From: Acidobacteriota bacterium
Lineage (GTDB): Bacteria; Zixibacteria; MSB-5A5; GN15; FEB-12
Assembly (NCBI GenBank): GCA_035529075.1
Contig: DATKXK010000010.1
Span: forward strand, 353,401-417,400
DNA length: 64,000 nt
Direction of reading: 5' to 3'
The notes beneath the pieces were generated by a model. It saw only the letters and a list, made by a program, of their open reading frames with translations, searched no databases and was not told the origin of the DNA. The translations under genes were made by a program, and so were the position numbers. Position 1 is the first letter of the stretch; each line of letters starts with the position of its first letter. This document shows positions 1 to 64,000 of this stretch, piece after piece.

Positions 1-396
1 GATGGCTGCAATTATCCGGGCGGCAAACGCAGCTTCGCTCCTGTGCAGCAGGGTAAGACCGGCGGCGTCAAGGAAGAACTTCCCTGGAGAAGTTTCCTCC
101 ACAAACGGTGAGAAGCGCTGGAGTTTTTTGAATATCGCGTTTGACTCTTCTATCTCCCTGGTTATCTCGCGGACCCTGACCACCAGGCCGGGACACAACG
201 TACCCGCCTGGGCAAGGGTCATGTCGGGCAGCAGGCCGGCACGCGATGCCGCGTGGTTGACGGCGATAATCGGTGCGGCGTCAAAATCGTTTTCAGCCAG
301 CGCCGCCGGTTTGAGGCGAAGGGAAGGGTCCGCCCGGAGACAAACGGCCACCGGAAAATCAGGCGCCAGCAGACAGGCCACGCGTTCCCCGGTCAT
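1..396 (-). CDS. imuB: ImuB-like Y-family DNA polymerase homologue (N-terminal part, cut by window edge)
   Basis: Reading the minus strand from ATG at 396 gives an uninterrupted frame to the window edge (132 codons). The product begins MTGERVACLLAPDFPVAV and contains FSPFVEETSPGKFFLD, typical of the UmuC/DinB fold in ImuB proteins. ImuB lacks polymerase activity and bridges ImuA, the beta clamp and the error-prone polymerase DnaE2 during SOS mutagenesis (family knowledge). In line with that, the first metal-binding motif of active Y-family enzymes (IDMDAFF) is replaced by LAPDFPV. The ATG overlaps the imuA stop as ATGA, with GGAGG just upstream, so translation is probably coupled. The C-terminal two thirds lie outside the window. 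Confidence 0.82.
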   Translation of the reverse strand, partial: MTGERVACLLAPDFPVAVCLRADPSLRLKPAALAENDFDAAPIIAVNHAASRAGLLPDMTLAQAGTLCPGLVVRVREITREIEESNAIFKKLQRFSPFVEETSPGKFFLDAAGLTLLHRSEAAFAARIIAAI

Positions 397-1085
397 AACA
401 ACACCTCCGCCTGCGTTCCTTCTCTGCAAATCCGGCTTTTCGTAAGGTGCACTTTCAGGCGGTCGCTTCCGGATCGAAGGACCTCCAGCCGCAGTGACGC
501 CATACTGGAGGGAATAATCTCAGAGTTATTCTCGGTCAGGAAGATTGTCAGCGCCCTGGCCCGGACGGTCTTGAGGCGCAACCGGTGAAGCAGGACGATT
601 GGCAGCACCTGTTTTTCACCCACCAGGTCGAAGACGATGACGTTGACGGTTTGATTTCTCAACAGCAGTTCCGCGGTGCGAAGGCCGGTTTTTACACGGT
701 CGGTGGGGCGACTGTCCGGTTTGACCACCAGCAGGCGGGTAAGATCGACCCCGCTGACGGCAGCCGCGGACGGAAAGAAGGTACTGCTGAAATCGATATA
801 GGCCGCAACTCCCGTCCGGGTGAGATGAGCCAGCAGCTTGAGCAAAAGACTCGTTTTCCCCGATGAAACGCCGCCGGTGATTTCGATCAGTTGGCCGTAC
901 GGAATACCGCGCAGCGGAAAGAGGGCATCAAGCTCCGGCAGGCCGGTGCTGAATGCCGGTGCTGTTTCGGCCACGGGCTTCAACGCCTGCGGCCATCGTT
1001 TCCGGATAATTTCCCTTAGTGCGGCGGTGCCGACGGGGGCAAAATCGGCGGTATGACAGCTTGTTTTTTTCGTTTGACGGTCCAT
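393..1085 (-). CDS. imuA: ImuA-like RecA-fold ATPase
   Basis: This 230-residue protein has a RecA-type core with Walker A GGVSSGKTS at residues 71-79, preceded by the RecA-like stretch FSTGLPELDALFPLRGIPYG. It is shorter than RecA and lacks the C-terminal RecA domain, which fits ImuA (ImuA2/SulA-like), the RecA-related accessory protein of the ImuA-ImuB-DnaE2 mutasome. It starts at ATG 1085 and overlaps imuB by 4 nt (ATGA), so the two form one transcription unit. No clear LexA operator was found in the 314 bp upstream. The third mutasome gene, dnaE2, may lie further downstream, outside the window. Confidence 0.8.
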   Translation of the reverse strand: MDRQTKKTSCHTADFAPVGTAALREIIRKRWPQALKPVAETAPAFSTGLPELDALFPLRGIPYGQLIEITGGVSSGKTSLLLKLLAHLTRTGVAAYIDFSSTFFPSAAAVSGVDLTRLLVVKPDSRPTDRVKTGLRTAELLLRNQTVNVIVFDLVGEKQVLPIVLLHRLRLKTVRARALTIFLTENNSEIIPSSMASLRLEVLRSGSDRLKVHLTKSRICREGTQAEVLL

Positions 1086-1233
1086 ATTTTTTCATATCGG
1101 CAATACTGCCCATGCGTGCAGTTATACGATACGAAAGGTTTCCGGGCTGTCAATAACATATTGCAATGCATTGGCCGGCAACGGGTTGTCAGACCCGCCG
1201 GCGGTCAGGATGGCCGTGCCATCGGCTGTGTTC

Positions 1234-1261
1234 TTGACTTCGGCCGGGAGTGCTCTATATT
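1234..1261 (+). promoter_or_regulatory. sigma70-like promoter with no obvious gene downstream
   Basis: TTGACT (1234-1239), a 16-bp spacer and TATATT (1256-1261) form a near-consensus promoter on the plus strand. It fires toward the 3' end of the minus-strand gene at 1400-1996, and no convincing plus-strand ORF follows. The 1086-1399 gap otherwise holds the imuA upstream region. It could drive a small or antisense RNA. Confidence 0.4.
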
Positions 1262-1399
1262 GGAAGTGCGTAACAGGCAGGCGATCTTTTCAGATCGGTC
1301 ATTCGGAAGAGATCACAAGGTTCCGGCAGCGTTCGGGCCGGCAGTTGGCGGGTTGCCTTTACCCTCGGTGACTGCCTGACTCTGATCAGTTCCCTCAAC

Positions 1400-1996
1400 C
1401 TAATCAGGCCAAATCATCCCCAGATCTATTACTTTGGCCGGTGGAATTGTATCGACGGCGGATTCGCTCACCACGATCACAGCGGCGCCGTCAGCCGAAA
1501 AGAACCCGTTGGCATTACCGTAGAAAACGGTGGTATGCAGGGGAAACTGGAATTCACCGGCCAGATCACAGGTGAGTCTCAACTCCAGGACGGTGCTGTC
1601 ACCCGGGTTGAGCACGCTGCCGAGAGTATCAGATTCCCCCGGTTCGTCGATGATCCAGTAGTACGTTTCGTAGCCAGCCACGACGGGATTCAGGGCGGCG
1701 TGCTCAAAAAGGCACGCTCCGGCGGCACCGGCAACGGTCACCGAATACGAGACAATCTCGAACTGGGCAGGGAGGTTCTCTGAAAAGTAGAGTCCCGAGA
1801 GGGGAAAGGATTCGTTGTTCACCACCGTTCGCGTGATGGCAAGGGTGTCGCCGGCCGCGACCTCAAGCTCGGTTAACGTGTACGTGCTGACTATGCTGTA
1901 GCCGGTCGGGTGAACGGTTTCCTGGCCGCAAAGGCGCGCCGGCAGCAGGAACAGTCCCAGCGCCAGTAGCAGGTGGGCCGGTCGCGAGTATCTCAT
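1400..1996 (-). CDS. secreted DUF11-like repeat-domain protein
   Basis: The 198-residue product has a signal peptide (RYSRPAHLLLALGLFLLPA, cut near LCGQ) followed by one beta-sandwich domain of the DUF11/conserved-repeat type (VVNNESFPLSGLYFSENLP, then a LNPGDSTVLELRLTC stretch). It ends with DTIPPAKVIDLGM, the kind of linker that usually precedes a fibronectin-III domain in proteins of this lineage, so the protein may be a shortened version of a longer one. I chose the internal ATG at 1996 because it starts directly at the signal peptide; an upstream ATG at 2017 would add seven residues. Probable role: cell-surface or secreted structural protein. Function unknown. Confidence 0.6.
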   Translation of the reverse strand: MRYSRPAHLLLALGLFLLPARLCGQETVHPTGYSIVSTYTLTELEVAAGDTLAITRTVVNNESFPLSGLYFSENLPAQFEIVSYSVTVAGAAGACLFEHAALNPVVAGYETYYWIIDEPGESDTLGSVLNPGDSTVLELRLTCDLAGEFQFPLHTTVFYGNANGFFSADGAAVIVVSESAVDTIPPAKVIDLGMIWPD

Positions 1997-2209
1997 ATCA
2001 TTGTATATCGACCACAATTCGGCGGCTTTTTATCTTTAATGTACGCGCGGCCGGCCTCTGTGTAAACTCTTTTCCCGGGGAGCCGCCATGCCCGGCGAAG
2101 CCGCCGGTCAGTCAATGCTGGCGGTTCGATAGTGGCACTCGTTTTTGGTTGACACCGCGGCGCGCATTCTCGTACTTGAATCAGTTAAATAAGGATACTC
2201 TACTCTACT

Positions 2210-4324
2210 ATGCACGCTACGGGGCAGGGACATCTTCCGCCCGGTCTCTCCTATGTTCGGCTCTTCAGGGCGAGAGTTGCCTGGGCGACCTCAGGAACGG
2301 TCGTGGTGCTGTCGGTTGTTGTTTACTGGCTGACGGCCTTCAGGACGTTCACGTGGTGGAACTCGGCAGAGTATTCGCTGGCCGCCGTCACTCTCGGAAC
2401 GCCGTCTCCTCCCGGTTCGCTGCTCGTAACCGTGCTCGGCTGGATCGTGACAAAGCTTCCTCTGGGCATTCCGGATCTGTTTCGTCTGAACCTGTTTGCG
2501 GCTGCAGCGGCGGCGATTACGGTGGGGCTGGTGTCCCTGATTGCCACCGAGCGACTTATAGGCGCGGCAGTGCAGAGGAGGCCGCTGGTCGAGAGGCGTT
2601 CTTTGATAACCGGGTCCGTCGGCGTGGCCGTCGGCGCCCTGACCTTTGCTTTCAGCCAGACTCTGTGGACGTACGCGGTCAAGTTGACTCCCTACGTCTT
2701 CACGGCCCTGTTTACCGCTCTTATTCTATGGGCTCTCTTTCGGTGGTCGGAACGTGCGTATGACCCGAGCGCAGCCCGGCGGCTGTTCCTGGTTACGTTG
2801 CTGTTCGGCCTCGACCTGAGCGTTCATCGCACCAACTTTTTGCTTTTCCCGGGCCTGTTCGTCTGGGTGCTGCTGGGCAACCCACGAACGTACCTCTCGA
2901 TTCGATCCTGGCTTTACGGCTTCTGCGGACTGGTCCTGGGTCTGGCCGGGCACCTGCTGCTGATTCCCCTGGCCGCCAGAAACCCTTTCCTGAACATGGC
3001 CGATCCGAGCAACTGGTCGCGTTTCTACGACTACGTGTCACTCCGCATGGCTGGCGGCGGCTGGCTTGTGGAGCTGTATCCCCGCAAAGCGGATTTCCTG
3101 CAGGTGCAGGTGATGGACTGGGTAAACGGTTTCGCGGCCAACTTCTGCACCTTTGACAGCAGCATCGTACCGGCTCTCCTGGCCCTGGTCGGCCTAGTCT
3201 GGTTGTGGCGCAGAAACTGGCGCCCCGCCTGCGGCCTCACCGTGCTCTTTCTTCTGTCGAGCCTCGGGGCGGTCGTGTATTTCAACGTCCCTGCCGATTT
3301 CTTTCGATCCATGTACCGGCATTACCTGCCTTCATTTGTCATCATCTCCGTGTGGATTGCCTGCGGCGCGGGGGCTATTGTATACTATGCGGCCAGGATG
3401 ACCGGCCGGCTACGAGTTTACGCCACGATGCTGGCGGTGATCGTCATAGCCGTCGCCGCGGGCAGGCAGGTGAAGCTGAATTTTGCGCCTGTCGACGGAT
3501 CGAATCGCTCGTTCGCTTACGATTTCGCCATGAACGTTTTTGAGAGTCTGCCGGAGAAGGCGATTGTTTTTGTCGCTGGAGACAACGACACGTTTCCCCT
3601 CTGGTGCCTGCAGGGGACCAGGGGGGTCAGGCCGGACGTGACCGTCGTCAACCTCCCTCTGCTCAATACATCGTGGTACGTAAAGCAACTTGTCTCTCGC
3701 GACAGCACGTTCCCCTTGTCCAGCGATGACTTGTCCGCGGTTGTGCCCCTGGCCTGGCGGGACACGACAATCACCGTGCCGACGGGCGGTGACCCGACCG
3801 CCCCGGGGCTGTCCGACGAGACCGCGGTGCCTGATTCGGTCTACTTTCAGGTGCCGCCGAGCTTCCAGAGCGGTGTTCTGATGGGCAGTGATCGGCTGAT
3901 CCTGCGAATGATCAGTCAGAATCGCTGGCAACGTCCCGTGTTTTTTGCCATCACGACAGGGTCGCAGTTCTGTTCCTGGGTGCAGCCGTACCTTCGCCTC
4001 GAGGGCCTGGTAAGGCGCCTGGTGCCGGTTTCGGACGGGCCCGCGGTGACAGGACCGCTGCGGGAGAACGTGCTCTCGAGATACGTCTACAACGGTTACG
4101 CCGATTCCGCCGTTTGGCTCGATGATGTCTCCAGATCGATGGCCGTCAACTATTATGCGGGCTTTATCGCGCTGGCCACGGCTGAAAAGGCGCGCGGGGA
4201 CACCGCTGCCTGTCAAGAGGTTCGGCGGCGAATGCTTGAACTGCTGCCGCCGGATCGGCTGGTGCCCCCACCCAACATCCGGCGGTTGATCGACGTGGTC
4301 TGCGGCCGGGACGAGCCCGGTTGA
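2210..4324 (+). CDS. DUF2723 (TMEM260-like) polytopic membrane protein
   Basis: This 704-residue membrane protein has many hydrophobic segments in its first 430 residues and a soluble C-terminal part. The N-terminal signature TFTWWNSAEYSLAAVTLG followed by PSPPGSLL matches the DUF2723 family, related to protein O-mannosyltransferases (GT-C fold; the acidic residue after the first membrane helix acts at the active site in GT-C enzymes). Family members in the FCB group are annotated as putative lipid-linked-sugar glycosyltransferases. The C-terminal region contains VFVAGDNDTFPLW, also typical of the family. The gene stands alone and converges with aceK on the other strand. Substrate unknown. 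Confidence 0.75.
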   Translation: MHATGQGHLPPGLSYVRLFRARVAWATSGTVVVLSVVVYWLTAFRTFTWWNSAEYSLAAVTLGTPSPPGSLLVTVLGWIVTKLPLGIPDLFRLNLFAAAAAAITVGLVSLIATERLIGAAVQRRPLVERRSLITGSVGVAVGALTFAFSQTLWTYAVKLTPYVFTALFTALILWALFRWSERAYDPSAARRLFLVTLLFGLDLSVHRTNFLLFPGLFVWVLLGNPRTYLSIRSWLYGFCGLVLGLAGHLLLIPLAARNPFLNMADPSNWSRFYDYVSLRMAGGGWLVELYPRKADFLQVQVMDWVNGFAANFCTFDSSIVPALLALVGLVWLWRRNWRPACGLTVLFLLSSLGAVVYFNVPADFFRSMYRHYLPSFVIISVWIACGAGAIVYYAARMTGRLRVYATMLAVIVIAVAAGRQVKLNFAPVDGSNRSFAYDFAMNVFESLPEKAIVFVAGDNDTFPLWCLQGTRGVRPDVTVVNLPLLNTSWYVKQLVSRDSTFPLSSDDLSAVVPLAWRDTTITVPTGGDPTAPGLSDETAVPDSVYFQVPPSFQSGVLMGSDRLILRMISQNRWQRPVFFAITTGSQFCSWVQPYLRLEGLVRRLVPVSDGPAVTGPLRENVLSRYVYNGYADSAVWLDDVSRSMAVNYYAGFIALATAEKARGDTAACQEVRRRMLELLPPDRLVPPPNIRRLIDVVCGRDEPG

Positions 4325-4385
4325 CGGCTCTTGCCGCGAGCCGCCGTCACGTCCGGCAATTGCGGCAGACCACAAGCAGATCAGG

Positions 4386-6176
4386 TTACTTTCTCTGCCG
4401 AAACTTCCTTCGCCGGTCGTAGGGAGTGATGTCGGGCAGTTCACCGTGCTTCAGCTTCCGCTTCATCTCTCGCCAGAACGCGATGGTGTACAGATCCGCG
4501 TGCACGATGTCGAAAATGCCCTTGAGGGGCTTGGGGATCCCCGAATACCTGTCTATCTCATCCATGAAGAAATCGTCGGGAGTGGCCGTGATCCAGTTTT
4601 CCTCGAGCTGGGTTTCCTCGTACTCGTCCCGGGGTTCGGGCTTGACCCTGAAGTGTGTAGTTTCCAGCGGCTGGACGTCGTCGTAGTCGAACAGGACAAC
4701 CCTTCCCTGACGGGTAACGCCGTAGTTCCACGTGTTGAACAGGTCGCACGGGAAAATGCCGGTGCCGGCGAGGTCTTTCAGGAAGTAGCCGAAGTCGATG
4801 ATAACCCGGCGTATGGCTTCAGGATGCTTTTCGGTGGCCAGGTATATCGGCAGGGGCGTCACTTTTCTCTGGACGTACACGTGATGTATGACAACGTGTT
4901 CATCCTCGATGTCGATAGTCTCGGTGCCGGCCCGACGGAACTCGTCGAGGAGCTGCCTTGAGAAGCGCTTCCTCCGGAACCTCAGGTTTTCAAACTCGAG
5001 GGTGTCGACCATTCGACCGACGCGATCGCGGTGACAGACGAAACTGTAATGGTACACTACCTCGGAGCGGGAAATCGTCTTCACTGTAATGTCCTTTGAC
5101 CTGAGAAAGCAGGGTCTGTCCTTGATGACCTTAAACACGAAGTTGTAATCGGGCAGGGTGAAGACGATCATGACGGCGCCTTCTTTCCCCGGAGCGATGA
5201 CGAACTGCTCTTTGGATTCGTGGACGAACCGATGCAGATCCTTGTAGAACCGCGTCTTGCCGTGCTTGGGGCAGCCTATCGACGCGTACAGTTCGGAGAC
5301 GGGTTTTTGCGGCAGGATCGACTTGAGAAAGCCGATCAGCGCGTCGTGGCGGTCAATCTCGATATGAAAATAGGAATGGGCAAAACCGAAGACCCGGCTG
5401 GCCTCGGCCTCACTGAGAAGAACGGTGTCGACATATATGCCCGTACCTTCGTTGTACAACGGAAGGATGAAGGGGATAAACTGTGAATCTATGCGGATTC
5501 GCCCCACCGTGTAGGCGACCTTGTTACGGTAGAAGGGAGACCGAATAACCTCGACCGTGTATGTTCTGTCGTACCCTACAATCGGCCAGAGGAACAGCTC
5601 GACTTCCGTGGCCACGAGTGCGGCGTCCCGATCGATGTCCTCATACCTGATCGCAAAGTCGTGGTCCTGAAGAATCCCGCGTATGAGTTGCCTGGTCTCG
5701 GCGCCGTTGACGTAAGTCCTGTAAATCGGGTTCTTCGGCTCATCCGGCTGGGCCCGGTCTTCCAGGTGCAAGTATTCGACCTCTCTGTTGACGCCGACCG
5801 TCATCAGGACCTTTCTCGTCACCGAATTGAAAAACGTTTCGGCGAGCTCGATGTCGTAACGGCCGGTGATAAGCCCGGTGTACTTGCGCTTGACGGCCAT
5901 CCAGAGCGAGACGTCGGTTGTCCGGACGCCCAGGGTATGCCTGAGTTTCGCGTTCACCTGCTCCAGCGACTTCTCATTCAAGTCCAGCCTTTCGAGCGCA
6001 TCCTTGTATCTTCCCTGCCAGTCGGCGCGCTCGAATCTGCGCTTGGCGCGCCGGGTAACCCTGGCGAACTCGCGCGAGTATTTTTCGTAAGCGTCCCGAA
6101 TGCATTCCGAAGCCCACTGAGCAAGCCCCTGCGTGGTCGTGGGATGCTTCGGCGTTGCCTTTTGATGTGGTGTCAT
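4386..6176 (-). CDS. aceK: isocitrate dehydrogenase kinase/phosphatase AceK
   Basis: The 596-residue product matches AceK along its whole length (E. coli AceK is 578 residues). The kinase-like domain shows the nucleotide-binding loop FVIAPGKEGAVMIVFTLPDY, the FVFKVIKD strand with the ATP-contacting lysine, and the DFG-like region YGVTRQGRVVLFDYDDV. AceK phosphorylates and dephosphorylates isocitrate dehydrogenase to divide carbon between the TCA cycle and glyoxylate shunt. I chose ATG 6176 (MTPHQKAT), preceded by GGGGAG; the frame extends to 6350 without homology. No icd, aceA or aceB lies nearby, so its partner must be elsewhere. AceK is best known from Proteobacteria, so acquisition is possible. 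Confidence 0.88.
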   Translation of the reverse strand: MTPHQKATPKHPTTTQGLAQWASECIRDAYEKYSREFARVTRRAKRRFERADWQGRYKDALERLDLNEKSLEQVNAKLRHTLGVRTTDVSLWMAVKRKYTGLITGRYDIELAETFFNSVTRKVLMTVGVNREVEYLHLEDRAQPDEPKNPIYRTYVNGAETRQLIRGILQDHDFAIRYEDIDRDAALVATEVELFLWPIVGYDRTYTVEVIRSPFYRNKVAYTVGRIRIDSQFIPFILPLYNEGTGIYVDTVLLSEAEASRVFGFAHSYFHIEIDRHDALIGFLKSILPQKPVSELYASIGCPKHGKTRFYKDLHRFVHESKEQFVIAPGKEGAVMIVFTLPDYNFVFKVIKDRPCFLRSKDITVKTISRSEVVYHYSFVCHRDRVGRMVDTLEFENLRFRRKRFSRQLLDEFRRAGTETIDIEDEHVVIHHVYVQRKVTPLPIYLATEKHPEAIRRVIIDFGYFLKDLAGTGIFPCDLFNTWNYGVTRQGRVVLFDYDDVQPLETTHFRVKPEPRDEYEETQLEENWITATPDDFFMDEIDRYSGIPKPLKGIFDIVHADLYTIAFWREMKRKLKHGELPDITPYDRRRKFRQRK

Positions 6177-6766
6177 AGTCTCCCCGCTGCGTAGTGCAGT
6201 TGGTTGTCTGTCATGAATATAATATCTCTTGCTGCCCAGACCAGAGCCTTTCTGGCGGATTTCGCCGCGCGCGATGCAGGCAGTTCGGACCGTGGTTTCA
6301 GGACGCCGACAGTGACTGCGGATTCCCCTCGTCACCGCAGAGGCACGCATCGCGCTGGGCGCCCGGGAACTGGAGAAAAAAGTCGCCAGAAAGAAACGGT
6401 GTCTGATAGCGGTGCCGGCGATTTATGGCTTGCCCGTAGTGTGTTATTGCCCTGATACTTACGACACAGTGATGAAGTGATGCTTTATATCTTGCGGCCG
6501 TGCGACCTGCCGGGTCGCCGGACGGTTGTGGACACTGCGGCAAAACCGAACCCTGAACCCGCCGGGAGAGCGCAACGTATTGCCGTCAGGAACCGTGAAT
6601 AAGTGCGCTTGCGGCGGGTATGATATATGGACCGACCGGACGCCCGCGAGGGAGAAGCTCAAGCCCGGGTTCGCACCGCCGGGGATCAGCAGGGTTGACC
6701 GGACTGCGACCCCTCGATTTCTTACGCCGGACCGGTGAAACATCAGGATAGCAAGGAGAGTTGATC
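6177..6766. other. intergenic region between divergent genes
   Basis: This 590-bp stretch lies between the start of aceK and the zinc-ribbon gene. It should hold both promoters, but I see no convincing -35/-10 pair; a TATGATATAT tract at 6619-6628 is the best -10 candidate for the downstream gene. No RNA gene or repeat was recognised. Confidence 0.4.
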
Positions 6767-7174
6767 ATGCCGTTCTGTCCCCAATGCCGCTATGAGTACG
6801 AGGCCGGCACCGTGACGTGCCCTGACTGTGATGAACAATTGGTAGAGAGCCTGCCGGAGGCCGGTGGGGCCGGCGCGCCCGAATCCCGGTCGGGCCGGAA
6901 GGACTGGGTACTGATAGCCCGGTTGACGTCCCGCGAGTATGCTGAAATGGTTCTGGAAGGTTTACGGGCAAAGGACATCCCGGCCGTGGTCCATTCCGCT
7001 ACCGGGCATTTCGGCCAGACGGGGCAGATGGGTACGTCCACGTTTCGGCCGGTTGGCGGGGGATACTCGCTGATGGTGTCCCGGGAGCACGTTGCCGAGG
7101 CCGACCGGGAGGCCGAGCTTATCCTGGGCGACATCTGGAGACAATCACGGCTGATAGACCTGGATCGTTCGTGA
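6767..7174 (+). CDS. zinc-ribbon protein with DUF2007-like domain
   Basis: The 135-residue product opens with a zinc ribbon of two CxxC pairs (FCPQC and TCPDC) followed by a spacer and an alpha/beta domain (WVLIARLTSREYAEMVLEGLRAKDIPAVV) resembling DUF2007, a putative signal-transducing domain. Translation most likely begins at ATG 6767, with AAGGAG 8 nt upstream, rather than at the in-frame TTG at 6761. The gene stands alone. A soluble regulatory or binding role is inferred; no catalytic residues are apparent. Confidence 0.62.
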   Translation: MPFCPQCRYEYEAGTVTCPDCDEQLVESLPEAGGAGAPESRSGRKDWVLIARLTSREYAEMVLEGLRAKDIPAVVHSATGHFGQTGQMGTSTFRPVGGGYSLMVSREHVAEADREAELILGDIWRQSRLIDLDRS

Positions 7175-7325
7175 CGGGGCTAGTTGGAAGGGGCTGCGTT
7201 CATCCGGCCAGGTAGGTTTCAAAGCCTTGCCCGGAGACGTTTCGCCTGCAGGCGTGTCGTGCGGGGATTGATATGCAGCCTCAGGTGCTCAGCTCAACAC
7301 CGGCGATCCGCCGGATTCTGACTGT

Positions 7326-8393
7326 CTATCTCCGGTACGTAGTTTTCGGTGCTCCCGGTGGATCCACTGCTGACACGCCGACACTGTCGGTGACACGCAG
7401 GTAGTACAGACACACCGTTGGATCCAGCGTCGGCGGGAGAACTCCTCCGAACAGTGAATCACCTGCCTGGCCGTCTTCATGGTTTCCGTCGTCGAACATG
7501 TCAACGGTGAAGAAGCCATTCCCGGTGTCGACCTTCAGTTCGATCGACGCGATACCGGCATGGTCCGCGATCTTAGACGTCACAATGACCGAGCCGGCCA
7601 ACTCGGGAGAGCGGGAGAGGTGATGGCTGGTTTGCCGAACCGAAGGCGGCAACGCATCGCGTATGGCCTCGCACATAGCCGTACGGTAGTATCTGCCTCG
7701 CACGGATGTTACTATGTTGCCCTGGATAATCGGCGGGTGGTCTCTGCCCTGGTAGGAGGCTCCGGCGGCTTCATACTCCGCCCGGTAATCCGGGTGCCCT
7801 GTGATTTCAAGACCGTTAACCAGGTCGGCGGCCGCCAGCACGCGTACTGCCTTGCACCAGGCAGCCACCACCAGCCCCGAGTCGGCGGCTGACCTGATAA
7901 GGTCGAGAGCTTCATTGCTGTTGCCTATGTTCTCAAGCCCGGTGTTGCCCGGCAGCAGACACAGGACGTCGTACTCCGTGATGTCCGCAATTTCAGAAAC
8001 GAGGAAGTCCGCCGTTCGGGGCAAAAGCCCCAGACTCCGGCTGTAATCGCACCGCTCGACTGTCTTGGACAGGGCGGCCGTTGTGACGTGCCAGCCGAAC
8101 CGCTCGAATTGCTCCATGATACTGAGCGACGTGTCATCGATGTCGTAGTTGGCTCCGAGACCGTCATCCATCAGGAGTAGAATGTCCACGCGGTCCTGCT
8201 CCAGTGCGGCGGCAGCGATCCCCTGCGCGAAAGCTATACCGACGTCACCGATGGCGAATTGGCAGGACGACCGGTTGTCGGCTTCCGCCTGCCGGACCGG
8301 CTTGCTGGACAGCTTGATCTCCGCGATTGTCACCCCACGGGTGATCGTAACCGCGAGCGCTACGCAAACCGCCGTTAGTGCAGCTTTTTTCAT
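7326..8393 (-). CDS. secreted DJ-1/PfpI-like protein with C-terminal beta domain
   Basis: The 355-residue product starts at ATG 8393 behind AGGAGT and has a signal peptide (MKKAALTAVCVALAVTI). The central part (VDILLLMDDGLGANYDIDD, then YDVLCLLPGN and GLVVAAWCKAVRVLAAADLV) follows the DJ-1/PfpI class I glutamine amidotransferase fold, with a cysteine in AAWCKA at the nucleophile elbow. The last 90 residues form a separate beta domain (VDMFDDGNHEDGQAGDSLFG) that recurs in the WD40 protein at 22510-24129 and is common in secreted proteins of this lineage. Activity (protease, deglycase or none) cannot be read from sequence alone. Confidence 0.62.
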   Translation of the reverse strand: MKKAALTAVCVALAVTITRGVTIAEIKLSSKPVRQAEADNRSSCQFAIGDVGIAFAQGIAAAALEQDRVDILLLMDDGLGANYDIDDTSLSIMEQFERFGWHVTTAALSKTVERCDYSRSLGLLPRTADFLVSEIADITEYDVLCLLPGNTGLENIGNSNEALDLIRSAADSGLVVAAWCKAVRVLAAADLVNGLEITGHPDYRAEYEAAGASYQGRDHPPIIQGNIVTSVRGRYYRTAMCEAIRDALPPSVRQTSHHLSRSPELAGSVIVTSKIADHAGIASIELKVDTGNGFFTVDMFDDGNHEDGQAGDSLFGGVLPPTLDPTVCLYYLRVTDSVGVSAVDPPGAPKTTYRR

Positions 8394-9153
8394 TTGGAAT
8401 ACTCCTGCTGGCGAGTGGAAGCTCACCGTATGCAAGGGCGGGCCAGTCCATTGTATCTTCCCCTGAGTTCTTGCCGGATTCTTCGCGAATCATACTATAT
8501 AGGACACAGGAAAGTCCATATCTGTTTTGCGGAATCGGGGATACGGCTACGAGCACACAGTTGCAGGCGTATTGCCCCTGTTCAGGCCGGCGGTTGAGGG
8601 ACGAGGTCCGTGGACGGTTCTGCCGGGCCCTGCTCGCGGATAGGGTTGTGCCGGGTTTGCCGTAACGTCAGTTGAAAACCGATCTACCGGGCTCAGGGCG
8701 CGGGTGAAGGGGAAGACAGCCACCAGCAGAACCGCTTCCCGGGCCGTGTCACGCCGTCCCTGGGTCAGGCAAAGGTGATCTGCCGGATGCCGCAGGCTAC
8801 CGGAGCGCAGCCTAAGTTGCTGCTGAACAGTCGCTTACAAATCAGGTGGGCGGTCCCGCCGGACGCGACGAACTGATACAGGGCTGCTCGGATTCCGTCT
8901 CGAATCGGTTGCCGTGCCGCCGGTCCGGGACTTGGGATTTAAGGCTTGCCCCGGCGGGAGCGATTTCTTATAGTGGACGCGAAGACAAACGCCCGCTGCT
9001 TTATCTTTTTGGGACTTGTAACCTTGGATTGATCCCCTCCAAAGGGCAAATTCGGTGGGAACAGCGCGGCGTTGCGCACAGAGGTGATGATTGTGAGTAG
9101 CGGGTATTCTCCATGTCGAGCATCCGTTATGCGGATATTAAAGAGAGGAAGGC
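8394..9153. other. long intergenic region including the RRM gene leader
   Basis: No coding frame here looks genuine. The right end holds the promoter at 8946-8974 and a leader of about 170 nt in front of the first RRM gene. The remainder (8394-8940) is GC-rich; I looked for RNase P RNA, tmRNA and 6S RNA signatures and did not find them. Confidence 0.4.
8946..8974 (+). promoter_or_regulatory. promoter with long leader for RRM gene
   Basis: TTGCCC (8946-8951), a 17-bp spacer and TATAGT (8969-8974) form a good sigma70-type promoter. Transcription would start near 8981, leaving a leader of about 170 nt before the ATG at 9154. Long leaders are common in front of cold-shock and RNA-binding protein genes, where the leader controls translation. 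Confidence 0.5.
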
Positions 9154-9456
9154 ATGAACATCTACGTGGGAAACCTGTCGCGCGACACCTCGGAGGAACA
9201 GCTTCGCCAGGCGTTTTCAAGCTACGGTGAGGCAAAAGAGGTGCACATCATAACTGACCGGTACAGCGGCGAGTCCAGGGGATTCGCGTTTGTCGAGATG
9301 CGCAGCAAAGAGGAAGGTCAGGCGGCAATTGCGGGCCTAAACGGAACTGAATTGAACGGTCGGACGTTGAACGTGAATGAAGCCCGACCGCGCGAGCGGG
9401 GCGGTGACCGCGGTGACCGCGGTGACCGCGGTCACCGAGGTCGTGGTCGCTGGTAG
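9154..9456 (+). CDS. RRM-domain RNA-binding protein (copy 1)
   Basis: The 100-residue protein is a single RNA recognition motif with RNP2 IYVGNL at residues 3-8 and RNP1 RGFAFVEM near residue 47, followed by a short Arg/Gly tail with GDR repeats. This is the layout of bacterial and cyanobacterial Rbp cold-responsive proteins. The aromatic residues of RNP1 and RNP2 that stack on RNA are all present. The start ATG has GAGGAAGG upstream. A related gene follows at 9561 with similar core sequence, so the pair arose by tandem duplication. Expected role: single-stranded RNA binding, perhaps in cold adaptation. Confidence 0.9.
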   Translation: MNIYVGNLSRDTSEEQLRQAFSSYGEAKEVHIITDRYSGESRGFAFVEMRSKEEGQAAIAGLNGTELNGRTLNVNEARPRERGGDRGDRGDRGHRGRGRW

Positions 9457-9560
9457 GATCGGGTTGGACATTACCAGGGCGCCGATTGGGCGTTAGTTAT
9501 TCAGGGGCGCGGGGTCATACCCGTGCCTTTGTCACACTCAGCAGGAGTTGACACAGCACA

Positions 9561-9932
9561 ATGAACATATTTGTCGGGAATTTCTCGCTTGACACGAATG
9601 AGGACGACCTTCGGAAGGCTTTTGAACCGCACGGGGAAGTGGGCTCGGTGGAGATCATCAGGCAGAAAACCACCGGTGAATCCAGGGGATTCGCGTTCGT
9701 CGAGATGCGCTCTCGGGACGAGGCCCAAGCCGCCATCAGCGCCCTCGACGGTGCTGAATTCATGGGCCGGTCTCTCAACGTCAATGAGGCACGACCCCGC
9801 GTACAGGAGTATCGCAACGATCGGTCGCGGTACGGATCGAAACGGCCTGATTCGAGACGGCGGACGGGCAAGAAGGGCAGCAGAAAACATCGTGGCGGCC
9901 GGGGCGGTCACGGTTATGGGGGCCGGCGGTGA
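9561..9932 (+). CDS. RRM-domain RNA-binding protein (copy 2)
   Basis: The 123-residue protein repeats the layout of the preceding gene: RNP2 IFVGNF, RNP1 RGFAFVEM, the shared SLNVNEARPR end of the domain, then a longer basic tail rich in Arg, Lys and Gly. The tail probably adds non-specific RNA affinity. It lies 104 bp after copy 1; that gap has no obvious terminator, so read-through is possible. The two copies share the RRM core closely but have different tails, suggesting some division of roles. Confidence 0.9.
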   Translation: MNIFVGNFSLDTNEDDLRKAFEPHGEVGSVEIIRQKTTGESRGFAFVEMRSRDEAQAAISALDGAEFMGRSLNVNEARPRVQEYRNDRSRYGSKRPDSRRRTGKKGSRKHRGGRGGHGYGGRR

Positions 9933-10029
9933 TACAATCACCTTAGCCTGCCGTCTGCGGTTTCCACCGAATTCCCGGCCGAGTGTGTGTTACGGAATCT
10001 GAAAACGTAAACGTCGTAGGGAGGATTGG

Positions 10030-10458
10030 GTGAACAAGGCAAAAGCTGGCGACACGGTCAAGGTTCATTACACCGGCAAACTGGAGGATGGGACTGTGTT
10101 CGATTCTTCCAGCGGGGGCGACCCGCTGGAGTTTACGATCGGACAGGGCAGAATCATCCCGGGTTTCGAGAACGGCATCGTGGGGATGGTAAAGGATGAC
10201 AAGAAGACTATTACCACAACGTCGGAAGAGGCCTACGGCTCGCGGCGAGAGGAATTGATGACGACGTTTGACAGGTCGCAGCTTTCCGACGAAATCGACC
10301 CGGCTGTCGGCATGCGCCTGCGGATGAAGAAATCCGACGGTGGCACGATCGACGTTGTCGTGGTTGACTGTAACGAAAAGTCGGTGACTATTGACGCGAA
10401 CTATCCTCTGGCCGGCAAGACTCTGATTTTTGACGTCCAGCTGATTGAGATAGCATAG
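10030..10458 (+). CDS. FKBP-type peptidyl-prolyl isomerase (SlyD-like)
   Basis: The 142-residue protein begins at GTG 10030 with GGGAGG upstream. The FKBP core is clear: DTVKVHYTGKLEDGTVFDSS, then GQGRIIPGFENGIVGM, with an inserted segment between the FKBP halves as in SlyD (IF domain). It catalyses cis-trans isomerisation of proline peptide bonds and acts as a chaperone. There is no signal peptide, so it works in the cytoplasm. The His-rich metal-binding tail of E. coli SlyD is absent. It lies just downstream of the two RRM genes in the same direction, so all three may belong to one stress-related cluster. Confidence 0.9.
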   Translation: MNKAKAGDTVKVHYTGKLEDGTVFDSSSGGDPLEFTIGQGRIIPGFENGIVGMVKDDKKTITTTSEEAYGSRREELMTTFDRSQLSDEIDPAVGMRLRMKKSDGGTIDVVVVDCNEKSVTIDANYPLAGKTLIFDVQLIEIA

Positions 10459-10613
10459 AATGTTTTTGCGTATTGACTCCCCGGCCGTCGTGATCAGCCG
10501 GCGCGGCTGGTTCATGTCCGCGGCCGGCCGCAGGGAATGGGGGGACAGGACACGTCGGTGAAGCTGCAGAGCCGCCACCAGGTGTGAACCAACATTGATT
10601 CGGCAGGAAGCCT

Positions 10614-11762
10614 ATGAGTGCGACACAGAATTTCGGTATGCGCATCCACGCCATTGCTGCTTACGCGCCTCGTCAAAAGGTGACAAACAGCAGGATCGCC
10701 GCCCGGCTGCGCATGGAACGCATGCGCGTCAACGCCGAAAACAGGCACAACGGTCTGGGGAAACTGGACCGAAAACAGGAAAAAGTTTACAAGACCAGCG
10801 ATCGCTGGATACAGCGGTTCATCGGATTCAGGGAGCGCCGGTTCGCCGCCGAAGACGAGGGAACCATTGATCTCGCGGCCAGGGCCGCCCTGCTGTTGCT
10901 GGACAAGACCGAGTTGAAGCCGTCGCAGATTGACGGCATAGTCTTTGGCAGCGTCACGCCGTCATACCTGAACAGTCCCCCGGATTCCGCCATGCTGCAG
11001 GACCGGCTGGGAATCCCTGCCTACGATGGTGATACTCCCAGAGACTTCCACTGCATTGACTGCTCTCTGGCGTGCAGCACGTGGATGGCGAGCCTGCTGC
11101 ACGCCTACCTGCTTATATCCTCCGGCATGGCCAGGAACGTCCTGGTGGTGGGCGCGGACAAGATGAGCAGCACCATTAACTGGCGGGACCGGGCGTTTGC
11201 CACGGTGCTCGGAGACGCCGGCACGGCCACGTGGTGCAGCGCCGTGGCCCCGGAAGAAGACTGGTTCGGCCCGCGTCGGTTCTGGAGCTGGGCCAGCGGC
11301 AGGGACGGCGGTGTCATTATGACGCCGATGGGGGGATCAAGTCATCCCATAAGCTCCGCCATGGACATCATCGAATATAAGAACCGGCTGGCCATGGACG
11401 GTGCGATGGTCAAGGAGTTGATCGTTCCGCTGGTCGGCGGGCCGGGAATCGAGGCCGCCCTGGGTAAGGCCGGCTGGACGATGGACATGCTTGATCTGGC
11501 GACGTTGCACGAGGCCAACCTGACGCTCAACGACGATATTTTTCGGCAGTGGAAGCAGCGCGGTTTTTCCGGGAAGGTTCTTGATGCCGGCGGACTGTTC
11601 GGTAACACGACCGCGGCGACAATCCCGCTGGCGCTGGCGCTGAATTCCGAGGCCCTGACGGTGGGCAGCCGCTTTGTGTGGATGGCCTTTGGCGGCGGCC
11701 TGTCGGCCAGCAGCGTGCTGGGCCAAATAAAGCACCCCGTTACCTGCGTGTCCGCCGTCTGA
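10614..11762 (+). CDS. FabH-like 3-oxoacyl-ACP synthase III family protein
   Basis: This 382-residue thiolase-fold enzyme keeps the Cys-His-Asn triad of ketoacyl-ACP synthase III: C154 in CSLACSTW, H299 in LHEANL and N331 in FGNTTAATIP. KAS III enzymes condense an acyl-CoA with malonyl-ACP to start fatty acid synthesis; relatives make secondary metabolites. Compared with housekeeping FabH (about 320 residues), there is an extra charged segment at about residues 30-58 (RLRMERMRVNAENRH) before the usual TSDRWIQ motif. No other fatty acid genes are adjacent, so a specialised role is more likely than the housekeeping one. Start at ATG 10614 with AGGAAG upstream. Confidence 0.8.
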   Translation: MSATQNFGMRIHAIAAYAPRQKVTNSRIAARLRMERMRVNAENRHNGLGKLDRKQEKVYKTSDRWIQRFIGFRERRFAAEDEGTIDLAARAALLLLDKTELKPSQIDGIVFGSVTPSYLNSPPDSAMLQDRLGIPAYDGDTPRDFHCIDCSLACSTWMASLLHAYLLISSGMARNVLVVGADKMSSTINWRDRAFATVLGDAGTATWCSAVAPEEDWFGPRRFWSWASGRDGGVIMTPMGGSSHPISSAMDIIEYKNRLAMDGAMVKELIVPLVGGPGIEAALGKAGWTMDMLDLATLHEANLTLNDDIFRQWKQRGFSGKVLDAGGLFGNTTAATIPLALALNSEALTVGSRFVWMAFGGGLSASSVLGQIKHPVTCVSAV

Positions 11763-11807
11763 TTACCGGCCGTCGGCCGGGCGGGGTGTGCGGCAAACTC
11801 ACGAGGC

Positions 11808-11848
11808 AGGCAAAGAACAGCCCGGCAGCCGTGTGCCAACTGCCGGGC
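11808..11848 (-). terminator. Rho-independent terminator of the M16 peptidase gene
   Basis: A perfect 9-bp stem (GCCCGGCAG at 11820-11828 with CTGCCGGGC at 11840-11848) around an 11-nt loop is followed on the minus strand by TGTTCTTTG. It sits between the convergent FabH-like and M16 genes and may stop transcription from both sides. Confidence 0.75.
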
Positions 11849-11877
11849 CGAAACAGACCTGCCACCAGGCACCGGGG

Positions 11878-14604
11878 TCAGTGCAGTTCCGAGAAATACA
11901 CTTCACCCAGATTCAACCCTCTGATTTCGTCCTCGATCGCAGACCGGTCGCCAACCACGACGATTAGGATCTCATCGGGTTTGACCCACCTGTTGGCCGT
12001 TGCCAGCGCCTCGTCGACGCCGACATCGTTTATGCGGGTGACATAAGTATTCCACGTATCCATCGGCAGGTCGTGTGTGATCATGGTCGATAACTCGTAG
12101 GCTACCCCGGGAAGGGATTGGAAATCCTGGGGGAAACCCTTGGTAAGCTTGTTCCTGCTGTCGGTCAAGTCGGCCCCGCTCATGGGCCTCTCACCGACAA
12201 TGCCGCGAAGCTCCCTGACGAACTCAACTATCGCTTTGCCGGTGACGTCCGTTTGCACCTGTGCGTAACAGCACAGAAGACCCTGGCCGCGCCGGGCTGT
12301 AATAAAGGAATACGCACCGTACGTGTACCCCTTGTCCTCGCGGAGATTCTTGAAAAGTCTTGCCGATGGATCCGCGCCCAACACCTGGTTTACCACCGTA
12401 GCCGGCAGGTAGTCCGGATCTTTCCGTGAGCCGAGAAGATTGCCGAGAAAGATAGTGCTCTGGGACGTGCCCGGGAAGTCGACGATGCAGATCCTGGTCC
12501 TGTCAGGCGGTGCCACAGCAGGGACGGAGCCCGGGGCCAAGTCGCCGCGCTTCCACTTCTTGAAGACGCGTTCCAGGCCGGTCCTGGCCTGCTCCAGAGT
12601 GATGTCGCCGACGACGATGGCAGCGGCGTTATTCGGCAGGAAGTTGACCCGGTAGAAGCTCTCGATATCCGAGCGGCTGATGGCGTTTATCGATTTCTCG
12701 GTTCCTGAACCGGTGTAGGGCTGGCCGTAGGGATGGTTCTCTCCGTATATCTCGCGCTGGAAGCTCTTGTAGGCCACCGTAAACGCCTGTGAGGATTCCT
12801 GTCGAATGCGTCCAAGATAAATCTGCTTCTGTCTCTGGAGTTCCTCTTCCGGGAAGGTCGGGTTGAGCACCACGTCGCCCATGAGATCCAGGGCCGGATC
12901 GAGATTCTTCTTTAGCACGTTCAAATTAACGCTGGTGTAGTCGAACGTGCTGGCGACGCCGAAGTAGAGTCCGAGCCTCCGGGCTTCATCGGAGATCTCA
13001 AGGGTGCTTCGGGACTTAGTGCCCTCGTTGAGAAGTTCGGCCGTCAGAGAGGCCGTGCCCGGACGGTCGGCCGGGTCGGCGGCCCAGCCGCTCTTTATCA
13101 GGAGATTGACCTGAATCAGGGGCAGCTTGTGATTCTCGACCAGGTACAGCTTCAGCCCGTTGGTCAGCGTGGCCTGCTGGATTTGCGGGGTCGTGAACGA
13201 CGGATCGGTTTCCGGCTCGGGTTCAAGGCTCATCTCCGTGCCTTTGTCCGTTTCCGCCAGTTGGCCATATGGTTCCACGTACAAAACCAGGCGGGCGTCG
13301 GGCCGCAGGTAATCACGGGCGTAGGCAAGCATGCCATCGATGGTCGCATCGGTGTACCTGTTCCTGTCCCACGGCAAGTGACCGGGATCACCCAGATAGG
13401 TGTTGTATCTGTTCAGCAGATCAGCGCGGCCGCCGAATCCGCCGAGGTCTTCCAGCCGCCGTACGAAGGCGGATTCCCGGTTAATCTGAGCCCGTTCGAA
13501 TTCGTCGGTCGTCACGCCGTTCATCAGGAGGTCACTTAGGATCCGGTCAACCTCGCGTTCGATTTCCTGCAGGCTGTGTCCTTCCTTGGCTGTGACGATT
13601 ATGTAGAAAAGGCTGCCGAGCTCTAAGGAGGACTGGAATGCCGTCACGTCCTGCGCCATCTGGCGGTCGTAGACAAGCGCTTTATAAAGCCGTGATGTCT
13701 TGCCGGCAGCGAGGATGCTCGCCAGCAAATCGAACTCGGCGTCACCGGGACTGTAATAGGCGGGAGTGTGCCAGGTCATGTACAGACGCGGCAATTCAAC
13801 CTCATCCGTAAGTACCGTCCTGATTTCCTCGTTCAGTGTCGGTATCCAGGCTTCAATGCGATTGACGGGCGGGCCCGGCGGAATGGGGGCGAAGTACTTT
13901 TCCACCCACTGCTTTACCTGTTCGGGCTGGAAGTCACCGGCGATGCAGAGAGACGCATTGTTGGGGGCGTAATACATTCGGAAGAATTCCTGCACGTCCT
14001 CGAGGGTAGCAGCCTCGAGATCCTCCATCTTGCCGATGACGGTCCAGGAATACGGATGGTGGGACGGGTACAGAATTGCCCGAGAGATCTCCTCCACCAT
14101 GCCGTACGGCTGATCATCGACGTTTTGCCGTTTTTCATTCATCACGACACTGCGTTGATTGTCCAGGCGCTCCTGGGTAATCGCCGGCAAGAGATATCCC
14201 ATGCGGTCGGCTTCCAGCCACAATGTCTTTTCGAGGTAGTTGGCGGGCATGTTTTCCCAGTAGTTGGTGCGGTCCTCGTCGGTGGACCCGTTTCTGGTGC
14301 CGCCGTACCTGATGATGCCGTCGGTGAAATTCGTGTTGAAGTGCTCCGAGCCCTGAAACATCATGTGCTCGAAGAGGTGGGCGAATCCGGTTCGGCCCGG
14401 CATTTCGTTCTTGGAACCGACGTGGTACCAGACGTTGACCGCGACCACGGGAATCGTATGATCTTCATGTAGAATGACGTCAAGTCCGTTGGGCAGTTCG
14501 TATTTCTCGAACTTCAGATCGGGCAGGTCGTCGGCGTGGATGAAAGGCGCGAAGATGACAACGGTAGCCAGCAAGGCAACTGTGGCAATGCGGCAGCATC
14601 TCAT
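11878..14604 (-). CDS. secreted M16 family zinc metallopeptidase (two-domain)
   Basis: The 908-residue product has a signal peptide (CRIATVALLATVVIFAP) and two M16 repeats. The first carries the inverted zinc motif HLFEH at residues 76-80 with the downstream glutamate in LWLEADRMGY, so it should be catalytic. The second (from about residue 470, LTNGLKLYLVENHKLPLIQV) lacks HxxEH and is the usual inactive partner half. Such pitrilysin-like enzymes degrade peptides in the periplasm. ATG 14604 has AAGGA upstream; the frame opens earlier at a GTG (14622) with no better signal. A terminator follows the stop codon. Confidence 0.9.
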   Translation of the reverse strand: MRCCRIATVALLATVVIFAPFIHADDLPDLKFEKYELPNGLDVILHEDHTIPVVAVNVWYHVGSKNEMPGRTGFAHLFEHMMFQGSEHFNTNFTDGIIRYGGTRNGSTDEDRTNYWENMPANYLEKTLWLEADRMGYLLPAITQERLDNQRSVVMNEKRQNVDDQPYGMVEEISRAILYPSHHPYSWTVIGKMEDLEAATLEDVQEFFRMYYAPNNASLCIAGDFQPEQVKQWVEKYFAPIPPGPPVNRIEAWIPTLNEEIRTVLTDEVELPRLYMTWHTPAYYSPGDAEFDLLASILAAGKTSRLYKALVYDRQMAQDVTAFQSSLELGSLFYIIVTAKEGHSLQEIEREVDRILSDLLMNGVTTDEFERAQINRESAFVRRLEDLGGFGGRADLLNRYNTYLGDPGHLPWDRNRYTDATIDGMLAYARDYLRPDARLVLYVEPYGQLAETDKGTEMSLEPEPETDPSFTTPQIQQATLTNGLKLYLVENHKLPLIQVNLLIKSGWAADPADRPGTASLTAELLNEGTKSRSTLEISDEARRLGLYFGVASTFDYTSVNLNVLKKNLDPALDLMGDVVLNPTFPEEELQRQKQIYLGRIRQESSQAFTVAYKSFQREIYGENHPYGQPYTGSGTEKSINAISRSDIESFYRVNFLPNNAAAIVVGDITLEQARTGLERVFKKWKRGDLAPGSVPAVAPPDRTRICIVDFPGTSQSTIFLGNLLGSRKDPDYLPATVVNQVLGADPSARLFKNLREDKGYTYGAYSFITARRGQGLLCCYAQVQTDVTGKAIVEFVRELRGIVGERPMSGADLTDSRNKLTKGFPQDFQSLPGVAYELSTMITHDLPMDTWNTYVTRINDVGVDEALATANRWVKPDEILIVVVGDRSAIEDEIRGLNLGEVYFSELH

Positions 14605-15119
14605 AGCGTCATCCTTTCTCACAGTGTTTTTGGGGGAACGTCGTACGTGTGATACCGGTGCGCGACATAGTACTCTCCGGCTTCGAGCCGTTATATGGCA
14701 TACGAGAGGCGCGGAGTCGTTGTTGCATAGCGATCTGCGCCGGTCGCCGAAGAGACTGGCGTTTTTCAGCGGAGTTGCGACGCCGACGGTCTTTCCTCAA
14801 CCAGGCGCTGGCCGTCAACCCGTGGGGAAAGGTGCCGGCTCCGCAGCCATGTACCGGACCAAAAGTCCCTTGCGCCCTGAAATTCGATACCGTTTATTAT
14901 GTATCAAAGGACGCCGGATTGGTGGAAAAGACTAACACCAGGAATTTTCAGGCGAATCGAATCGATTCGGCAGGCGTTTGACAATCAGCTTATAACTCAA
15001 ATCCTACACTGAGATTGTCAAGGTCTTCGGCTCTCGAAGTTCTTAGTGGCCAGGGCTATCGAATGCCATCAAATCACGTCAAGCCCGTATGTCCGAACTG
15101 ACGGAGGGAGAATCTGCCC
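14605..15119. other. divergent intergenic region with palindromes
   Basis: This region lies between the M16 peptidase and the kinase gene. It contains a perfect 12-bp palindrome CGAATCGATTCG (14958-14969) and, just beyond, a 9-bp inverted repeat TTGACAATC (14978-14986) / GATTGTCAA (15013-15021). These may be operators or an RNA hairpin. The left arm of the second repeat includes a consensus -35 hexamer, but a well-spaced -10 was not found. Confidence 0.45.
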
Positions 15120-17771
15120 GTGGCGGAGAATGACGCTCAGGACGACCCCACGCAGTCGTTTACAGCTTTGACTGTTGGCACCGCGGTTGCGCACTACAGG
15201 ATCATCAGCCGAATCGGTGCCGGCGGGATGGGCGAAGTCTACCTGGCCGAGGATACCGAACTCAACCGCAAAGTGGCTCTCAAGTTTCTGCCTTTTCACA
15301 TGTCGGCCAGCCAGGAGTGCAGGACCCGCTTCAAGCGAGAGGCGCAGGCCGCCGCCGCGCTGGATCATGAGAACATCGCGACGGTCTACGAAGTAAGCGA
15401 ATTCAGCGGTCGTCCCTTTTTCTCCATGCAGTATGTGGAGGGCCGGTCCCTGCGCGAGGTCATCAAGGCCCGCCCACTCTCGCTGGAGGAAGCGGTCAGC
15501 CTTTCGGTCCAGATATGCGAAGGGCTGAGCGAGGCCCATCGGTGCGGAATAACGCACCGGGATATTAAACCTTCCAACGTGGTCGTGGATTCGCACGGGC
15601 GGCCCAGGCTCGTGGACTTCGGACTGGCCATCGTCAAAGGCGCCCAGCGTATAACCAAGACCGGTACGGCCCTCGGAACAGTGGGCTACCTGGCGCCGGA
15701 GATCGTGCGCGGTGAACCGGCCGATACGCGCAGCGATATCTTCTCCGTCGGCGTGCTCCTGTATGAATTGGTCACCGGATGTCAGCCTTTCCTTAAGGAC
15801 AGCGAGGCCGCCACGCTTCACGCCATCGCATACGATTCTCCCGAACCGGTGGCGCTTCTGAGAGAGGGCGTCCCGGAGGAATTGCAGCGCATCGTGGACA
15901 GGGCCCTGGACAAGAACCGAGATACCCGGTACGGGAGCATCGATGACCTTCTGAACGATCTGCGAGTTCTTCATTATGCCGTCGTGGGCGGTGAACGATT
16001 GCCCGTTGCCAGGCCGCTCAGGCACCGGCGAGCCCGGTCGAACGCACGGCTTGTGGGCTCGTTCACGGTGGCCGTTCTGGTCGTGCTGGCGCTTTTCCTC
16101 GTCCCCGGAAGCAGGCAAACAATCCGGGAGTGGTTTGGCGCAGGCCGCGTGCCCAATGAACGTCACCTTGCGGTGCTCCCGTTTGCCGATCTCGGAGGGG
16201 GCGATCTGGGACAGATCTTTTGTGATGGTCTTATAGAGACTCTATCGAGCAAGCTGACACAACTGGAGCATTTTCACGGATCGCTTCTGGTGGTTCCGGC
16301 CAGTGAAGTGAGGCAACGCGGCGTGGCCAGCGCCGGGCAGGCGCGAGCCGCGTTTGGTGTCAATCTCGCCGTCAGCGGGAGCATTCAACAATTGGGTCAG
16401 GCTGTTCGGGTGACGCTGAACCTGATTGATGCAGAATCGGAAAGGCAGCTTCGGGCGTCGGTGGTCGATCATGTGCTGACCGATCTGACGGCCCTGCAGG
16501 ACTCTACCGTCGTAATCGTGGCGAACATGCTCGAAGTTCAGTTGCGGCCGGAGGAAGAGAGGGTCCTGCAGGCGGGCCGGACGAATAGCCCCGGAGCTTA
16601 TGATCTGTATGTCCGCGGGCAGGGCTACCTGCAGCACGCGGAGAAATTGGCCAACGTCGACACGGCCATTGAGTTTTTCCAGCAGGCCCTTGACCGTGAC
16701 CCCGATTACGTCCTGGCGCTGGCCGGGCTGGGTGAGGCCTACTGGAGAAAATACAGTGTGGAAACCGACCCCCGGTACGAAGAACTGGCCGTCTACAGCA
16801 GCCGTCGCGCGCTGGCGCTGGATGATCAGATTGCGCCGGTCTATGTCACTCTTGGCCTGATCTACACTGGAACGGGCAGGTATCAGGAGGCGGCGGACGT
16901 ATTCAATCAGGCGCTCAGCCTGGACTCCACCAGCCGTGCGGCCTTTGCGGGGCTGGCCGAGGCGCTCGAATCGATGGGCAGGCTCGACGCAGCGGAAGAA
17001 GTCTACAGGAAAGCCATCGCCGTACGACCTGACCATTGGCCCGGGTACACAAACCTGGGGCTGTTCTACGTCACTTACGGTCGCTACGACGAGGCCCTAG
17101 AGCAACTGGACCGAGCCGTGGCGCTGGGGCAGGACGGCTACGTTGTCTGGAACGATCTGGGCGGGCTGTATTTCGCCGTAGGCGAGATCGACCGAGCGCA
17201 GGAAATGTGGGAGCGCTCGGTAAGGATCGAACCCAATTACGGTGCGTTGTCCAATTTGGGTATCCTTCACTTTATGAACGACCGTTTCGCACTGGCCGCG
17301 CAGAAGTATGAAATGGCGCTCGAACTGAACAATCGCGACTACCGGATCTGGCTTAACCTTGCCTCGGTCTTGAAACGCGTTCCCGGCGAAGACACGCGCT
17401 CCGGGGAAGCGTATTCCAGAGGAATTGAACTTGCGGAGGTCCAGCGCCAGATTAACCCGTCTGATCCCGGGCTGCTGGCGCAGCTTGCGGATGCCTACGC
17501 CTCGATCGGCGACGATGACAGGGCGATTTCACGGATTGACGAAGCCCTCGAGCTTGACCCGAATAACGTCGAGACGATGGTCACGGGCGGTTGCGTGTTC
17601 GAGCAGATCGGCCACCGGGACCGGGCCCTGTCGCTGATCGCCAATGCTTTGAAATGTGGTTTCCCGCGGAATCAGATCGAGCCGCTGCCGGAGCTGCGCG
17701 AACTGATGAAAGATCCGCGTCTTGACAGGATGATGGATGAAGGCCGTGCGCCGGGCTCCGACTCGATATAG
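15120..17771 (+). CDS. membrane Ser/Thr protein kinase with TolB-like and TPR regions
   Basis: The 883-residue protein starts at GTG 15120 after GGAGGGAG. The N-terminal Hanks-type kinase has GAGGMG (33-38), the VALK lysine K55, HRDIKPSN with D148, and DFG (166-168), so it is expected to be active. A transmembrane helix at about 311-330 follows. Beyond it are a TolB N-terminal-like segment (RHLAVLPFADLGGGD) and a long array of TPR repeats to the C-terminus. This layout (PknB-like kinase, TM, TolB-like, TPR) is widespread in Acidobacteria and FCB bacteria and probably senses an external or peptide signal. Targets are unknown. A small gene follows 71 bp downstream. Confidence 0.9.
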   Translation: MAENDAQDDPTQSFTALTVGTAVAHYRIISRIGAGGMGEVYLAEDTELNRKVALKFLPFHMSASQECRTRFKREAQAAAALDHENIATVYEVSEFSGRPFFSMQYVEGRSLREVIKARPLSLEEAVSLSVQICEGLSEAHRCGITHRDIKPSNVVVDSHGRPRLVDFGLAIVKGAQRITKTGTALGTVGYLAPEIVRGEPADTRSDIFSVGVLLYELVTGCQPFLKDSEAATLHAIAYDSPEPVALLREGVPEELQRIVDRALDKNRDTRYGSIDDLLNDLRVLHYAVVGGERLPVARPLRHRRARSNARLVGSFTVAVLVVLALFLVPGSRQTIREWFGAGRVPNERHLAVLPFADLGGGDLGQIFCDGLIETLSSKLTQLEHFHGSLLVVPASEVRQRGVASAGQARAAFGVNLAVSGSIQQLGQAVRVTLNLIDAESERQLRASVVDHVLTDLTALQDSTVVIVANMLEVQLRPEEERVLQAGRTNSPGAYDLYVRGQGYLQHAEKLANVDTAIEFFQQALDRDPDYVLALAGLGEAYWRKYSVETDPRYEELAVYSSRRALALDDQIAPVYVTLGLIYTGTGRYQEAADVFNQALSLDSTSRAAFAGLAEALESMGRLDAAEEVYRKAIAVRPDHWPGYTNLGLFYVTYGRYDEALEQLDRAVALGQDGYVVWNDLGGLYFAVGEIDRAQEMWERSVRIEPNYGALSNLGILHFMNDRFALAAQKYEMALELNNRDYRIWLNLASVLKRVPGEDTRSGEAYSRGIELAEVQRQINPSDPGLLAQLADAYASIGDDDRAISRIDEALELDPNNVETMVTGGCVFEQIGHRDRALSLIANALKCGFPRNQIEPLPELRELMKDPRLDRMMDEGRAPGSDSI

Positions 17772-17842
17772 GACGGAAGCTCACGCGGCGACGTTAGCGT
17801 GCTCGGCCCGGCTGATAACTCACATAACAGGAGGGTAGTGTG

Positions 17843-18172
17843 ATGACGAACACGGTAAACGCCCAAGAACACGCAGTCGTGATCTTCGAGGATTCACGGG
17901 AAGGCAGCCTGTACAAGGTTACCTCCTGCAGACTGCTGGCGCAGAAGTATGACTCGGTCTTCTTCAGGAATTTCACCGGCGTGAAAGTGAAAGTGCAGTT
18001 CCAGGGTCCTTCTCCGTTCGACGCCGATACTTTTGAGCTCGTTCCCGGCGAAGAGGACACCAAACCGGTGGCCAGTGGAGTTTCGCCGGGGGCATATCCG
18101 TATGATGCCCTTTGCGGTCCCCAGCAGGTGCCGGCGGAGGGTTCAAGACCGATCATCATAATCTACAAGTAG
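17843..18172 (+). CDS. small conserved beta-rich protein of unknown function
   Basis: The 109-residue protein starts at ATG 17843 with AGGAGGG seven nt upstream (a GTG directly before it is less well placed). It contains alternating hydrophobic beta strands (VVIFEDSREG, VFFRNFTGVKVKVQFQG, RPIIIIYK) and a proline- and glycine-rich middle. There is no signal peptide. I do not recognise a family; the pattern suggests a compact beta sandwich. It lies just downstream of the kinase in the same direction and might be a substrate or partner. Confidence 0.55.
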   Translation: MTNTVNAQEHAVVIFEDSREGSLYKVTSCRLLAQKYDSVFFRNFTGVKVKVQFQGPSPFDADTFELVPGEEDTKPVASGVSPGAYPYDALCGPQQVPAEGSRPIIIIYK

Positions 18173-18274
18173 TGAGGTCGGCACCGCCGTCTTCAGCGCG
18201 GACACGCCGAAGTCCGGTAACGAACCTGTCGGATACGGGCCGCGTACGCCGCCGAGCCGGTCATTGTCTTACAA

Positions 18275-18550
18275 GTGACCACCGGACTCACCCGGTTGTA
18301 CATCGGGGCTGAGACCGGACGAAGCTCGGAGAGAAAAACGACCGGTAAGAGGATACTGGTCGTCGAAGACGGGCGGGACATCGAAGATCTGATTGCATAC
18401 CACCTGCAACGAGAGAGATTTCAGCCGGAATCCGCGTTGCCTGGTGAAGGGGGCATAGAACTGGGAAAGAAATCGATTCCCGACCTGATCGTTCTCAATC
18501 TGATGCTTCCCGGGATGATTCGTGCAAGGGTCGGCCAGGCTGGTCAATGA
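18275..18550 (+). pseudogene. truncated response regulator receiver fragment
   Basis: The segment 18347-18517 encodes the first half of a PhoB/OmpR-type receiver domain (KRILVVEDGRDIEDLIAYHL, then IPDLIVLNLMLPGM). After LMLPGM the similarity stops and a stop codon follows, so the rest of the receiver and the DNA-binding domain are missing. The phospho-acceptor aspartate (LDLMLPGM in intact proteins) is replaced by asparagine. Both features indicate a decayed remnant rather than a working regulator. No histidine kinase lies nearby. Confidence 0.6.
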
Positions 18551-19041
18551 GGCCTGTCGCCTTTGAATCCCGTCCCTAATGCTTGTATTCCATCCCTGAG
18601 GGCAAATGAATTGAAACAGAAGGCACGGTTCTAACGTCGTTATGATCTGAAACCGGAAATACGCGAGGAATGCCTGTCCTGAATAGAGCAGCCGTAAACA
18701 GACGCATGCTGTTTGCTGTCCTGGTTCTTTCGAGTGCCGGGTGGAATCAGGCATACCCGTTTTCGACATTCGTTCTTGGGGCGGAGAGAATCTGGTTTTC
18801 CGGGGGGAATCCCGATTTTTTGCACCGGCCGGGGTCTGGTGGTCGTAAACAAGCGGTGGGTCGCCAAGACCGCCATGCTGGCGCCTCCCGAGATGCCGGT
18901 CAGTTGGGTTTCAAGGCTTGCTTCCGGCCCCACGGATGTACACTCTGTGTGCTGTGCAACAACCAACATCAAAGACCAGACGGCGTGTTATACGGGGCCG
19001 ACGTCCGGGTCCCGAGAACGCTCGTCTGAGGGAAGGAGCTT
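18551..19041. other. intergenic region after the receiver fragment
   Basis: I find no convincing gene in this 490-bp stretch. A TTGCTT element near 18914 followed by TACACT fifteen nt later may be the promoter of the SnoaL-like gene at 19042, but the spacing is short. Confidence 0.3.
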
Positions 19042-19548
19042 ATGAGAGCCCTGAAGCTTTTGGTTCCAGTCATTGTGATAACGACGTTAGGAGAAGGATG
19101 CCGGACTATGAATCAAAAACCCAGCGTTGAAGATGAGAAGGCACAAATAGGCGAGGTCATCAGCAACAGTATCGGCTGGGCGGCGAACAAGGACAAAGAA
19201 CTGTCCTTCAGCTGTTTTGCCGAAGACGAGGAATTGTTCTACTTCAGTCCCAGAGACGATGGCACCATTCACGGCCGCAAAGCATTCGTCGCTTTGACGG
19301 AAGGCTTCTTCATGTTGGATGATTTCAAAGCCGTCCGTTTTGAAATCCGGGACCTTCAGGTGAACCTTTCCCGATCCGGCGACGTGGCCTGGTACCACGC
19401 CCGCCTGGACGACTTCAATGAATGGAAAGGCCAGCCGGCCAACTGGGAGGACGTCCGCTGGACGGGCGTACTGGAGAAGCGCGACGGCCGCTGGGTGATT
19501 GTGCAGATGCACTTCTCTTCCCCCACTGATCGGCCCGAGAAGGGGTAG
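19042..19548 (+). CDS. SnoaL/NTF2-like protein with N-terminal hydrophobic leader (paralogue 1)
   Basis: The 168-residue product begins with a short hydrophobic leader (LKLLVPVIVITTL) ending at a cysteine (LGEGC), possibly an export or lipoprotein signal although the lipobox is not canonical. The mature part is an NTF2-like cone of the DUF4440/SnoaL_3 type, ending EKRDGRWVIVQMHFS. Such domains bind small ligands or act as isomerases and hydrolases. A paralogue sharing WKGQPANWE.VRWTGV.EKRDGRW lies at 20233-20754, with a cupin gene between them. Start at ATG 19042 after GGAAGGAG. Confidence 0.7.
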   Translation: MRALKLLVPVIVITTLGEGCRTMNQKPSVEDEKAQIGEVISNSIGWAANKDKELSFSCFAEDEELFYFSPRDDGTIHGRKAFVALTEGFFMLDDFKAVRFEIRDLQVNLSRSGDVAWYHARLDDFNEWKGQPANWEDVRWTGVLEKRDGRWVIVQMHFSSPTDRPEKG

Positions 19549-19663
19549 GAGAAAGCCGAAACGTAGACGTTTCGGTAGTCGGCGGGTTGGTGCCGACAGG
19601 CACTGATTCGCCGACAACAGATAAGCAGGAAAACGCTGGACCGCTGACAAAGAGAGATAGCTC

Positions 19664-20071
19664 GTGGGTGAAACACCGAAATGGAAACACGCCGCAGCGG
19701 GGGGCGAGCGGGATCTGAAGAAGCTGTTCCCGCAGTTACAGGAATACTGTTCGCCGAGGGTTATCGGCGAGGTGAACGATGTCTTTGTCAAGATCACGAA
19801 AGTGATCGGTGATGACGTGCCGTGGCACACGCACAACGGCGAGGACGAGATGTTCTACATGGTGAAGGGTTCCATGCAAATGCAGCTCCGGGACAAACCA
19901 GCCTTCACTCTGGCCGAGGGGGAGTATTTTATCGTCCCGCGCGGAACTGAACATCGTGTCAGCGCCGAACGTGAATGTTGGATGCTGCTGATCGAGCCTA
20001 AGGCCACGAAGCACACCGGTGACGTGGCATCGAAGATCACGAAGACAATCGAAGAGCAGATGGGGTCCTGA
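19664..20071 (+). CDS. cupin-domain protein
   Basis: The 135-residue protein starts at GTG 19664. It has the two conserved cupin motifs: PWHTHNGEDEMFYMVKG (metal-binding His, His, Glu) and YFIVPRGTEHRVSA (second His). The metal site is therefore intact. It belongs to the single-domain, small-cupin group often annotated as mannose-6-phosphate isomerase-like, whose substrates are mostly unknown. It lies between two SnoaL-like paralogues in the same direction, so the three genes may act together. Confidence 0.85.
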   Translation: MGETPKWKHAAAGGERDLKKLFPQLQEYCSPRVIGEVNDVFVKITKVIGDDVPWHTHNGEDEMFYMVKGSMQMQLRDKPAFTLAEGEYFIVPRGTEHRVSAERECWMLLIEPKATKHTGDVASKITKTIEEQMGS

Positions 20072-20232
20072 ACCCTGCTGAACGGCAGTGCGGAGACTTC
20101 ACGTGCAGTTTTGGCCCTGTAGCCATTGGCCGGCTTATGTGCGGCTTTGTCCACGGTCAGTTGCACTTGGTCGACTGGTTGTGCGTCTATTCAAGAGATA
20201 TTAGCGCACTTGCCAAAGGAGGATTTTAGACC

Positions 20233-20754
20233 ATGCACGCAGCTTGTGACCCGACCGGCCGGTTTCTGGTGATCGCACTCATCTGTATAGTATGCCCTGG
20301 CCTGTTCATAGCCGTCGTTATGGCCGAGGCCGAACGGGAGGCAGGTTCAATGAACAATGAATGGGCGGCGGTTGAGCAGACTATCCACAACTGCTTTGGC
20401 TGGGCCGTGGAAAAGGATTTCGACCTGTTCTATCGGACAATTGCCGATGACTCCGATTTTATCAGTGTCACGCCATACAGCAAAGTGAAGTTCGGCGTCG
20501 ACGACGTAAAGGCGGGGGCGGGATTTTGGGCCAGTCCGGATTTCAAGGCGATCAGTCACGAAGTACATGATCTGAGAATCACATTCTCGCGGGAAGGCGA
20601 TGTCGCCTGGTTCTACTGCGTACTTGACGACCTCAACGAGTGGAAGGGTCAGCCCGCCAACTGGGAAAAGGTGCGCTGGACCGGCGTTGTCGAAAAGCGC
20701 GATGGCCGCTGGCGGATTGTGCAGCAGCATTTCTCGTGGCCGAAGGAAGATTAG
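20233..20754 (+). CDS. exported SnoaL/NTF2-like protein (paralogue 2)
   Basis: The 173-residue product has an N-terminal hydrophobic segment (FLVIALICIVCPGLFIAVVM) that looks like a signal peptide or anchor, then an NTF2-like domain. Its C-terminal half nearly repeats the gene at 19042 (DLNEWKGQPANWEKVRWTG). It starts at ATG 20233 behind AAAGGAGG. A rho-independent terminator and the first tRNA-Leu fragment follow directly after its stop codon, so this is the last gene before the tRNA-Leu fragment array. Confidence 0.7.
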   Translation: MHAACDPTGRFLVIALICIVCPGLFIAVVMAEAEREAGSMNNEWAAVEQTIHNCFGWAVEKDFDLFYRTIADDSDFISVTPYSKVKFGVDDVKAGAGFWASPDFKAISHEVHDLRITFSREGDVAWFYCVLDDLNEWKGQPANWEKVRWTGVVEKRDGRWRIVQQHFSWPKED

Positions 20755-20773
20755 ACTCCCGTGGCCCCGGTGG

Positions 20774-20797
20774 CCCATCCGCTTGCGGTGGGTTTCT
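20774..20797 (+). terminator. terminator, identical to the one after tRNA-Leu (copy at fragment A)
   Basis: The stem CCCAtCCGC / GCGGTGGG (one bulged T) is followed by TTTCT. The surrounding 30 bp, from GTGGCCCA to TTTCTGA, is identical at 24274-24297 and after the intact tRNA-Leu at 36687-36710. Confidence 0.7.
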
Positions 20798-20822
20798 GAT
20801 TGCTTTTGCGAGACCCCCGGGC

Positions 20823-20930
20823 AAAAAACTCCCTTGCGGTGCATTTTTGATCTTCGTAACCTATTGCCGGCCGGAACGGTGGCATGGGCAGACACCCGGG
20901 GCTTGGGAAAAAATTCCGGCGATTCGGCTT
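20823..20930 (+). repeat. tRNA-Leu promoter and 5' part, fragment A
   Basis: TTGCGG (20834-20839), 17 bp and TAACCT (20857-20862) match the tRNA-Leu promoter. The tRNA 5' part follows with an 11-nt shortening shared only with fragment B, running into GACACC and an anticodon-arm remnant CGGGGCTTGGG. From 20902 it continues into CTTGGGAA...TTCCGGCGA, a non-tRNA sequence shared with fragments B, C and F. The 3' half of the tRNA is absent. Confidence 0.85.
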
Positions 20931-21082
20931 CTGACTGAACCACAACACAATACGAAATGGGGAAGGGCGTTGACGCCCGAAGCTTCAAGTACTACTTCGC
21001 ATTGATTTGGACCATTTTGGACACGAATTAGCCACATTTTGGCCACATGAGCATCACGAGAGTTATAGGCAGTGCCGGGGCA

Positions 21083-21856
21083 CTACGGCCGTATCGCCAT
21101 CCATGTCACATAGACTGATGTCAAATCATCAATAGATGTTCCATCACTGTACTTCGACACTGTAATATCAAACCCAGTCCAGTTACCGGCGGAGCCTTTT
21201 ACGTCCGCAACCGCCTTGATCGCTGCACCCTCAACGAGCCCATTGGCAGCTCCTCTTAAGACAACAGTGAGGAACATGTGCGGCTTTTCGGTGCTCGTGA
21301 ACGGACTTCCGAAATCTATTGTCGTTAGTCCATAATGCTCAATCATATCAGCATTCACCACACCATCGAATGCACCCGACTCACCGATACTCGAGACAAC
21401 CACCCCCGCCGAGTCGGCATATTTGGCATAATCAGCCTGCCACGCCTTGTAGGCGTACGGTGCTGAACACAAACGGGTCCGCGGTGCCAACTCCGGGTCC
21501 TCACCGACCTGAATGCCCAGCCATAGGTCAGGGTCGTTGGTGAATGTCCAGGGGGGCAGGCCTTCCTTTGATCCAAGCTGCCAGTTGAAAAGACCGTTGA
21601 CAACCAGGACCGTGCACGATGGGCTGATCCACTCCCGATCGGTCGGGGCGGTGCTGAGCGAATCATTCCAGATCCTGAAGGTGAGCACGTAATCGCCGTC
21701 GGTGACCGGGTTGTGGTCGGTGTCGGTAAGCCTCCCCTGGTAGTTGATCAGGTGGGGGACACCGTCCAGAACCTGGGTCACACCGTTGGACGCCGGCATG
21801 AAAGCGGCACAGAGCAGAAGTGCCCCTGCCGCGCGGTAGATGTTCCTGCGTCGCAT
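21083..21856 (-). CDS. secreted tail-fibre-like protein
   Basis: The 257-residue product has a signal peptide (AAGALLLCAAFMPASNG) and the motif HLINYQGRLTDTDHNPV followed by DGDYVLTFRIWND, a secreted beta domain seen in many proteins of FCB and related bacteria and resembling phage tail-fibre or collagen-like stalk openings. The middle (APYAYKAWQADYAKYADSAG) resembles the region before the receptor-binding part of such proteins. The C-terminal 80 residues form a beta-rich domain I cannot assign. It is the first gene of module A-B and is transcribed against the tRNA promoter remnant, with its own minus-strand promoter at 21928-21955. Confidence 0.65.
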   Translation of the reverse strand: MRRRNIYRAAGALLLCAAFMPASNGVTQVLDGVPHLINYQGRLTDTDHNPVTDGDYVLTFRIWNDSLSTAPTDREWISPSCTVLVVNGLFNWQLGSKEGLPPWTFTNDPDLWLGIQVGEDPELAPRTRLCSAPYAYKAWQADYAKYADSAGVVVSSIGESGAFDGVVNADMIEHYGLTTIDFGSPFTSTEKPHMFLTVVLRGAANGLVEGAAIKAVADVKGSAGNWTGFDITVSKYSDGTSIDDLTSVYVTWMAIRP

Positions 21857-22509
21857 GTTTCTATCTCCCGTTTCGATTCGTTTTTTTCGCCTGTTGATGA
21901 TAGGTCAGAGATGTACGATCAACTTATAAGATAGGCATTGCAGCCTATGTTGCAAGAGGCAGATTGGGCGGAATGCTTATGGCCGCTCGTGAGGCTTCCG
22001 GCTCAAGGCTCGAAGTCACTGATAATCATGCAGTTGGCGCAGGGACCTTTTACTCGGGAGTCTCAGCTTTGTGAGTTTTGCCAGGAAAGAATTTGGACTC
22101 TCGGGCAACATTTTGACGAAACCTGAGAACCTCGGGACCCGTAAGGCATATTACTAGTCTGACAACAAGATGTAACATCCTGGAAATGCCATGACAGACA
22201 ACTGGATTCCGAAGCGCAAAACTATAGTAGGTCCTGTCTACAGAGCGATTCTTCAAGTTACTGAGTCGGACATCTGCTCTGGAATTCTGTCGTCAGGAGC
22301 GCTTCTTCCGCCTCAGGGTGAAGCGGCCGACAGGCCGGGAGGGGCTCAGAACCCTGCCGGCGGAGACAGCATGAGTCGCCGGACGACAGGACCCTGGCTG
22401 ATGGACACATTGGTCGGTTAAACGTGAATTTCATCTATAAGAATTGTCTGAAAACATGCCCAGTCAATTACAGGAACTGATATGGGCGATGAATCGTAGG
22501 AGGGTCAAG
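21857..22509. other. divergent intergenic region
   Basis: No gene recognised. It carries the minus-strand promoter for the tail-fibre-like gene, with a small palindrome ATAGGC...GCCTAT (21931-21948) inside the spacer that could be an operator, and the ribosome-binding site for the WD40 gene (AGGAGGG at 22498-22504). Confidence 0.4.
21928..21955 (-). promoter_or_regulatory. promoter of the tail-fibre-like gene
   Basis: Reading the minus strand, TTGCAA (21955-21950), 16 bp and TATCTT (21933-21928) form a plausible sigma70 promoter about 70 bp before the start codon. The inverted repeat ATAGGC/GCCTAT overlaps the spacer. Confidence 0.45.
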
Positions 22510-24129
22510 GTGGTTGCACGCATTCTCACGAGCTTACTCGCAGGCAAGTCCGGTCATTTCAGGCCCCATTTCATGCTCAGCCTTGCGATACCGGCGTTTG
22601 TCGGAGGTATTCTGTTTGCAGGTTCAGAAGCGGTCGGTGCCGGAGCGGAAGCAGCCAATTTTCCGTGCGTCATCACAACCGAAAATGCCTCAGAGGTCCA
22701 GTTAGTAGAGACGCTGAGCGAGCATACCGACAGAGTCTGGACCGTGGCTTTCAGCCCGGATGGCAGTCTGTTGGCCTCGTGCGGAGAGGATGGATCGGTG
22801 ATCGTTCGACCGGTCGACACCCTTAGTTCTACGACTGTGTTGACGGCTAGTTATTGGGTGATAGGTTTGGCCTTTAGTCCTGATGGTCAGGTGCTTGCCT
22901 CGGGAGAATACGTCGGCCCGATACGCCTATGGGATGTTGCAACAAGTACCCAGATAGACATGTTGATGGGTCATACCCAGGGATGTTGGAGTCTGGATTT
23001 CCAGGAGAGTTCCGGGACGTTGGTCTCCGGGAGCTTAGACGGCACCGTTAAACTGTGGAACCCGTCCACCGGTGCACTTATCAACACGCTTGAGGGCCAC
23101 TCGGGAGCGGTGTTGTCGGTCGACTTCAGTCCCACCGAGGACCTGATCGCGTCATCCGGAACCGATTATGATATCTGGCTTTGGAATAGCCTGAACGGCG
23201 ACTCGGTACGTGTTCTTGAAGGCCACACGGAGAACATAGGGTTCGTCAAATTCAGCCCGTCCGGTACTCATCTGGCTTCCTCGGCGGATGACGGGACCGT
23301 CCGCCTCTGGGACGTGGCGACTGGTGATCAGGTGTGGAGTCAAAATGCCGGGCAAAGTTGGGTGAACTGTGTCAACTTCAACCCCGACGGCACCCTCCTG
23401 CTTACGTGCGGCCATAACGGCTCGGTAGTCCTGAGAGAAGCCGCCACCGGCAATGAGCTGCGCCGGTTGACGGATCACACCGAGCAGGTCTTACGCGGTG
23501 CATTTCATCCGGGAGGCGCGATGTTCGCCACCGCCAGCTGGGACCAAACTGTCCGCATCTGGGCGATCCCGACATCCATCGGCTCGACAAGCCACACTCC
23601 CGTCGAACCCTTACCGACCGACTCGGTCGTGGTGCTTTCGCAGGTGTCCGAATGCGGGGGCATCACCAGTGTCACACTCCATTACGACATCGGAGCCGGG
23701 TTTCAAGCTGTTCCCATGTTCGATGACGGCGCTCATGGCGACGGATCGGCCGGTGATCTCACCTTCGGAGCAAAGATACCTCCCGTACCGCTGGGGTCTT
23801 CAGTAAAGTACTATGTTTCGGTCATGGATAACGATGGTGCCACAGTCGTCGATCCTGTCGGAGCTCCTGATGTCTGCCACGAGTACACCGTTCCGTGCTG
23901 TGTAGGTGTTACCGGCAATGTGGATGCTGATCTGGGGAACACCATAGACATTGGCGATCTTACCGCGCTGATCGGATACTTGTTCATTCCACCGAACGAT
24001 GTGCCCGCCTGTATGGAAGCCGCGAACGTGAATGGCGACGAGGGTGGCGTGATCGACGTGGGCGATCTGACGGCTCTGATCAGGTACCTGTTTATCCCGC
24101 CTAATCCATCACCGGTAGACTGCGGCTAA
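22510..24129 (+). CDS. secreted WD40 propeller protein with dockerin-like end
   Basis: Seven WD repeats (for example HTENIGFVKFSPSGTHLASS ending VRLWDVAT) make a complete beta propeller. It is followed by the beta domain AVPMFDDGAHGDGSAGDLTF shared with the protein at 7326-8393, and then two dockerin-like calcium loops (GDLTALIGYLFIPPN and GDLTALIRYLFIPPN). The paired dockerin end is a hallmark of secreted Zixibacteria-type proteins and probably anchors or assembles the protein outside the cell. I chose GTG 22510, with AGGAGGG five nt upstream, giving a basic N-terminus and a signal peptide (LSLAIPAFVGGILFAG); the frame opens earlier (TTG 22444, ATG 22456). It is the last gene of module A-B. 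Confidence 0.8.
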   Translation: MVARILTSLLAGKSGHFRPHFMLSLAIPAFVGGILFAGSEAVGAGAEAANFPCVITTENASEVQLVETLSEHTDRVWTVAFSPDGSLLASCGEDGSVIVRPVDTLSSTTVLTASYWVIGLAFSPDGQVLASGEYVGPIRLWDVATSTQIDMLMGHTQGCWSLDFQESSGTLVSGSLDGTVKLWNPSTGALINTLEGHSGAVLSVDFSPTEDLIASSGTDYDIWLWNSLNGDSVRVLEGHTENIGFVKFSPSGTHLASSADDGTVRLWDVATGDQVWSQNAGQSWVNCVNFNPDGTLLLTCGHNGSVVLREAATGNELRRLTDHTEQVLRGAFHPGGAMFATASWDQTVRIWAIPTSIGSTSHTPVEPLPTDSVVVLSQVSECGGITSVTLHYDIGAGFQAVPMFDDGAHGDGSAGDLTFGAKIPPVPLGSSVKYYVSVMDNDGATVVDPVGAPDVCHEYTVPCCVGVTGNVDADLGNTIDIGDLTALIGYLFIPPNDVPACMEAANVNGDEGGVIDVGDLTALIRYLFIPPNPSPVDCG

Positions 24130-24273
24130 GTATCGGTTGCCGGTGTTCAGTCAAACCCGGACCCTGCGGCGCGGCGGAGCCATCCGGAGCGTGCAAACAC
24201 AACCGTCGTGTGTCCCATCATTCATGGTGGGTATCTTTTTCTGAAGCGATTGTAGTCACTGACCGCCCGGTGG

Positions 24274-24297
24274 CCCATCCGCTTGCGGTGGGTTTCT
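24274..24297 (+). terminator. terminator, identical copy at fragment B
   Basis: Same stem (CCCAtCCGC / GCGGTGGG) and TTTCT tail as at 20774-20797 and 36687-36710. It lies 145 bp after the WD40 gene and directly before tRNA-Leu fragment B. Confidence 0.7.
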
Positions 24298-24322
24298 GAT
24301 TCCTTTCGCGAGACCCCCGGGC

Positions 24323-24430
24323 AAAAAACTCCCTTGCGTTCCACTTTTGGTCTTTGTACCTTATTGCCAGCCGGAACGGTGGCATGGGCAGACACCCGGG
24401 GCTTGGGAAAAGATTCCGGCGATTCAGCAC
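24323..24430 (+). repeat. tRNA-Leu promoter and 5' part, fragment B
   Basis: TTGCGT (24334-24339), 17 bp and TACCTT (24357-24362), then the shortened tRNA 5' part as in fragment A, ending CGGGGCTTGGG. The non-tRNA sequence CTTGGGAA..GATTCCGGCGA follows at 24402-24422. Fragments A and B are alike over about 150 bp including the terminator, so they are sister copies. The promoter reads toward the SPARTA operon. Confidence 0.88.
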
Positions 24431-24592
24431 GTGACAGACATCCAACGCATCCCACCGCAGGGCAGGGGGATAGGGCGGATTGGTTTGAGTGTTACGTTGG
24501 ATGGTTTTGTATTGATTTGGGCGGAAAGTAGTTACTGCTTGGTCACAACCTAGTGCCTATGTTCCACCCATCTGTAGGACACGCGAAACAAT

Positions 24593-25996
24593 ATGAGAAA
24601 TTTCGTTTTTCTTAGTCACGCGAATCCCGAAGATAACGATTTTGTATGGTGGCTAGCCCTGCAACTTGCGAGGCGCGGGTATAACGTTTGGTGTGACCTG
24701 ACAAGGCTTCTAGGGGGAGAGGACATATGGAAGGATGTGGAAACAGCGATTAGGGATGGTTGCTCAAAGTTCCTATACGTACTCACAAAGACGTCGAACG
24801 CAAAGACGGGACCGCTGCAGGAGCTTCAAGTAGCTCAGAGTGTTGCTCGTGATCATGGCCTACAGGATTTCATAGTTTCTCTGCATCTTGACGATTTGCC
24901 ATACCGGGATATCAATATCCAACTAGGTCGAATCGAGGCTATTCCATTTGAGGAGAGTTGGGCCAGCGGGCTGGGCAGACTGCTGAAGAAACTTGCGGCC
25001 CACGGCGTGCCAACCGACCGCCGGCTAACACCAGACTGGGTAACGTCCATGTGGGCGGTAACAGGCAGCAGGCAGCGAATCATTCGACAGCGGCAGGAAC
25101 ACCTCACAAATTGGTTTCGAATAACGAAGCTGCCTAAGGAGCTACACGTACACAGTTTGCGCGACTCAGTTGGCCGGCCGGATCACCTAGTCCTGGAGAC
25201 ACAGTTCCCGGTAATCGTACATAGAAACAGCCTGGTTTCGTTCGCATCCGAGGAGGATTTGCCAGATAGTGCGAGAAAGGCGGTATCTTGTACCCGTCGC
25301 CTAACCATATCATCGACTGACCTGATTCCGGTGGCAAGAGCGGGTGGATCAGGTAGGCGCGACAATATACACCGTTTCGTGTCCCGACTGCTAAGGTCAG
25401 CGTGGGAAATCATGCTTAATGAGCGCGGGGTGCCAACATACTCACTGTCAAATCGCACAAAGTGTTTCTATTTTACAGAAGATATTCTTAGAGGAAAACG
25501 AATTGACTTTCAAGGTGTGGATGGAGCAAGAGCTCACCGTCAGCTCATTGGGTTCAAGACTGTGGGCAAAAAGAGTGTGGGCGGTCGCGCAAAGAGAATG
25601 TGGCATTTTGCGCTTAGCTCTAGGCCGTTACTTCATCCAGAACTAGCATATGTTATAAGACCGCACGTGTTGTTCTCTGATGATGGGGTAACCATTTGGG
25701 AGAGTAAGGAGCGGCTGCATGCCGCCCGACGAAGTCAGTGCAAAGATTGGTGGAATGATGACTGGAGAGATCGTATCCTTGCCGGTGTGATGTGGCTGAG
25801 TGACGGGGCGGATATGATTCAGTTACCAATCAGCAATGATGCAACACTTCATGTAGAACGCTCGCCTGTTATCGTGTCAAGTCCTGTGACCTATGCAGGA
25901 CCTGTGTCTGTTGAACTGGAAACGTTTGACGAACACGAGGACGAATCTGACGTTGGTACTGAAAACTGGGAATATGATGAGAGCGATACATCCTAG
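24593..25996 (+). CDS. TIR-APAZ protein of a SPARTA immune system
   Basis: The 467-residue protein joins a TIR domain (residues 1-135: NFVFLSHANPEDNDFVWW, then GEDIWKDVETAI) to an APAZ domain. W46 and E50 have the W-x3-E spacing of bacterial TIR NADases, making E50 the likely catalytic residue. The APAZ part shows its hallmarks RMWHFALSSRPLLHPELAY, VLFSDDGVTIWESKERLH and WWNDDWRDRILAGVMWL. In SPARTA systems TIR-APAZ pairs with a short Argonaute and, on RNA-guided recognition of invader DNA, oligomerises and destroys NAD+, killing or stalling the cell. The last 28 residues are strongly acidic (13 Asp/Glu), like the autoinhibitory tail described for SPARTA. The stop lies 3 nt before the Argonaute start. 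The DNA is visibly more AT-rich than the flanking chromosome. Confidence 0.93.
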   Translation: MRNFVFLSHANPEDNDFVWWLALQLARRGYNVWCDLTRLLGGEDIWKDVETAIRDGCSKFLYVLTKTSNAKTGPLQELQVAQSVARDHGLQDFIVSLHLDDLPYRDINIQLGRIEAIPFEESWASGLGRLLKKLAAHGVPTDRRLTPDWVTSMWAVTGSRQRIIRQRQEHLTNWFRITKLPKELHVHSLRDSVGRPDHLVLETQFPVIVHRNSLVSFASEEDLPDSARKAVSCTRRLTISSTDLIPVARAGGSGRRDNIHRFVSRLLRSAWEIMLNERGVPTYSLSNRTKCFYFTEDILRGKRIDFQGVDGARAHRQLIGFKTVGKKSVGGRAKRMWHFALSSRPLLHPELAYVIRPHVLFSDDGVTIWESKERLHAARRSQCKDWWNDDWRDRILAGVMWLSDGADMIQLPISNDATLHVERSPVIVSSPVTYAGPVSVELETFDEHEDESDVGTENWEYDESDTS

Positions 25997-25999
25997 ACG

Positions 26000-27508
26000 A
26001 TGAGACTTCTCTACATACAGGAGCCGCTAATTCAATTTGGGTATGAGCAGAAGCTCGAAGATCCGCGAGACGGGCTCACTCTGTTCGGCCCACTAGACCA
26101 GGGCAGACCGTATGGCATTAGAATAGGTGTTGTTGGGACCGCCGACGGCGTACGGCGGTTCAAAGTGTGGGCTAGGCGGATGCAGTCTCCAATCTCCAGC
26201 ATGCCTTCTACTGTTGCCCACCCTCTTTTCCCAGGATTCGAAGCTGCATTTCTGATACCGTGGGCCTCTGAACCAGCACTTGAACTCGAGGTTTGCACGG
26301 AGACATTGAACAGACAACTGCGTCTCGATGATAAGTATCAAAGAGTCTTCGAGACGGTAGATCTTTTCGTAAAGCCAATTGCGACCGCTTTGCGTGAAGA
26401 AGAAACTACAGTGGATGTGTGGTGTGTGATGATTCCAGACGAAGTCAAGACGTACTGCAGGCCGAAATCGTTTGTGCAGGTCGATAGGAGAATCGTAGCT
26501 AGGTCTAAACTACCTTTCAAGTACGCTAAGAAGCTCAGAAATGAACCGTCATTGTTTAAGGAGGATAACATAAAGGCAAGACCTTACCACTACGAGGTCA
26601 ATTTCCACAATCAGTTAAAGGCTAAGTTGCTGGAGTATAATGCTCCTACTCAGATAATCCGTGAGAGCACAATCATCCCCGAGGAGTTCACAGATAGCCA
26701 AGGTAGACCAAAGCGAGATCTGTCACCAATGCTCTCTGATATAGCGTGGCACTTGTCAACCGCGTTTTTCTACAAAGCCGGCGGTCGCCCATGGAAGATT
26801 GGTGAAGTGCGCGAGAATGTCTGCTACATTGGACTTGTATTTAAGCAGGACGTGCGGTATTCTGATCCACGTTCAGCATGTTGCGCAGCGCAGCTGTTTC
26901 TTGATTCCGGTGATGGCATCGTCTTTAAGGGAGATGTTGGTCCGTGGTACAACAAAAAGTGGGGGGAGTTCCATCTTAACCGTGCCGCGGCCCGCGATCT
27001 GGTCCGAATTGCTATCGAGACGTACAGTGAAAAGAGAGGCTCCGAACCAAAGGAGTTGTTCTTGCATGGAAAGGTGAGATTCAATGATGAGGAATGGTCT
27101 GGATTCAGAGATGGCGTCGGGTCCAGTACCAACCTCGTCGGAGTTCGTATTCGCGATTCAGATGACATAAAGCTTTATAGTAAACTTGACCACCCGGTCT
27201 TGCGGGGACACGCATTGGTCGTGGACGAGCATACGGCCTATCTCTGGACCAAGGGGTTTGTACCTCGACTTCAAACCTACCCGGGGAGGGAAGTGCCACG
27301 GCCGCTTCTCGTGGAGGTGTGTCGTGGAACTGCCTTAATAGAGACAGTTCTCAAAGATATTCTGATACTAACAAAGCTTAACTACAACGCGTGTCGTTTC
27401 GCTGATGGGTATCCTGTAACGCTGAAATTCGCCGACGCAGTTGGTGAGATTCTGACTGCCGGACCTCTGGAAAGGGTTCCGCCCTTGCCGTTTAGGCACT
27501 ATATCTGA
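26000..27508 (+). CDS. short prokaryotic Argonaute (MID-PIWI) of SPARTA
   Basis: The 502-residue protein has the length and layout of short pAgos: an N-terminal MID-like part (VDVWCVMIPDEVK, then YHYEVNFHNQLKAKLLEY) and a PIWI domain ending LTKLNYNACRFADGYPVTL and PFRHYI at the extreme C-terminus. PAZ and N domains are absent, as expected. The DEDX catalytic tetrad of slicing Argonautes is not apparent, so it should bind guide RNA and target DNA without cutting and switch on its TIR-APAZ partner. Start ATG 26000 follows the TIR-APAZ stop by three nt, so the two are co-translated. tRNA-Leu fragment C lies about 135 bp downstream, ending module B-C. Confidence 0.92.
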   Translation: MRLLYIQEPLIQFGYEQKLEDPRDGLTLFGPLDQGRPYGIRIGVVGTADGVRRFKVWARRMQSPISSMPSTVAHPLFPGFEAAFLIPWASEPALELEVCTETLNRQLRLDDKYQRVFETVDLFVKPIATALREEETTVDVWCVMIPDEVKTYCRPKSFVQVDRRIVARSKLPFKYAKKLRNEPSLFKEDNIKARPYHYEVNFHNQLKAKLLEYNAPTQIIRESTIIPEEFTDSQGRPKRDLSPMLSDIAWHLSTAFFYKAGGRPWKIGEVRENVCYIGLVFKQDVRYSDPRSACCAAQLFLDSGDGIVFKGDVGPWYNKKWGEFHLNRAAARDLVRIAIETYSEKRGSEPKELFLHGKVRFNDEEWSGFRDGVGSSTNLVGVRIRDSDDIKLYSKLDHPVLRGHALVVDEHTAYLWTKGFVPRLQTYPGREVPRPLLVEVCRGTALIETVLKDILILTKLNYNACRFADGYPVTLKFADAVGEILTAGPLERVPPLPFRHYI

Positions 27509-27644
27509 ACCGGACAGGTGCCCGGCTACGAGGTTTGAGGCCAAAAAGTGGCTTTTTGCTGCTGGCTTTCGGATACCGGTCTGATGAGGCTATCTAGTCT
27601 ACCCATTTGCAGCTACATAGGATTTGGTCGGCGCCACGGGAGCC

Positions 27645-27756
27645 AAAAACCCCCTTGCATCTCCCGCAGCCCACATCTAACTTACTGCCGCATCATTGAT
27701 TGCCGGAATGGTGGAACGGGCAGACACCAGGGACTTAAGAACTGATCCCGACGAAA
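27645..27756 (+). repeat. tRNA-Leu promoter and 5' half, fragment C
   Basis: TTGCAT (27655-27660), 17 bp, TAACTT (27678-27683), then 18 nt to GCCGGAA at 27702. The tRNA 5' half is full length and matches the intact gene through ACACCAGGGACTTAA (27724-27738). It then leaves the tRNA and runs into GAACTGATCCCGACGA. It is the best-preserved fragment and marks a sharp break at the anticodon loop. Confidence 0.92.
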
Positions 27757-27987
27757 AGGCATCTGACTGACGATCAATACAGTGCGATGTATAGAAAGGG
27801 TTCAATCATACTTGTGTAACGATTGCTCTGTATCAGCTTGGGCTGTTTTGGTGCAAGAGTGGTCCCAAGTTGGTCACAGAGTAGTTGGTAGCCTCTATGT
27901 TACTGACAATGACTGGGTGATTCGTCCAGTCTCAAGCGACGCCGAAGACTGATTCTCTGGTGTGGACAGGTTCAGCGCAGAAGACGG

Positions 27988-29034
27988 ATGAAAGCGATGA
28001 AACTAGACATTCAACGACTTGCGGACTGCATTGAAAACCAAGCTGAGCCGGAACCTTTCTCCGGTGTGGTTTACTTGACCAAAGGTGCAGAAGTCCTGTT
28101 TGAAAGAGCATGTGGGTTTGCGATCAAGTCGGAGTCGATTATCAACAAGATCGACACTAGATTTCAGATGGCATCCGGGTGCAAGATATTCACCGGTGTG
28201 GCCATCTGTCAGCTTGTGGAAAGTGGTAAGCTTGGATTTGACTCCCTTCTAAGTGAGAACATCGATGCGGAGTTTCCGAACTATTCGCCGGACATTACTA
28301 TACATCAATTGTTAACGCACAGTTCAGGTATAACTTCCTATTTTGAAGAGGATGTTGATCCCGATTATGAAGCATTGTGGCGAAATACGCCGATCTACAA
28401 CATTAGAAGTCCAAAGGACTTCCTCCCGTTGTTTCAATCGAAACATATGAAGTTCTCGCCAGGGGAGAAGTTCGAATACAACGATGCAGGATTCATTCTA
28501 CTGGGCCTGGTGGTTGAGAGTATCACTGGTATCGACTTCTCAGAGTATATTCGACAGAACGTGTTTAATCCGGCTGGGATGAGAGACTCGGGGTACTTTT
28601 CGACTGACCAACTACCGGAAAGAACGGCCTATGCCTACATCAAGAAGAACGATGGTACTTGGCGAACAAACTTCTTTGCAGTTCCAATTACGGGAGCACC
28701 CGATGGTGGTGCATATACCACTGCGCCGGATATGGCCAAGTTTTGGAGGGCGCTTCTAGAGGGTAGGCTCCTGGGCGATGAGATGACAGGACAAATGATG
28801 GAAGCGAAGATTGTCTCGTTGTCAGACCCAACAAGTTCCCATTATGGTTACGGTGTATGGATTGACCAGTCAGATGGGAAGAAGAGAAAGGTTCTTGTTG
28901 TAGGATACGATCCGGGAGTCGCGATGAAGTCAGCATGCTATTTGGACGAGAGTGTTACTCTCACCGTAATGGGTAATACGTCTGAAGCTCTGTGGCCTAT
29001 GTACAGGAAGATTGAGATGATGCTGGGTCTTTAG
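27988..29034 (+). CDS. serine hydrolase (class C beta-lactamase family)
   Basis: The 348-residue protein has the SxxK motif SGCK in FQMASGCKIFTGVAIC and the matching tyrosine region FEYNDAGFILLG (the usual YxN appears as YND). These motifs place it in the beta-lactamase/DD-peptidase (PF00144) superfamily, whose members hydrolyse peptides, esters or beta-lactams. No signal peptide is visible, so a cytoplasmic esterase or peptidase is more likely than a secreted lactamase. Start ATG 27988 (or 27997). It is the only gene of module C-D and, like SPARTA, is AT-rich compared with the chromosome. Confidence 0.82.
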   Translation: MKAMKLDIQRLADCIENQAEPEPFSGVVYLTKGAEVLFERACGFAIKSESIINKIDTRFQMASGCKIFTGVAICQLVESGKLGFDSLLSENIDAEFPNYSPDITIHQLLTHSSGITSYFEEDVDPDYEALWRNTPIYNIRSPKDFLPLFQSKHMKFSPGEKFEYNDAGFILLGLVVESITGIDFSEYIRQNVFNPAGMRDSGYFSTDQLPERTAYAYIKKNDGTWRTNFFAVPITGAPDGGAYTTAPDMAKFWRALLEGRLLGDEMTGQMMEAKIVSLSDPTSSHYGYGVWIDQSDGKKRKVLVVGYDPGVAMKSACYLDESVTLTVMGNTSEALWPMYRKIEMMLGL

Positions 29035-29901
29035 GCTACTCTCAGAACAAGCAGTTCGATCTACCATGTCACAAGCTCCGGTAGCCCCAGATTTCTTCCA
29101 GGTCTCAAGTTCTCTGGAGGAAGCCAGGGCTACAACAGAGCTTAGATACGTTGTGTGTCCGACTCCGCTACGGTTTTTCCTACACGCGAAACGTAATCCA
29201 CGGTACTCGAAGAGCCTCAATCATCAGCTCCGGAAAGGTTCCTGGATAGGGCCTGCTCGCGGTCTCATTGATCTTCGAGCATGCTTGTGATAAGAAGTTT
29301 CATCGCCGTAATATGATAATCAATGGAGGTCAATGGACGGCGGGACACCAGGGACTTTTTGTCCCTTGCATTTCTCTCCAAACATTGATAACTTCTTGTT
29401 GGATCGTCAATTGCCGGAGTGGTGGGTTGATTTGGGCCGTTCTGGAGCGAAAACGGTCCTGAACCAATCACAGCGATAGATCCCCGAAAGTACGTCGATT
29501 GTAATCCGAACTCACAGGAGGGGGCGGAAAAGCCCGCGGAGGAGGGCCGAGTGGGAGCGAGTCTGCCGTGGAGGCCGAGCCGCCATGGGCCAAATCCGGC
29601 CTTCGCGCCGACCCGGTTTGCTGCTTCTCGGTAAGGTGAGAAACGAGACCACTGGAAGAAGACCGCCGTCGGGCAAAGCTGCGGCCTGGGGATCAATTTC
29701 AGGTGCGGATTCGCTTAAGGCGTACAGGGGACACCTGACTCAACATCAGTCCTAATCGACTCATTTATAATGCCTTAGCCGGGATAGGGTATGGGGGAGA
29801 AATTTATGGAAATTATTGGGAACTTAATAGTAGTATCTACGTAGTAATATCCTGTAATTAGCACTATAAGCCAGCTTGCAATACCGTGAGAGGCCAATAA
29901 G
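29035..29901. other. gene-free region containing fragments D
   Basis: Apart from the tRNA-Leu fragments at 29344-29428, nothing here looks coding. A purine-rich segment at 29515-29570 and flanking self-complementary GC tracts may fold, but I recognise no RNA family. The stretch before the PadR gene (29770-29890) is AT-rich and probably holds its promoter. Confidence 0.35.
29344..29428 (+). repeat. tRNA-Leu fragments D1 and D2, back to back
   Basis: D1 is the tRNA piece GACACCAGGGACTT (29344-29357). It joins directly to D2, a promoter with TTGCAT (29366-29371), 17 bp and TAACTT (29389-29394), then 18 nt to GCCGGAGTGGTGG (29413-29425), after which tRNA similarity stops. The D1-D2 join lies at TCCCTTGC, a sequence that occurs both in the tRNA anticodon arm and at the promoter -35 region of the intact gene. 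Confidence 0.75.
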
Positions 29902-30267
29902 GTGACAGGAAGCGAATCGGCCCATAAGAAATTCCAGAAGGAACTGAATTCCGGGACTGCTGCGTTGGTCCTGTTGAGTGTTCTGGAGCGGGCTTCCGAG
30001 CCCATGTACGGATACCAGATAGCCAAGCATATTGAGGCCGGGCGTGACGACGTACCGGTCAAGCAGGGCGCGCTGTACCCGGTACTCAGATCGCTTGAGG
30101 GCGCGGGCCTGTTACAGAGTCACGTGGAACCCTCCGTGTCGGGTCCGCCCAGACGTTACTATCGGATAACGGATATGGGTCGTGATACACTCAGACGCTG
30201 GGTAGAGATCTGGGATCAGACAAGAGCATTTGTAGATGATACGTTGAAAGGGGATCAGAATGGATAG
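29902..30267 (+). CDS. PadR-family transcriptional regulator
   Basis: The 121-residue protein is a winged-helix PadR regulator: LVLLSVLERASEPMYGYQIAKHI, KQGALYPVLRSLEGAGLL and PRRYYRITDMGRDTL are its recognition and wing elements. It starts at GTG 29902. It overlaps the next gene by 8 nt, a standard arrangement in which PadR represses its own operon with the membrane partner. PadR proteins dimerise and release DNA when a ligand binds. It is the first gene of module D-E. Confidence 0.9.
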   Translation: MTGSESAHKKFQKELNSGTAALVLLSVLERASEPMYGYQIAKHIEAGRDDVPVKQGALYPVLRSLEGAGLLQSHVEPSVSGPPRRYYRITDMGRDTLRRWVEIWDQTRAFVDDTLKGDQNG

Positions 30268-31150
30268 AGGAATTCCTGAGTACCTTGCTCAGCTAAGGGT
30301 AGAGCTGGCCGAAAGCGATCCGGCAACGATACAAGATGCCCTCTCGGACGCTGAAGAACATCTGAGCACGGCGCTGGCTAACGCACTCAAAGCAGCCCCG
30401 GATCTTGCGAGGAGCGATCTGCTGGAATCCATCGTGAAGAAGTACGGTACGCCTGCGGAGATTGCGGCGGCATATAAGGACATCGAAGCACACACAAGAC
30501 CGGTGTTGGAGATAGCGAGGTCAGGTGTGAGACGTTCTCGAACCTCCAGTTTCTATGGGGTAGTCGGTGATGCCCGGGCCTGGGGGTCACTGATGTATCT
30601 TCTGGTATCGATGCTGTTGGGCCTGGCCTATTTCTCATGGGCCGTAATTGGTTTCAGCCTCTCGCTGGAGTTGTTGATCCTGGTCATTGGGCTTCCCGTT
30701 GCCACGCTCTTTCTCCAGTCAGTAAGGGGCATTGGGCTTGTCGAAGGGCGCATTGTGGAGGCATTGCTGGGAGTTCGTATGCCGAGGCAACCATTGGTCT
30801 CACACCGGGAACTGGGCTGGTGGAAACGTCTTAAGATGCTGGTTAAGGACAAACGCACCTGGACGACTCTGGCGTACATGGTACTGTTGCTTCCTTTGGG
30901 GATACTCTATTTCACCATAGCCATTCTCATGTTTGCCCTTTCTCTTGAGTTTATAGCTGGTCCTATCGTCTTGAATGCTTTGGATCTGCCGTTTATCATG
31001 ATCGGGCATTACTCCATCTATCTGTCCCTGGAGTGGGCGCCGCTGCTCATGTTTGCAGGTATTCTGATTCTCATGGTGAGCATGCACGTGGCCAAGTTCC
31101 TTGGCCGGATGCACGCAAGGTTGGCCAGGGCGATGCTGATCAGACGCTGA
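30260..31150 (+). CDS. HAAS-domain membrane sensor protein
   Basis: The 296-residue protein starts inside the PadR gene. Residues 1-75 form a helical HAAS/DUF1700-like domain (YLAQLRVELAESDPATIQDAL, then SIVKKYGTPAEIAAAYKD), which typically accompanies PadR regulators. The rest has two pairs of membrane helices (SLMYLLVSMLLGLAYFSW and TTLAYMVLLLPLGILYFT, each followed by a second span), matching the putative sensor domain family seen with PadR and two-component systems. It probably anchors or modulates PadR or senses envelope state. tRNA-Leu fragment E begins about 95 bp after its stop. Confidence 0.8.
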   Translation: MDRGIPEYLAQLRVELAESDPATIQDALSDAEEHLSTALANALKAAPDLARSDLLESIVKKYGTPAEIAAAYKDIEAHTRPVLEIARSGVRRSRTSSFYGVVGDARAWGSLMYLLVSMLLGLAYFSWAVIGFSLSLELLILVIGLPVATLFLQSVRGIGLVEGRIVEALLGVRMPRQPLVSHRELGWWKRLKMLVKDKRTWTTLAYMVLLLPLGILYFTIAILMFALSLEFIAGPIVLNALDLPFIMIGHYSIYLSLEWAPLLMFAGILILMVSMHVAKFLGRMHARLARAMLIRR

Positions 31151-31244
31151 CACCAGGAAGTTATCTGCTCACACTGAGACCGTCGCTGCAGCCTTGGGCA
31201 ACACGCTTGACGTGTCAATACGAATGGGCCGCCCTTCCTCCGTC

Positions 31245-31316
31245 CAAAAACTCCCTTGCGTCCGCCAGCATCCCCATCTAACTTATTGACGCGACCGCGA
31301 TTGCCGGAGTGGTGGG
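31245..31316 (+). repeat. tRNA-Leu promoter and 5' end, fragment E
   Basis: TTGCGT (31256-31261), 17 bp, TAACTT (31279-31284) and 18 nt to GCCGGAGTGGTGG (31303-31315). The promoter and spacer (TAACTTATTGACGCGA) are identical to the intact tRNA-Leu, making this the closest relative of the working promoter. Similarity ends in the D arm, as in fragment D2. Confidence 0.88.
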
Positions 31317-31490
31317 CTGGTGAGCTCCCCTTGGATCGATTGCTCGGAGCCGCCCCGGCTGGCTTGATGTTCGCCCGCCTTCAGGCGGCTGTCGGGTGAT
31401 CCGGAAGGACAGGATGCAACATTTCGTGGTTTGATTCGGTCCAAAACAGAAGAGGCAGATCGAACGGTTCGGAGCAAACGGAGGTGACTG

Positions 31491-32441
31491 GTGAGACAGG
31501 CTGGTACGGTCATTAGGGTCTTACTTATTTGGGTTTTGGCAGCCGGAACGTCAGCGGCGGGCTCAGTTGGTCTGACTTACAATAATTACGGAATCAGAGT
31601 TGGCAACGCACCGATTGTCCACGGCCTGAGGATCAACGCAGTTGACCGGGATGTAGAACAGGTCGACGGTATCAACCTGACCTTCTGGGCGCCGCGGGGG
31701 AAGCACCCGAATCCGCGTTTTCGGATGAACGGTCTGGCGGTGGGGCTGACGGTTCCGGTGATGCACCATCTATCCGGCATGGGGGTTGGTGTCCTTGGCA
31801 TCGGTGCGGACAAGGTAAGCGGGATAGCAGTAGCCGGCCTCGGCGCCGGCATCGATGAGATGACCGGGATCGGTATTGGCGGCCTGGGATTAGGTGGGGA
31901 CAATCTGACCGGGTTGTTTGTGGGAGGTCTGGGGGCGGGTGCGGACAAGATAACTGGCGTTGGTGTCGGCGGCCTGGGAATCGGCGGCGACCATCTGGAA
32001 GGTCTTTTTATCGGCGGCCTGGGGGCGGGCGCGGACGAGATGATTGGCGTTGGCATCGGCGGCCTGGGAATTGGCGGCGACCATTTGCAAGGTATGTTTA
32101 TCGGCGGCCTGGGAATCGGCGGCGACCATCTGGAAGGCATGTTTGTTGGCGGTCTGGGTGCCGGTGGCGATGATCTCACAGGATTGTTTATTGGGGGTCT
32201 GGGCGTCGGGGGCGATCGACTCTCCGGCGTCGGTATAAGTGCGTTCACGATCCGGGTGAACGAATTACGGGGGATTCATATTGCCCCGTGGGTTCATGCC
32301 AAAGATGAGTCGAACGGATTCTCTGTGGCGCTGTTCAACTACTCACGCGAGCTACACGGCCTGCAACTTGGCATCCTCAACTGGGCCGGGAACCAGGAAG
32401 GGATATTGAGACTGCTGCCGCTGGTGAACTATCACAGATAA
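31491..32441 (+). CDS. secreted glycine-rich 15-residue repeat protein
   Basis: The 316-residue protein starts at GTG 31491 behind GGAGGTGA and has a signal peptide (VIRVLLIWVLAAGTSAAG). Residues 101-250 are ten repeats of 15 residues with the form GLGIGGDHLEGLFIG, expected to stack as a right-handed beta helix or roll. The ending HGLQLGILNWAGNQ...LPLVNYH is typical of the LA_2272-type surface repeat proteins found in Leptospira and FCB bacteria. Likely location: outer membrane or cell surface. Function unknown. At DNA level the repeats are 45 bp units, which makes the locus prone to copy-number change. Confidence 0.8.
   Translation: MRQAGTVIRVLLIWVLAAGTSAAGSVGLTYNNYGIRVGNAPIVHGLRINAVDRDVEQVDGINLTFWAPRGKHPNPRFRMNGLAVGLTVPVMHHLSGMGVGVLGIGADKVSGIAVAGLGAGIDEMTGIGIGGLGLGGDNLTGLFVGGLGAGADKITGVGVGGLGIGGDHLEGLFIGGLGAGADEMIGVGIGGLGIGGDHLQGMFIGGLGIGGDHLEGMFVGGLGAGGDDLTGLFIGGLGVGGDRLSGVGISAFTIRVNELRGIHIAPWVHAKDESNGFSVALFNYSRELHGLQLGILNWAGNQEGILRLLPLVNYHR
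31791..32240 (+). repeat. ten tandem 45-bp coding repeats
   Basis: In-frame units encoding 15 residues each, with the shared core GGCGGCCTGGG. Adjacent units are similar enough that slippage or recombination could add or remove copies without breaking the frame. Confidence 0.8.
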
Positions 32442-32574
32442 GCCGCCCGAGTCCATACTATGCGGCCGAACTTCCGCTACGAACGGCCCGGGCAGTTCAC
32501 CGTCACCTTTTCGTCCAATACTCGGTCACCGATTGAAAACCATGTAATCGCGGTACCGAAATTCTATCAAAGAG

Positions 32575-32964
32575 CAATCTCCTCAATTACGGTGCGGCAG
32601 CCTGGATCGCCAGGCGCAGTTCGTGTGCCAGGATATTACGGATCTGACCTTTCCCGACGCCACGTTCGACGCAATCTGCTCCTACTATACGATTATCCAT
32701 ATTCCCCGACAGGCGCACGAGGCCATCTTTCAGCAATTCTATCGTCTGCTTAAGCCGTCCGGTCTGGCTCTGCTCTGCCTGGGGGCAGAGGACCTGGAAG
32801 ATGACATCGTCGAAGATTATCTGGGCGTCCGGATGTATTGGAGTCATTACGACGTCGAGACGAACCTGGATCTGATCGTCGCGTCCGGATTTGTCCCAAT
32901 CTGGTCGCGAATCGTGGAAGATGCCACTTCGCCCGGGCCGGGCCACCTCTTCGTTCTGATATAG
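32575..32964 (+). pseudogene. class I SAM-dependent methyltransferase, 5'-truncated
   Basis: The frame encodes FVCQDITDLTFPDATFDAI, YYTIIHIPRQAHEAIFQQFY, LLKPSGLALLCLGAEDLEDD and MYWSHYD, which match the C-terminal two thirds of a small SAM methyltransferase. The N-terminal GxGxG cofactor loop is missing; upstream in this frame there is no plausible start before unrelated sequence. It is therefore a remnant, probably cut when module E-F was assembled. The first usable start (GTG 32623) would give a 113-residue protein unable to bind SAM. Confidence 0.65.
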
Positions 32965-33022
32965 AAGAAACAAACCTGACACCGGGGCGCAGTAAAGCAA
33001 ACGAATCCGTACTCTAGCTCGC

Positions 33023-33142
33023 GACAAGAGACTTGCGTCCCACGCCAACAAATCCTAACTTACTGCCGCATCGCTGATTGCCGGAGTCGTGGAACAGGCA
33101 GACGCCCGGGGCTTGGGAAGAGATTCCGGCGATTCAGCAGGC
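33023..33142 (+). repeat. tRNA-Leu promoter and 5' half, fragment F
   Basis: TTGCGT (33033-33038), 17 bp, TAACTT (33056-33061), 18 nt, then GCCGGAGTCGTGGAACAGG from 33080 through GACGCCCGGGGCTTGGG. The sequence CTTGGGAAGAGATTCCGGCGA follows (33112-33132), as in fragments A, B and C. Its leader TAACTTACTGCCGCATC matches fragment C, so C and F are sister copies. Confidence 0.9.
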
Positions 33143-33309
33143 GATAGACATCTGGGGCATTTCACCGGGCCGCAGTTACCCGATAGGGCTCCTGACCGAC
33201 AAGAGGGAGTAGACAGTGGGCTTTGGCGACCCAAGGGGTGAAGCCCACGTCCAGGTTTCATTTCTCACATTCCCCATGCCCTTTTGCTATAATGATCCAA
33301 TCAGAACCC

Positions 33310-36270
33310 TCATCTGCTCCGGTTGGTCATCTTATCCAGTCTGCCTCTGATTCGCAGCCGGAATGACTCACCTATGTTTCGGAGCTTCTCTTTGTCGACG
33401 ATCTCATCGATTCGTGGCAACAGAGCCTGGAGATCATCCTTTGAACCATGGTCAATTGCCTCTCTCCACATTGACTCTGCTCCATTGGTAAACGGGCTCA
33501 GATCGGCGTTGACGTCCTCATTGAAGACTCGCTCTGCCACCTCCAAGATCTTTCTCGTCAAAAACTCGAGCCAATGGAGCTTGTCCTTAGTCAGAATGTC
33601 TGCACCCCACAAGATTCGTATGTAGCGGGCAAATACTATTGAGAAACTACTCCAGTTCGATCCCGGTAACAGAAGTTGGTTACATAGATGATATGATCTT
33701 GGAGTGATCCTGTAGTCGTCGGCTGCTACAATCTCCGCTAGGTCTTCATGGTCAAATGACAAGAAGACGAAAAACCTCTCTGCCAACCTGCCCAGCACAG
33801 CCGAATATGCCCGCTTATCTAAATGACCAGCCTTCATCAGATGATCGATTAGAGAATAGATGTTAACTACTTGAACATTTTCTGACTGCAAGAACATCAG
33901 CAGCCGCAGATCATCGGTTACCAATGTAGTACCGTTGGCCTTCGCATACTTCAGGGTTTCAACTAACCAGTCACTCATGAAGGGGGATATATCACCGACT
34001 GTAAATGTGGCCTCTGACACATCATGAATAATCTCGACGCGATTGCTCTTTCGCAAGAATTCCCAGAGGCGCCGCAATTCCGGAATTTCGTGTATTAGGA
34101 GATCGTCCTGTATAGTGTGAAACAACTTCTCATGAACCAATACTCTCTTACCGCAGCGCTCCAAGAATCCAAGTAGATCTGATTTGGAAAGATCAAGCAA
34201 TGAGAGGTAATCTAACAGAATCGTATCGGAGCCTTCAAAAGTGCTTATAAGATTCCCAACGAAAGCAGCATCTGGTAAGGTCATATCGATGGTGAATTCA
34301 GGGTCATGGCGATTGCAGACGAAATCGGGATAGGTGCTGTTCGTATGATGCACTAGAACATAGGTTGGTACAGGGCTTCTCTTGAAGGATTCTCTCATGC
34401 GAACCCGTGCCCGCTCCTGATCGGTGAACATCTTCTTGATTTCATCCGTTAGTTGGCCGTGTTCATCTAGCGCCTTTACGGGGAAGACGATATTCTGCTC
34501 AGGAAACTCCTTCTGGAACGCAAGAAGGGAAGGTAGAAGCCTTCCAGCTTCGTCCTTACCAACCTGGCGTACGTACCGGAAAATGATGGCGCTGTAATTG
34601 GATAGAATCTCTTGTCGCACCGAGGCGCTAAGATTGGACTCATCGGCAAACCTCTTCGCGTGGTTCGCGGCGCTAATGGCTTCGGTCTTTCTATCAAGGA
34701 ACACGTTAATGAGAGCGACGTCGAGCCAGTAGTCCACATCCTTGTTTGCATTTGCCTCCTCTTCAAGATCTATTAAGATCCTGCGGGTTTGCTCTGGAGC
34801 GCCTTTATAGAGAAAGCGCTTTGCCAAAAGCTTCTTCTCGGGATATGAAATGGCACCGAAACCGGGATCATCTATCAGAGTGGTTAGAGCACTGTCAAAC
34901 TCTCGATTCTGCAACTGGGTGGTGAACTTAAGGAGGTTTAGGTGCTGGGCGAGTTCAGGAGGAAGCTCAGCACTGTCTATTAGACTCAGGGTTGCAGGCG
35001 CTTCGAGGAACTTTCCCAACAGCAGTTGGCACTGGACAATCCCAAGATGGATTTCGGGCATCAAGTACGGCTTATTCTGATCGGTTGCCAACCGTTCAGC
35101 CTCACGAAACAGTTTCAGCGCATTCTCAACATTTGATTTATCTTGGATCTCCGGGACCAATGCTAGGTTCTTGATATCACCTTCGTCTTTAACTGTAGTC
35201 TGGAGCAGGATGCGCGCCTTGATTGACAGGAGCTCCGGGTCCTCCGGCGTGTCTTGTAGAGCTTTGTCGCAGTCTTGCAGTGCAGTTGTGAGGTCACCTG
35301 TCTCTGCGCGCATCGATACGCTGAGCCGTACTACGGGCAGAACCTTAGAGGCTGCCTGTGTTAGGCGTTCGTCGAACCCGTCTATCAGATCAACACCTGC
35401 TTGCGAACCTCGGAGCCGATACGTCGCCCACACCATCGCGCTTAGCGGTGGCTCAAGTTCTGTCGCAGAGAGTTCCGTGTTGTTTTTTAGGGATTCCCAT
35501 ATGGCCGATATGGCGTTATAACCTCTTTGGATACTTTTCTTAGAATCCTCCTCGATATTGGCCAGTCCCAGATTGAGCTTAGCCAAGTAAAATGACGAGT
35601 CTTGATCCAAGGCTTGATGGAAGAACTTCTTAGCCAACTCCACATCGCCATGTTCATCTGGTTGATTATAGGAAACTCCTAAGTTGTTAAACACCCGAGC
35701 TCGTTCACGTTCAAGACCTGGTTCCTTTTTGATGTCAGCGAGTATCTCAAACAGTTGTGTTCGTGCCTCCTCAAACTGGCGACTGTGCAGATGTTCGAGA
35801 GCTTCTTTGATCCTACGCGAAATCTGTTGTTTTGCATCGTCCACATGCGACGGCACGACTCTGGTGTCAGTGGGAGTCAATGTTGGTTCAGGAGGTTCTA
35901 CTTGTCTAAAAGAAATGCTGCCAGATGGGGGAGGTGAGGGGGATTGCTCAGGCTGTTGAATCGCATTGTAGTTGATTGTTATTTTAAGGTTTTCAATTAT
36001 GTTATTCTGAAGAAGAGTTCCGCTAATCTTACTACCATCGTTAGTGTCAATAGATTGTTGCTGAAGAATGCCTTTAGTGTCATTCGTGGCACTTGGTTCT
36101 TTGGAAGACCGAAAAAGCAACCCGAATACGGCTACCGCGCAGGCGATGCTAGCAGGAACAGCAAATTCTGTCGGAATATCGACGAGCCAGTATTGACCGA
36201 AGAAGATAGCAAGTCCCGAAAAAACTCCTATTAGCGTGTTGCGCACCGATTCTTTCAATGTAAATCTCAT
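33310..36270 (-). CDS. large TPR protein with C-terminal PIN-like domain
   Basis: The product of about 986 residues has two membrane helices near the N-terminus (LIGVFSGLAIFFGQYWL and ASIACAVAVFGLLF), a proline-rich linker, then some 400 residues of TPR-like helices (ARVFNNLGVSYNQPDEHGD and others). The C-terminal third contains a PIN-like nuclease domain: acidic residues in TILLDYLSLLDL, LVHEKLFHTI and TTLVTDDLRLLMFL sit where PIN domains bind metal. TPR-PIN proteins of this type are predicted conflict (defence) effectors that cut RNA. I chose ATG 36270; the frame opens at GTG 36324. It is the only gene of module F-tRNA, on the opposite strand to the other cargo, and is AT-rich. Confidence 0.72.
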   Translation of the reverse strand: MRFTLKESVRNTLIGVFSGLAIFFGQYWLVDIPTEFAVPASIACAVAVFGLLFRSSKEPSATNDTKGILQQQSIDTNDGSKISGTLLQNNIIENLKITINYNAIQQPEQSPSPPPSGSISFRQVEPPEPTLTPTDTRVVPSHVDDAKQQISRRIKEALEHLHSRQFEEARTQLFEILADIKKEPGLERERARVFNNLGVSYNQPDEHGDVELAKKFFHQALDQDSSFYLAKLNLGLANIEEDSKKSIQRGYNAISAIWESLKNNTELSATELEPPLSAMVWATYRLRGSQAGVDLIDGFDERLTQAASKVLPVVRLSVSMRAETGDLTTALQDCDKALQDTPEDPELLSIKARILLQTTVKDEGDIKNLALVPEIQDKSNVENALKLFREAERLATDQNKPYLMPEIHLGIVQCQLLLGKFLEAPATLSLIDSAELPPELAQHLNLLKFTTQLQNREFDSALTTLIDDPGFGAISYPEKKLLAKRFLYKGAPEQTRRILIDLEEEANANKDVDYWLDVALINVFLDRKTEAISAANHAKRFADESNLSASVRQEILSNYSAIIFRYVRQVGKDEAGRLLPSLLAFQKEFPEQNIVFPVKALDEHGQLTDEIKKMFTDQERARVRMRESFKRSPVPTYVLVHHTNSTYPDFVCNRHDPEFTIDMTLPDAAFVGNLISTFEGSDTILLDYLSLLDLSKSDLLGFLERCGKRVLVHEKLFHTIQDDLLIHEIPELRRLWEFLRKSNRVEIIHDVSEATFTVGDISPFMSDWLVETLKYAKANGTTLVTDDLRLLMFLQSENVQVVNIYSLIDHLMKAGHLDKRAYSAVLGRLAERFFVFLSFDHEDLAEIVAADDYRITPRSYHLCNQLLLPGSNWSSFSIVFARYIRILWGADILTKDKLHWLEFLTRKILEVAERVFNEDVNADLSPFTNGAESMWREAIDHGSKDDLQALLPRIDEIVDKEKLRNIGESFRLRIRGRLDKMTNRSR

Positions 36271-36481
36271 TTGAGCGTTTTTGCTTGATACGCCTCCCTG
36301 ATTACGGAAGGCGGTCACGTCCACCTAAACAAATATAACTGCTTGTAATGCTGAGGTCGATCATAAAATCGCCTCTTGGTGTTCCCGGTCGCCGCCTGCC
36401 CCACCATCTGCCGCCGAGTACCCCATCTGCTTCCGGCAGGCCCCCCGGCTCCCGTCGCCGTTCCCCCACACAAAAACTCCC

Positions 36482-36510
36482 TTGCGTCTGCCGGGGGCGG
36501 CATCTAACTT
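36482..36510 (+). promoter_or_regulatory. promoter of tRNA-Leu
   Basis: TTGCGT (36482-36487), 17-bp spacer, TAACTT (36505-36510). The tRNA starts 18 nt further on. The same spacing (17, then 18) is kept in fragments C, D2, E and F, which shows that these were once working promoters. Confidence 0.85.
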
Positions 36511-36528
36511 ATTGACGCGACTCTGATT

Positions 36529-36614
36529 GCCGGAGTGGTGGAACAGGTAGACACCAGGGACTTAAAATCCCTTGCTTCGTAAGAGGCGTGCCGGTTCGAG
36601 TCCGGCCTCCGGCA
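36529..36614 (+). tRNA. tRNA-Leu (anticodon UAA)
   Basis: This 86-nt class II tRNA has acceptor stem GCCGGAG (36529-36535) / CTCCGGC (36607-36613), anticodon stem AGGGA/TCCCT, loop CTTAAAA with anticodon TAA at 36563-36565, a long variable arm (TGCTTCGTAAGAGGCG) and T arm GCCGG-TTCGAGT-CCGGC. CCA is not encoded. It decodes UUA and is the intact parent of the fragments at 20.8-33.1 kb. Confidence 0.97.
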
Positions 36615-36686
36615 TCTCCAATTATCCCCATTCGATATGTGACCATCCACACATAGCTGACTGCCCGCCAATCCATGATCGGGTGG

Positions 36687-36710
36687 CCCATCCGCTTGCG
36701 GTGGGTTTCT
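36687..36710 (+). terminator. terminator after tRNA-Leu
   Basis: Stem CCCAtCCGC / GCGGTGGG with a bulged T, followed by TTTCT. It lies 73 nt after the tRNA and is identical over about 30 bp to the hairpins in front of fragments A and B. Confidence 0.75.
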
Positions 36711-36925
36711 GACGAGATACTTGTCCTGAGACCGCAGTCGCTGTGCAATGCCTGCGCAATTGGTGAGTAAGCCACCAATATCGGGGCTTCTCAGGCGGGC
36801 AGTTTTTTCCGGAACGTCCCTAACCGCCAAAACCACACCGAATTAGGGATAATTCTGCGTCGGGCCTGCTATTTGATTAGTATCCCCCGCCACAGCAGCC
36901 CAAACAGATACAAACAGGAGCGTAT

Positions 36926-39238
36926 ATGTTCTGTCGATCGTGTAAGAGCGTTCTCAGCAGAATCCCGGCGGTCATAACCGGAATCATCCTGCTGGGGTTT
37001 GTCGCCGCTAACGTGCAGGCGAGCATCTCCGCTTCGAACGAAACCGCCAGTTCAGTCACCCTGACCTGGACGGCGGTCGGTGATGACGGCACCACCGGCA
37101 CTGCTACTTACTACGACGTCCGCTACGCCACGTTCCCCATCACCGACGCCAACTGGGATGCGGTCAGCCAGGCGGTCGGCGAGCCGGTCCCGCAACCGGT
37201 CGGGACTCCGGAGACGTTTACCGTCGAGTCGCTGGAGTCGGGCACGTTGTACTACTTCGCGATCAAGGTCGGTGACGAGATCCCCAACTGGTCCACGCTG
37301 TCGAACGTCGTCAGCAAGAGCACCCTTGATGAGACGGAGCCCCCGGCGGTCATTGCTGATTTGGACGGTTCCAGTCCCGACCCGACCAGCGTGGCGCTGA
37401 GCTGGACGGCTCCCGGCGATGACGGCACCAGCGGCACGGCGGCCGAGTACGACATCCGGTACGCGCTGGTGCCGATCACGGACGCCAACTGGGATGCCGC
37501 GACCGAAGTGAGCGGCGAGCCGACTCCCCAGGCGGCAGGCAGCGCCGAATCGTTCACGGTCGGTTCTCTGGGACCTAACACTACCTACTACTTCGCGATC
37601 AAGACGGCCGACGAGGTCCCTAACTGGTCCGGTCTTTCCAACGTGGCAAGCGTGACCACGCTGAACGAACAGACGGCTCCCGGCGTGATCGCCGACCTGG
37701 CGACCTCCAGTCCTACCCAGACTTCTCTCACCCTGACGTGGACCGCGCCCGGTGACGACGGTTACTCCGGCACGGCGTCATTGTACGACATCCGTTATGC
37801 GACTTTCGCAATCACTGACGCCAACTGGAACCTCGCCACCCACGCCGGCGGCGAGCCGACACCCGGTACGGCCGGGAGCGCCGAGACCTTTACTATCAGC
37901 AGCCTGAATCCCAGCGCCACGTACTATTTTGCGATCAGGACCGCCGACGAGGTGCCCAACTGGTCGGGCCTTTCGAACGTAGCCCAGGGGACGACCTCGG
38001 TGGAGACGGCCGCACCTGCGGCTATCGCGAACCTCGGAGCGGGCAACGAGACCGAGCACACCATGCGGCTGACGTGGACGGCTCCCGGTGACGACGCCAA
38101 CTCCGGGACCGCCTCGCAGTACGATATCCGCTACGCCACTGCCCCGATTACCGAAGCCACTTGGGACGCTGCTTCACAGGTCAGCGACGAGCCGACCCCG
38201 CGGGCGGCCGGGTCGCTCGAATCGTACACCGTGACGGGCCTGAATTCGGGAACGATGTACTACTTTGCAGTTAAGACCGCCGACGAGGTGCCGAACTGGT
38301 CGCCGTTGTCCAACGTCACCAGTCGCGCCACCGCTTCGGACCAGACACCGCCGGCCGGTATCGATGACCTCCAGGCCAGCACCGGCGGAACCGAAGGCGA
38401 AATCCTCCTTGGGTGGACCGCGCCGGGCGATAACGACAACGACGGTGCCGTGATGGGCTACCTTATCAAGTACGCCACCTGGCCCATCGACGAGCAAAGC
38501 TTTGATGCTGCCGCGTTTTGTGATTCCTTCCCCATCCCTCTGGCGGCAGGCCAGGCGCAGTCAATGAAGCTGTCCGGGTTAAATCCCGGACAGCTTTACC
38601 ATGTAGCCGTCAAGTCTTTCGACAACGCGGCTAACCTGTCGCCCATTTCCAACCCCGCCTCCGCCGTAGCCGGGTTTAACATCGTGGCCGGCACGGAAGA
38701 TCCTGCCGCGCTGGTATCGCCCCCGCCGGGAGCGGTCATGCCGATGTCGCGCCCGACCCTGACGATTGAAAACGTGTCGCTCGAAGCGGACGAACTTTAC
38801 CATTTCGAAGTCGCCGCCGATTCTACTTTCTTCGAACTGGCGGCCGGTGACTCAGTGGAGGAGCAGGAAGGACCTACGAGCTCGTGGAAAGTAAACTCAC
38901 GCCTTGCCGCCGACGTGACCTACTTCTGGCGGGTGGGCACCGATGACGGCGGGTACAGCGAAGTCTCGACCTTTACCGTCCTGCCGCAACCGCACCCGTA
39001 TCCGAACCCCTTCGCACTAACCGACGGTGACGCCGTTACTTTCACCGATCTGCCCGTGAACACGAACCTCGTCGTGACAACGGTGTCCGGTGACATCGTG
39101 CGCCAGTGGTCGAGCCTCGGCGGTGATGACGTCATCTGGGACGGCACCAACGAGTCCGGGCACGAGATCGGCTCCGGCATGTACCTCTGGTTTGTGGCCG
39201 ACGCCGGGTTGAAAGGCAAGTTGATGGTGGTCAGGTAA
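36926..39238 (+). CDS. secreted fibronectin-III repeat protein with FlgD-like C-terminus
   Basis: The 770-residue product has a signal peptide (AVITGIILLGFVAANVQA) and about five fibronectin type III modules, each with the lineage-specific pattern LTWTAPGDDGxSGTA followed by YDIRYATxPITxANWDAA and ending NWSGLSNV. After residue 590 comes an Ig-like segment (LVSPPPGAVMPMSRPTLTIE), then a FlgD-type C-terminal domain (YPNPFALTDGDAVTFTDLP, NESGHEIGSGMYLW), the usual end of secreted FCB proteins. The modules are nearly identical, so the gene can recombine internally. Probable role: extracellular adhesion or matrix. It lies just right of the tRNA-Leu terminator and is part of the normal chromosome by codon use. 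Confidence 0.85.
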   Translation: MFCRSCKSVLSRIPAVITGIILLGFVAANVQASISASNETASSVTLTWTAVGDDGTTGTATYYDVRYATFPITDANWDAVSQAVGEPVPQPVGTPETFTVESLESGTLYYFAIKVGDEIPNWSTLSNVVSKSTLDETEPPAVIADLDGSSPDPTSVALSWTAPGDDGTSGTAAEYDIRYALVPITDANWDAATEVSGEPTPQAAGSAESFTVGSLGPNTTYYFAIKTADEVPNWSGLSNVASVTTLNEQTAPGVIADLATSSPTQTSLTLTWTAPGDDGYSGTASLYDIRYATFAITDANWNLATHAGGEPTPGTAGSAETFTISSLNPSATYYFAIRTADEVPNWSGLSNVAQGTTSVETAAPAAIANLGAGNETEHTMRLTWTAPGDDANSGTASQYDIRYATAPITEATWDAASQVSDEPTPRAAGSLESYTVTGLNSGTMYYFAVKTADEVPNWSPLSNVTSRATASDQTPPAGIDDLQASTGGTEGEILLGWTAPGDNDNDGAVMGYLIKYATWPIDEQSFDAAAFCDSFPIPLAAGQAQSMKLSGLNPGQLYHVAVKSFDNAANLSPISNPASAVAGFNIVAGTEDPAALVSPPPGAVMPMSRPTLTIENVSLEADELYHFEVAADSTFFELAAGDSVEEQEGPTSSWKVNSRLAADVTYFWRVGTDDGGYSEVSTFTVLPQPHPYPNPFALTDGDAVTFTDLPVNTNLVVTTVSGDIVRQWSSLGGDDVIWDGTNESGHEIGSGMYLWFVADAGLKGKLMVVR

Positions 39239-39566
39239 CAACCGTCCGCTTCGTTCGTCCCCGCGCTCTGCGTAGTACCGTTTTCGATTCGCATCCCTCC
39301 CCATCAGGTTACATTCGCTCAGTATTATTCAGCAGAGTATTCCTCTGACATGGACTGTGTGCGTCCTTGTTATCACACACTGACTGTCAGAAACTGTCAG
39401 TGGCTAAATTCACATCTTAAACGTTGACGAATACGGCCTAATTTGCGACATTCTGTCAGGCATCGGGGCGGACAACAGGACAGACATCAGGGCAGACTTG
39501 ACGCGAATGCGTGCTGAGGAAGTGCTTGGCACCGGTCGGCGGTGCCGGCGAAGCCGGAGACGGTAC
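39239..39566. other. intergenic region with short direct repeats
   Basis: Two copies of ACTGTCAG lie ten bp apart (39383-39390 and 39393-39400), and a third CTGTCAG occurs near 39454. This could be an operator for the small gene pair that follows. No gene or terminator was recognised. Confidence 0.3.
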
Positions 39567-39812
39567 ATGAGCATATACACCGTGAGAGCAGAAAAGTGCT
39601 TTGAGGAAAACCTGCGCCTGTTCAGTGATCCAAACGCCGAACCGGAGAGGTTTAATCTAAACAGTGGGTTTCTCAATTTGGCGAACACTCTGTTCAGGAC
39701 GGAGTTGGGAGAATGTAGATATGGGGAAAACATGTTTCGTAATAGCGCCCATAGGCAAGGAGAAGTCGGACACGCGCAGGAGATCAGATCAGGTTTTCAA
39801 GTATATCATTGA
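39567..39812 (+). CDS. small protein overlapping the next gene (uncertain)
   Basis: ATG 39567 opens an 81-codon frame beginning MSIYTVRAEKCFEENLRLF and containing FNLNSGFLNLANTL, which has amphipathic helical character unlike the shadow frames around it. The last third overlaps the next gene and looks like non-coding reading, so the true protein may be shorter or disrupted by a frameshift near the overlap. Its position directly before a nucleotide-processing effector gene suggests a regulator or antitoxin-like partner; this is inference. Confidence 0.35.
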   Translation: MSIYTVRAEKCFEENLRLFSDPNAEPERFNLNSGFLNLANTLFRTELGECRYGENMFRNSAHRQGEVGHAQEIRSGFQVYH

Positions 39813-40458
39813 GCCGGCGGCGTCTGAGTGCGGCTACAAGGCGATGCGGGCCGATCAGATTTCAGAGCCTGGCCTGATAACCAGCCAAGTGATACAACAC
39901 ATCGTCGAAGACCCTCTCGTCATAGCGGACCTAACCGAACGGAACCCGAACGTGTTTTACGAGTTGGCATTGAGGCATGCGCTGAAAAAGCCGCTTGTCC
40001 AGATATCACAGAAGGACGAGCAGATACCGTTCGATGTGGCTACCATGAGGACTATTGCCATTGACCACCACGACCTGGACAGCGTGGAGCAGGCTAAGAA
40101 GGATCTGATAGGCCAGATTAAGACGGTCGAGGGGAGAGCCCCCGATAAGATCGACACTCCGATTTCCGTCGCCTTGGACCTACAACTGATGCGGCGAAGC
40201 GATGACTTGGTGCAACGTACGCTCGCCGAACTGGTGCGGTCCGTTTCAGAGTTGCGATCGGAGGTCGAGAGCATTCAGCGGCCTGTACCCTATCGGCCGT
40301 CTGCCGACTTAGCGAAGTCATTACAAAAGTATATGGATTATTTTGAACTTGCGAAAGCGACGCGGCCTCGCAGTACAAAAGACAATGATGTTGCGACGAC
40401 AATCCAGGAGATTATAGAACGCGGACGCGACCCATCCGGTGAGACAGACTCGGACTGA
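39721..40458 (+). CDS. TIR-like / nucleoside deoxyribosyltransferase-fold protein
   Basis: The 245-residue protein starts at ATG 39721 (MGKTCFVIAPIGKE) behind GGGAG. Its first 120 residues follow the nucleoside 2-deoxyribosyltransferase/TIR-like flavodoxin fold: CFVIAPIGKEKSDTR, PLVIADLTERNPNVFYELAL with the conserved glutamate in FYEL, and LRHALKKPLVQI. Proteins of this group act on nucleosides or NAD+ and are often effectors in defence systems. The C-terminal 110 residues are helical, partly coiled coil, and may mediate oligomerisation. A long hairpin follows the stop codon. Confidence 0.6.
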   Translation: MGKTCFVIAPIGKEKSDTRRRSDQVFKYIIEPAASECGYKAMRADQISEPGLITSQVIQHIVEDPLVIADLTERNPNVFYELALRHALKKPLVQISQKDEQIPFDVATMRTIAIDHHDLDSVEQAKKDLIGQIKTVEGRAPDKIDTPISVALDLQLMRRSDDLVQRTLAELVRSVSELRSEVESIQRPVPYRPSADLAKSLQKYMDYFELAKATRPRSTKDNDVATTIQEIIERGRDPSGETDSD

Positions 40459-40465
40459 AGTGATC

Positions 40466-40551
40466 TGAGAAACCCGACAGAGTCACCCTTGGACTCAGCT
40501 TCCTTGCATCGCCTTTAAGGGTGATGGGGGGATTGGGCGTCGGGTTTCTCA
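40466..40551 (+). ncRNA. nested long hairpin (structured RNA or complex terminator)
   Basis: A perfect 13-bp outer stem, TGAGAAACCCGAC (40466-40478) with GTCGGGTTTCTCA (40539-40551), encloses a second 7-bp stem CACCCTT (40484-40490) / AAGGGTG (40517-40523). CTTTATATATA follows. The simple outer stem with its T-rich tail would end transcription of the preceding gene, but the nested 86-nt fold is larger than needed for that. Confidence 0.45.
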
Positions 40552-40695
40552 CTTTATATATACGGCCGACTGCAAACCCGCCCGGGCACAGCTTCTACGT
40601 TGACATTCCCGCCCGTATTTGACATATATACACGCCTGTAACCCTCGTTGAGTCAAAGCCGTCCGTGTCGCCGGCTGTCAGGCAGGAGCGAAGCC

Positions 40696-41574
40696 ATGCC
40701 GTCGGGTTGTCAGTCCGAAGTCGGGAAGATCGACAGAATTCTCGTCAAGCATCCCCGGGACGCGTTCGTATCACGACAAAATATCGACGCCCAATGGAGG
40801 GACCTGCACTATTCCGGCGCTCCCGACTACGACAGGGCGCTGCGGGAGTACGAGACATTTGTCGAACTCCTGGCCGGGGTGACGCCGCATATCGACTACC
40901 TGCCCGCGAGCGACGAGACGGGACTTGACTCGATCTACGCGCGTGACGCCGTGGTCGTGACCGACGCGGGAGCCATCCTGTGCAACATGGGCAAGGAGGC
41001 GCGCCGCGGGGAACCTTCCGCCTCCGGTGAATACCTCAGGCAGGCCGGTTTTCCGGTACTGGGCGCCATCACCGGCGAAGGACGGCTGGAGGGAGGCGAT
41101 CTCATCTGGCTGGAGCCGAGGACTCTCGTGGTGGGACGGGGGTATCGGACGAACGACGAGGGCATCCGCCAACTGAAGGACCTGACCTCTGATCTGGTCG
41201 ACGAATTCGTTGTCGTGCCGCTGCCGCACTGGAAAGGGCCGGCCGGCGTGTTCCACCTGATGTCAATGATCAGTCCGGTTGATCGCGACCTGGCTGTAGT
41301 CTATCCCAGGCTTCTTCCCGTTCCGTTCCGGGAGTTTCTGGCTGAGCGGGGGATAGAGTTCGTGGAGGTGCCGGATTCGGAATATCCCGGTATGGCCTGC
41401 AATGTTCTGGCGGTCGCCCCGCGCAAGTGCCTCGCACTCTCCGGTAACCCGCTTACGCGGCGCCTGCTCGAAGAGAAAGGTGCCGAAGTGTGGGTGTACG
41501 ACGGCGATGAGATCTCCAGAAAAGGGGCCGGCGGCCCGACCTGCCTGACCAGGCCACTCCTGCGAAGCTGGTGA
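40696..41574 (+). CDS. amidinotransferase / DDAH-like hydrolase
   Basis: The 292-residue protein starts at ATG 40696 after CAGGAG. It has the catalytic framework of the arginine deiminase/dimethylarginine dimethylaminohydrolase superfamily: YARDAVVVTDAGAI, LEGGDLIWLE with the substrate-binding Glu-Asp, the histidine in FHLMSMISPV, and the nucleophilic cysteine in GGPTCLTRPL at the C-terminus. Such enzymes hydrolyse guanidino compounds (for example methylated arginine to citrulline). The exact substrate cannot be read from the sequence. The gene stands alone. Confidence 0.85.
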   Translation: MPSGCQSEVGKIDRILVKHPRDAFVSRQNIDAQWRDLHYSGAPDYDRALREYETFVELLAGVTPHIDYLPASDETGLDSIYARDAVVVTDAGAILCNMGKEARRGEPSASGEYLRQAGFPVLGAITGEGRLEGGDLIWLEPRTLVVGRGYRTNDEGIRQLKDLTSDLVDEFVVVPLPHWKGPAGVFHLMSMISPVDRDLAVVYPRLLPVPFREFLAERGIEFVEVPDSEYPGMACNVLAVAPRKCLALSGNPLTRRLLEEKGAEVWVYDGDEISRKGAGGPTCLTRPLLRSW

Positions 41575-41637
41575 GCATGCTCCTGTCAGCGCTGCACGAA
41601 TACTGAACCGGAAGGCTGCCGGTCAGCGGGCACGCGG

Positions 41638-42108
41638 TTATCGGGGTTTCTCCTGAATGATTCTGAGGTAAGTAGCGATCTGGCCGCGGTGGTGAATTTC
41701 GTGGTCGAGATTGCCCCGCATGATGATCCACCAGGCTGTAACTTCGGCGCCAAACCGTTCATCATAGATCTTCTCCGAGAGATCGCCCTCCGACAAACCG
41801 GCGAGCATGTCAGCCCGCTGCTGCCCGGTCTGCTCCAGGGCCTCAAGCAACCGCAGGTACCGGGAGCGGTTCTCGACGTCGGCAAGCCCGGCTTTTCCGC
41901 GAGTGGGTGTGAGGTCCTTCAGCCGCAGCATACTGAACAGCCATTTGTCGGCGTCGCAAAGGTGCTGCGCGAGGTCGGCGAAGCTCATGGCCTCGGGAGT
42001 GGGACGCCAGTTCTCCATGCCGTCGGGAACGGTTCGCAGTCGCTTGAGACTGGATTCGCGCACTGCTCGTGAGAATTCGGCGAGTGTTTCTCCGCCGGTG
42101 GTATCCAT
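41638..42108 (-). CDS. DinB-family protein
   Basis: The 156-residue protein is a four-helix DinB/YfiT-like bundle. The metal-binding histidines are present in AQHLCDAD and NLDHEIHHRGQIATYL. Members of this family are thiol transferases or damage-inducible hydrolases of mostly unknown substrate. It lies 34 bp upstream of the FAD-linked oxidase gene on the same strand, so the two may be co-transcribed. Confidence 0.85.
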   Translation of the reverse strand: MDTTGGETLAEFSRAVRESSLKRLRTVPDGMENWRPTPEAMSFADLAQHLCDADKWLFSMLRLKDLTPTRGKAGLADVENRSRYLRLLEALEQTGQQRADMLAGLSEGDLSEKIYDERFGAEVTAWWIIMRGNLDHEIHHRGQIATYLRIIQEKPR

Positions 42109-42142
42109 GGGAGTCCTTATCGGGTCGCGGGAGCCTGAGGCT

Positions 42143-43504
42143 TTACATGTCGAATATTTTGCCCGGGTTCAGGATATTCCTCGGATCGAACTGTCTCTTG
42201 ATGCCGCGCATGAGGTCGACCGCCGCACCGTGTTCCTTGGCGAACAGGTCTTTGTGGCCCAGTCCAATGCCGTGTTCGCCGGAGATACTGCCTTCCAGTT
42301 GGATCGCTTTCTCGACTATCATGTGGTTGATGTCGCAGGCGGTGGCCCATTCGTCTTCGTCGTCCCTCCGTGCGAGCATAAGCGCGTGCAGCAGGCCGAG
42401 ACCTACGTGGCCGAACGTGAACATCGTAATTCCGCGTTCATCTCCGAGGCGGTGACAATATTCCACCATCTCGGGCAGTCTCGATATGGGGAAGGCGACG
42501 TCGTTGCGGATAACGGTGTACCCGGGCTCAAAGTGCTTGACGGCGTCGGTAACCCAGTGGCGGATCTCCCACGGGCGGTGGTCGCCGGCCAGTTCGAGCT
42601 TCTCAGCGCCGAACTCAGAGCAGATTTCTTCGGCCAGGGAGTTGTTCGATTCCAGTGCCGGACGCGGGCCGTGGAACTCCAGGAACAGAGTCGGCACTTC
42701 TTCCAGGCCGTAATCTTTCAGGCGGTTGAGGGCTTTCGTAATGCGCCGGTCCAGGAACTCCACGGCGGCCAGGTCCAGTCCGTAGCGATACATCTCCGAC
42801 ACGGCGCGAGCCGCATCCGTCTCGGTCGGGAACTTGAAGGCAGTCTGCAACCGGTCTTCCGGTATACCGGCGAGCCGGATTGTCACGGCGGATATGATCG
42901 CCAGGGTTCCCTCGGACCCGGCCACAAGATCGACAAGGCTGTAACCGCTGGACCGCTTGGAGGCACGGTTCCCCAGCTTGAGAACGTCACCCGTCCCGGT
43001 GACAACCTCCAGGGCCAGCACGTACTGGCGGGTACCTCCATACTTGACCGAGTAGACGCCGCTGGCGTTGGTGGCGACCATCCCGCCGACCGTGGCGACG
43101 TCACCGGAACCTCCCGGGGAGGGTGGGAAGAAAAGTCCCTCGCGCTTGAGGTGCTCGTTAAGATCGTCATAGACGATGCCGGGTTCGACCCGGACCTGGA
43201 GATCCTCGGGCCAGAAATCGAGGACCCGGTTCATGCGGCTGAGGTCCAGAACGATACCGTCGGCCAGGGGGATGGTGGAGCCTTCCAGCGCGCTGCCTGC
43301 CCCGCGAGTCGTGATCGGCGTGCCGCCGGCGCAGCATAGCTTCACAACCCCGGCGATATCTGCCGTGCTCATGGCCCAGACGACGGCCAGCGGAGTCACG
43401 CCGGGCAGCGTGGATTCATCCTCGGCCGCTACGGCAAGCTGGTCGGGCTGCGTGGAAACCTGCTCGGGCGGCAAAATCCGGCAAAGCTCGTCTATGATGC
43501 TCAT
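42143..43504 (-). CDS. FAD-linked oxidase (GlcD / D-lactate dehydrogenase family)
   Basis: The 453-residue protein has the PP-loop FAD-binding signature (TPITTRGAGSALEGSTIP and PPSPGGSGDVATVGGMVATN) and the C-terminal FAD-oxidase domain ending KRQFDPRNILNPGKIFDM. The family oxidises 2-hydroxy acids such as D-lactate or glycolate, passing electrons to quinone or a partner Fe-S subunit. No glcE/glcF-type partner is adjacent, which favours a single-subunit D-lactate dehydrogenase. It is one of three minus-strand genes at 41.6-44.9 kb. Confidence 0.9.
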   Translation of the reverse strand: MSIIDELCRILPPEQVSTQPDQLAVAAEDESTLPGVTPLAVVWAMSTADIAGVVKLCCAGGTPITTRGAGSALEGSTIPLADGIVLDLSRMNRVLDFWPEDLQVRVEPGIVYDDLNEHLKREGLFFPPSPGGSGDVATVGGMVATNASGVYSVKYGGTRQYVLALEVVTGTGDVLKLGNRASKRSSGYSLVDLVAGSEGTLAIISAVTIRLAGIPEDRLQTAFKFPTETDAARAVSEMYRYGLDLAAVEFLDRRITKALNRLKDYGLEEVPTLFLEFHGPRPALESNNSLAEEICSEFGAEKLELAGDHRPWEIRHWVTDAVKHFEPGYTVIRNDVAFPISRLPEMVEYCHRLGDERGITMFTFGHVGLGLLHALMLARRDDEDEWATACDINHMIVEKAIQLEGSISGEHGIGLGHKDLFAKEHGAAVDLMRGIKRQFDPRNILNPGKIFDM

Positions 43505-43535
43505 TGGTTATCGACGTCACGCCGAATGCCGGCGG

Positions 43536-44927
43536 CTACCTCTGGGCCTCCCACATGGGATCCCACGGTGGTATGGGAATCGGCTTTAGCTCCAGCTTCC
43601 TCATGTCTTCATCGGTCAGAAGGCCTTTCGGCACGGCAAGCGTGTAGACGTAAGTATCAAACCAGCCGTCGTACATGTACCACATTCCATCATCACCGCG
43701 TTCGGTCCCCCAGCTGTTCTGCACGAGCCACTTGACGGGCTCGCCGCTCGCGGAAGTATCAACGCCCATCAGCACCATGGCATGGTTGGGGGTGCTTTCC
43801 CGGTACGCGAGCCGTTCGGCCTTGGTCATGGGGAAGTCGATGCCGAACACGCGGTCGTACTCGTAAATGCCGGTCATGAGCAGCGCAGAATCGCTGTAAC
43901 GCTCCTTGCCGACGTCGCAGGAAAAGTAAATCGCCTGGCTGTCAAGAAGGGCCGCCACGGCGTACTGCTTCAGCTTCTCAATCGGCAGGTTCAAGTGAAC
44001 CAGGTCCTCGGACTCATATATGTTGCGGCTGTCCTGGAGTTGGTACATGCGGTCAAGAGGCTTGGTCGGATCGTTCATCAGGACCGCGTATTCAGGCAGC
44101 TCGGCGCCGATATACTGGTCGCGGAACGACGCCGGCGTGTACGCCGATGTCGCCAGCAGAGTGGTGTCTTTCGTCTCGGCCCGGTAGGTAAACTCGGCCG
44201 GAGGCTCGCCGTAGTGGACTGCCAGGAGGGTATATATCTCGCCGAGCATGGCTTCCTTGTGCTTCCTCAGTTCGTCGACGCTCTTGCCGGCCTCGTGCAT
44301 CTGGCGAAGTTCGGAGGCGCAGCGACGCAGCTTGACACTGGCCAGTTGGTTGATCGTCCCGGTCTTTGACGACTGTATCGTCTCCGGCATGGCCGATTTC
44401 GGCACTACGCCGTGCTTCCGGATCAGGGCCGTTACATATTGCCAGTAACCGCCGTCGCCAAACGGAGAGCGCAGGAGAATCACGAGGCGACGATCATCAA
44501 TTGGCTTGTCACGGTATGTGATCATCTGCTCCAGGAACGTGTTGGCTTTCTCCATCTTGTCCCAGAAGGCCAGGTAGGACTGTGAGAACTCGAAGGAGGA
44601 GAGCTCAAGCCTCTTCATCACCGCCGGGGCGAAGACGTTTAATCCCGCGAACAGCCAGCATCGACCGGAACTCTTCTGGTTGGTGATCCCGGCACCCTTG
44701 AGTTTAAGGGAGAAGTACGTGTCATGGTGGACGAGTTTTTCGCGATTCAGCGCCAGGGCGGAAACATCGTTGTTGGTGACGGCGTTTACGACGGCCTTGC
44801 GGTCAGCCGAGTCCCGAAACTCCGATTGAAGGCGACCGACAAGGTCGTCGGTGAGCTGCCCGTCGCTGCCGGCGGCCGCAAAATCGGCAGTCAGAAGCAG
44901 AGTAAGGAAAATGGCCAGGGCTCGCAT
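43536..44927 (-). CDS. secreted C1-family aminopeptidase (bleomycin hydrolase/PepC-like)
   Basis: The 463-residue product has a signal peptide (LAIFLTLLLTADFAAA) and the papain-like triad: C90 in QKSSGRCWLFAG, His in TPNHAMVLMGV and Asn in VQNSWGTE. The large insertion between Cys and His is typical of bleomycin hydrolase/PepC, which assemble as hexamers and trim peptides. Cytoplasmic homologues lack a signal peptide, so this one works outside the cytoplasm. The gene ends 31 bp before the FAD oxidase start. Confidence 0.9.
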   Translation of the reverse strand: MRALAIFLTLLLTADFAAAGSDGQLTDDLVGRLQSEFRDSADRKAVVNAVTNNDVSALALNREKLVHHDTYFSLKLKGAGITNQKSSGRCWLFAGLNVFAPAVMKRLELSSFEFSQSYLAFWDKMEKANTFLEQMITYRDKPIDDRRLVILLRSPFGDGGYWQYVTALIRKHGVVPKSAMPETIQSSKTGTINQLASVKLRRCASELRQMHEAGKSVDELRKHKEAMLGEIYTLLAVHYGEPPAEFTYRAETKDTTLLATSAYTPASFRDQYIGAELPEYAVLMNDPTKPLDRMYQLQDSRNIYESEDLVHLNLPIEKLKQYAVAALLDSQAIYFSCDVGKERYSDSALLMTGIYEYDRVFGIDFPMTKAERLAYRESTPNHAMVLMGVDTSASGEPVKWLVQNSWGTERGDDGMWYMYDGWFDTYVYTLAVPKGLLTDEDMRKLELKPIPIPPWDPMWEAQR

Positions 44928-45119
44928 ATGGATATCCTCTCGCTGGTCAGGTCATACGTTCGGTGTGCTGCCGTTCGCTACGATTACGAGGAATCTAATG
45001 CATAAACAGGCAAAAGGGAAAGGAATATCGGCAGTGCGCTGCCCGGCCGTCGGGACCACCTTGCTCGCGCCGGGCCGGCAGGGCGCTTACGGTCCAGCGG
45101 TCCGCATTTGACAAGAGGC

Positions 45120-45148
45120 TTGCCTGCCGGGCCGATCGGAGTTAGTTT
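45120..45148 (+). promoter_or_regulatory. promoter of glutamate dehydrogenase gene
   Basis: TTGCCT (45120-45125), a 17-bp spacer and TAGTTT (45143-45148), about 106 bp before the chosen start codon. This lies in the 326-bp divergent gap between the peptidase and dehydrogenase genes. A TTGACA at 45108 is badly placed for any -10. Confidence 0.4.
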
Positions 45149-45253
45149 GGTATGACTCAGTCGCACGATGAGCGGCTCCATTCAGGCGACGCGACCGCTG
45201 CACGGTCCCCGGGGTCGATGTGGCGGGGGCGCGAAATCTCACGCGAGGGATGT

Positions 45254-46672
45254 ATGCGAAAGAATGACCTGTCGTTTTTTGAAACGGTGCTGGCCTTTTT
45301 TGACAAGGCGGCGAAACTGACCAGGCATCCACCGGGTCTGCTCAACCAGATAAAGTACTGCAACAGCATTTACGAGTTCAAATTCCCGCTCAAGCGCGAT
45401 GACGGCTCTATCGAGATAATCCAGGCCTTCCGCGTTGAGCACAGCCATCACAAGTTGCCGGTCAAGGGCGGCATCCGGTACAGTGAAATGGTCTCCGAGG
45501 ACGAGGTCAAGGCGCTGGCGGCTCTCATGACGTTCAAATGCGCCATCGTCGACGTGCCCTTCGGGGGGGCGAAAGGCGGTGTCCGGGTGGAACCGCGCAA
45601 GTACACGGAGGCGCAGCTCGAGCGCATAACGCGCAGGTACACCTCGGAGCTGGCCAGGAAAAGTTTCATAGGCCCGGGCGTGGACGTACCGGCCCCGGAC
45701 TATGGTACGAGCAGCCGGGAAATGGCCTGGATCGTCGACACGTACAGCGCCCTGAATCCGAATCAGATTGATGCCGCAGCCTGCGTGACGGGAAAGCCGA
45801 TCGCACAGGGGGGGATTCACGGCCGGACCGAGGCCACGGGACGCGGCGTGTTCTACGGCCTGGTGCGGGCTATCTCGTACGCCGAGGACATGAAAAAGAT
45901 CGGGCTGGCCCCCGGTATAGAGGGCAAGCGAATCGTCGTTCAGGGGCTGGGCAACGTCGGCTATTACACGGCCAGATTCCTGCAGGAAGCCGGAGCGGTG
46001 CTGGTGGCCCTGGCCGAGTATGACGGGGCCATTTACAATGACCGCGGCCTTGATGTCGACCAGGTGCAGGCGCATCGCAAGGAGTCCGGTACGATACTCA
46101 ACTTTCCCGGGGCCACGAACTTTGCCGCCAATTCCGACGCTCTCGAGTACGAGTGCGATATCCTTATCCCCGCCGCCCTCGAGCGCCAGATAACGGTCGA
46201 AAACGCTCCCCGGGTCAAAGCCAAAATCGTCGCCGAGGCCGCCAACGGGCCGATCACCGCTGATGCGGAAGAAATCCTCAAAGGGAAAGGCGTGCTGATA
46301 GTGCCGGACACCTACCTGAACGCGGGCGGCGTGACGGTTTCGTACTTTGAATGGCTCAAGAACCTCTCTCACGTGCGGTTCGGCCGTTTGAGCAAACGGT
46401 ACGAAGAAGCCACGCACGCCAAGTTGATAGAAACCGTCGAGACGCTGACGGGCAAGTCGCTCTCTGAAGATCAGCGTCGGGTGGCCGTTCACGGCGCGGA
46501 CGAGATCGACCTGGTCAACTCCGGACTGGAAGAGACCATGTTCAATGCCTACGATGAGATGCGGGAGATCTGTCTGCAGACCGAGGGTTGCTCCGATCTG
46601 CGGACGGCGGCATTCCTCACCGCTATTAACAAAGTCGCTGTTTCATACATGCAACTGGGGATTTTCCCGTAA
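45254..46672 (+). CDS. gdhA: Glu/Leu/Phe/Val dehydrogenase (glutamate dehydrogenase)
   Basis: The 472-residue protein contains the substrate-binding lysine regions [10 protein letters not shown] and [10 protein letters not shown], the catalytic loop [15 protein letters not shown], and the Rossmann motif [16 protein letters not shown]. It interconverts glutamate with 2-oxoglutarate and ammonia, linking nitrogen and TCA metabolism. I chose ATG 45254 ([10 protein letters not shown]), preceded by GAGGGATG; the frame extends upstream to 45152 without similarity. Cofactor preference is not clear. The symbol is by family; gudB/rocG are alternatives. Confidence 0.9.
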
Positions 46673-46716
46673 CGCCCGGATGCGGCCGGAAGCACCGGTG
46701 ACGTGCCGCCGGTGAA

Positions 46717-47661
46717 TCACTTCAGGAGCGGGTGTGAGTTTTCGTTTTTGCCGGTCGCTTTCGCCACGCGGATATCGTGAGCCAGCGTAATCGACGGTCT
46801 GGATTCCTCCAGGCCGAACCCCCGGCCCGCCAGAATCTCCCGGTACGCCACCGTGTGCAGGTCGGTAAAGCCTGCCGAGAACTCGATTTCCTCCCCGCCG
46901 ATCGTGATTGATCGGTAGGTCGTCTGTCCCGAATCGGACGCGCCCCGGGGAAGGTCAGCGCGGTCGATGGAAAGGTACCACCGTACGTTCGCCTTCTGTA
47001 GTTCCAGGAAGCCGGCCGTTTTCGTCGGTTCGCTGTGGTGAACCTCGCTGTGCTGTACCGGGCCGAACAACCATATGAGCAGGTCAAAGAAGTGGATGCC
47101 GATATTCGTAGCCAGGCCTCCCGACCGGTCCGGCTGGCCCTTCCAAGAGATCAGGTACCACGGCCCGCGCGCCGTAATGTACGTGAGAACCACCTCGTAC
47201 TTCCGGTTCGCCTTTTCCCGGGCGATTTTGTCTCTCAGGGCGATCAGCGAGGGATGCACGCGCAACTGCAGGATAGTACTGACGTGACGACCGGACTCCT
47301 GCTCCAGTTGCCTGAGCGGATCAATGTTCCAGGGGTTGAGAACGAGCGGTTTTTCGCATATCGCGTCGGCACCGATCCGCAGGGCAAACCGCACGTGCGC
47401 GTCATGCAGGTAATTCGGCGAACAAATGGACACGTAATGGACCCGTTTATCTTCCGACTGCCGCCGCAGCTTATCCAGGTGGCGGTCGAATCGCTCAAAC
47501 TCAGTGAAAAACTTGACGTCCGTAAAATGACGGTCAAGTATCCCGACCGAATCACTGGGATCCACGGCCGCCACCAGGCGGTTCCCGGTTTCCTTAATCG
47601 CTCTGAGGTGGCGTGACGCAACGTAGCCGGCCACGCCGGTTATGGCAAAGTTCTTCGACAT
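46717..47661 (-). CDS. Gfo/Idh/MocA oxidoreductase, WlbA-like
   Basis: The 314-residue protein has an N-terminal Rossmann segment (FAITGVAGYVASRHLRAI), the catalytic EKP motif (AICEKPLVL), and the WlbA-type signature TARGPWYLISWKG, then GGLATNIGIHFFDLLIWLFG with the catalytic histidine. WlbA oxidises UDP-GlcNAc uronic acid at C3 during synthesis of diacetylated mannuronic sugars for surface polysaccharide. The companion genes wlbB/C/E/D are not in this window, so the pathway may be elsewhere or the enzyme may differ in substrate. The gene converges with the glutamate dehydrogenase gene. Confidence 0.85.
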   Translation of the reverse strand: MSKNFAITGVAGYVASRHLRAIKETGNRLVAAVDPSDSVGILDRHFTDVKFFTEFERFDRHLDKLRRQSEDKRVHYVSICSPNYLHDAHVRFALRIGADAICEKPLVLNPWNIDPLRQLEQESGRHVSTILQLRVHPSLIALRDKIAREKANRKYEVVLTYITARGPWYLISWKGQPDRSGGLATNIGIHFFDLLIWLFGPVQHSEVHHSEPTKTAGFLELQKANVRWYLSIDRADLPRGASDSGQTTYRSITIGGEEIEFSAGFTDLHTVAYREILAGRGFGLEESRPSITLAHDIRVAKATGKNENSHPLLK

Positions 47662-47875
47662 CGGTTCTCCCGCGATGATGTGTTTTTCGCCGAGTCCGGA
47701 TCGTGGCGCTTCGCGCTCTCAGCCCGTAACCCCGTTGAAAACGCCAGCAAGAAAGTAGCTCCGACCGGGAATGCCAAGTTTTTTTTGACCGTCGGTTCCA
47801 TGACGGCGGCCGGTGCTCACAGGAGGCGGCAAACGGGGACGGCCGGCCCCGACCGGCCGAAGCGCCAAAAAGCGT

Positions 47876-47904
47876 TTGACCGGGGTACCGGCAGATGATA
47901 TTAT
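47876..47904 (+). promoter_or_regulatory. promoter of the HD-like/aconitase/PrpD operon
   Basis: TTGACC (47876-47881), 17 bp and TATTAT (47899-47904). This is one of the best sigma70 matches in the window and lies 42 bp before the first gene of the operon. Confidence 0.6.
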
Positions 47905-47946
47905 GTCGCACGAACGGTCCGCAAACAGATTATTACCGAGGCATAC

Positions 47947-48480
47947 ATGAGAGAACTGGTTGTACGGCTTCTACCCGAGGTTAACGAGATTTCCGCGCCG
48001 GACCTCCGGGAGAACGTAATCGCCTGCTGGGAAGAGGCGATAGCCTTTCGCGGGTGGACGGAGCGCTTGCTGCGAGGCATTCCCTTTACGCTCCTGGCTG
48101 AGGACGTCAAGATTACGTTCATTGATCACGTGCGGGCGGTCTGCCGCATGTGCATTGCCGTCAACGACGTGCTCGACGACGTTCACGGCGACGGCAAGAC
48201 GCCCGTCAACCGCGACTACCTGGTGGCCGGAGCGCTGCTGGCCGACGTCGGCAAGCTGCTCGAGTATGAAATCGTCGACGGTAAACCCGTCAAGTCCGAC
48301 TACGGCAAGCATATCAGGCACCCGTTCAGCGGTGTCGGCCTGGCGTTCAAGCACGGGCTGCCGTCGGAAGTGATGCATGTCATCGCCACTCACTCCAAGG
48401 AGGGGGTGGGGGAAAAGCGAAGCCCGGAGAGCATCATTTTCCATCACGCCGACTTCATCGATTTCGAGCTGGTGAAATAA
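47947..48480 (+). CDS. HD-like domain protein with altered HD motif
   Basis: The 177-residue protein has the layout of a small HD-superfamily phosphohydrolase: a leading His in FIDHVRAVCRMC, the central motif in GALLADVGKLLEY, and later histidines in IATHSKEG and IFHHADFIDFE. The central HD is AD here, so one metal ligand is missing, although the neighbouring residues are preserved. It might use a different metal set or have lost activity. It is the first gene of an operon with aconitase (2 nt gap) and MmgE/PrpD, so a role in handling their substrates or in regulation is likely. Confidence 0.72.
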   Translation: MRELVVRLLPEVNEISAPDLRENVIACWEEAIAFRGWTERLLRGIPFTLLAEDVKITFIDHVRAVCRMCIAVNDVLDDVHGDGKTPVNRDYLVAGALLADVGKLLEYEIVDGKPVKSDYGKHIRHPFSGVGLAFKHGLPSEVMHVIATHSKEGVGEKRSPESIIFHHADFIDFELVK

Positions 48481-48482
48481 TC

Positions 48483-50456
48483 ATGGCACAGACGTTGGTG
48501 GAGAAGATCGCCCAGCGGTTCGCGCTGGGGCTGGAACCGGGGCGGAGTATGCGAAGCGGCGACTACCTGTCGATCCAGCCGGCGCACGTGATGACCCATG
48601 ACAACACGGGCGCCGTCATTCCCAAGTTCAAAGCGATAGGCGCCCGCAAAATTGCCGACCCGCGCCAGGTGGTCTTCGCCCTTGACCACAACGTGCAGGA
48701 CACCAGCGAGAAGAATCTCGCGAAATACTCCGCCATCGAGGCCTTCGCCCGGGAAATGGGTGTCGACTTCTACCCGGCCGGGCGCGGGATCGGGCATCAG
48801 ATCATGTGCGAGGAAGGCTACGCCTGGCCCGGCACGATGGTCGTGGCTTCGGACAGCCACTCCAACATGTACGGCGGGCTCGGTTGTCTGGGAACGCCGA
48901 TCGTGCGCACCGATGCCGCCGCCATCTGGGCGACCGGCCGGACCTGGTGGCAGGTGCCGCCGGTAGCGCGGGTCGAACTGACAGGGTCACTGGCCCCGGG
49001 AGCCTCGGGCAAAGACGTCATCATCACCCTGTGCGGCTTTTTCAATCATGACGAAGTCCTTAACCACGCCGTAGAGTTTGTGGGTGACGGTATCGCGGCG
49101 CTTTCAATCGATGATCGACTGACCATTGCCAACATGACCACGGAGTGGGGGGCGCTGGCCGGGGTTTTTCCCGTTGACGACGCAACCATCGACTGGCTGC
49201 GCGACCGCGCCGAGTTTGTCAAACGGCGGGGCACGGCCGGCGTTCCGTCGGATGCGGACGGGCACGGCGGCCATCCACGGCTCACCCGGGAGAAGGTCGA
49301 CCGGCTGGATGCTGGGCGCTTAAGTGTCGATAAAGAAGCAGTTTACGCCAAACATCTAACCCTTGACTTGAGCACGGTCTCGCCGCACGTCTCGGGGCCG
49401 GACACGGTCAAAGACATGGCGCCTGTGGCTGAGTTGAGCCGGCGCGGGGTTCGGATCGACAAGGCGTATCTGGTCTCCTGTGTCAATAGTCGAGTTGGGG
49501 ACATAGCCGCCGCGGCCAGAACGATCAAGGGTAAGAAGGTTGCGGATCACGTCAAATTCTACGTAGCGGCGGCTTCGAGCGAAGTACAGGCCGAGAGCGA
49601 AAGGCGGGGCGACTGGCAAACCCTGCTGGAGGCCGGGGCGATCCCGCTTCCGCCGGGATGCGGCCCCTGCATCGGGCTCGGCGCGGGGCTGCTGGAGGAC
49701 GGTGAAGTCGGGATTTCGGCGACCAACCGGAATTTCAAGGGCCGGATGGGGTCTCGGGAAGCGCAGGCATACCTGGCGTCGCCGGAGGTTGTGGCGGCGT
49801 CGGCCGTAGCCGGCAGGATCGATCTGCCGGGTCCGGCGCAGCCCGGGAAGGTCGCGGGACGGGTCGAAGTCAGGCGGCAGGGCGCCGAGGTCACCGAAAA
49901 AGTGCCCATTATAGAAGGTTTTCCGGAACGGCTCAGCGGAGAGATCATCTACTGCCATCAGGACAACCTTAACACCGACGGTATCTTTCCGGGGAAGTAC
50001 ACGTACCTTGACGACTTCACCGCCGCCCAGCAGGCCGAGGTGGTCATGGAGAACTATGACCCTGAGTTCTCCGACCTGGTTCAAAGCGGTGATATCCTGT
50101 TGGGTGGCTTCAACTTCGGCACCGGGAGTTCGCGCGAACAGGCGGCGACCGCACTCAAACACCGGGGGATTCGACTCGTGCTCGCCGGATCGTTCAGTGA
50201 AACGTACAAGCGAAACGCCCTTAACAACGGCTTCCTGACTATCGAAGCCCCGGAACTGGCGCGTGATCTCGGTCAGCGGTTTGGGACCGACAGACTGACC
50301 GTAAGAACATCAATAAAGGCAACCGTTGATTTCGTTAATTCGCGAGTAGAGGCCGACGGGAAATCATACGGTGTCAGCCCGGTCGGTGCAGCCGCCCAGG
50401 AACTGATTGTATGCGACGGGCTGGAAAACTGGGTGAAGAAACAACTGGAGACTTAG
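48483..50456 (+). CDS. aconitase-family hydratase
   Basis: The 657-residue protein contains both aconitase halves: the catalytic core with the [4Fe-4S] cysteines in LVSCVNSRVGD and GCGPCIGLGAG, the DSHSNMYGGLG signature, and the swivel domain with GGFNFGTGSSREQAATALKH. It isomerises a tricarboxylic acid (citrate to isocitrate, or a homologue). The single-chain, 650-residue form is typical of mitochondrial-type aconitase and homoaconitase relatives. The preceding HD-like gene ends 2 nt before its ATG, and the PrpD gene follows after 25 nt. Confidence 0.9.
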   Translation: MAQTLVEKIAQRFALGLEPGRSMRSGDYLSIQPAHVMTHDNTGAVIPKFKAIGARKIADPRQVVFALDHNVQDTSEKNLAKYSAIEAFAREMGVDFYPAGRGIGHQIMCEEGYAWPGTMVVASDSHSNMYGGLGCLGTPIVRTDAAAIWATGRTWWQVPPVARVELTGSLAPGASGKDVIITLCGFFNHDEVLNHAVEFVGDGIAALSIDDRLTIANMTTEWGALAGVFPVDDATIDWLRDRAEFVKRRGTAGVPSDADGHGGHPRLTREKVDRLDAGRLSVDKEAVYAKHLTLDLSTVSPHVSGPDTVKDMAPVAELSRRGVRIDKAYLVSCVNSRVGDIAAAARTIKGKKVADHVKFYVAAASSEVQAESERRGDWQTLLEAGAIPLPPGCGPCIGLGAGLLEDGEVGISATNRNFKGRMGSREAQAYLASPEVVAASAVAGRIDLPGPAQPGKVAGRVEVRRQGAEVTEKVPIIEGFPERLSGEIIYCHQDNLNTDGIFPGKYTYLDDFTAAQQAEVVMENYDPEFSDLVQSGDILLGGFNFGTGSSREQAATALKHRGIRLVLAGSFSETYKRNALNNGFLTIEAPELARDLGQRFGTDRLTVRTSIKATVDFVNSRVEADGKSYGVSPVGAAAQELIVCDGLENWVKKQLET

Positions 50457-50481
50457 CGCCTGCTGCAGGGACGGAGGATCG

Positions 50482-51861
50482 ATGCACAAGACAATATCTC
50501 GAGCGATATCCGAATTCGCCGTCAACCTTCGCTACGACGATCTGCCCCGGGACGTCGTAGGCGAGGTCAAGCGGTATCTCTACGATTCAATCGGCTGCGC
50601 GCTCGGCGGATATCATACCAGAGACGTCGGGATCGTTCGTGGCATCTACGAGAAGATGGCCGGGAGGCCTGAGGCTACGGTGATAGGCTTCGGCGAGAGA
50701 ATACCGGCCGTCAACGCGGCCCTGGTCAACTCCCTGATGGTCCGTGCGCTGGATTTCAACGACATTTACTGGAAAGAGGACCCGTCACATCCATCCGACC
50801 TGATACCGGCGGCTCTGGCTGCGGGGGAACGCGTGGATGCCTCCATGAAGGATGTCATTACGGCGATTGTGCTGGCCTACGAGTTCGAGATGCGGCTCTG
50901 TGAGTTCGCGGTACCCGGCGTGCGCGAACGCAAATGGCACCATGCCACGCTCACCCAGTTTGTTTCGCCCGTGGTGGCCGGGAAGCTCCTGGGGCTGACC
51001 GTCGACCAGATGGTCAACGCCATCGGGATCAGCGCCTGCCACAACCATACGATCGGATGTCCGACCGCCGGCAAGCTCACGATGATGAAGAATACGGTGG
51101 ACCCGATGGCCGTCCAGGCGGGTGTTCTCGCTGCTCTGATGGCGCAGAACGGCTATTCCGGCACGGAGGCCGTCTTTGAGGGCAAGGAGGGGCTGATGGA
51201 CGTTTACGGGCCGGCCTGGGACGAGGACAAGCTGACCGGCAGGCTCGGTGATTCGTTCAAGATCCTTGAATGCAGCATGAAGGCGTTTCCGACCGAGGCG
51301 CTGACTCACACGCACCTGAGCTGCACGTTGAAGGTTATCAGGGACAATGACATTGACCACGACCAGGTTGAATCGGTGACCGTCACGACCATCGCGCGGG
51401 CATGCGATATCCTCTTTGACCCGCACAAGTATCGCCCCGAATCCCGGGAGACGGCCGACCATTCGTTGCCGTATTGTGTTGCAGCCGCAATTGTCGACAG
51501 GCAAATTACCACGCAGACTTTTTCCGATGAGAAGCTGAAAGACCCCCGCATCTGGGAAGTGATCGACCGTATCAAGGGAGAGGCGTCCGAAGAGTTTGAG
51601 CGAATGTTCCCGGCCAGGCAGCCGTCCCGGGTGACCATCCGCACCAAAGACGGTAAGGAATACAGTGCGTACCTGGAGAACCCGAAGGGCCACCCGACGG
51701 AGCCGATGACCAGGGAAGACCTGCGGGCGAAGTTCAACGCCCTGTCCGGCGCGCTGATGGATGCGGCCAGGCAGGCCGACATGGAGGAAATGATCTTCGC
51801 GTGCGAAAAGGAGAGCGCCCGCGATTTCATGGCGGAACTGGTTGTCAAATCCACGGCATGA
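50482..51861 (+). CDS. MmgE/PrpD family protein
   Basis: The 459-residue protein matches 2-methylcitrate dehydratase/cis-aconitate decarboxylase-fold enzymes: RYLYDSIGCALGG, ALVNSLMVRALDFND, KWHHATLTQF and HTHLSCTLKVIRDND. In methylcitrate metabolism PrpD dehydrates 2-methylcitrate and aconitase rehydrates the product, so its pairing with aconitase is meaningful. The methylcitrate synthase and lyase (prpC, prpB) are not in the window. It starts at ATG 50482 behind GGACGGAGG. Confidence 0.88.
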   Translation: MHKTISRAISEFAVNLRYDDLPRDVVGEVKRYLYDSIGCALGGYHTRDVGIVRGIYEKMAGRPEATVIGFGERIPAVNAALVNSLMVRALDFNDIYWKEDPSHPSDLIPAALAAGERVDASMKDVITAIVLAYEFEMRLCEFAVPGVRERKWHHATLTQFVSPVVAGKLLGLTVDQMVNAIGISACHNHTIGCPTAGKLTMMKNTVDPMAVQAGVLAALMAQNGYSGTEAVFEGKEGLMDVYGPAWDEDKLTGRLGDSFKILECSMKAFPTEALTHTHLSCTLKVIRDNDIDHDQVESVTVTTIARACDILFDPHKYRPESRETADHSLPYCVAAAIVDRQITTQTFSDEKLKDPRIWEVIDRIKGEASEEFERMFPARQPSRVTIRTKDGKEYSAYLENPKGHPTEPMTREDLRAKFNALSGALMDAARQADMEEMIFACEKESARDFMAELVVKSTA

Positions 51862-51906
51862 CGTGCCGATGAATCGTTGACGAAAGAGAAATCAGGTTGG
51901 CATCAA

Positions 51907-53346
51907 ATGGCAAAGCGTTCACAAAAAAAAGTGAAGCCGCGAGTTCTCAAGGGGTTCAGGGATTACCCTCCCGCCGAACAGATCGCGAGGGAGAAGATGC
52001 TCTCATCCGTGCGCGAGGCGGTGGAGCTGATGGGCTTTCTGCCGTTGCAGACAGCCAGCCTCGAGTACGCTGAAACCCTGCTGGGACCGCACTACAGCAA
52101 GGAATCGCTGGCCGAACTGTTCGGCTTTCGCGGACCGGATGACGTTGATATGGCGCTGCGTTATGAGTTTACCCTGTCGCTGGCCCGTTACGTGGCCGAG
52201 CATTCGGAGCTCCCGCTGCCTTTCCGACGCTACCAGTACGGCAATATCTGGCGCGTGGACAAGCCCGGCCCGGGGCGCTTCCGCGAGTTCATGCAGTTTG
52301 ACATCGATATCGTCGGCACGCAAAATCTGCTGGCCGACGCTGAAATCATCGCCGCCATGGTGACGATCTTCGACCATCTCGGTATCGAGGATTTCGAGGT
52401 TCGTTATTCCAATCGCAAGATTCTAAACGGACTGATTGAGTGGGCGGGTATTCTCCCTGAAAGGGGATCGGACGTTCTGCGCGTCCTGGACAAGTATCGG
52501 AAGCAGGGAGAGCAGGCCGTCATACTGGAACTGGGTAGCGGAAGAAAGGATGATTCCGGAGCCGAGATCCCCGGCCTCAGTCTTCCGGCGGACCAGATAG
52601 ACCACATAAGGGATTTCCTGCACGAGGCGATCAAGCGGGACACCAAAGATCCGTTGTCATGGGTCAGGGGCAATCTCAGCGGGTTCCGGCAGGCGGAGGA
52701 GGGGATGAGCGAGCTGGAGGCGGTCCGGGATCACCTTAAGGCCATGGGGATTGATCGGAGCAAAGCGGCCGTCGACCTGTTGATCGTTCGCGGGCTGGCG
52801 TACTACACCGGGCCGGTGTTCGAGACATATCTGACAAAACTGTGGGATTACGGCTCGGTCTTCTCAGGGGGGCGGTACGATAACCTCGTAGACCGCTTCC
52901 TGGGCCGTTCCGTTCCGGCGGTCGGCTCATCCATCGGGATAGACCGTCTGCTCGCCGCGTTGATCGAGCTTAAAGCCTTCAAATACGAACGGGCGACCTC
53001 GCAGGTGCTGGTCACCGTGATGGACCGGCATCGCCTGCCTGAGTACCTGAAGATGCTTCGTGAACTGCGTGACGCCGGTATCCGGTCCGAGATATTCGCC
53101 GGAGACACCAAGAACCTTACGCGTCAGGTGCGCTACGGTGACAGAGTGGGGATACCGTTTGCCTTGATTGCCGGTTCAAACGAGTTTGAGTCAAACAAGG
53201 TCACCGTAAAGGACCTGGCCTCCGGTGCGGACCAGGCCGGGAAAACCGCTGACCGAGAGAAGTGGCTCAAGGCCGAGGGATTCCAGGAAACCATTCCGCG
53301 TGACACGCTGGTATCGTACCTGAAGAAGCGATTGAGGGAAAGCTGA
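51907..53346 (+). CDS. hisS: histidyl-tRNA synthetase
   Basis: The 479-residue class II synthetase shows motif 2 (FRRYQYGNIWRVDKPGPGRF), the histidine-specific signatures RGLAYYTGPVFET and SGGRYDNLV, motif 3 (SSIGIDRLLAAL) and the C-terminal anticodon-binding domain (VLVTVMDRHRLPEYLKML). It charges tRNA-His in the cytoplasm. ATG 51907 was chosen over the TTG at 51877. It lies 45 bp after the PrpD gene and may be transcribed with it. At 479 residues it is a little longer than E. coli HisS (424). Confidence 0.95.
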   Translation: MAKRSQKKVKPRVLKGFRDYPPAEQIAREKMLSSVREAVELMGFLPLQTASLEYAETLLGPHYSKESLAELFGFRGPDDVDMALRYEFTLSLARYVAEHSELPLPFRRYQYGNIWRVDKPGPGRFREFMQFDIDIVGTQNLLADAEIIAAMVTIFDHLGIEDFEVRYSNRKILNGLIEWAGILPERGSDVLRVLDKYRKQGEQAVILELGSGRKDDSGAEIPGLSLPADQIDHIRDFLHEAIKRDTKDPLSWVRGNLSGFRQAEEGMSELEAVRDHLKAMGIDRSKAAVDLLIVRGLAYYTGPVFETYLTKLWDYGSVFSGGRYDNLVDRFLGRSVPAVGSSIGIDRLLAALIELKAFKYERATSQVLVTVMDRHRLPEYLKMLRELRDAGIRSEIFAGDTKNLTRQVRYGDRVGIPFALIAGSNEFESNKVTVKDLASGADQAGKTADREKWLKAEGFQETIPRDTLVSYLKKRLRES

Positions 53347-53403
53347 CTCGCGTGCCGGTCGCGCGGCGTTCCGCTCGCGGCCGTGCCGTCGTGATTTACT
53401 GCC

Positions 53404-54183
53404 ATGACTTCCCGGAAAACACCTTCGATGTGCGACGTCTACGCGCATGAATACGATCTTATGACCAACGCGGCGGCGCGGGAGAGTTACCATGCGCGCG
53501 AAGTAGCCGCCCTGGCCGAAGCATTCAAGCCGACCTCGGTGCTGGACGCCGGGTGTGCCACCGGCCTGACGGCGATGCTGTTTGCCCGGCTGGGCGTTGC
53601 CGCCACCGGGCTGGACAGGTCGCGGAAAATGATCAGCCTGGCCAGGGGGAAGTACGGTGCGTCGGGCCGGTCGCCTGTTTTTCGCGTCGGACAGTTTGAA
53701 TCACTGCCCGGGCTGCTTCACGGGCGGTTTGACCTGGTGGTATGCCTGGCCAACGCCATATCCGGAGTCGGGTCGGTCGCCAACCTTCGGAAAAGCCTCA
53801 GGAACTTTTGCAGGGTTCTCAAGCCCGGAGGCGCCCTGGTGTTGCAGATGCTCAACTATGCCGCGCTCAAAGAGGGTGAGGTCATGCCCGTTCGCGCCAC
53901 CAGGAGCGACGGCATCATATGGGTGCGGTATTCGATCCGGCGCGGGCGAAAACTGGCCCTTCACGCGGTACGGCTGGACATCGATGAAAGTCCGCCCCTG
54001 TTGGAACCGTTTTACCACGAACTTGACAATTTCACCGTTGAGCGGGTTACCCAGGCAATGCGCTCAGCGGGTTTTCGGCAACTGCACCGGTACGCTGATC
54101 TCCTGTTAAGCAAGAGGTTCACCAAGTCGGCCCGTGATCTTGTTATAGTCACGCGCAGGCCGGCCGGGCGCCAAACAGTTTGA
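53404..54183 (+). CDS. class I SAM-dependent methyltransferase
   Basis: The 259-residue protein has the glycine-rich cofactor loop VLDAGCATGLTAMLFARLG, an acidic residue at the end of strand 2 (TGLDRS), and the post-I/II motifs FDLVVCLANAIS and RVLKPGGALVLQML. It is a cytoplasmic methyltransferase of the UbiE/MenG-like group; the C-terminal region gives no clue to its substrate. It follows hisS by 57 bp in the same direction. Confidence 0.85.
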   Translation: MTSRKTPSMCDVYAHEYDLMTNAAARESYHAREVAALAEAFKPTSVLDAGCATGLTAMLFARLGVAATGLDRSRKMISLARGKYGASGRSPVFRVGQFESLPGLLHGRFDLVVCLANAISGVGSVANLRKSLRNFCRVLKPGGALVLQMLNYAALKEGEVMPVRATRSDGIIWVRYSIRRGRKLALHAVRLDIDESPPLLEPFYHELDNFTVERVTQAMRSAGFRQLHRYADLLLSKRFTKSARDLVIVTRRPAGRQTV

Positions 54184-54219
54184 CATGTCGCGCAGGACAC
54201 CTATCTTCTTAACCCGGTT

Positions 54220-55698
54220 ATGAACAGAATTCTCCTTACCTGTTTGGCGGTGTTCCTGCTGGCGTCGGCCGTCGCGGCTGAGACTGACCGCAGTGTGGAG
54301 GCGGCCCGGTCCGTACAGGCATATCGGCCGGTCGGCGACCGGCGGGTCTGGAGTTTCTTCTCTCGTGACTCGACCTTCGGACGGCTCGTGTCGACCGTTT
54401 CCCGCACGGCCTCGCAGGACGGCCGTCCCGGGCTGGTCCTCACCGAGGAACTAACCATCGACTATACGATGATCGGCGGCGAGCAGGTTATCCGGCAAAG
54501 TCGTGAACACTACGTGGACCTGACCGGTGGCTACCTGGGTGACCGCATGACGTTGATCACGGGCGAACAGTCCGAGGATTTCCGGCTTTCGCGGCAGGGC
54601 GGCCGGGTGAACGGGTATTTCACACGCGCCGGTCGGGAGGTCCCGCAGTCGCTGGAGGTGGACACGGGCATGTCGGGTTGGGACAACAACTACGTCGATC
54701 AACTCGAGCTCATACTCGCCATGCGTGACCTGCGCGTGGGCCAGCGGATATCTGATTCAGTCTTTCAGCCTCAGGCTCTTGTGAAGACACGGCTGACGGG
54801 AACCGTCGACCGCTTCTTCTACCAGGAGATATACCGGAATCGGTTTGACTCGGTTTTTCTGATCCGGCTCAGCGAACCGGTCAGGGCCGAGCTTTCCTTC
54901 ACCGCCGACCGGAGGCTGGTCAAGGTGAACCTGCTCGATCAGGACATTAGAATCTACCAGGATGAGGCGCCCCGAACCAGCGTGCCCGAACGGGAGGCCG
55001 TACCATCGCCTCGTTTTACAGTCCTGGGGCTTGTGGTCATGCTGCCGCATTACGTAACCTATTTGCTGATCTCGCTGGTCTCCCTGTTATTCTTTGCGCG
55101 GCGGGACCTGCGACGGGGAGAGCCGTACCTGGGCTACTCGGTGGGTGCTCTGCTGTTCCTGGCTGCTCTGGTCACGCAGATACCGCTGCAGAAGATGATG
55201 ATCGCAGGTTGGTTTGTCCCGTCGGTCTCCTCGGGCGGCTCGCTTTATCTGCGCGGTATTCCGCCGTCCCTGGCAGCCGGGTTGATTCAGGAGTTGCTCA
55301 AGCTTGCTGCCGTCTGGCTCGTCATAAGCTGGCGTAAACCGACGTCCGGGCGCTGCGCCGTGATCGGTGCTTTCTGCGGCGCGGGATTCGGCGTGGCAAA
55401 CGTGTGGTATCACGTCGGGTGGCACCTTGCCCCTCTTTTCACCTTCGCGCTTCTGGAACGAAGCTTCCTCGTTTTGTACCATGTGGCGTCGGGAGCCCTG
55501 CTCGGGAATGCCGTGGGAGGTGACCGTGGTCGTCTGCCGGCAACGCTGACCATCCTCGTCCTGGTAAACTCAGTCCTGCGCTACCTGCCGGTCTTCGTCC
55601 AGGAAGGAACGGTGTCGGGCGCGGGCATGACCTTCGTCTTCGCCTTTCTCTCGGTCGGTTTTCTCCTGTTCGCGGTGATTCGGCTCGGGCGCCAGTGA
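54220..55698 (+). CDS. PrsW/YhfC-like intramembrane protease with exported N-terminal domain
   Basis: The 492-residue protein has a signal peptide (TCLAVFLLASAVAA), then about 250 residues of periplasmic beta-rich sequence, then eight or so membrane helices. The membrane part resembles PrsW/YhfC glutamic-type intramembrane proteases: GLIQELLKLAAVW (EE-x2-K-like, here QELLK), GAFCGAGFGVAN and LERSFLVLYHVASGALLG carry the conserved polar residues. One of the paired glutamates is Gln, so activity is uncertain. Possible role: cleavage of membrane anchors such as anti-sigma factors. Confidence 0.65.
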   Translation: MNRILLTCLAVFLLASAVAAETDRSVEAARSVQAYRPVGDRRVWSFFSRDSTFGRLVSTVSRTASQDGRPGLVLTEELTIDYTMIGGEQVIRQSREHYVDLTGGYLGDRMTLITGEQSEDFRLSRQGGRVNGYFTRAGREVPQSLEVDTGMSGWDNNYVDQLELILAMRDLRVGQRISDSVFQPQALVKTRLTGTVDRFFYQEIYRNRFDSVFLIRLSEPVRAELSFTADRRLVKVNLLDQDIRIYQDEAPRTSVPEREAVPSPRFTVLGLVVMLPHYVTYLLISLVSLLFFARRDLRRGEPYLGYSVGALLFLAALVTQIPLQKMMIAGWFVPSVSSGGSLYLRGIPPSLAAGLIQELLKLAAVWLVISWRKPTSGRCAVIGAFCGAGFGVANVWYHVGWHLAPLFTFALLERSFLVLYHVASGALLGNAVGGDRGRLPATLTILVLVNSVLRYLPVFVQEGTVSGAGMTFVFAFLSVGFLLFAVIRLGRQ

Positions 55699-55731
55699 CC
55701 GGCCACGCATAGTGTGCCGGGCCGATTGAGG

Positions 55732-55760
55732 TTGACTTTGGTTTGCGGACGCGGTATGTT
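55732..55760 (+). promoter_or_regulatory. promoter of the ROK kinase gene
   Basis: TTGACT (55732-55737), 17 bp, TATGTT (55755-55760), about 70 bp before the start codon. Confidence 0.55.
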
Positions 55761-55830
55761 CGATTTTTGAGTCGCGAGTGCGGTCCTGTATCAATTTGTC
55801 CGGAGATAACTTTAGCAATTCATTCCTGAG

Positions 55831-56814
55831 ATGCCACAGCCTATGGGTGACAATCGAGTATTTGCCGGCATTGACATCGGGGGCACCAGCATCAAGTACG
55901 GTCTGGTCGACAGCCAGGGGAAGGTCCTGTTCAAGGAGCACCGTCCGACCATGGTCGAAAAGGGGGCCGAACCGCTCATGCACCTCGTCACCAACATTGC
56001 CGAGAGCCTGCTGTACCATGCGGCCGAGGAAGACTACCAGGTCAGTTGCCTGGGTGTCGGCACGCCCGGCGCCGTAGAGCCCAAATCAGGCCGAGTGGTT
56101 GGTTTTGCACCCAACATTGACGGCTGGGAAGGAATGAAGATCGGGCAGATCCTCACTGAACGCCTTAACCTGCCGGTTCTCGTTGACAATGATGTAAACG
56201 CCATGGCTGTGGCGGAGTCGCGTTTCGGGGCGGCGGTCGGTTATCAATCGGTTGTCTGTGTGGCTCTCGGCACGGGAGTCGGCGGGGCTATTATTCTGGA
56301 CGGCAAGCTCTGGCGCGGTTCGAATCATTCGGCCGGCGAGATCGGGCATTTGTCCATAAATGCCGACGGTCCTGCCTGCCACTGCGGCAATCGCGGCTGC
56401 GTGGAGGCCTATTGCTCGTCATCGGCGATAATGGATCGCGCTAAAGGGAAACTGGAACGTGAGTTAACACCGGCATTTAAAGAAGTCCTCAACGGCTCGC
56501 TGGACAACCTTAACATAAAGAAGATATTCACCGCCGCCAACAGGGGCGACGAGGTAGCCAGGGCCGTGATAGACGAAACCGCGAAGTACCTGGCGGTCGG
56601 ATTGGCCGGTACCGTGAACCTTCTCAATCCCGAAATCGTAGTAATAGGAGGCGGAATCGCCGACGGTCGGGGCGGGTTCGTGGAGTCGGTCTCCGCGGAG
56701 GTGCGAAAACGTGCCTGCGGCCCGGCCACCGAACACCTGAGGATCACGACGGCCACGCTCGGCAACAACGCGGGTTTCATCGGAGCGAGCATCCTCGGCG
56801 AGGTGGTTCGCTGA
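55831..56814 (+). CDS. ROK-family sugar kinase (glucokinase-like)
   Basis: The 327-residue protein has the phosphate-binding loop GIDIGGTSIKYGLVD, the catalytic aspartate in VDNDVNAMAVAE, the GTGVGGAIILDGKL adenosine region and the ROK zinc motif CHCGNRGCVEAYCS with HLSINADGP. All key residues are present. It most likely phosphorylates glucose in glycolysis, as ROK glucokinases of many bacteria do; other hexoses are possible. There is no N-terminal DNA-binding domain, so it is a kinase and not a repressor. The start may instead be ATG 55843. Confidence 0.9.
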   Translation: MPQPMGDNRVFAGIDIGGTSIKYGLVDSQGKVLFKEHRPTMVEKGAEPLMHLVTNIAESLLYHAAEEDYQVSCLGVGTPGAVEPKSGRVVGFAPNIDGWEGMKIGQILTERLNLPVLVDNDVNAMAVAESRFGAAVGYQSVVCVALGTGVGGAIILDGKLWRGSNHSAGEIGHLSINADGPACHCGNRGCVEAYCSSSAIMDRAKGKLERELTPAFKEVLNGSLDNLNIKKIFTAANRGDEVARAVIDETAKYLAVGLAGTVNLLNPEIVVIGGGIADGRGGFVESVSAEVRKRACGPATEHLRITTATLGNNAGFIGASILGEVVR

Positions 56815-56832
56815 CGCTGAAAAGGAAGATCT

Positions 56833-57207
56833 ATGAGCGCCAGAACTGAACATGTCCCGGTTGTATTCAACATTGTGAAATGGTACGGCTACGTGTTTGC
56901 CTCATCTTACCTGCTGTACGGTGCGGTCAAGATCGTGCTGGCGGTTCTCGACCGCAAATACGACAGCATGGCACAACCGTTCATTTTTCTGTTGTTCGGC
57001 CTGATCCTCATTTCCGTGACGCTGGCCTTCAGGGAGACCAAAAAATGGGGCTGGTACGGGCTGGTTGCGCTTAACGTCATCGTCATTATCGGTGCACTGT
57101 TCGGCTTGAGTCACGCCGAAAACTACATCCTGATAATTCTCTCTCTGGGCGCTCTGGGAGCGCTGTTTGCCCCGGCCACCAAACGCTGCTTCTTTGACCG
57201 CCGCTAA
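56833..57207 (+). CDS. small integral membrane protein
   Basis: The 124-residue protein has about four hydrophobic helices (VKWYGYVFASSYLLYGAVKI, PFIFLLFGLILISVTLAF, LVALNVIVIIGALFGL and YILIILSLGALGALFAP) with short charged loops. It starts 19 nt after the ROK kinase stop behind GGAAGATC and is probably co-transcribed. No family recognised. Confidence 0.7.
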   Translation: MSARTEHVPVVFNIVKWYGYVFASSYLLYGAVKIVLAVLDRKYDSMAQPFIFLLFGLILISVTLAFRETKKWGWYGLVALNVIVIIGALFGLSHAENYILIILSLGALGALFAPATKRCFFDRR

Positions 57208-57215
57208 ACATTCTG

Positions 57216-57243
57216 TTGACATCGACCGAAAAGGTAGTAAATT
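57216..57243 (+). promoter_or_regulatory. promoter of tRNA-Phe
   Basis: TTGACA (57216-57221), 16 bp, TAAATT (57238-57243), with the tRNA starting 24 nt further. Confidence 0.65.
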
Positions 57244-57266
57244 GACTGGCCTTCAGCGAAGGTACG

Positions 57267-57339
<73 letters not shown>

Positions 57340-57636
57340 CTTTTATTTGCCCGTCCCTGCGAATCCGAAACCGATTAACTGATCGTTGACGGCGTCTGTC
57401 GCACGCTCCCTGGCCGCCGGTGCATCCATGATTTACCGGGTCGGTGGCAGGAATCGGTAAGCGGTTTCGAAACCCGGTAAATGCTATATTGGCGGGTGAT
57501 TTGTCCACGTTTGCGCACGAGGGGGATTTCGGTTGTTTTTGTCCCCGTTTTTCCTATATTCCCACTGCCAAAGCTGAAAACGTCATGTTCCGGTATCCGT
57601 TGGCGGCGCTGGAGTTGTTGGAGAAAGGACTACGTT

Positions 57637-58845
57637 ATGCGTGTCGGTACGAATAAACATGTAGATCCCAGTAAATGGCCGATTGCCTCGCACGTTGTTG
57701 ATCTGGAGACGTCGATCATTCGAGAGATCCTGAAGATCTCGTCTCAGCCGGGTGTTATTTCATTCGCGGGCGGTCTGCCGGCGCCGGAGATGTTCCCGCT
57801 TCAAGACCTGGCGCGGATTGCCTGTGAAGTTCTCGAAAAGTACGGTGCTGCCGCCGTGCAGTACAGCCTCTCGTCCGGCATTCTTCCCTTGCGCGAGTTG
57901 ATCGCCAAGCGAGCCAACGACCACGGTATTCCCACCGATGTCAGTAATCTGCTTGTAACGGCCGGCGCTCAGCAGGCGATCGAGCTGGTGGCTCGCGCCT
58001 TTGTCGAACCGGGGGACTACATACTGACGGAGAACCCGACCTACGTCGGCGCCATGCAGGCGTTCAATTATTACCGCGCCCGTTATGCGACCGTCGAGAT
58101 GGACAGTGACGGTATTATTACCGATCAGGTAGCGAAGGTATTGAAGAAGTACCCCATCAAGCTCATCTATACCGTCTCCAATTTCCAGAATCCCACCGGG
58201 ATTACGATGTCGCATGCGCGCCGCACCGAACTGGTCGCGCTGGCCGCGGAACACGGAATCCCGATTGTGGATGACAACCCGTACGGAGACATCCGTTTTA
58301 CCGGCCAACCCGTGCCCACGCTCAAGGCCATGGGTGGCGATGACGTGATCTCGCTGCAAACGTTCTCCAAAGTGATAGCCCCGGGACTTCGTGTCGGCTG
58401 GATGAACGGCCACAAGAGCATCATCGCGCAGTTCGAGAAGGTCAAGCAGTGCGCCGACCTGCATACGGGCACGCTGGTTCAGTACATCGTCTATGAATTC
58501 GTCAACCAGGGGTTGCTGGAGCCGCACATCGAGAAGATCAAGGCAGACTACCGGGCCAAGGGGGAGTTGATGCTCAAGACGATGGAGGAGACGTTTCCCT
58601 CCTCCATTACGTGGACCCGTCCGGAAGGTGGCCTGTTCCTGTGGGTCGAGCTGCCGCGGGGCATGTCGGCCAAGGACCTGCTGCCCAAAGCGGTCGAGAT
58701 GAAAGTGGCGTACGTCTATGGCGAGCCGATGTTCCCGAACGGCGGCGGCGAGAATACCCTGCGACTGAACTTCTCGAACGCCGGCAGGGAGGATATCGTG
58801 GAAGGCATCAAACGCCTGGCCAAACTGTTCTCCGAGCACGCGTGA
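57637..58845 (+). CDS. PLP-dependent aminotransferase, class I/II (2-aminoadipate-type)
   Basis: The 402-residue protein is a fold-type I aminotransferase with the cofactor lysine in LQTFSKVIAPGLRVGWM, the aspartate region PIVDDNPYGDIRF and NFQNPTGITM. The opening SIIREILKISSQPGVISFAGGLPAPEMFP is typical of LysN/ARO8/MocR-like transaminases acting on 2-aminoadipate, aromatic or branched-chain amino acids. ATG 57637, with GAGAAAGGA upstream, is chosen over the earlier frame opening (57481). A strong terminator follows. It lies next to the dapF-like and trp genes, so a part in amino-acid synthesis is plausible. Confidence 0.88.
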   Translation: MRVGTNKHVDPSKWPIASHVVDLETSIIREILKISSQPGVISFAGGLPAPEMFPLQDLARIACEVLEKYGAAAVQYSLSSGILPLRELIAKRANDHGIPTDVSNLLVTAGAQQAIELVARAFVEPGDYILTENPTYVGAMQAFNYYRARYATVEMDSDGIITDQVAKVLKKYPIKLIYTVSNFQNPTGITMSHARRTELVALAAEHGIPIVDDNPYGDIRFTGQPVPTLKAMGGDDVISLQTFSKVIAPGLRVGWMNGHKSIIAQFEKVKQCADLHTGTLVQYIVYEFVNQGLLEPHIEKIKADYRAKGELMLKTMEETFPSSITWTRPEGGLFLWVELPRGMSAKDLLPKAVEMKVAYVYGEPMFPNGGGENTLRLNFSNAGREDIVEGIKRLAKLFSEHA

Positions 58846-58892
58846 CGGTGCGTCTCTGCGTGAGCGCCGAAACGCTGCTTCAGGATGAATAA

Positions 58893-58914
58893 ACCCGCCG
58901 ACCGGCGGGTTTTC
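58893..58914 (+). terminator. Rho-independent terminator of the aminotransferase gene
   Basis: Perfect 7-bp stem ACCCGCC / GGCGGGT (58893-58910) around GACC, followed by TTTTCT. Confidence 0.85.
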
Positions 58915-58951
58915 TATTGCACGCCGAAAGCCCGACGGTTATCGTCGGCCT

Positions 58952-59794
58952 ATGGAAATCAGATTCAGAAAGTACCATGCGCTGGGCAATGACTTTCTCG
59001 TCGTCGAGAAACGGCACACGCGGCTGCCTCGCCGAGGATTTCCTCGACTGGCGCGGCTGATGTGCCATCGCCGGACCGGCGTCGGTGCCGACGGCCTCAT
59101 CTACCTGTCGGCCGACAGAGCCACGGATGGCGCCATTGACATATACAATGCCGACGGCGGCTGGGCACAGAAATCAGGCAACGGGCTGCGTATCGCGGCG
59201 GTTCATCGGAGACTGACGTACCGAAAGCAGCGGGTTTTCTCGTTTCGGACGGGCAGCGGAATCGATCGAGTGACGCTCGGTCGGCGCATTCCCGGCGGGT
59301 ACGTCGCCACCGCGCAGCTTGGGAAGCCGGATTTTCTGACCGCTCGGGTGCCCGTCAGGACGCGGCGCAAGTACCTGATCAACAGTCCGCTGAAAGTCGG
59401 TCCGCTGAGTCTGCCGGTGACCTGCCTGTCGGTGGGCAACCCGCACACTGTCCTGCTTGTGGACAATCTCGATTTTGACTGGAAGCAACTCGGGGGAGAC
59501 ATCGAGAACGCCCCGCCATTCCCCGAGGGAACGAACGTCGAGTTCGTCAAGGTCCTCAGCCGGCGCCGGCTCCGGGTAGGCGAATGGGAACGCGGTGCCG
59601 GAGCCACGTGTTCTTCGGGAACAGGCGCCGCCGCGGCGGCGTGCGCAATGGTGATGCTCGGTCTGGTCGATCGACGATGCCGCGTCGAATTCGAGGCGGG
59701 AGTGCTCGCCGTCGACTGGAGTGCCGATACCAATATCATTGAGCTGACCGGGCCGGCGCGGTTCGTTATGGAAGGTTCTTTCGCGTTTCAATGA
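58952..59794 (+). CDS. dapF: diaminopimelate epimerase homologue lacking both catalytic cysteines
   Basis: The 280-residue protein follows DapF from end to end: KYHALGNDFLVVE, RTGVGADGLIYL, SVGNPHTVLLVDNL and GTNVEFVKVLSRRRLRV. DapF converts LL- to meso-diaminopimelate for lysine and peptidoglycan using two cysteines. Here the first (NADGxxAxxCGNG) is Ser75 in AQKSGNG and the second (ERGxGxTxxCGTG) is Ser222 in CSSGTG, with a cysteine two residues earlier (C220). The backbone loops GNG and GTG are preserved. It may be a different epimerase or isomerase, or inactive as a DAP epimerase. Its stop overlaps the trpE start (ATGA), so it heads the trp operon. Confidence 0.75.
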   Translation: MEIRFRKYHALGNDFLVVEKRHTRLPRRGFPRLARLMCHRRTGVGADGLIYLSADRATDGAIDIYNADGGWAQKSGNGLRIAAVHRRLTYRKQRVFSFRTGSGIDRVTLGRRIPGGYVATAQLGKPDFLTARVPVRTRRKYLINSPLKVGPLSLPVTCLSVGNPHTVLLVDNLDFDWKQLGGDIENAPPFPEGTNVEFVKVLSRRRLRVGEWERGAGATCSSGTGAAAAACAMVMLGLVDRRCRVEFEAGVLAVDWSADTNIIELTGPARFVMEGSFAFQ

Positions 59795-61257
59795 TTTCAC
59801 TCTCAGAGGTACGCAAGCTCAACCGTCGGGCCAATGTTATTCCCGTTGTCGCCAGGGTACCATCCGACCTCGAGACACCGGTATCCGCCTTCATGAAGCT
59901 GGCCGCCAGCCGGCACACGTCGTTCCTGCTCGAGTCGGTTGAAGGCGGGGAGAAGCTCGCGCGGTACTCGGTTCTCGGCTACGATCCGTTCCTGGTCATC
60001 GAAGGGGCCGGCTCGCAGGTTCTGGTGCGCCGGGGCCGACAGCTGCGGAAGTTTGACGCCCGGCCTCACGACTTTCTTCGGGAACTGTTCGCCGTGTACC
60101 GCCCGGTGCGGCTGCCCGGGCTGCCGAGGTTTACCGGCGGCGCCGTGGGCTACTTTTCCTATGACTGCGTCCGCTGGATGGAGAAGATTCCCGACGACAA
60201 CGCCGACGACATCGGGCTGCCGGAGATGATGTTCGGGCTCTACAGCCGTATCATCGTGTTCGACCACCTCAGGCAGGAAATCGTCATCATTGCCAACATC
60301 ATGCACGACCGGGGGGAGCCGGGGCTGGTATCGAAGTACCGCGAGGCCCGAAAGAGCGTTGAGGGTATCGTGGCCCGCCTGGGCAGGCCGTTGCGAAGGT
60401 CGGTCGGTCGAGAGCGCGTGCCGCGTCCACGCATCACCGCCGGCTGCAGCCCCGGGGAGTTCGAGCGGATGGTCCGTAAAGGCAAGCGTTACATAAAGGA
60501 AGGCGACATCTTTCAAGTCGTACTTTCACAGCGCTGGCGCTTGGACGTCACGCAGTCAGGTCTTCAAGTGTATCGCCGGCTGCGGCGTATAAACCCCTCA
60601 CCGTATATGTATTTCCTGAAATTCGGCGAGAATGCGATCATCGGTTCGTCGCCGGAGATGATGGTGCGGGTCGAGGACGGCGTGATCGAAACTCGCCCCA
60701 TCGCGGGGACTCGGCCTCGTGGCAGAGACGAGCGCGAGGATGAAAGGCGCATTGCAGATTTACTGTCGGATAGCAAGGAGCTGGCGGAACATACCATGCT
60801 GCTGGACCTGGGCAGGAACGATATCGGCAGGGTCAGCCAGGCCGGGTCGGTGGCGGTTCGGGAGCAGATGGCGATAGAGAAGTACTCGCACGTTATTCAT
60901 ATGGTCAGTTCCGTTACGGGGCGACTCAAAGCGCGGCTGTCGCCGCTGGAGGGTCACTTTGCCTGTTTCCCCGCGGGAACGGTCTCGGGAGCGCCCAAAA
61001 TCCGAGCCATGGAGATAATCGACGAGCTGGAGAACCGGCGACGGGGCGTCTACGCAGGGTCCGTCGCCTACCTGGATTTCTGGGGGAACCTGGATTCCTG
61101 CATTGCCATTCGAACGGTGGTCAAGCGCGACGACGCCTTTTTCGTTCAGGCGGGCGCCGGTATCGTGGCCGATTCCCGTCCCCGTCGGGAATATCACGAG
61201 ACCGTGGCCAAGGCTTCGGCAATGATTGAAGCAGTCACGGGGGAGAAGGCGCCGTGA
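59791..61257 (+). CDS. trpE: anthranilate synthase component I
   Basis: The 488-residue protein is a chorismate-utilising enzyme: N-terminal region with the tryptophan feedback motif LLESVEGGEKLARYSVLG, and C-terminal chorismate domain with GDIFQVVLSQRW, PSPYMYFLKFGENAIIGSSPE, TRPIAGTRPRG and AGAGIVADSRP. With TrpG it makes anthranilate from chorismate and glutamine, the first step of tryptophan synthesis. The LLES element suggests feedback inhibition by tryptophan. It overlaps dapF by 4 nt and trpG by 4 nt (GTGA). Confidence 0.95.
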   Translation: MISLSEVRKLNRRANVIPVVARVPSDLETPVSAFMKLAASRHTSFLLESVEGGEKLARYSVLGYDPFLVIEGAGSQVLVRRGRQLRKFDARPHDFLRELFAVYRPVRLPGLPRFTGGAVGYFSYDCVRWMEKIPDDNADDIGLPEMMFGLYSRIIVFDHLRQEIVIIANIMHDRGEPGLVSKYREARKSVEGIVARLGRPLRRSVGRERVPRPRITAGCSPGEFERMVRKGKRYIKEGDIFQVVLSQRWRLDVTQSGLQVYRRLRRINPSPYMYFLKFGENAIIGSSPEMMVRVEDGVIETRPIAGTRPRGRDEREDERRIADLLSDSKELAEHTMLLDLGRNDIGRVSQAGSVAVREQMAIEKYSHVIHMVSSVTGRLKARLSPLEGHFACFPAGTVSGAPKIRAMEIIDELENRRRGVYAGSVAYLDFWGNLDSCIAIRTVVKRDDAFFVQAGAGIVADSRPRREYHETVAKASAMIEAVTGEKAP

Positions 61258-61820
61258 TACTGATGCTCGACAACTACGACTCCTTTACGTACAACATCGT
61301 ACAGTATTTTGCGATGCTGGGTGCCGAGCCGGTGGTGTATCGCAACGATGAAATCAGCGCCTCCGACGCCCTCGCGATGCAGCCCCGGGCAATCCTGCTT
61401 TCGCCGGGACCCGGGCGGCCGGAGAATGCAGGTGTCATGAACGAACTGGTCAAGCTGGCCACCTCGAAAGTGCCGATCCTCGGGATCTGTCTGGGCCATC
61501 AGGCCCTGGCCCAGGTCTTCGGCGGCCGGATCACCTATGCGCCCGCGCCCGTGCACGGCAAGACGTCCGAGATTCATCATGACGGCTCCACGCTGTTCGC
61601 CGGATTAGACTGTCCCTTTCAGGCCACGAGGTACCATTCGCTGACGGTGGACGCGTCCAGCCTGCCGTCCGGTTTCAGGACGACCGCCTGGACGGACGAC
61701 GGTGTCATCATGGGACTCGAGCATCAATCACTGAGGTTGTACGGCGTGCAGTTCCATCCCGAGTCGATCATGACGCCGTGCGGGAAGGAGATCTTTCGGA
61801 ATTTCCTGGAGACGCTCTGA
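61254..61820 (+). CDS. trpG: anthranilate synthase component II (glutamine amidotransferase)
   Basis: The 188-residue class I amidotransferase starts at GTG 61254 inside the trpE stop. It has the nucleophile C79 in LGICLGHQAL and His168/Glu170 in YGVQFHPES. It supplies ammonia from glutamine to TrpE. As in many bacteria, it may also serve PabB in folate synthesis. It is a separate protein here, not fused to TrpE or TrpD. Confidence 0.95.
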   Translation: MILMLDNYDSFTYNIVQYFAMLGAEPVVYRNDEISASDALAMQPRAILLSPGPGRPENAGVMNELVKLATSKVPILGICLGHQALAQVFGGRITYAPAPVHGKTSEIHHDGSTLFAGLDCPFQATRYHSLTVDASSLPSGFRTTAWTDDGVIMGLEHQSLRLYGVQFHPESIMTPCGKEIFRNFLETL

Positions 61821-61821
61821 T

Positions 61822-62832
61822 ATGATCCAAGAACTGCTGAAGAAAGTGCTGGCCAAGGGCGATCTGACACGGTCCGAGGCGCAGACAGCCATGAACCTGA
61901 TCATGGACGGCAAGGCCACGTCGGCCCAGATTGCCGGTCTGCTGATCGGGCTGATGCAGAAAGGGGAGGCGACCGACGAGGTGGCCGGGTTTGTTGACGC
62001 CATGCGGGAGCACGCCGTAAAGATTGACATCGATGACCCGCACGCGGTTGACGGGTGCGGCACCGGCGGTGATGATTCGCAGACGTTTAACATTTCGACG
62101 GCCGCGGCGATCGTAACCTCGGCGGCGGGCGTCACGGTGGCCAAGCACGGCAACCGCTCGGTCAGTTCTCGCTGCGGCTCGGCGGACCTGCTGGAGGCAA
62201 CCGGGGGCAACATCGATCCGGGCCCGGACAGGGTCGCGAAGGCGATCAATGAAGTCGGGTTCGGGTTTCTCTTTGCGCCGCGTTTTCACCCGGCCATGAA
62301 ACACGCTGCGGCGACGCGCAGGGAACTCGGCATACGCACCGTGTTCAACGTTCTGGGACCGATGACCAACCCGGCCGGCGTCAAGAGACAGGTGATCGGG
62401 GTGTACGATCGTACGGTTATGCGCCTCATGATTGAGGTGATGAAAACCACGGGTTCGGAGCACGTTATCATGGCGCACTCGCGGGAGGGACACGACGAGT
62501 TCTCCATGTCCAGCCCCACCGACTACCTGGAGCTCAAGGACGGCCGCATAGCTGAGCACTCTGTGCAGCCGGAGGACCTCGGTCTCAAATCATACGCGCC
62601 GGGCTCAGTGGCGGGTGGTGGAAGCCAGACCAATCTCGAGATTCTCACGCGCGTGCTGAAGGGCGACGCGGGGCCGTACCGTGACGCGGTTCTGATTAAC
62701 GCAGGCGCGATGATATACGTTGGCGGCGCAGCAGAGTCGATCCGGGATGGTCTTGCCGCCGCCGCCGGAGCCGTTGACACCGGTCGAGCCAGGGAAGTGC
62801 TTGAGCACTGGATTACTCACTCCAATAGTTAG
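61822..62832 (+). CDS. trpD: anthranilate phosphoribosyltransferase
   Basis: The 336-residue protein shows the PRPP-binding signatures DGCGTGGDDSQTFNIST and AKHGNRSVSSRCGSADLLEA. It joins anthranilate to PRPP, the second step of the tryptophan pathway. It starts 1 nt after the trpG stop. The later trp genes (trpC, F, B, A) are not in the window; an MFS transporter follows instead. Confidence 0.95.
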   Translation: MIQELLKKVLAKGDLTRSEAQTAMNLIMDGKATSAQIAGLLIGLMQKGEATDEVAGFVDAMREHAVKIDIDDPHAVDGCGTGGDDSQTFNISTAAAIVTSAAGVTVAKHGNRSVSSRCGSADLLEATGGNIDPGPDRVAKAINEVGFGFLFAPRFHPAMKHAAATRRELGIRTVFNVLGPMTNPAGVKRQVIGVYDRTVMRLMIEVMKTTGSEHVIMAHSREGHDEFSMSSPTDYLELKDGRIAEHSVQPEDLGLKSYAPGSVAGGGSQTNLEILTRVLKGDAGPYRDAVLINAGAMIYVGGAAESIRDGLAAAAGAVDTGRAREVLEHWITHSNS

Positions 62833-62835
62833 CGC

Positions 62836-64000
62836 ATGTCATCCCGGAATTCACATCTTGCCACCAAACCGCCGTCCGTCGAGCCACTCACCAGAGTACG
62901 GGCGAGCCTGGCCGAGTACGTTCGGCACGTCCGGATGTTCTCACGGAACGCGCGACTTTACCTGACCGGCTCCTTTCTGATGGCGATCAACTTTGCCGTC
63001 TTCCAATTGCTGTTCAATCTGTACTTGCGGGAGAACGGGTTTGCGGAAAGCGCCATCGGGCAGGTGCTCTCGGCGCGCGGTCTCGGAATGGTCCTCATTG
63101 CCGTCCCGGCCGCTCTGCTGCTGAGCCGCATCCGTCTCAAGCCGGTCCTGCTCCTGGCCGGCACTCTCTTTGCCTTCTTCAGCGCCGGTATGTGCGTGTT
63201 CCTCGACCTGTCGCACCTGCGGGGCCTGGCTCTCCTGGTGGGCATGGCCTTCTCGTTCTACCGCGTGGCCTCGGGTCCGTTCTACATGCGGAACTCTTCA
63301 CGGCTCGAGCGGACGCACCTGTTTTCATTCTCGTTCGCCATGATGATCCTGGCGAACATGGTCGGCTCGGCCGGTTCGGGAAACCTGGTGACCCTGATGA
63401 CGTCGTTGACCGGCGACCTGATACTGGGATATCGCTACACTCTTCTTCTGGGCATACTTGTCGGTCTGACGGCTCTCATCCCGTTTTCAATGATTAAGGC
63501 CGCGGCGCCGTCGGCAGAGGAAAACCGGATCACTCTCACCTTGTCCCAGCTCAAGCGGCGGGGGCGTTTTTATGTCAAGATCAGTTCGGCCAACCTGCTG
63601 ATCGGTCTCGGGGCAGGCCTGATAATCCCCTTTCTGAATCTCTTTTTCAGAGACCGGTTCGACCTGCCGCCGGATCGGATCGGCTGGTATTTCTTTGCGG
63701 TCTCCTGCTCCATGTTTTTCGGGACTCTTTCGGGTCCGGTACTGGCCAAGCGACTCGGGCTTGTCCGCACGATCGTCATCACGCAACTGGCCTCCATCCC
63801 CTTCATGTTCGTGCTTGCCTACAGTTACGTGCTTCCGCTGGTCGTGGCGGCCTTTGTTCTGCGCGGCGGCCTGATGAATCTCGGCGTGCCCATCAGCACT
63901 AATTTCGGTATGGAAATGGCCGAAAAGAACGAACAGGGTCTCGTCAACGCCCTGCTGATGGTTTCCTGGACCGGCTCCTGGATGCTGTCGGCACTGATCG
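62836..64000 (+). CDS. MFS transporter (cut by window end)
   Basis: From ATG 62836 an uninterrupted frame runs to the last base (388 codons). It has a cytoplasmic N-terminus of about 40 residues, then repeated hydrophobic helices (LYLTGSFLMAINFAVFQLLF, GMVLIAVPAALLLSRIRLK, LLIGLGAGLIIPFLNLFF and others), with the inter-helix loop RxRLKPVLLLAG of the major facilitator superfamily after helix 2. It starts 3 nt after the trpD stop, so it belongs to the same operon. Substrate unknown; an amino-acid or drug exporter is possible. Confidence 0.8.
   Translation, partial: MSSRNSHLATKPPSVEPLTRVRASLAEYVRHVRMFSRNARLYLTGSFLMAINFAVFQLLFNLYLRENGFAESAIGQVLSARGLGMVLIAVPAALLLSRIRLKPVLLLAGTLFAFFSAGMCVFLDLSHLRGLALLVGMAFSFYRVASGPFYMRNSSRLERTHLFSFSFAMMILANMVGSAGSGNLVTLMTSLTGDLILGYRYTLLLGILVGLTALIPFSMIKAAAPSAEENRITLTLSQLKRRGRFYVKISSANLLIGLGAGLIIPFLNLFFRDRFDLPPDRIGWYFFAVSCSMFFGTLSGPVLAKRLGLVRTIVITQLASIPFMFVLAYSYVLPLVVAAFVLRGGLMNLGVPISTNFGMEMAEKNEQGLVNALLMVSWTGSWMLSALI

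Follow-up and report, generated by a model that had tools for sequence, protein, structure and literature searches.

What put the same non-tRNA sequence behind several broken copies of one tRNA gene? We address this question for a window of 64,000 nucleotides, the whole stretch of DNA analysed here, which comes from a 3.04 Mb genome whose named relatives are Candidatus Zixiibacteriota. Upstream of an intact tRNA-Leu(TAA) gene and on the same strand, the window contains a series of tRNA-Leu 5' halves, with the intact gene at the right end of the array. The initial annotation described four of these halves (fragments A, B, C and F) as running into a shared 21-nt block and took it for the left end of one element family. 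We conclude, with a probability of about 0.88, that the block is the left end of elements that insert by tyrosine recombination into the anticodon loop of tRNA-Leu(UAA), each replacing the promoter and 5' half of the gene. On sequence grounds we document the conservation of this left end, the crossover point, the replacement of the 5' half, the placement of integrases in relatives, the cargo and the recurrence of one cassette in a second genus.

The shared block belongs to a left end of about 155 nt

The block starts at positions 20902 (A), 24402 (B), 27734 (C) and 33112 (F). Past its first five bases, A, B and F are mutually identical at 17-18 of 19 nt and C matches them at 11-12 of 19; against the intact tRNA, the same 19 nt give 4 identities for A, B and F and 7 for C. 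The summed identity of the six fragment pairs is 88, whereas 20,000 random draws averaged 29 and reached 52 at most, so the block is present in all four fragments far above chance. Its extent had been underestimated: the shared sequence is real but continues for about 155 nt in A, B and C and about 75 nt in F.

Aligning the sequence past the fragments and searching beside tRNA-Leu genes elsewhere recovered the same left end, almost without gaps over its ~155 nt, after tRNA-Leu 5'-half fragments of many genera, in agreement with the proposal of a single element family. The profile of the 160 nt past each 5'-half fragment, in the window and its relatives, reads CTTAAAA, then AGCGATCCGGACGA, GCA, TGATTGA and CAACGCATT, and further along TTCAAGTATTACTTTGGATTGATTTGGATCGATTTGGAC and TGGTCACAAATTGGTCACA. 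It terminates with paired GGTCACA-type repeats that are similar to integrase arm sites, and we infer that they are such sites.

We summarized the left end in a model (R1) with 22 training rows, A, B and C included and F excluded. In the window R1 fits A, B and C over 155-158 positions and F over 75. The left end (attL, P'-arm-like) of the unit between A and B lies at 20894..21050 (87 bits, positions 1-157), that of unit B-C at 24394..24549 (89.8 bits, positions 1-156) and that of unit C-D at 27726..27882 (89.8 bits, positions 1-158), all three being training rows and, like the promoters, 5' halves, palindrome and intact tRNA below, on the plus strand. For the unit between F and the intact tRNA, which is not a training row, only the first 75 positions are found (33105..33178, 21.8 bits).

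The position of the block directly after the anticodon loop, and in C its partial restoration of the anticodon stem (GGGA ... TCCC), might be expected if it were an anticodon-loop intron or the continuation of a tRNA gene that is variant or split. We give this explanation next to no credence: RNA folds of the halves with the block are no better than those of shuffles (z -1.0 to +0.2), no 3' half follows the block, conservation continues to 155 nt with integrase-arm-like repeats, and a normal tRNA-Leu(TAA) is present. Nor did any uninterrupted variant tRNA carry the block as an extension, the intact tRNA-Leu genes of the examined genomes running into a normal 3' half.

Each displaced half follows its own tRNA promoter

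Reading the array from the sequence, we find A, B, C, E, F and the intact gene each behind a TTGCRN box, a spacer of exactly 17 bp and a TAMCYT-type box. The promoter of A (TTGCGG, TAACCT; 20834..20862) precedes a half at 20870..20904 that extends up to CTT, and that of B (TTGCGT, TACCTT; 24334..24362) a half at 24370..24404. Fragment C (27702..27736), with the core CTTAAGA, follows TTGCAT and TAACTT at 27655..27683. The remaining promoters all read TTGCGT and TAACTT: that of E at 31256..31284, ahead of a half cut in the D-loop (31303..31315); that of F at 33033..33061, ahead of a half at 33080..33114; and that of the intact tRNA at 36482..36510, which is also the right end of the newest unit. 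D2 (29413..29425) is likewise a 5' half cut in the D-loop. A seventh, decayed 5'-half fragment at 14913..14947, with an upstream TTGCGC-type promoter, was found in the sequence by a PWM scan (score 25.5). The intact tRNA-Leu(TAA) itself (36528..36616, ARAGORN) combines a 5' half from the newest unit with a chromosomal 3' half. Promoters of their own stand ahead of the fragments, and the intact tRNA is at the right end, so the promoter and 5' half of tRNA-Leu were replaced at each insertion.

We rejected the tRNA-like piece at 29344 (fragment D of the initial annotation) as a displaced half; it is a core-like right-end palindrome that is also found in other genomes. This anticodon-arm-like palindrome, GACACCAGGGACTTTTTGTCCCTTGCA at 29344..29370, overlaps the -35 box of the next promoter and occurs also in G027, G007 and G039. 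The near-perfect palindrome, GACACCAGGGACTTTTTGTCCCTTGCR, lies over the tRNA-promoter -35 in one type of right end (window 29344-29370, L042 11748, L043 5525, L041 15998) and is possibly a second core site. Separately, a hairpin-like 31-nt repeat, GGTGGCCCATCCGCTTGCGGTGGGTTTCTGA, has three unchanged copies near the array (20769-20799, 24269-24299, 36682-36712), and one similar copy lies upstream of a fragment in G033.

Fragments A and B have 184 nt in common at 89% identity, upstream sequence included, which would suit segmental or tandem duplication of the tRNA region without site-specific recombination. We consider such duplication hardly more credible than the variant-tRNA or intron reading. 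The copies end at the identical anticodon-loop base in many genera and run into a common non-tRNA arm, the fragments separate unrelated cargo, and in relatives integrases are found at the right ends.

The crossover lies in the anticodon loop

In several relatives (G029, G027, G016, G040, G007, G019), attL and the tRNA agree base for base across all 7 nt of the loop CTTAAAA and diverge beyond it, and the same loop-wide match is found at tRNA-Leu(CAA) in G019 and tRNA-Leu(TAG) in G037. These relatives place the crossover at the anticodon loop, where the initial annotation had put it from the window. Within the window, the shared part of A, B and F begins 7 nt earlier, within the anticodon stem (CCCGGGGCTTGGG compared with CCAGGGACTTAAA in the tRNA), so these three fragments, with cores that differ from the tRNA, cannot place the crossover alone. 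The departure from the tRNA directly after CTTAA, also proposed at the outset, is seen in C, but there it results from one A-to-G change, and less decayed relatives match through CTTAAAA.

The variant core CCCGGGGCTTGGG is common to fragments with different upstream 5' halves (A/B and F). Perhaps the three fragments are joined at a point further up, or perhaps a variant core was exchanged; comparison of the core with the Leu(CAA) and Leu(GAG) genes of the host gave no match. More generally, a displaced 5' half often has a sequence other than that of the intact one, while its junction with the left end falls at a constant point. Two features of tRNA islands are present, namely a fragment of the target tRNA as a far-end direct repeat (A, B, C, F, 14913 and relatives) and an anticodon-loop crossover (relatives).

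In the mechanism that we propose, an element would enter the anticodon loop of tRNA-Leu(UAA) by tyrosine recombination, with the block as attL and its P' arm, and its right end would bring its own version of the promoter and 5' half of the tRNA. Recombination within the 7-nt loop would strand the old promoter and 5' half on the left, where they would form a pseudo-half that runs into the block, and the incoming 5' half would complete the tRNA gene on the right. The following insertion would target the intact gene again, so that the array would grow at its right end.

Related integrases lie directly ahead of intact tRNA-Leu genes

Protein searches combined with PF00589 and ARAGORN identified integrases immediately ahead of an intact tRNA-Leu, both on one strand, in G012, G036, G010, G019, G017 and G047, and three times in G037. 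These belong to the Pfam family Phage_integrase (tyrosine type), and at the places where it was found in the order, the clade (at least 52% identity to the G012 member) lies 3-43 bp 5' of the intact tRNA-Leu, same strand. GGTCACA or GGACAC pairs occur at the 3' end of the integrase gene, with GGTCACAAATTGGTCACA in G012 just ahead of the tRNA promoter. In two loci (L050 5110-6193, L063 13761-14750) the integrase frame runs stop-free into the tRNA-Leu gene and the tRNA promoter is thus inside the integrase coding end.

Two complete, integrase-bearing elements carry the block at their far end, as expected of a left end: an 11.8 kb element at tRNA-Leu(CAA) in G019, with the N-terminus of its integrase missing, and an 8.7 kb element at tRNA-Leu(TAG) in G037, with an intact integrase open reading frame. 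The cargo of the G012 element (a TraG/TraD-type coupling protein, two Replic_Relax proteins and a RuvC-like protein) suggests that it may be mobilizable. The integrase clade probably acts on the ends described here.

The window array contains no integrase, its units being integrase-less relatives of integrase-bearing island members. Our searches of the host genome found no Leu-clade integrase, the best match having 41% identity over query 111-328; since no cognate integrase was found there, the window array may no longer be mobile. We rejected a partial integrase at one end of contig C10, which is only a distant match (29%). In IMG/VR there were no close relatives of the integrase, none exceeding 40%, and hence no sign of phages.

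Left ends recur across Zixiibacteriota

Fragments of tRNA-Leu 5' halves are present in many other genera of the host family and order. The left-end model, which uses sequence only, matches 32 of 80 genomes of the order and 44 of 132 genomes of the phylum (E below 0.001). Strong matches outside the training set include G071 (4e-32), G072 (4e-28) and G095 (3e-26), as well as G073.

The host itself has another left end, in better condition and accompanied by a tRNA-Leu 5' half (G000:C16:115400-115581), beside NUDIX and ThyX-like genes and apart from the only tRNA-Leu(TAA) found in the host. In G039, five consecutive minus-strand fragments (L041/L065, 2263-2283 kb) lie 550 kb from an intact tRNA-Leu(TAA) on the plus strand (L059, 1711 kb). 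Some arrays, such as these two, are no longer beside the tRNA, perhaps owing to inversion. Weak left-end-like arms also lie directly downstream of an intact tmRNA (L162 9287-9426) and tRNA-Cys (L160 8484-8597), the usual 3' position.

We searched genus g30 (G029, G064, G065, G066) for a clean empty site and found none, the left and right flanks not being adjacent in the other species. In this genus the left flank is common up to a few hundred bases from the left end and the right flank is elsewhere, with no tRNA-Leu(TAA) found beside it; none was found beside the shared left flank either in the three one-contig genomes G065, G064 and G066 (L334, L335, L333, L139).

Most units carry one gene or operon and no integrase

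In the window, unit A-B has a minus-strand gene beside its left end (21083..21856) and a plus-strand WD40 protein (22444..24129, Pfam). The sole cargo of unit B-C is a complete SPARTA system (24593-27508) on the plus strand, in which a TIR-APAZ protein (24593..25996; PADLOC 4e-122, PDB TIR-APAZ chains 2.8e-68) adjoins a short prokaryotic Argonaute (26000..27508; PADLOC pAgo_I 3e-197, PDB short pAgo 4e-159). Pfam further assigns a serine beta-lactamase-family gene as the sole clear cargo of unit C-D (27988..29034, plus strand), a PadR regulator and a sensor/HAAS membrane protein after D2 (29902..31150, plus strand), and, by TPR matches only, a large TPR protein in the unit between F and the tRNA (33310..36324, minus strand).

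Among the 24 closed units of Zixiibacteriota, integrases are found in 2 and absent from 22; a closed unit runs from a left end to the next 5' half, and the span of the window from C to F is counted as one because D2 and E are truncated. The integrase-less units measure 0.2 to 8.3 kb and mostly hold one gene or operon. One of them, a 2.2 kb one-gene unit in G016, has a complete left end and a right end with a GGTCCCA pair, promoter and 5' half; its gene encodes an M20-type peptidase, judged by eye. Other cargo includes a GmrSD-like gene with HEC-05 similarity (G039 unit), a HerA-type ATPase and an AAA protein (G007), a PHP-SMC protein (G029) and a RelA/SpoT-domain protein (G040). Defence-like genes are recurrent in this cargo, which was sampled rather than counted.

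Some cassettes recur between genomes. The beta-lactamase-family gene of unit C-D has a counterpart in G066, at 81% protein and about 80% DNA identity, which is likewise flanked by a left-end arm on one side and the next 5' half on the other; beyond the gene identity drops to 34-51%. For comparison, aconitase in the same two genomes has 69-71% nucleotide identity, and the array flank of G029 and G066, members of one genus, 67%. The end of the first gene of unit A-B is 74.5% identical over 314 bp to the single gene of a G027 unit, both genes adjoining the left end, and a third cassette gene is common to G016 and G072. These similarities support horizontal transfer of cassettes, without indicating the mechanism.

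How the integrase-less units arrived can be read in two ways, which differ on the trans-mobilization step only and leave the left-end reading untouched. Units of the window type would, we infer, have come in with, or been moved by, an integrase supplied in trans. In its full form this amounts to integron-like gene capture on an essential tRNA, with integrase-less and often defence-related cassettes inserted successively in trans, each taking over the tRNA-Leu(UAA) promoter and 5' half; we put it forward tentatively, at odds somewhat below even. The units could instead be decay products that arrived with an integrase and lost it by deletion, leaving cargo between dead att sites with no movement in trans, a possibility to which we give not quite an even chance. 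Integrase remnants directly ahead of a 5' half (G024, L052; G019, L063 2788-2892) and damaged members of the integrase clade (G036 with a stop, G019 and G017 without the N-terminus) favour decay. So do the truncated halves D2 and E and the short left end of F, all in the window, the removal of one half and most of its left end by a 1.7 kb difference between G011 and G034, and the failure to find a cognate integrase in the host. Against decay, many of the 22 integrase-less units keep full ends, as in the G016 unit, which favours movement in trans; unit sizes fit one gene or operon, and one cassette is framed by ends in two genera. Both readings fit the data.

A wider integrase lineage shares the 5'-replacing polarity

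An integrase-alignment scan of 84,980 species genomes yielded 79 loci. A tRNA follows right after the integrase gene on the same strand in 43 of 91 cases and on the opposite strand in 28 of 91. Polarity clusters on a tree of 86 integrases: the 'same' state requires 12 changes (shuffled mean 28.3) and the 'opposite' state 13 (shuffled mean 23.9), with none of 500 shuffles as low in either case. The Zixiibacteriota Leu integrases group among those of Omnitrophota, Aerophobetes and others, nearly all 'same'; the integrases of Nitrospirae, Deltaproteobacteria and Brocadiales are mostly 'opposite'. Support for the tree backbone is weak, and we therefore do not claim a single origin.

Upstream of 'same' integrases we found 5' fragments ending at nt 38-40 of tRNA-Tyr (Elusimicrobia, 29 kb), tRNA-Met (Firestonebacteria, ~36 kb) and tRNA-Ala (Omnitrophica, 7.6 kb); three other such loci (L176, L202, L191) have no 5' fragment within the DNA examined. 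The 'opposite' loci have 3' fragments starting at nt 28-32. Where it can be checked, the 'same' state thus reads as 5'-restoring.

Discussion

Islands that displace the 5' half of a tRNA have been counted before: among 3919 islands, Islander lists 159 with 5' fragments, together with four tandems of at least three members (PMC4383910), so that restoration of the 5' half is already known. As here, those islands combine a tyrosine integrase and tRNA target with an anticodon-loop crossover, a far-end tRNA fragment and a displaced 5' half (PMC4383910). Islander requires an integrase in each island, whereas here multi-unit arrays, mostly without integrase, recur across a phylum; unlike in the Islander set, an integrase lineage with 5'-replacing polarity spans many phyla.

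The nearest precedent for tandem islands often lacking an integration module is the ssrA islands (vcr islands) of Dehalococcoides, of which 16 of 31 have such a module (PMC3146451). They too are arranged in tandem at one RNA gene with gene fragments between them, many without an integration module, and carry operon-sized cargo (PMC3146451). They use the serine recombinase DsiB, the T-loop of tmRNA and a 3' direct repeat downstream of the gene, whereas the arrays described here involve tyrosine integrases and the tRNA-Leu anticodon loop, replace the promoter and 5' half, and lie upstream of the gene.

In layout, the arrays also resemble integron cassette arrays, in which one-gene or one-operon units, most without a recombinase, adjoin a single growth point. 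Here, by contrast, growth takes place at an essential tRNA gene, a piece of which comes with each unit. CIMEs and IMEs similarly include att-flanked units without a recombinase beside related units, but their definition does not involve reversed tRNA polarity, and the units here are only candidates for mobilization. What is new, therefore, is the phylum-wide occurrence of arrays of mostly integrase-less, operon-sized units together with an integrase lineage of 5'-replacing polarity; 5'-fragment islands themselves are known but rare.

The end sequence and a simple rule of order (promoter, tRNA 5' half, left end, cargo, promoter, 5' half) allow integrase-less cargo units to be delimited in unannotated genomes. 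Finders of the Islander type discard such units because an integrase is required. The cargo that becomes visible in this way includes defence systems such as SPARTA. Across many candidate phyla, it is the front of tRNA genes that the integrase lineage replaces, not the back, and the promoter of a host tRNA would thus be supplied by a mobile element.

Follow-up and report, generated by a model that had tools for sequence, protein, structure and literature searches.

How does a complete defence operon come to lie alone between two pieces of a tRNA gene, with no mobility gene at its side? The question arises in the window, the whole stretch of 64,000 nt analysed here (G000:C10:353401-417400), where the original prediction had placed a SPARTA immune system as the cargo of a tRNA-bounded module. 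The two genes concerned are:

24593-25996, + strand: TIR-APAZ protein of SPARTA, 467 aa (Pfam TIR_2, 4.6e-15; PADLOC model PDLC02403 over residues 1-454, E 4e-122; PDB 8qlo_A, 2.8e-68)
26000-27508, + strand: short Argonaute (pAgo, MID-PIWI) of SPARTA, 502 aa (PADLOC model PDLC02378 over residues 2-502, E 3e-197; PDB 8ifk_B, 4e-159)

Both proteins had been called full length and 3 nt apart, and the coordinates, PADLOC and PDB matches agree. Solved SPARTA chains match TIR-APAZ (E 3e-68) and the pAgo (E 4e-159) over the full length, with 8ifk_B and the window pAgo 49.5% identical over 497 aligned residues. In the TIR domain, the predicted W-x3-E pair is intact (W46-x3-E50), and a glutamate also stands at position 77, which we take to be the catalytic TIR glutamate, E77, of MapSPARTA. 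The organisms behind the SPARTA structures 8ifk and 8fex are presumably Maribacter and Crenotalea. The PIWI tetrad positions of the window pAgo hold V280, F324, K358 and D479, and because of these letters its PIWI domain can be classed from the sequence as inactive and the protein as no nuclease; PMC11156904, in the passages concerned, names V284, Y328, R362 and N484 as SPARTA PIWI positions, and chain 8ifk_B carries the same letters at the same positions. By all tests run, 24593-27508 qualifies by its sequence as a complete SPARTA operon, and it is an ordinary member of the family; the Maribacter and Crenotalea systems (PDB 8ifk, 8fex; PMC11156904) share its gene order, domains and inactive PIWI, with no difference of kind found in the parts of that source concerned. 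By analogy with SPARTA function as known, guide RNA and target DNA would assemble the complex, and the TIR domain would then destroy NAD(P)+. The SPARTA pAgo is sporadic, being present in 2 of 80 genomes of the order; the other copy, at L281 (G048:C37 1-14000), is 41% identical, and there is no further one among the 80.

The operon is flanked by nt 1-38 of tRNA-Leu(UAA) at 24370 and 27702, and no other gene lies between these halves, so that SPARTA is indeed their sole content. The fragments themselves are real and lie on the strand of the gene at 36528-36616. The unit is thus correctly seen, but the frame of a single module proved too small, since SPARTA is one of up to seven units stacked between 14913 and 36529. 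Apart from SPARTA, the array reads as follows:

14913-14993, + strand: degenerate att block, the leftmost found (half-plus-extension profile E 4.4e-6; extension alone E 0.02)
20870-21049, + strand: att block (half and extension), start of the WD40 module (extension E 5.8e-25; outside the extension training set)
21083-24129: cargo left of SPARTA, a 257-aa secreted-type protein (-) and a 561-aa WD40 protein (+) (Pfam)
24370-24549, + strand: left att block of the SPARTA module, half 24370-24407, extension to about 24549 (E 8.7e-29, in the training set)
27640-27882, + strand: shared boundary, closing the SPARTA module on its right and serving as left block of the following one, with a TTGCAT-n17-TAACTT promoter-like stretch, half 27702-27739, extension to about 27882 and both arm repeats (extension E 9.9e-26, in the training set)
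27988-29034, + strand: cargo, beta-lactamase-fold (PF00144) protein (Pfam)
29371-29459, + strand: truncated att, promoter-like stretch, about 14 nt of tRNA start and extension positions 90-126 (5' part E 3.4e-5, extension part 0.01)
29902-31150, + strand: cargo, PadR regulator and HAAS/Sensor membrane protein (Pfam)
31274-31315, + strand: truncated att, promoter-like stretch and about 14 nt of tRNA start (E 3.9e-5)
31491-32964, + strand: cargo, 45-bp-repeat protein and methyltransferase fragment
33080-33178, + strand: degenerate att block, start of the last module (extension E 4.3e-4)
33310-36324, - strand: cargo, 1004-aa TPR protein
36528-36616, + strand: complete tRNA-Leu(UAA), right end of the array (ARAGORN and Rfam RF00005)

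The last of these is the only complete tRNA-Leu of the window. Its 5' half recurs in five copies (14913, 20870, 24370, 27702 and 33080) and, further truncated, at about 29412 and 31302, always on the same strand. These halves end inside the anticodon loop, the best-kept ones reading GGGACTTAA, and match the intact gene at 27-34 of 38 positions. They had been taken for bare tRNA pieces; the tRNA half stands, but it is not bare, as about 140 nt of conserved non-tRNA sequence is attached, the same sequence following four of the window halves and likewise halves in other genera. A profile of half plus extension finds the two SPARTA-flanking sites, both of which are in the model, at E 4.6e-29 and 1.8e-34. 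The left arm of the SPARTA module retains its second repeat (GGTCACA) intact and the first in degenerate form, and neighbouring modules have repeats as long as 184 nt, at 89%, on their flanks. A -35/-10 scan gave no clear winner, and the promoter TTGC(G/A)(T/C)-n17-TAACTT was read by eye.

Three further observations concern the same region. About 60 nt before several window att sites, ahead of the tRNA start, stands TCCCTTGCG, which resembles the 3' anticodon stem of tRNA-Leu (TCCCTTGC); the likeness may be chance or a second core-like site. Tandem repeats of 45 bp (31786-32215) lie within a 316-aa protein that has no Pfam match, and two SnoaL-like genes (19042-19548 and 20233-20754) share a 140-nt repeat, 78% identical.

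A tRNA-Leu query in 61 genomes recovered, besides complete genes, many 5' halves with the same end point. The block they begin is about 180 nt long and consists of some 38 nt of tRNA-Leu 5' half followed by some 140 nt of non-tRNA DNA, which ends in TTTGGA(T/C) repeats and the pair GGTCACAAATTGGTCACA. Across aligned sites, conservation runs from tRNA nt 1 to nt ~178, beyond which it drops from 0.96 to 0.16 bits per column. At E <= 1e-10, the extension-only model R2, built without the tRNA half, hits 23 of 80 genomes from the order, with 38 sites in total; 27 of these strong sites had served to train it, and the model containing the half recovers 36 of the 38 as well. At E <= 1e-3, R2 reaches 33 of the 80 genomes, the weak sites including arm relatives beside reversed tRNA-Ser-like 3' ends. 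At the level of the phylum, the half-plus-extension model (E <= 1e-12) detects the block in 22 of 132 genomes, of which 21 belong to the order. Twelve genomes have a site and a complete tRNA-Leu no more than 25 kb apart on one contig, and in 12/12 the site is 5' of the gene and on the same strand. By this anatomy, the att block looks like the attP of a tyrosine integrase, and the boundaries, first described as tRNA fragments, appear to be integrase-type att sites common to many genomes, with a candidate integrase nameable in relatives. Two sites speak against the insertion of cassettes at tRNA-Leu: the extension alone at G037:C4 reaches only 4.4 bits in a model of the first ~65 nt, and the five att sites of G039 form one array (G039:C1 2263126-2282824) 0.55 Mb from the complete tRNA-Leu(UAA). 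No att block was found around the L281 SPARTA Argonaute in the 14 kb fetched.

Several unusual sites surfaced in the same survey. In L067 14459-14767 (G019:C2), about 308 nt separate a 5' half from the complete tRNA-Leu, with the extension alone inside, which looks like a cassette without cargo. At L307 and L310, weak arm-region relatives adjoin the reversed 3' end of an apparent tRNA-Ser and look like sister elements on the 3' side of a tRNA. In G064, G065 and G066, one-contig genomes of one genus, BLAST found no complete tRNA-Leu(UAA), although G029 of the same genus has one; G066 retains a lone tRNA-Leu 5' half with the extension. Two 26-nt repeats of the tRNA-Leu 3' end lie directly downstream of the gene at G029:C5 16598-16715.

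Bounded units could be delimited in 20 cases, five in the window and 15 in nine other genomes. They measure 990-8288 bp (median 3864), and the median position of the first ORF of at least 110 aa is 242 nt. The units are compact, each filled by one to a few genes. The absence of a recombinase or conjugation gene beside SPARTA had been noted from the start; tblastn with ~35 recombinase queries (E 0.01) found no integrase trace in the SPARTA module, in the other window units or in any of the 20, and no conjugation gene occurs among the proteins examined in the window and in the cassettes of other genomes. The Pfam scan covered 18 proteins of the window and 20 from cassettes in other genomes, the PADLOC scan 10 and 20, respectively. 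Besides SPARTA, defence-like cargo by Pfam or PADLOC comprises GmrSD with an Mrr-type nuclease and an AAA-TPR protein (cassettes of G039), a Ppl-like PHP-SMC protein (G029), a HerA-like ATPase (G007) and a RelA/SpoT-domain protein (G040). Cargo that is not defence-like includes an M20 peptidase, glycosyltransferase, AMP-binding, WD40, beta-lactamase-fold and secreted proteins. The 257-aa secreted-type protein of the window is 80.6% identical over 103 aa to the cargo of a G027 cassette, with a distance of 214 nt to the att start in either case. Single-operon units whose boundaries have intact halves (36-38 of 38) occur in G016, G027, G029 and G040.

In the genomes examined, tyrosine recombinases near tRNA genes lie mostly on the 3' side. 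One subfamily departs from this layout: its eight matches at E <= 1e-60, in 6 of 80 genomes, are all found immediately 5' of, and co-oriented with, a tRNA-Leu gene (isoacceptor UAA in five, CAA in two and UAG in one). The integrase frame extends into the tRNA in G012, G010, G017, G019 and G036, the last having an internal stop. In the integrase elements of G019 (tRNA-Leu CAA, 11.8 kb) and G037 (UAG, 8.6 kb), the far (left) end carries the 5' half of the element's own isoacceptor followed by the shared extension; both sites helped to train R2, their first detection having come from models containing neither. In 8/8 integrase elements an arm repeat lies 58-73 nt before the tRNA, inside the final codons of the integrase gene; in five of the eight, only one copy of the pair fits the pattern used. 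The repeat recurs at the same distance (-72 to -59) in 6 of 26 integrase-less right ends, a seventh having one copy at -129, as against 1 of 7 unoccupied tRNA-Leu genes and 7% of random intervals. Left and right repeats are of one type, by eye, in G019 CAA, G037 UAG, G016 and G071 and differ in G027. Two results weigh against movement of the cassettes by this integrase: with the pattern used, 19 of 26 integrase-less right ends, among them that of the SPARTA module, show no right arm repeat, and a search of the window's own genome for the integrase subfamily came up empty at E <= 1e-60. The original wording that such systems may be "moved and stored" fits the anatomy but does not extend to current movement in this genome. 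Six PF00589 matches do occur there, including types on the 3' side of tRNA genes.

Of 80 named relatives, 22 sit 5' of a tRNA, 24 sit at a reversed tRNA 3' end, 24 lack any tRNA within 700 nt and 10 show other layouts. A tree of these loci (27 of the 80 set aside beforehand, another 2 because of their length) clusters them by side of the tRNA, the 5'-side label changing 9 times versus 17.1 in shuffles. Support is 86/92 for the order's tRNA-Leu/SeC clade taken together with L178. Both L178, whose branch falls within that clade, and L217, which sits at a tRNA-Leu(UAA), come from Candidatus Zixiibacteriota, which is therefore probably the phylum of the window's DNA as well. Other candidates were discarded: the G039 integrase beside a fragment (2283 kb) belongs to another subfamily, found 3' of tRNA genes in G003, G007 and G012, and was not used, and an ORF of G000:C18 is on the wrong strand. 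A viral origin was rejected, as an att pattern had 0 matches in viral_contigs, where eight distant integrase relatives (22-41% identity) occur.

Taken together, SPARTA is, in our judgement, probably the cargo of a small integrase-less cassette, one of a stack at tRNA-Leu(UAA), inserted by an integrase acting in trans. The operon, the array, the att block, its sharing with integrase elements and the integrase-less cassettes are established at the level of sequence; that the candidate integrase moves the cassettes, that it does so in trans and that the array grows in a given direction we infer, cassette mobility itself being read from anatomy. A complete relative of the element would supply the tyrosine integrase in trans, and an attP composed of promoter and tRNA 5' half, joined to the ~140-nt arm with direct repeats, would recombine with the anticodon loop of the host tRNA-Leu gene. 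The insert would bring a new promoter and 5' half, so that the tRNA stays whole, while the old promoter and 5' half would be displaced leftward and left behind as a boundary; repeated insertion would build an array beside the intact gene. In genus g20, the DNA upstream of the leftmost G019 fragment resembles that of the unoccupied G070 tRNA-Leu (z 19), the likeness being weaker upstream of the complete G019 gene (z 6), which fits an insert that replaces promoter and 5' half. When flanks were compared, right flanks proved to be common to the pairs G000-G027, G019-G070 and G011-G034, and left flanks to G025, G029 and G066, but no clean empty site emerged; G011 and G034, considered for that role, differ by a 1.7-kb indel not bounded by tRNA halves. 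These two genomes share array parts and, therefore, arrays can be old. The window array is probably decayed, but, against serial insertion, its decay gradient is not monotonic with distance.

The same anatomy might instead reflect relics of complete integrative elements from which the integrase and other genes were deleted, without ever moving as cassettes, by CIME-type decay and accretion. We regard this as possible though somewhat doubtful. It would account for the missing integrase subfamily in the own genome, for the degenerate halves and arms and two truncated sites of the window, for the indel between the shared arrays of G011 and G034 and for those integrase-less right ends whose arm repeat sits at precisely the place expected for the end of an integrase gene. 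Set against this are the lack of any integrase trace in the 20 bounded units, their compactness, the near-intact halves around single-operon units in four genomes and the equal spacing between att and homologous cargo in two genera. Ordinary horizontal transfer followed by homologous recombination between att repeats, without any integrase, seems unlikely as the route by which SPARTA entered: the flanking repeats would suffice for homologous exchange and SPARTA is sporadic, but the arm repeats and the isoacceptor match of the halves are left unexplained. The two routes can nevertheless coexist.

Readings that dispense with integration fare worse. It is very improbable that the boundaries represent some regulatory RNA or tRNA-derived repeat and that SPARTA simply landed between two copies of it; the promoter-like stretch and conservation over genera would suit it, and tRNA-derived repeats are known in eukaryotes, but the block stands at the far end of integrase elements with its 5' half matched to their own isoacceptor, repeats occur at both ends, the sites are always 5' of the gene and co-oriented where testable, and 14000-37000 contains no Rfam family besides tRNA except one match below the gathering score. 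A split or group I intron-bearing tRNA-Leu with the halves as exons hardly merits consideration: the anticodon loop of tRNA-Leu(UAA) is a classic intron site, but a complete tRNA-Leu gene is present, no group I intron match appears at E <= 0.5 in 14000-37000, and the several 5' halves of the array have no matching 3' halves.

Under insertion of cassettes in trans, a single observation becomes a searchable element family, whose hallmarks are the 180-nt att block, a candidate integrase and numerous cassettes that lack an integrase, several with defence genes. If the integrase acts in trans, this would explain the shuttling and stacking of single defence operons without mobility genes, and the rare 5'-side layout offers a possible way to read insertion order. 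More tentatively, the locus may exemplify integron-like gene capture at tRNA-Leu, in which a sparse integrase on the 5' half would move one-operon cassettes (SPARTA, GmrSD/Mrr, HerA, Ppl, RelA/SpoT-type and metabolic genes) in trans, stacking them at the anticodon loop across the order, each with a fresh tRNA promoter. By anatomy, the boundaries differ from the attC sites of integron cassette arrays in being tRNA halves with direct repeats.

Among known systems, the tRNA/tmRNA-gene islands of Islander (PMC4383910) share, in the passages concerned, a complete tRNA on one side, a displaced fragment on the other, anticodon-loop crossover and a tyrosine integrase. The configuration of tRNA gene and co-oriented fragment that marks tDNA islands is present here, whereas the integrase on board is missing in 20/20 bounded units, which are, unlike those islands, integrase-less and stacked. 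The same passages give a 5' fragment for 159/3919 islands and list 4 tandems of three or more; the algorithm used there demands an integrase and a minimum of 2 kb. Accretion of cis-mobilizable elements (CIMEs), as treated in the parts of PMC5704250 concerned, likewise yields att-bounded, integrase-less units stacked beside one target gene, as seen here. CIMEs derive from ICEs/IMEs according to that text; the cassettes share arms with integrase elements, but they differ from CIMEs in the lack of conjugation genes among the proteins examined, in very small cargo and in using the tRNA 5' side. The additive flexible islands of Actinomarinales (PMC7771536), Methylopumilus (PMC10872708) and Alteromonas (PMC4119200) also place small cassettes at tRNA genes between partial-tRNA direct repeats, which in the passages concerned are the last 20 nt of tRNA-Lys, the last 52 nt of tRNA-Leu or unspecified parts, with no att arm or integrase assigned there; the cassettes described here differ in their tRNA 5' half, 140-nt arm and candidate integrase. 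Tycheposons, in the portion of PMC10872708 concerned, are cargo-carrying elements at tRNA genes with a tyrosine recombinase as well, but unlike these cassettes they span 4-200 kb and carry the recombinase on board. A literature search with subscription papers mostly outside its reach found no prior description of this att block or of SPARTA as such cassette cargo. The kind of element is thus known from tDNA islands, CIMEs and additive flexible islands, and what is new is the 5'-side layout, the defined att block and the small cassettes.
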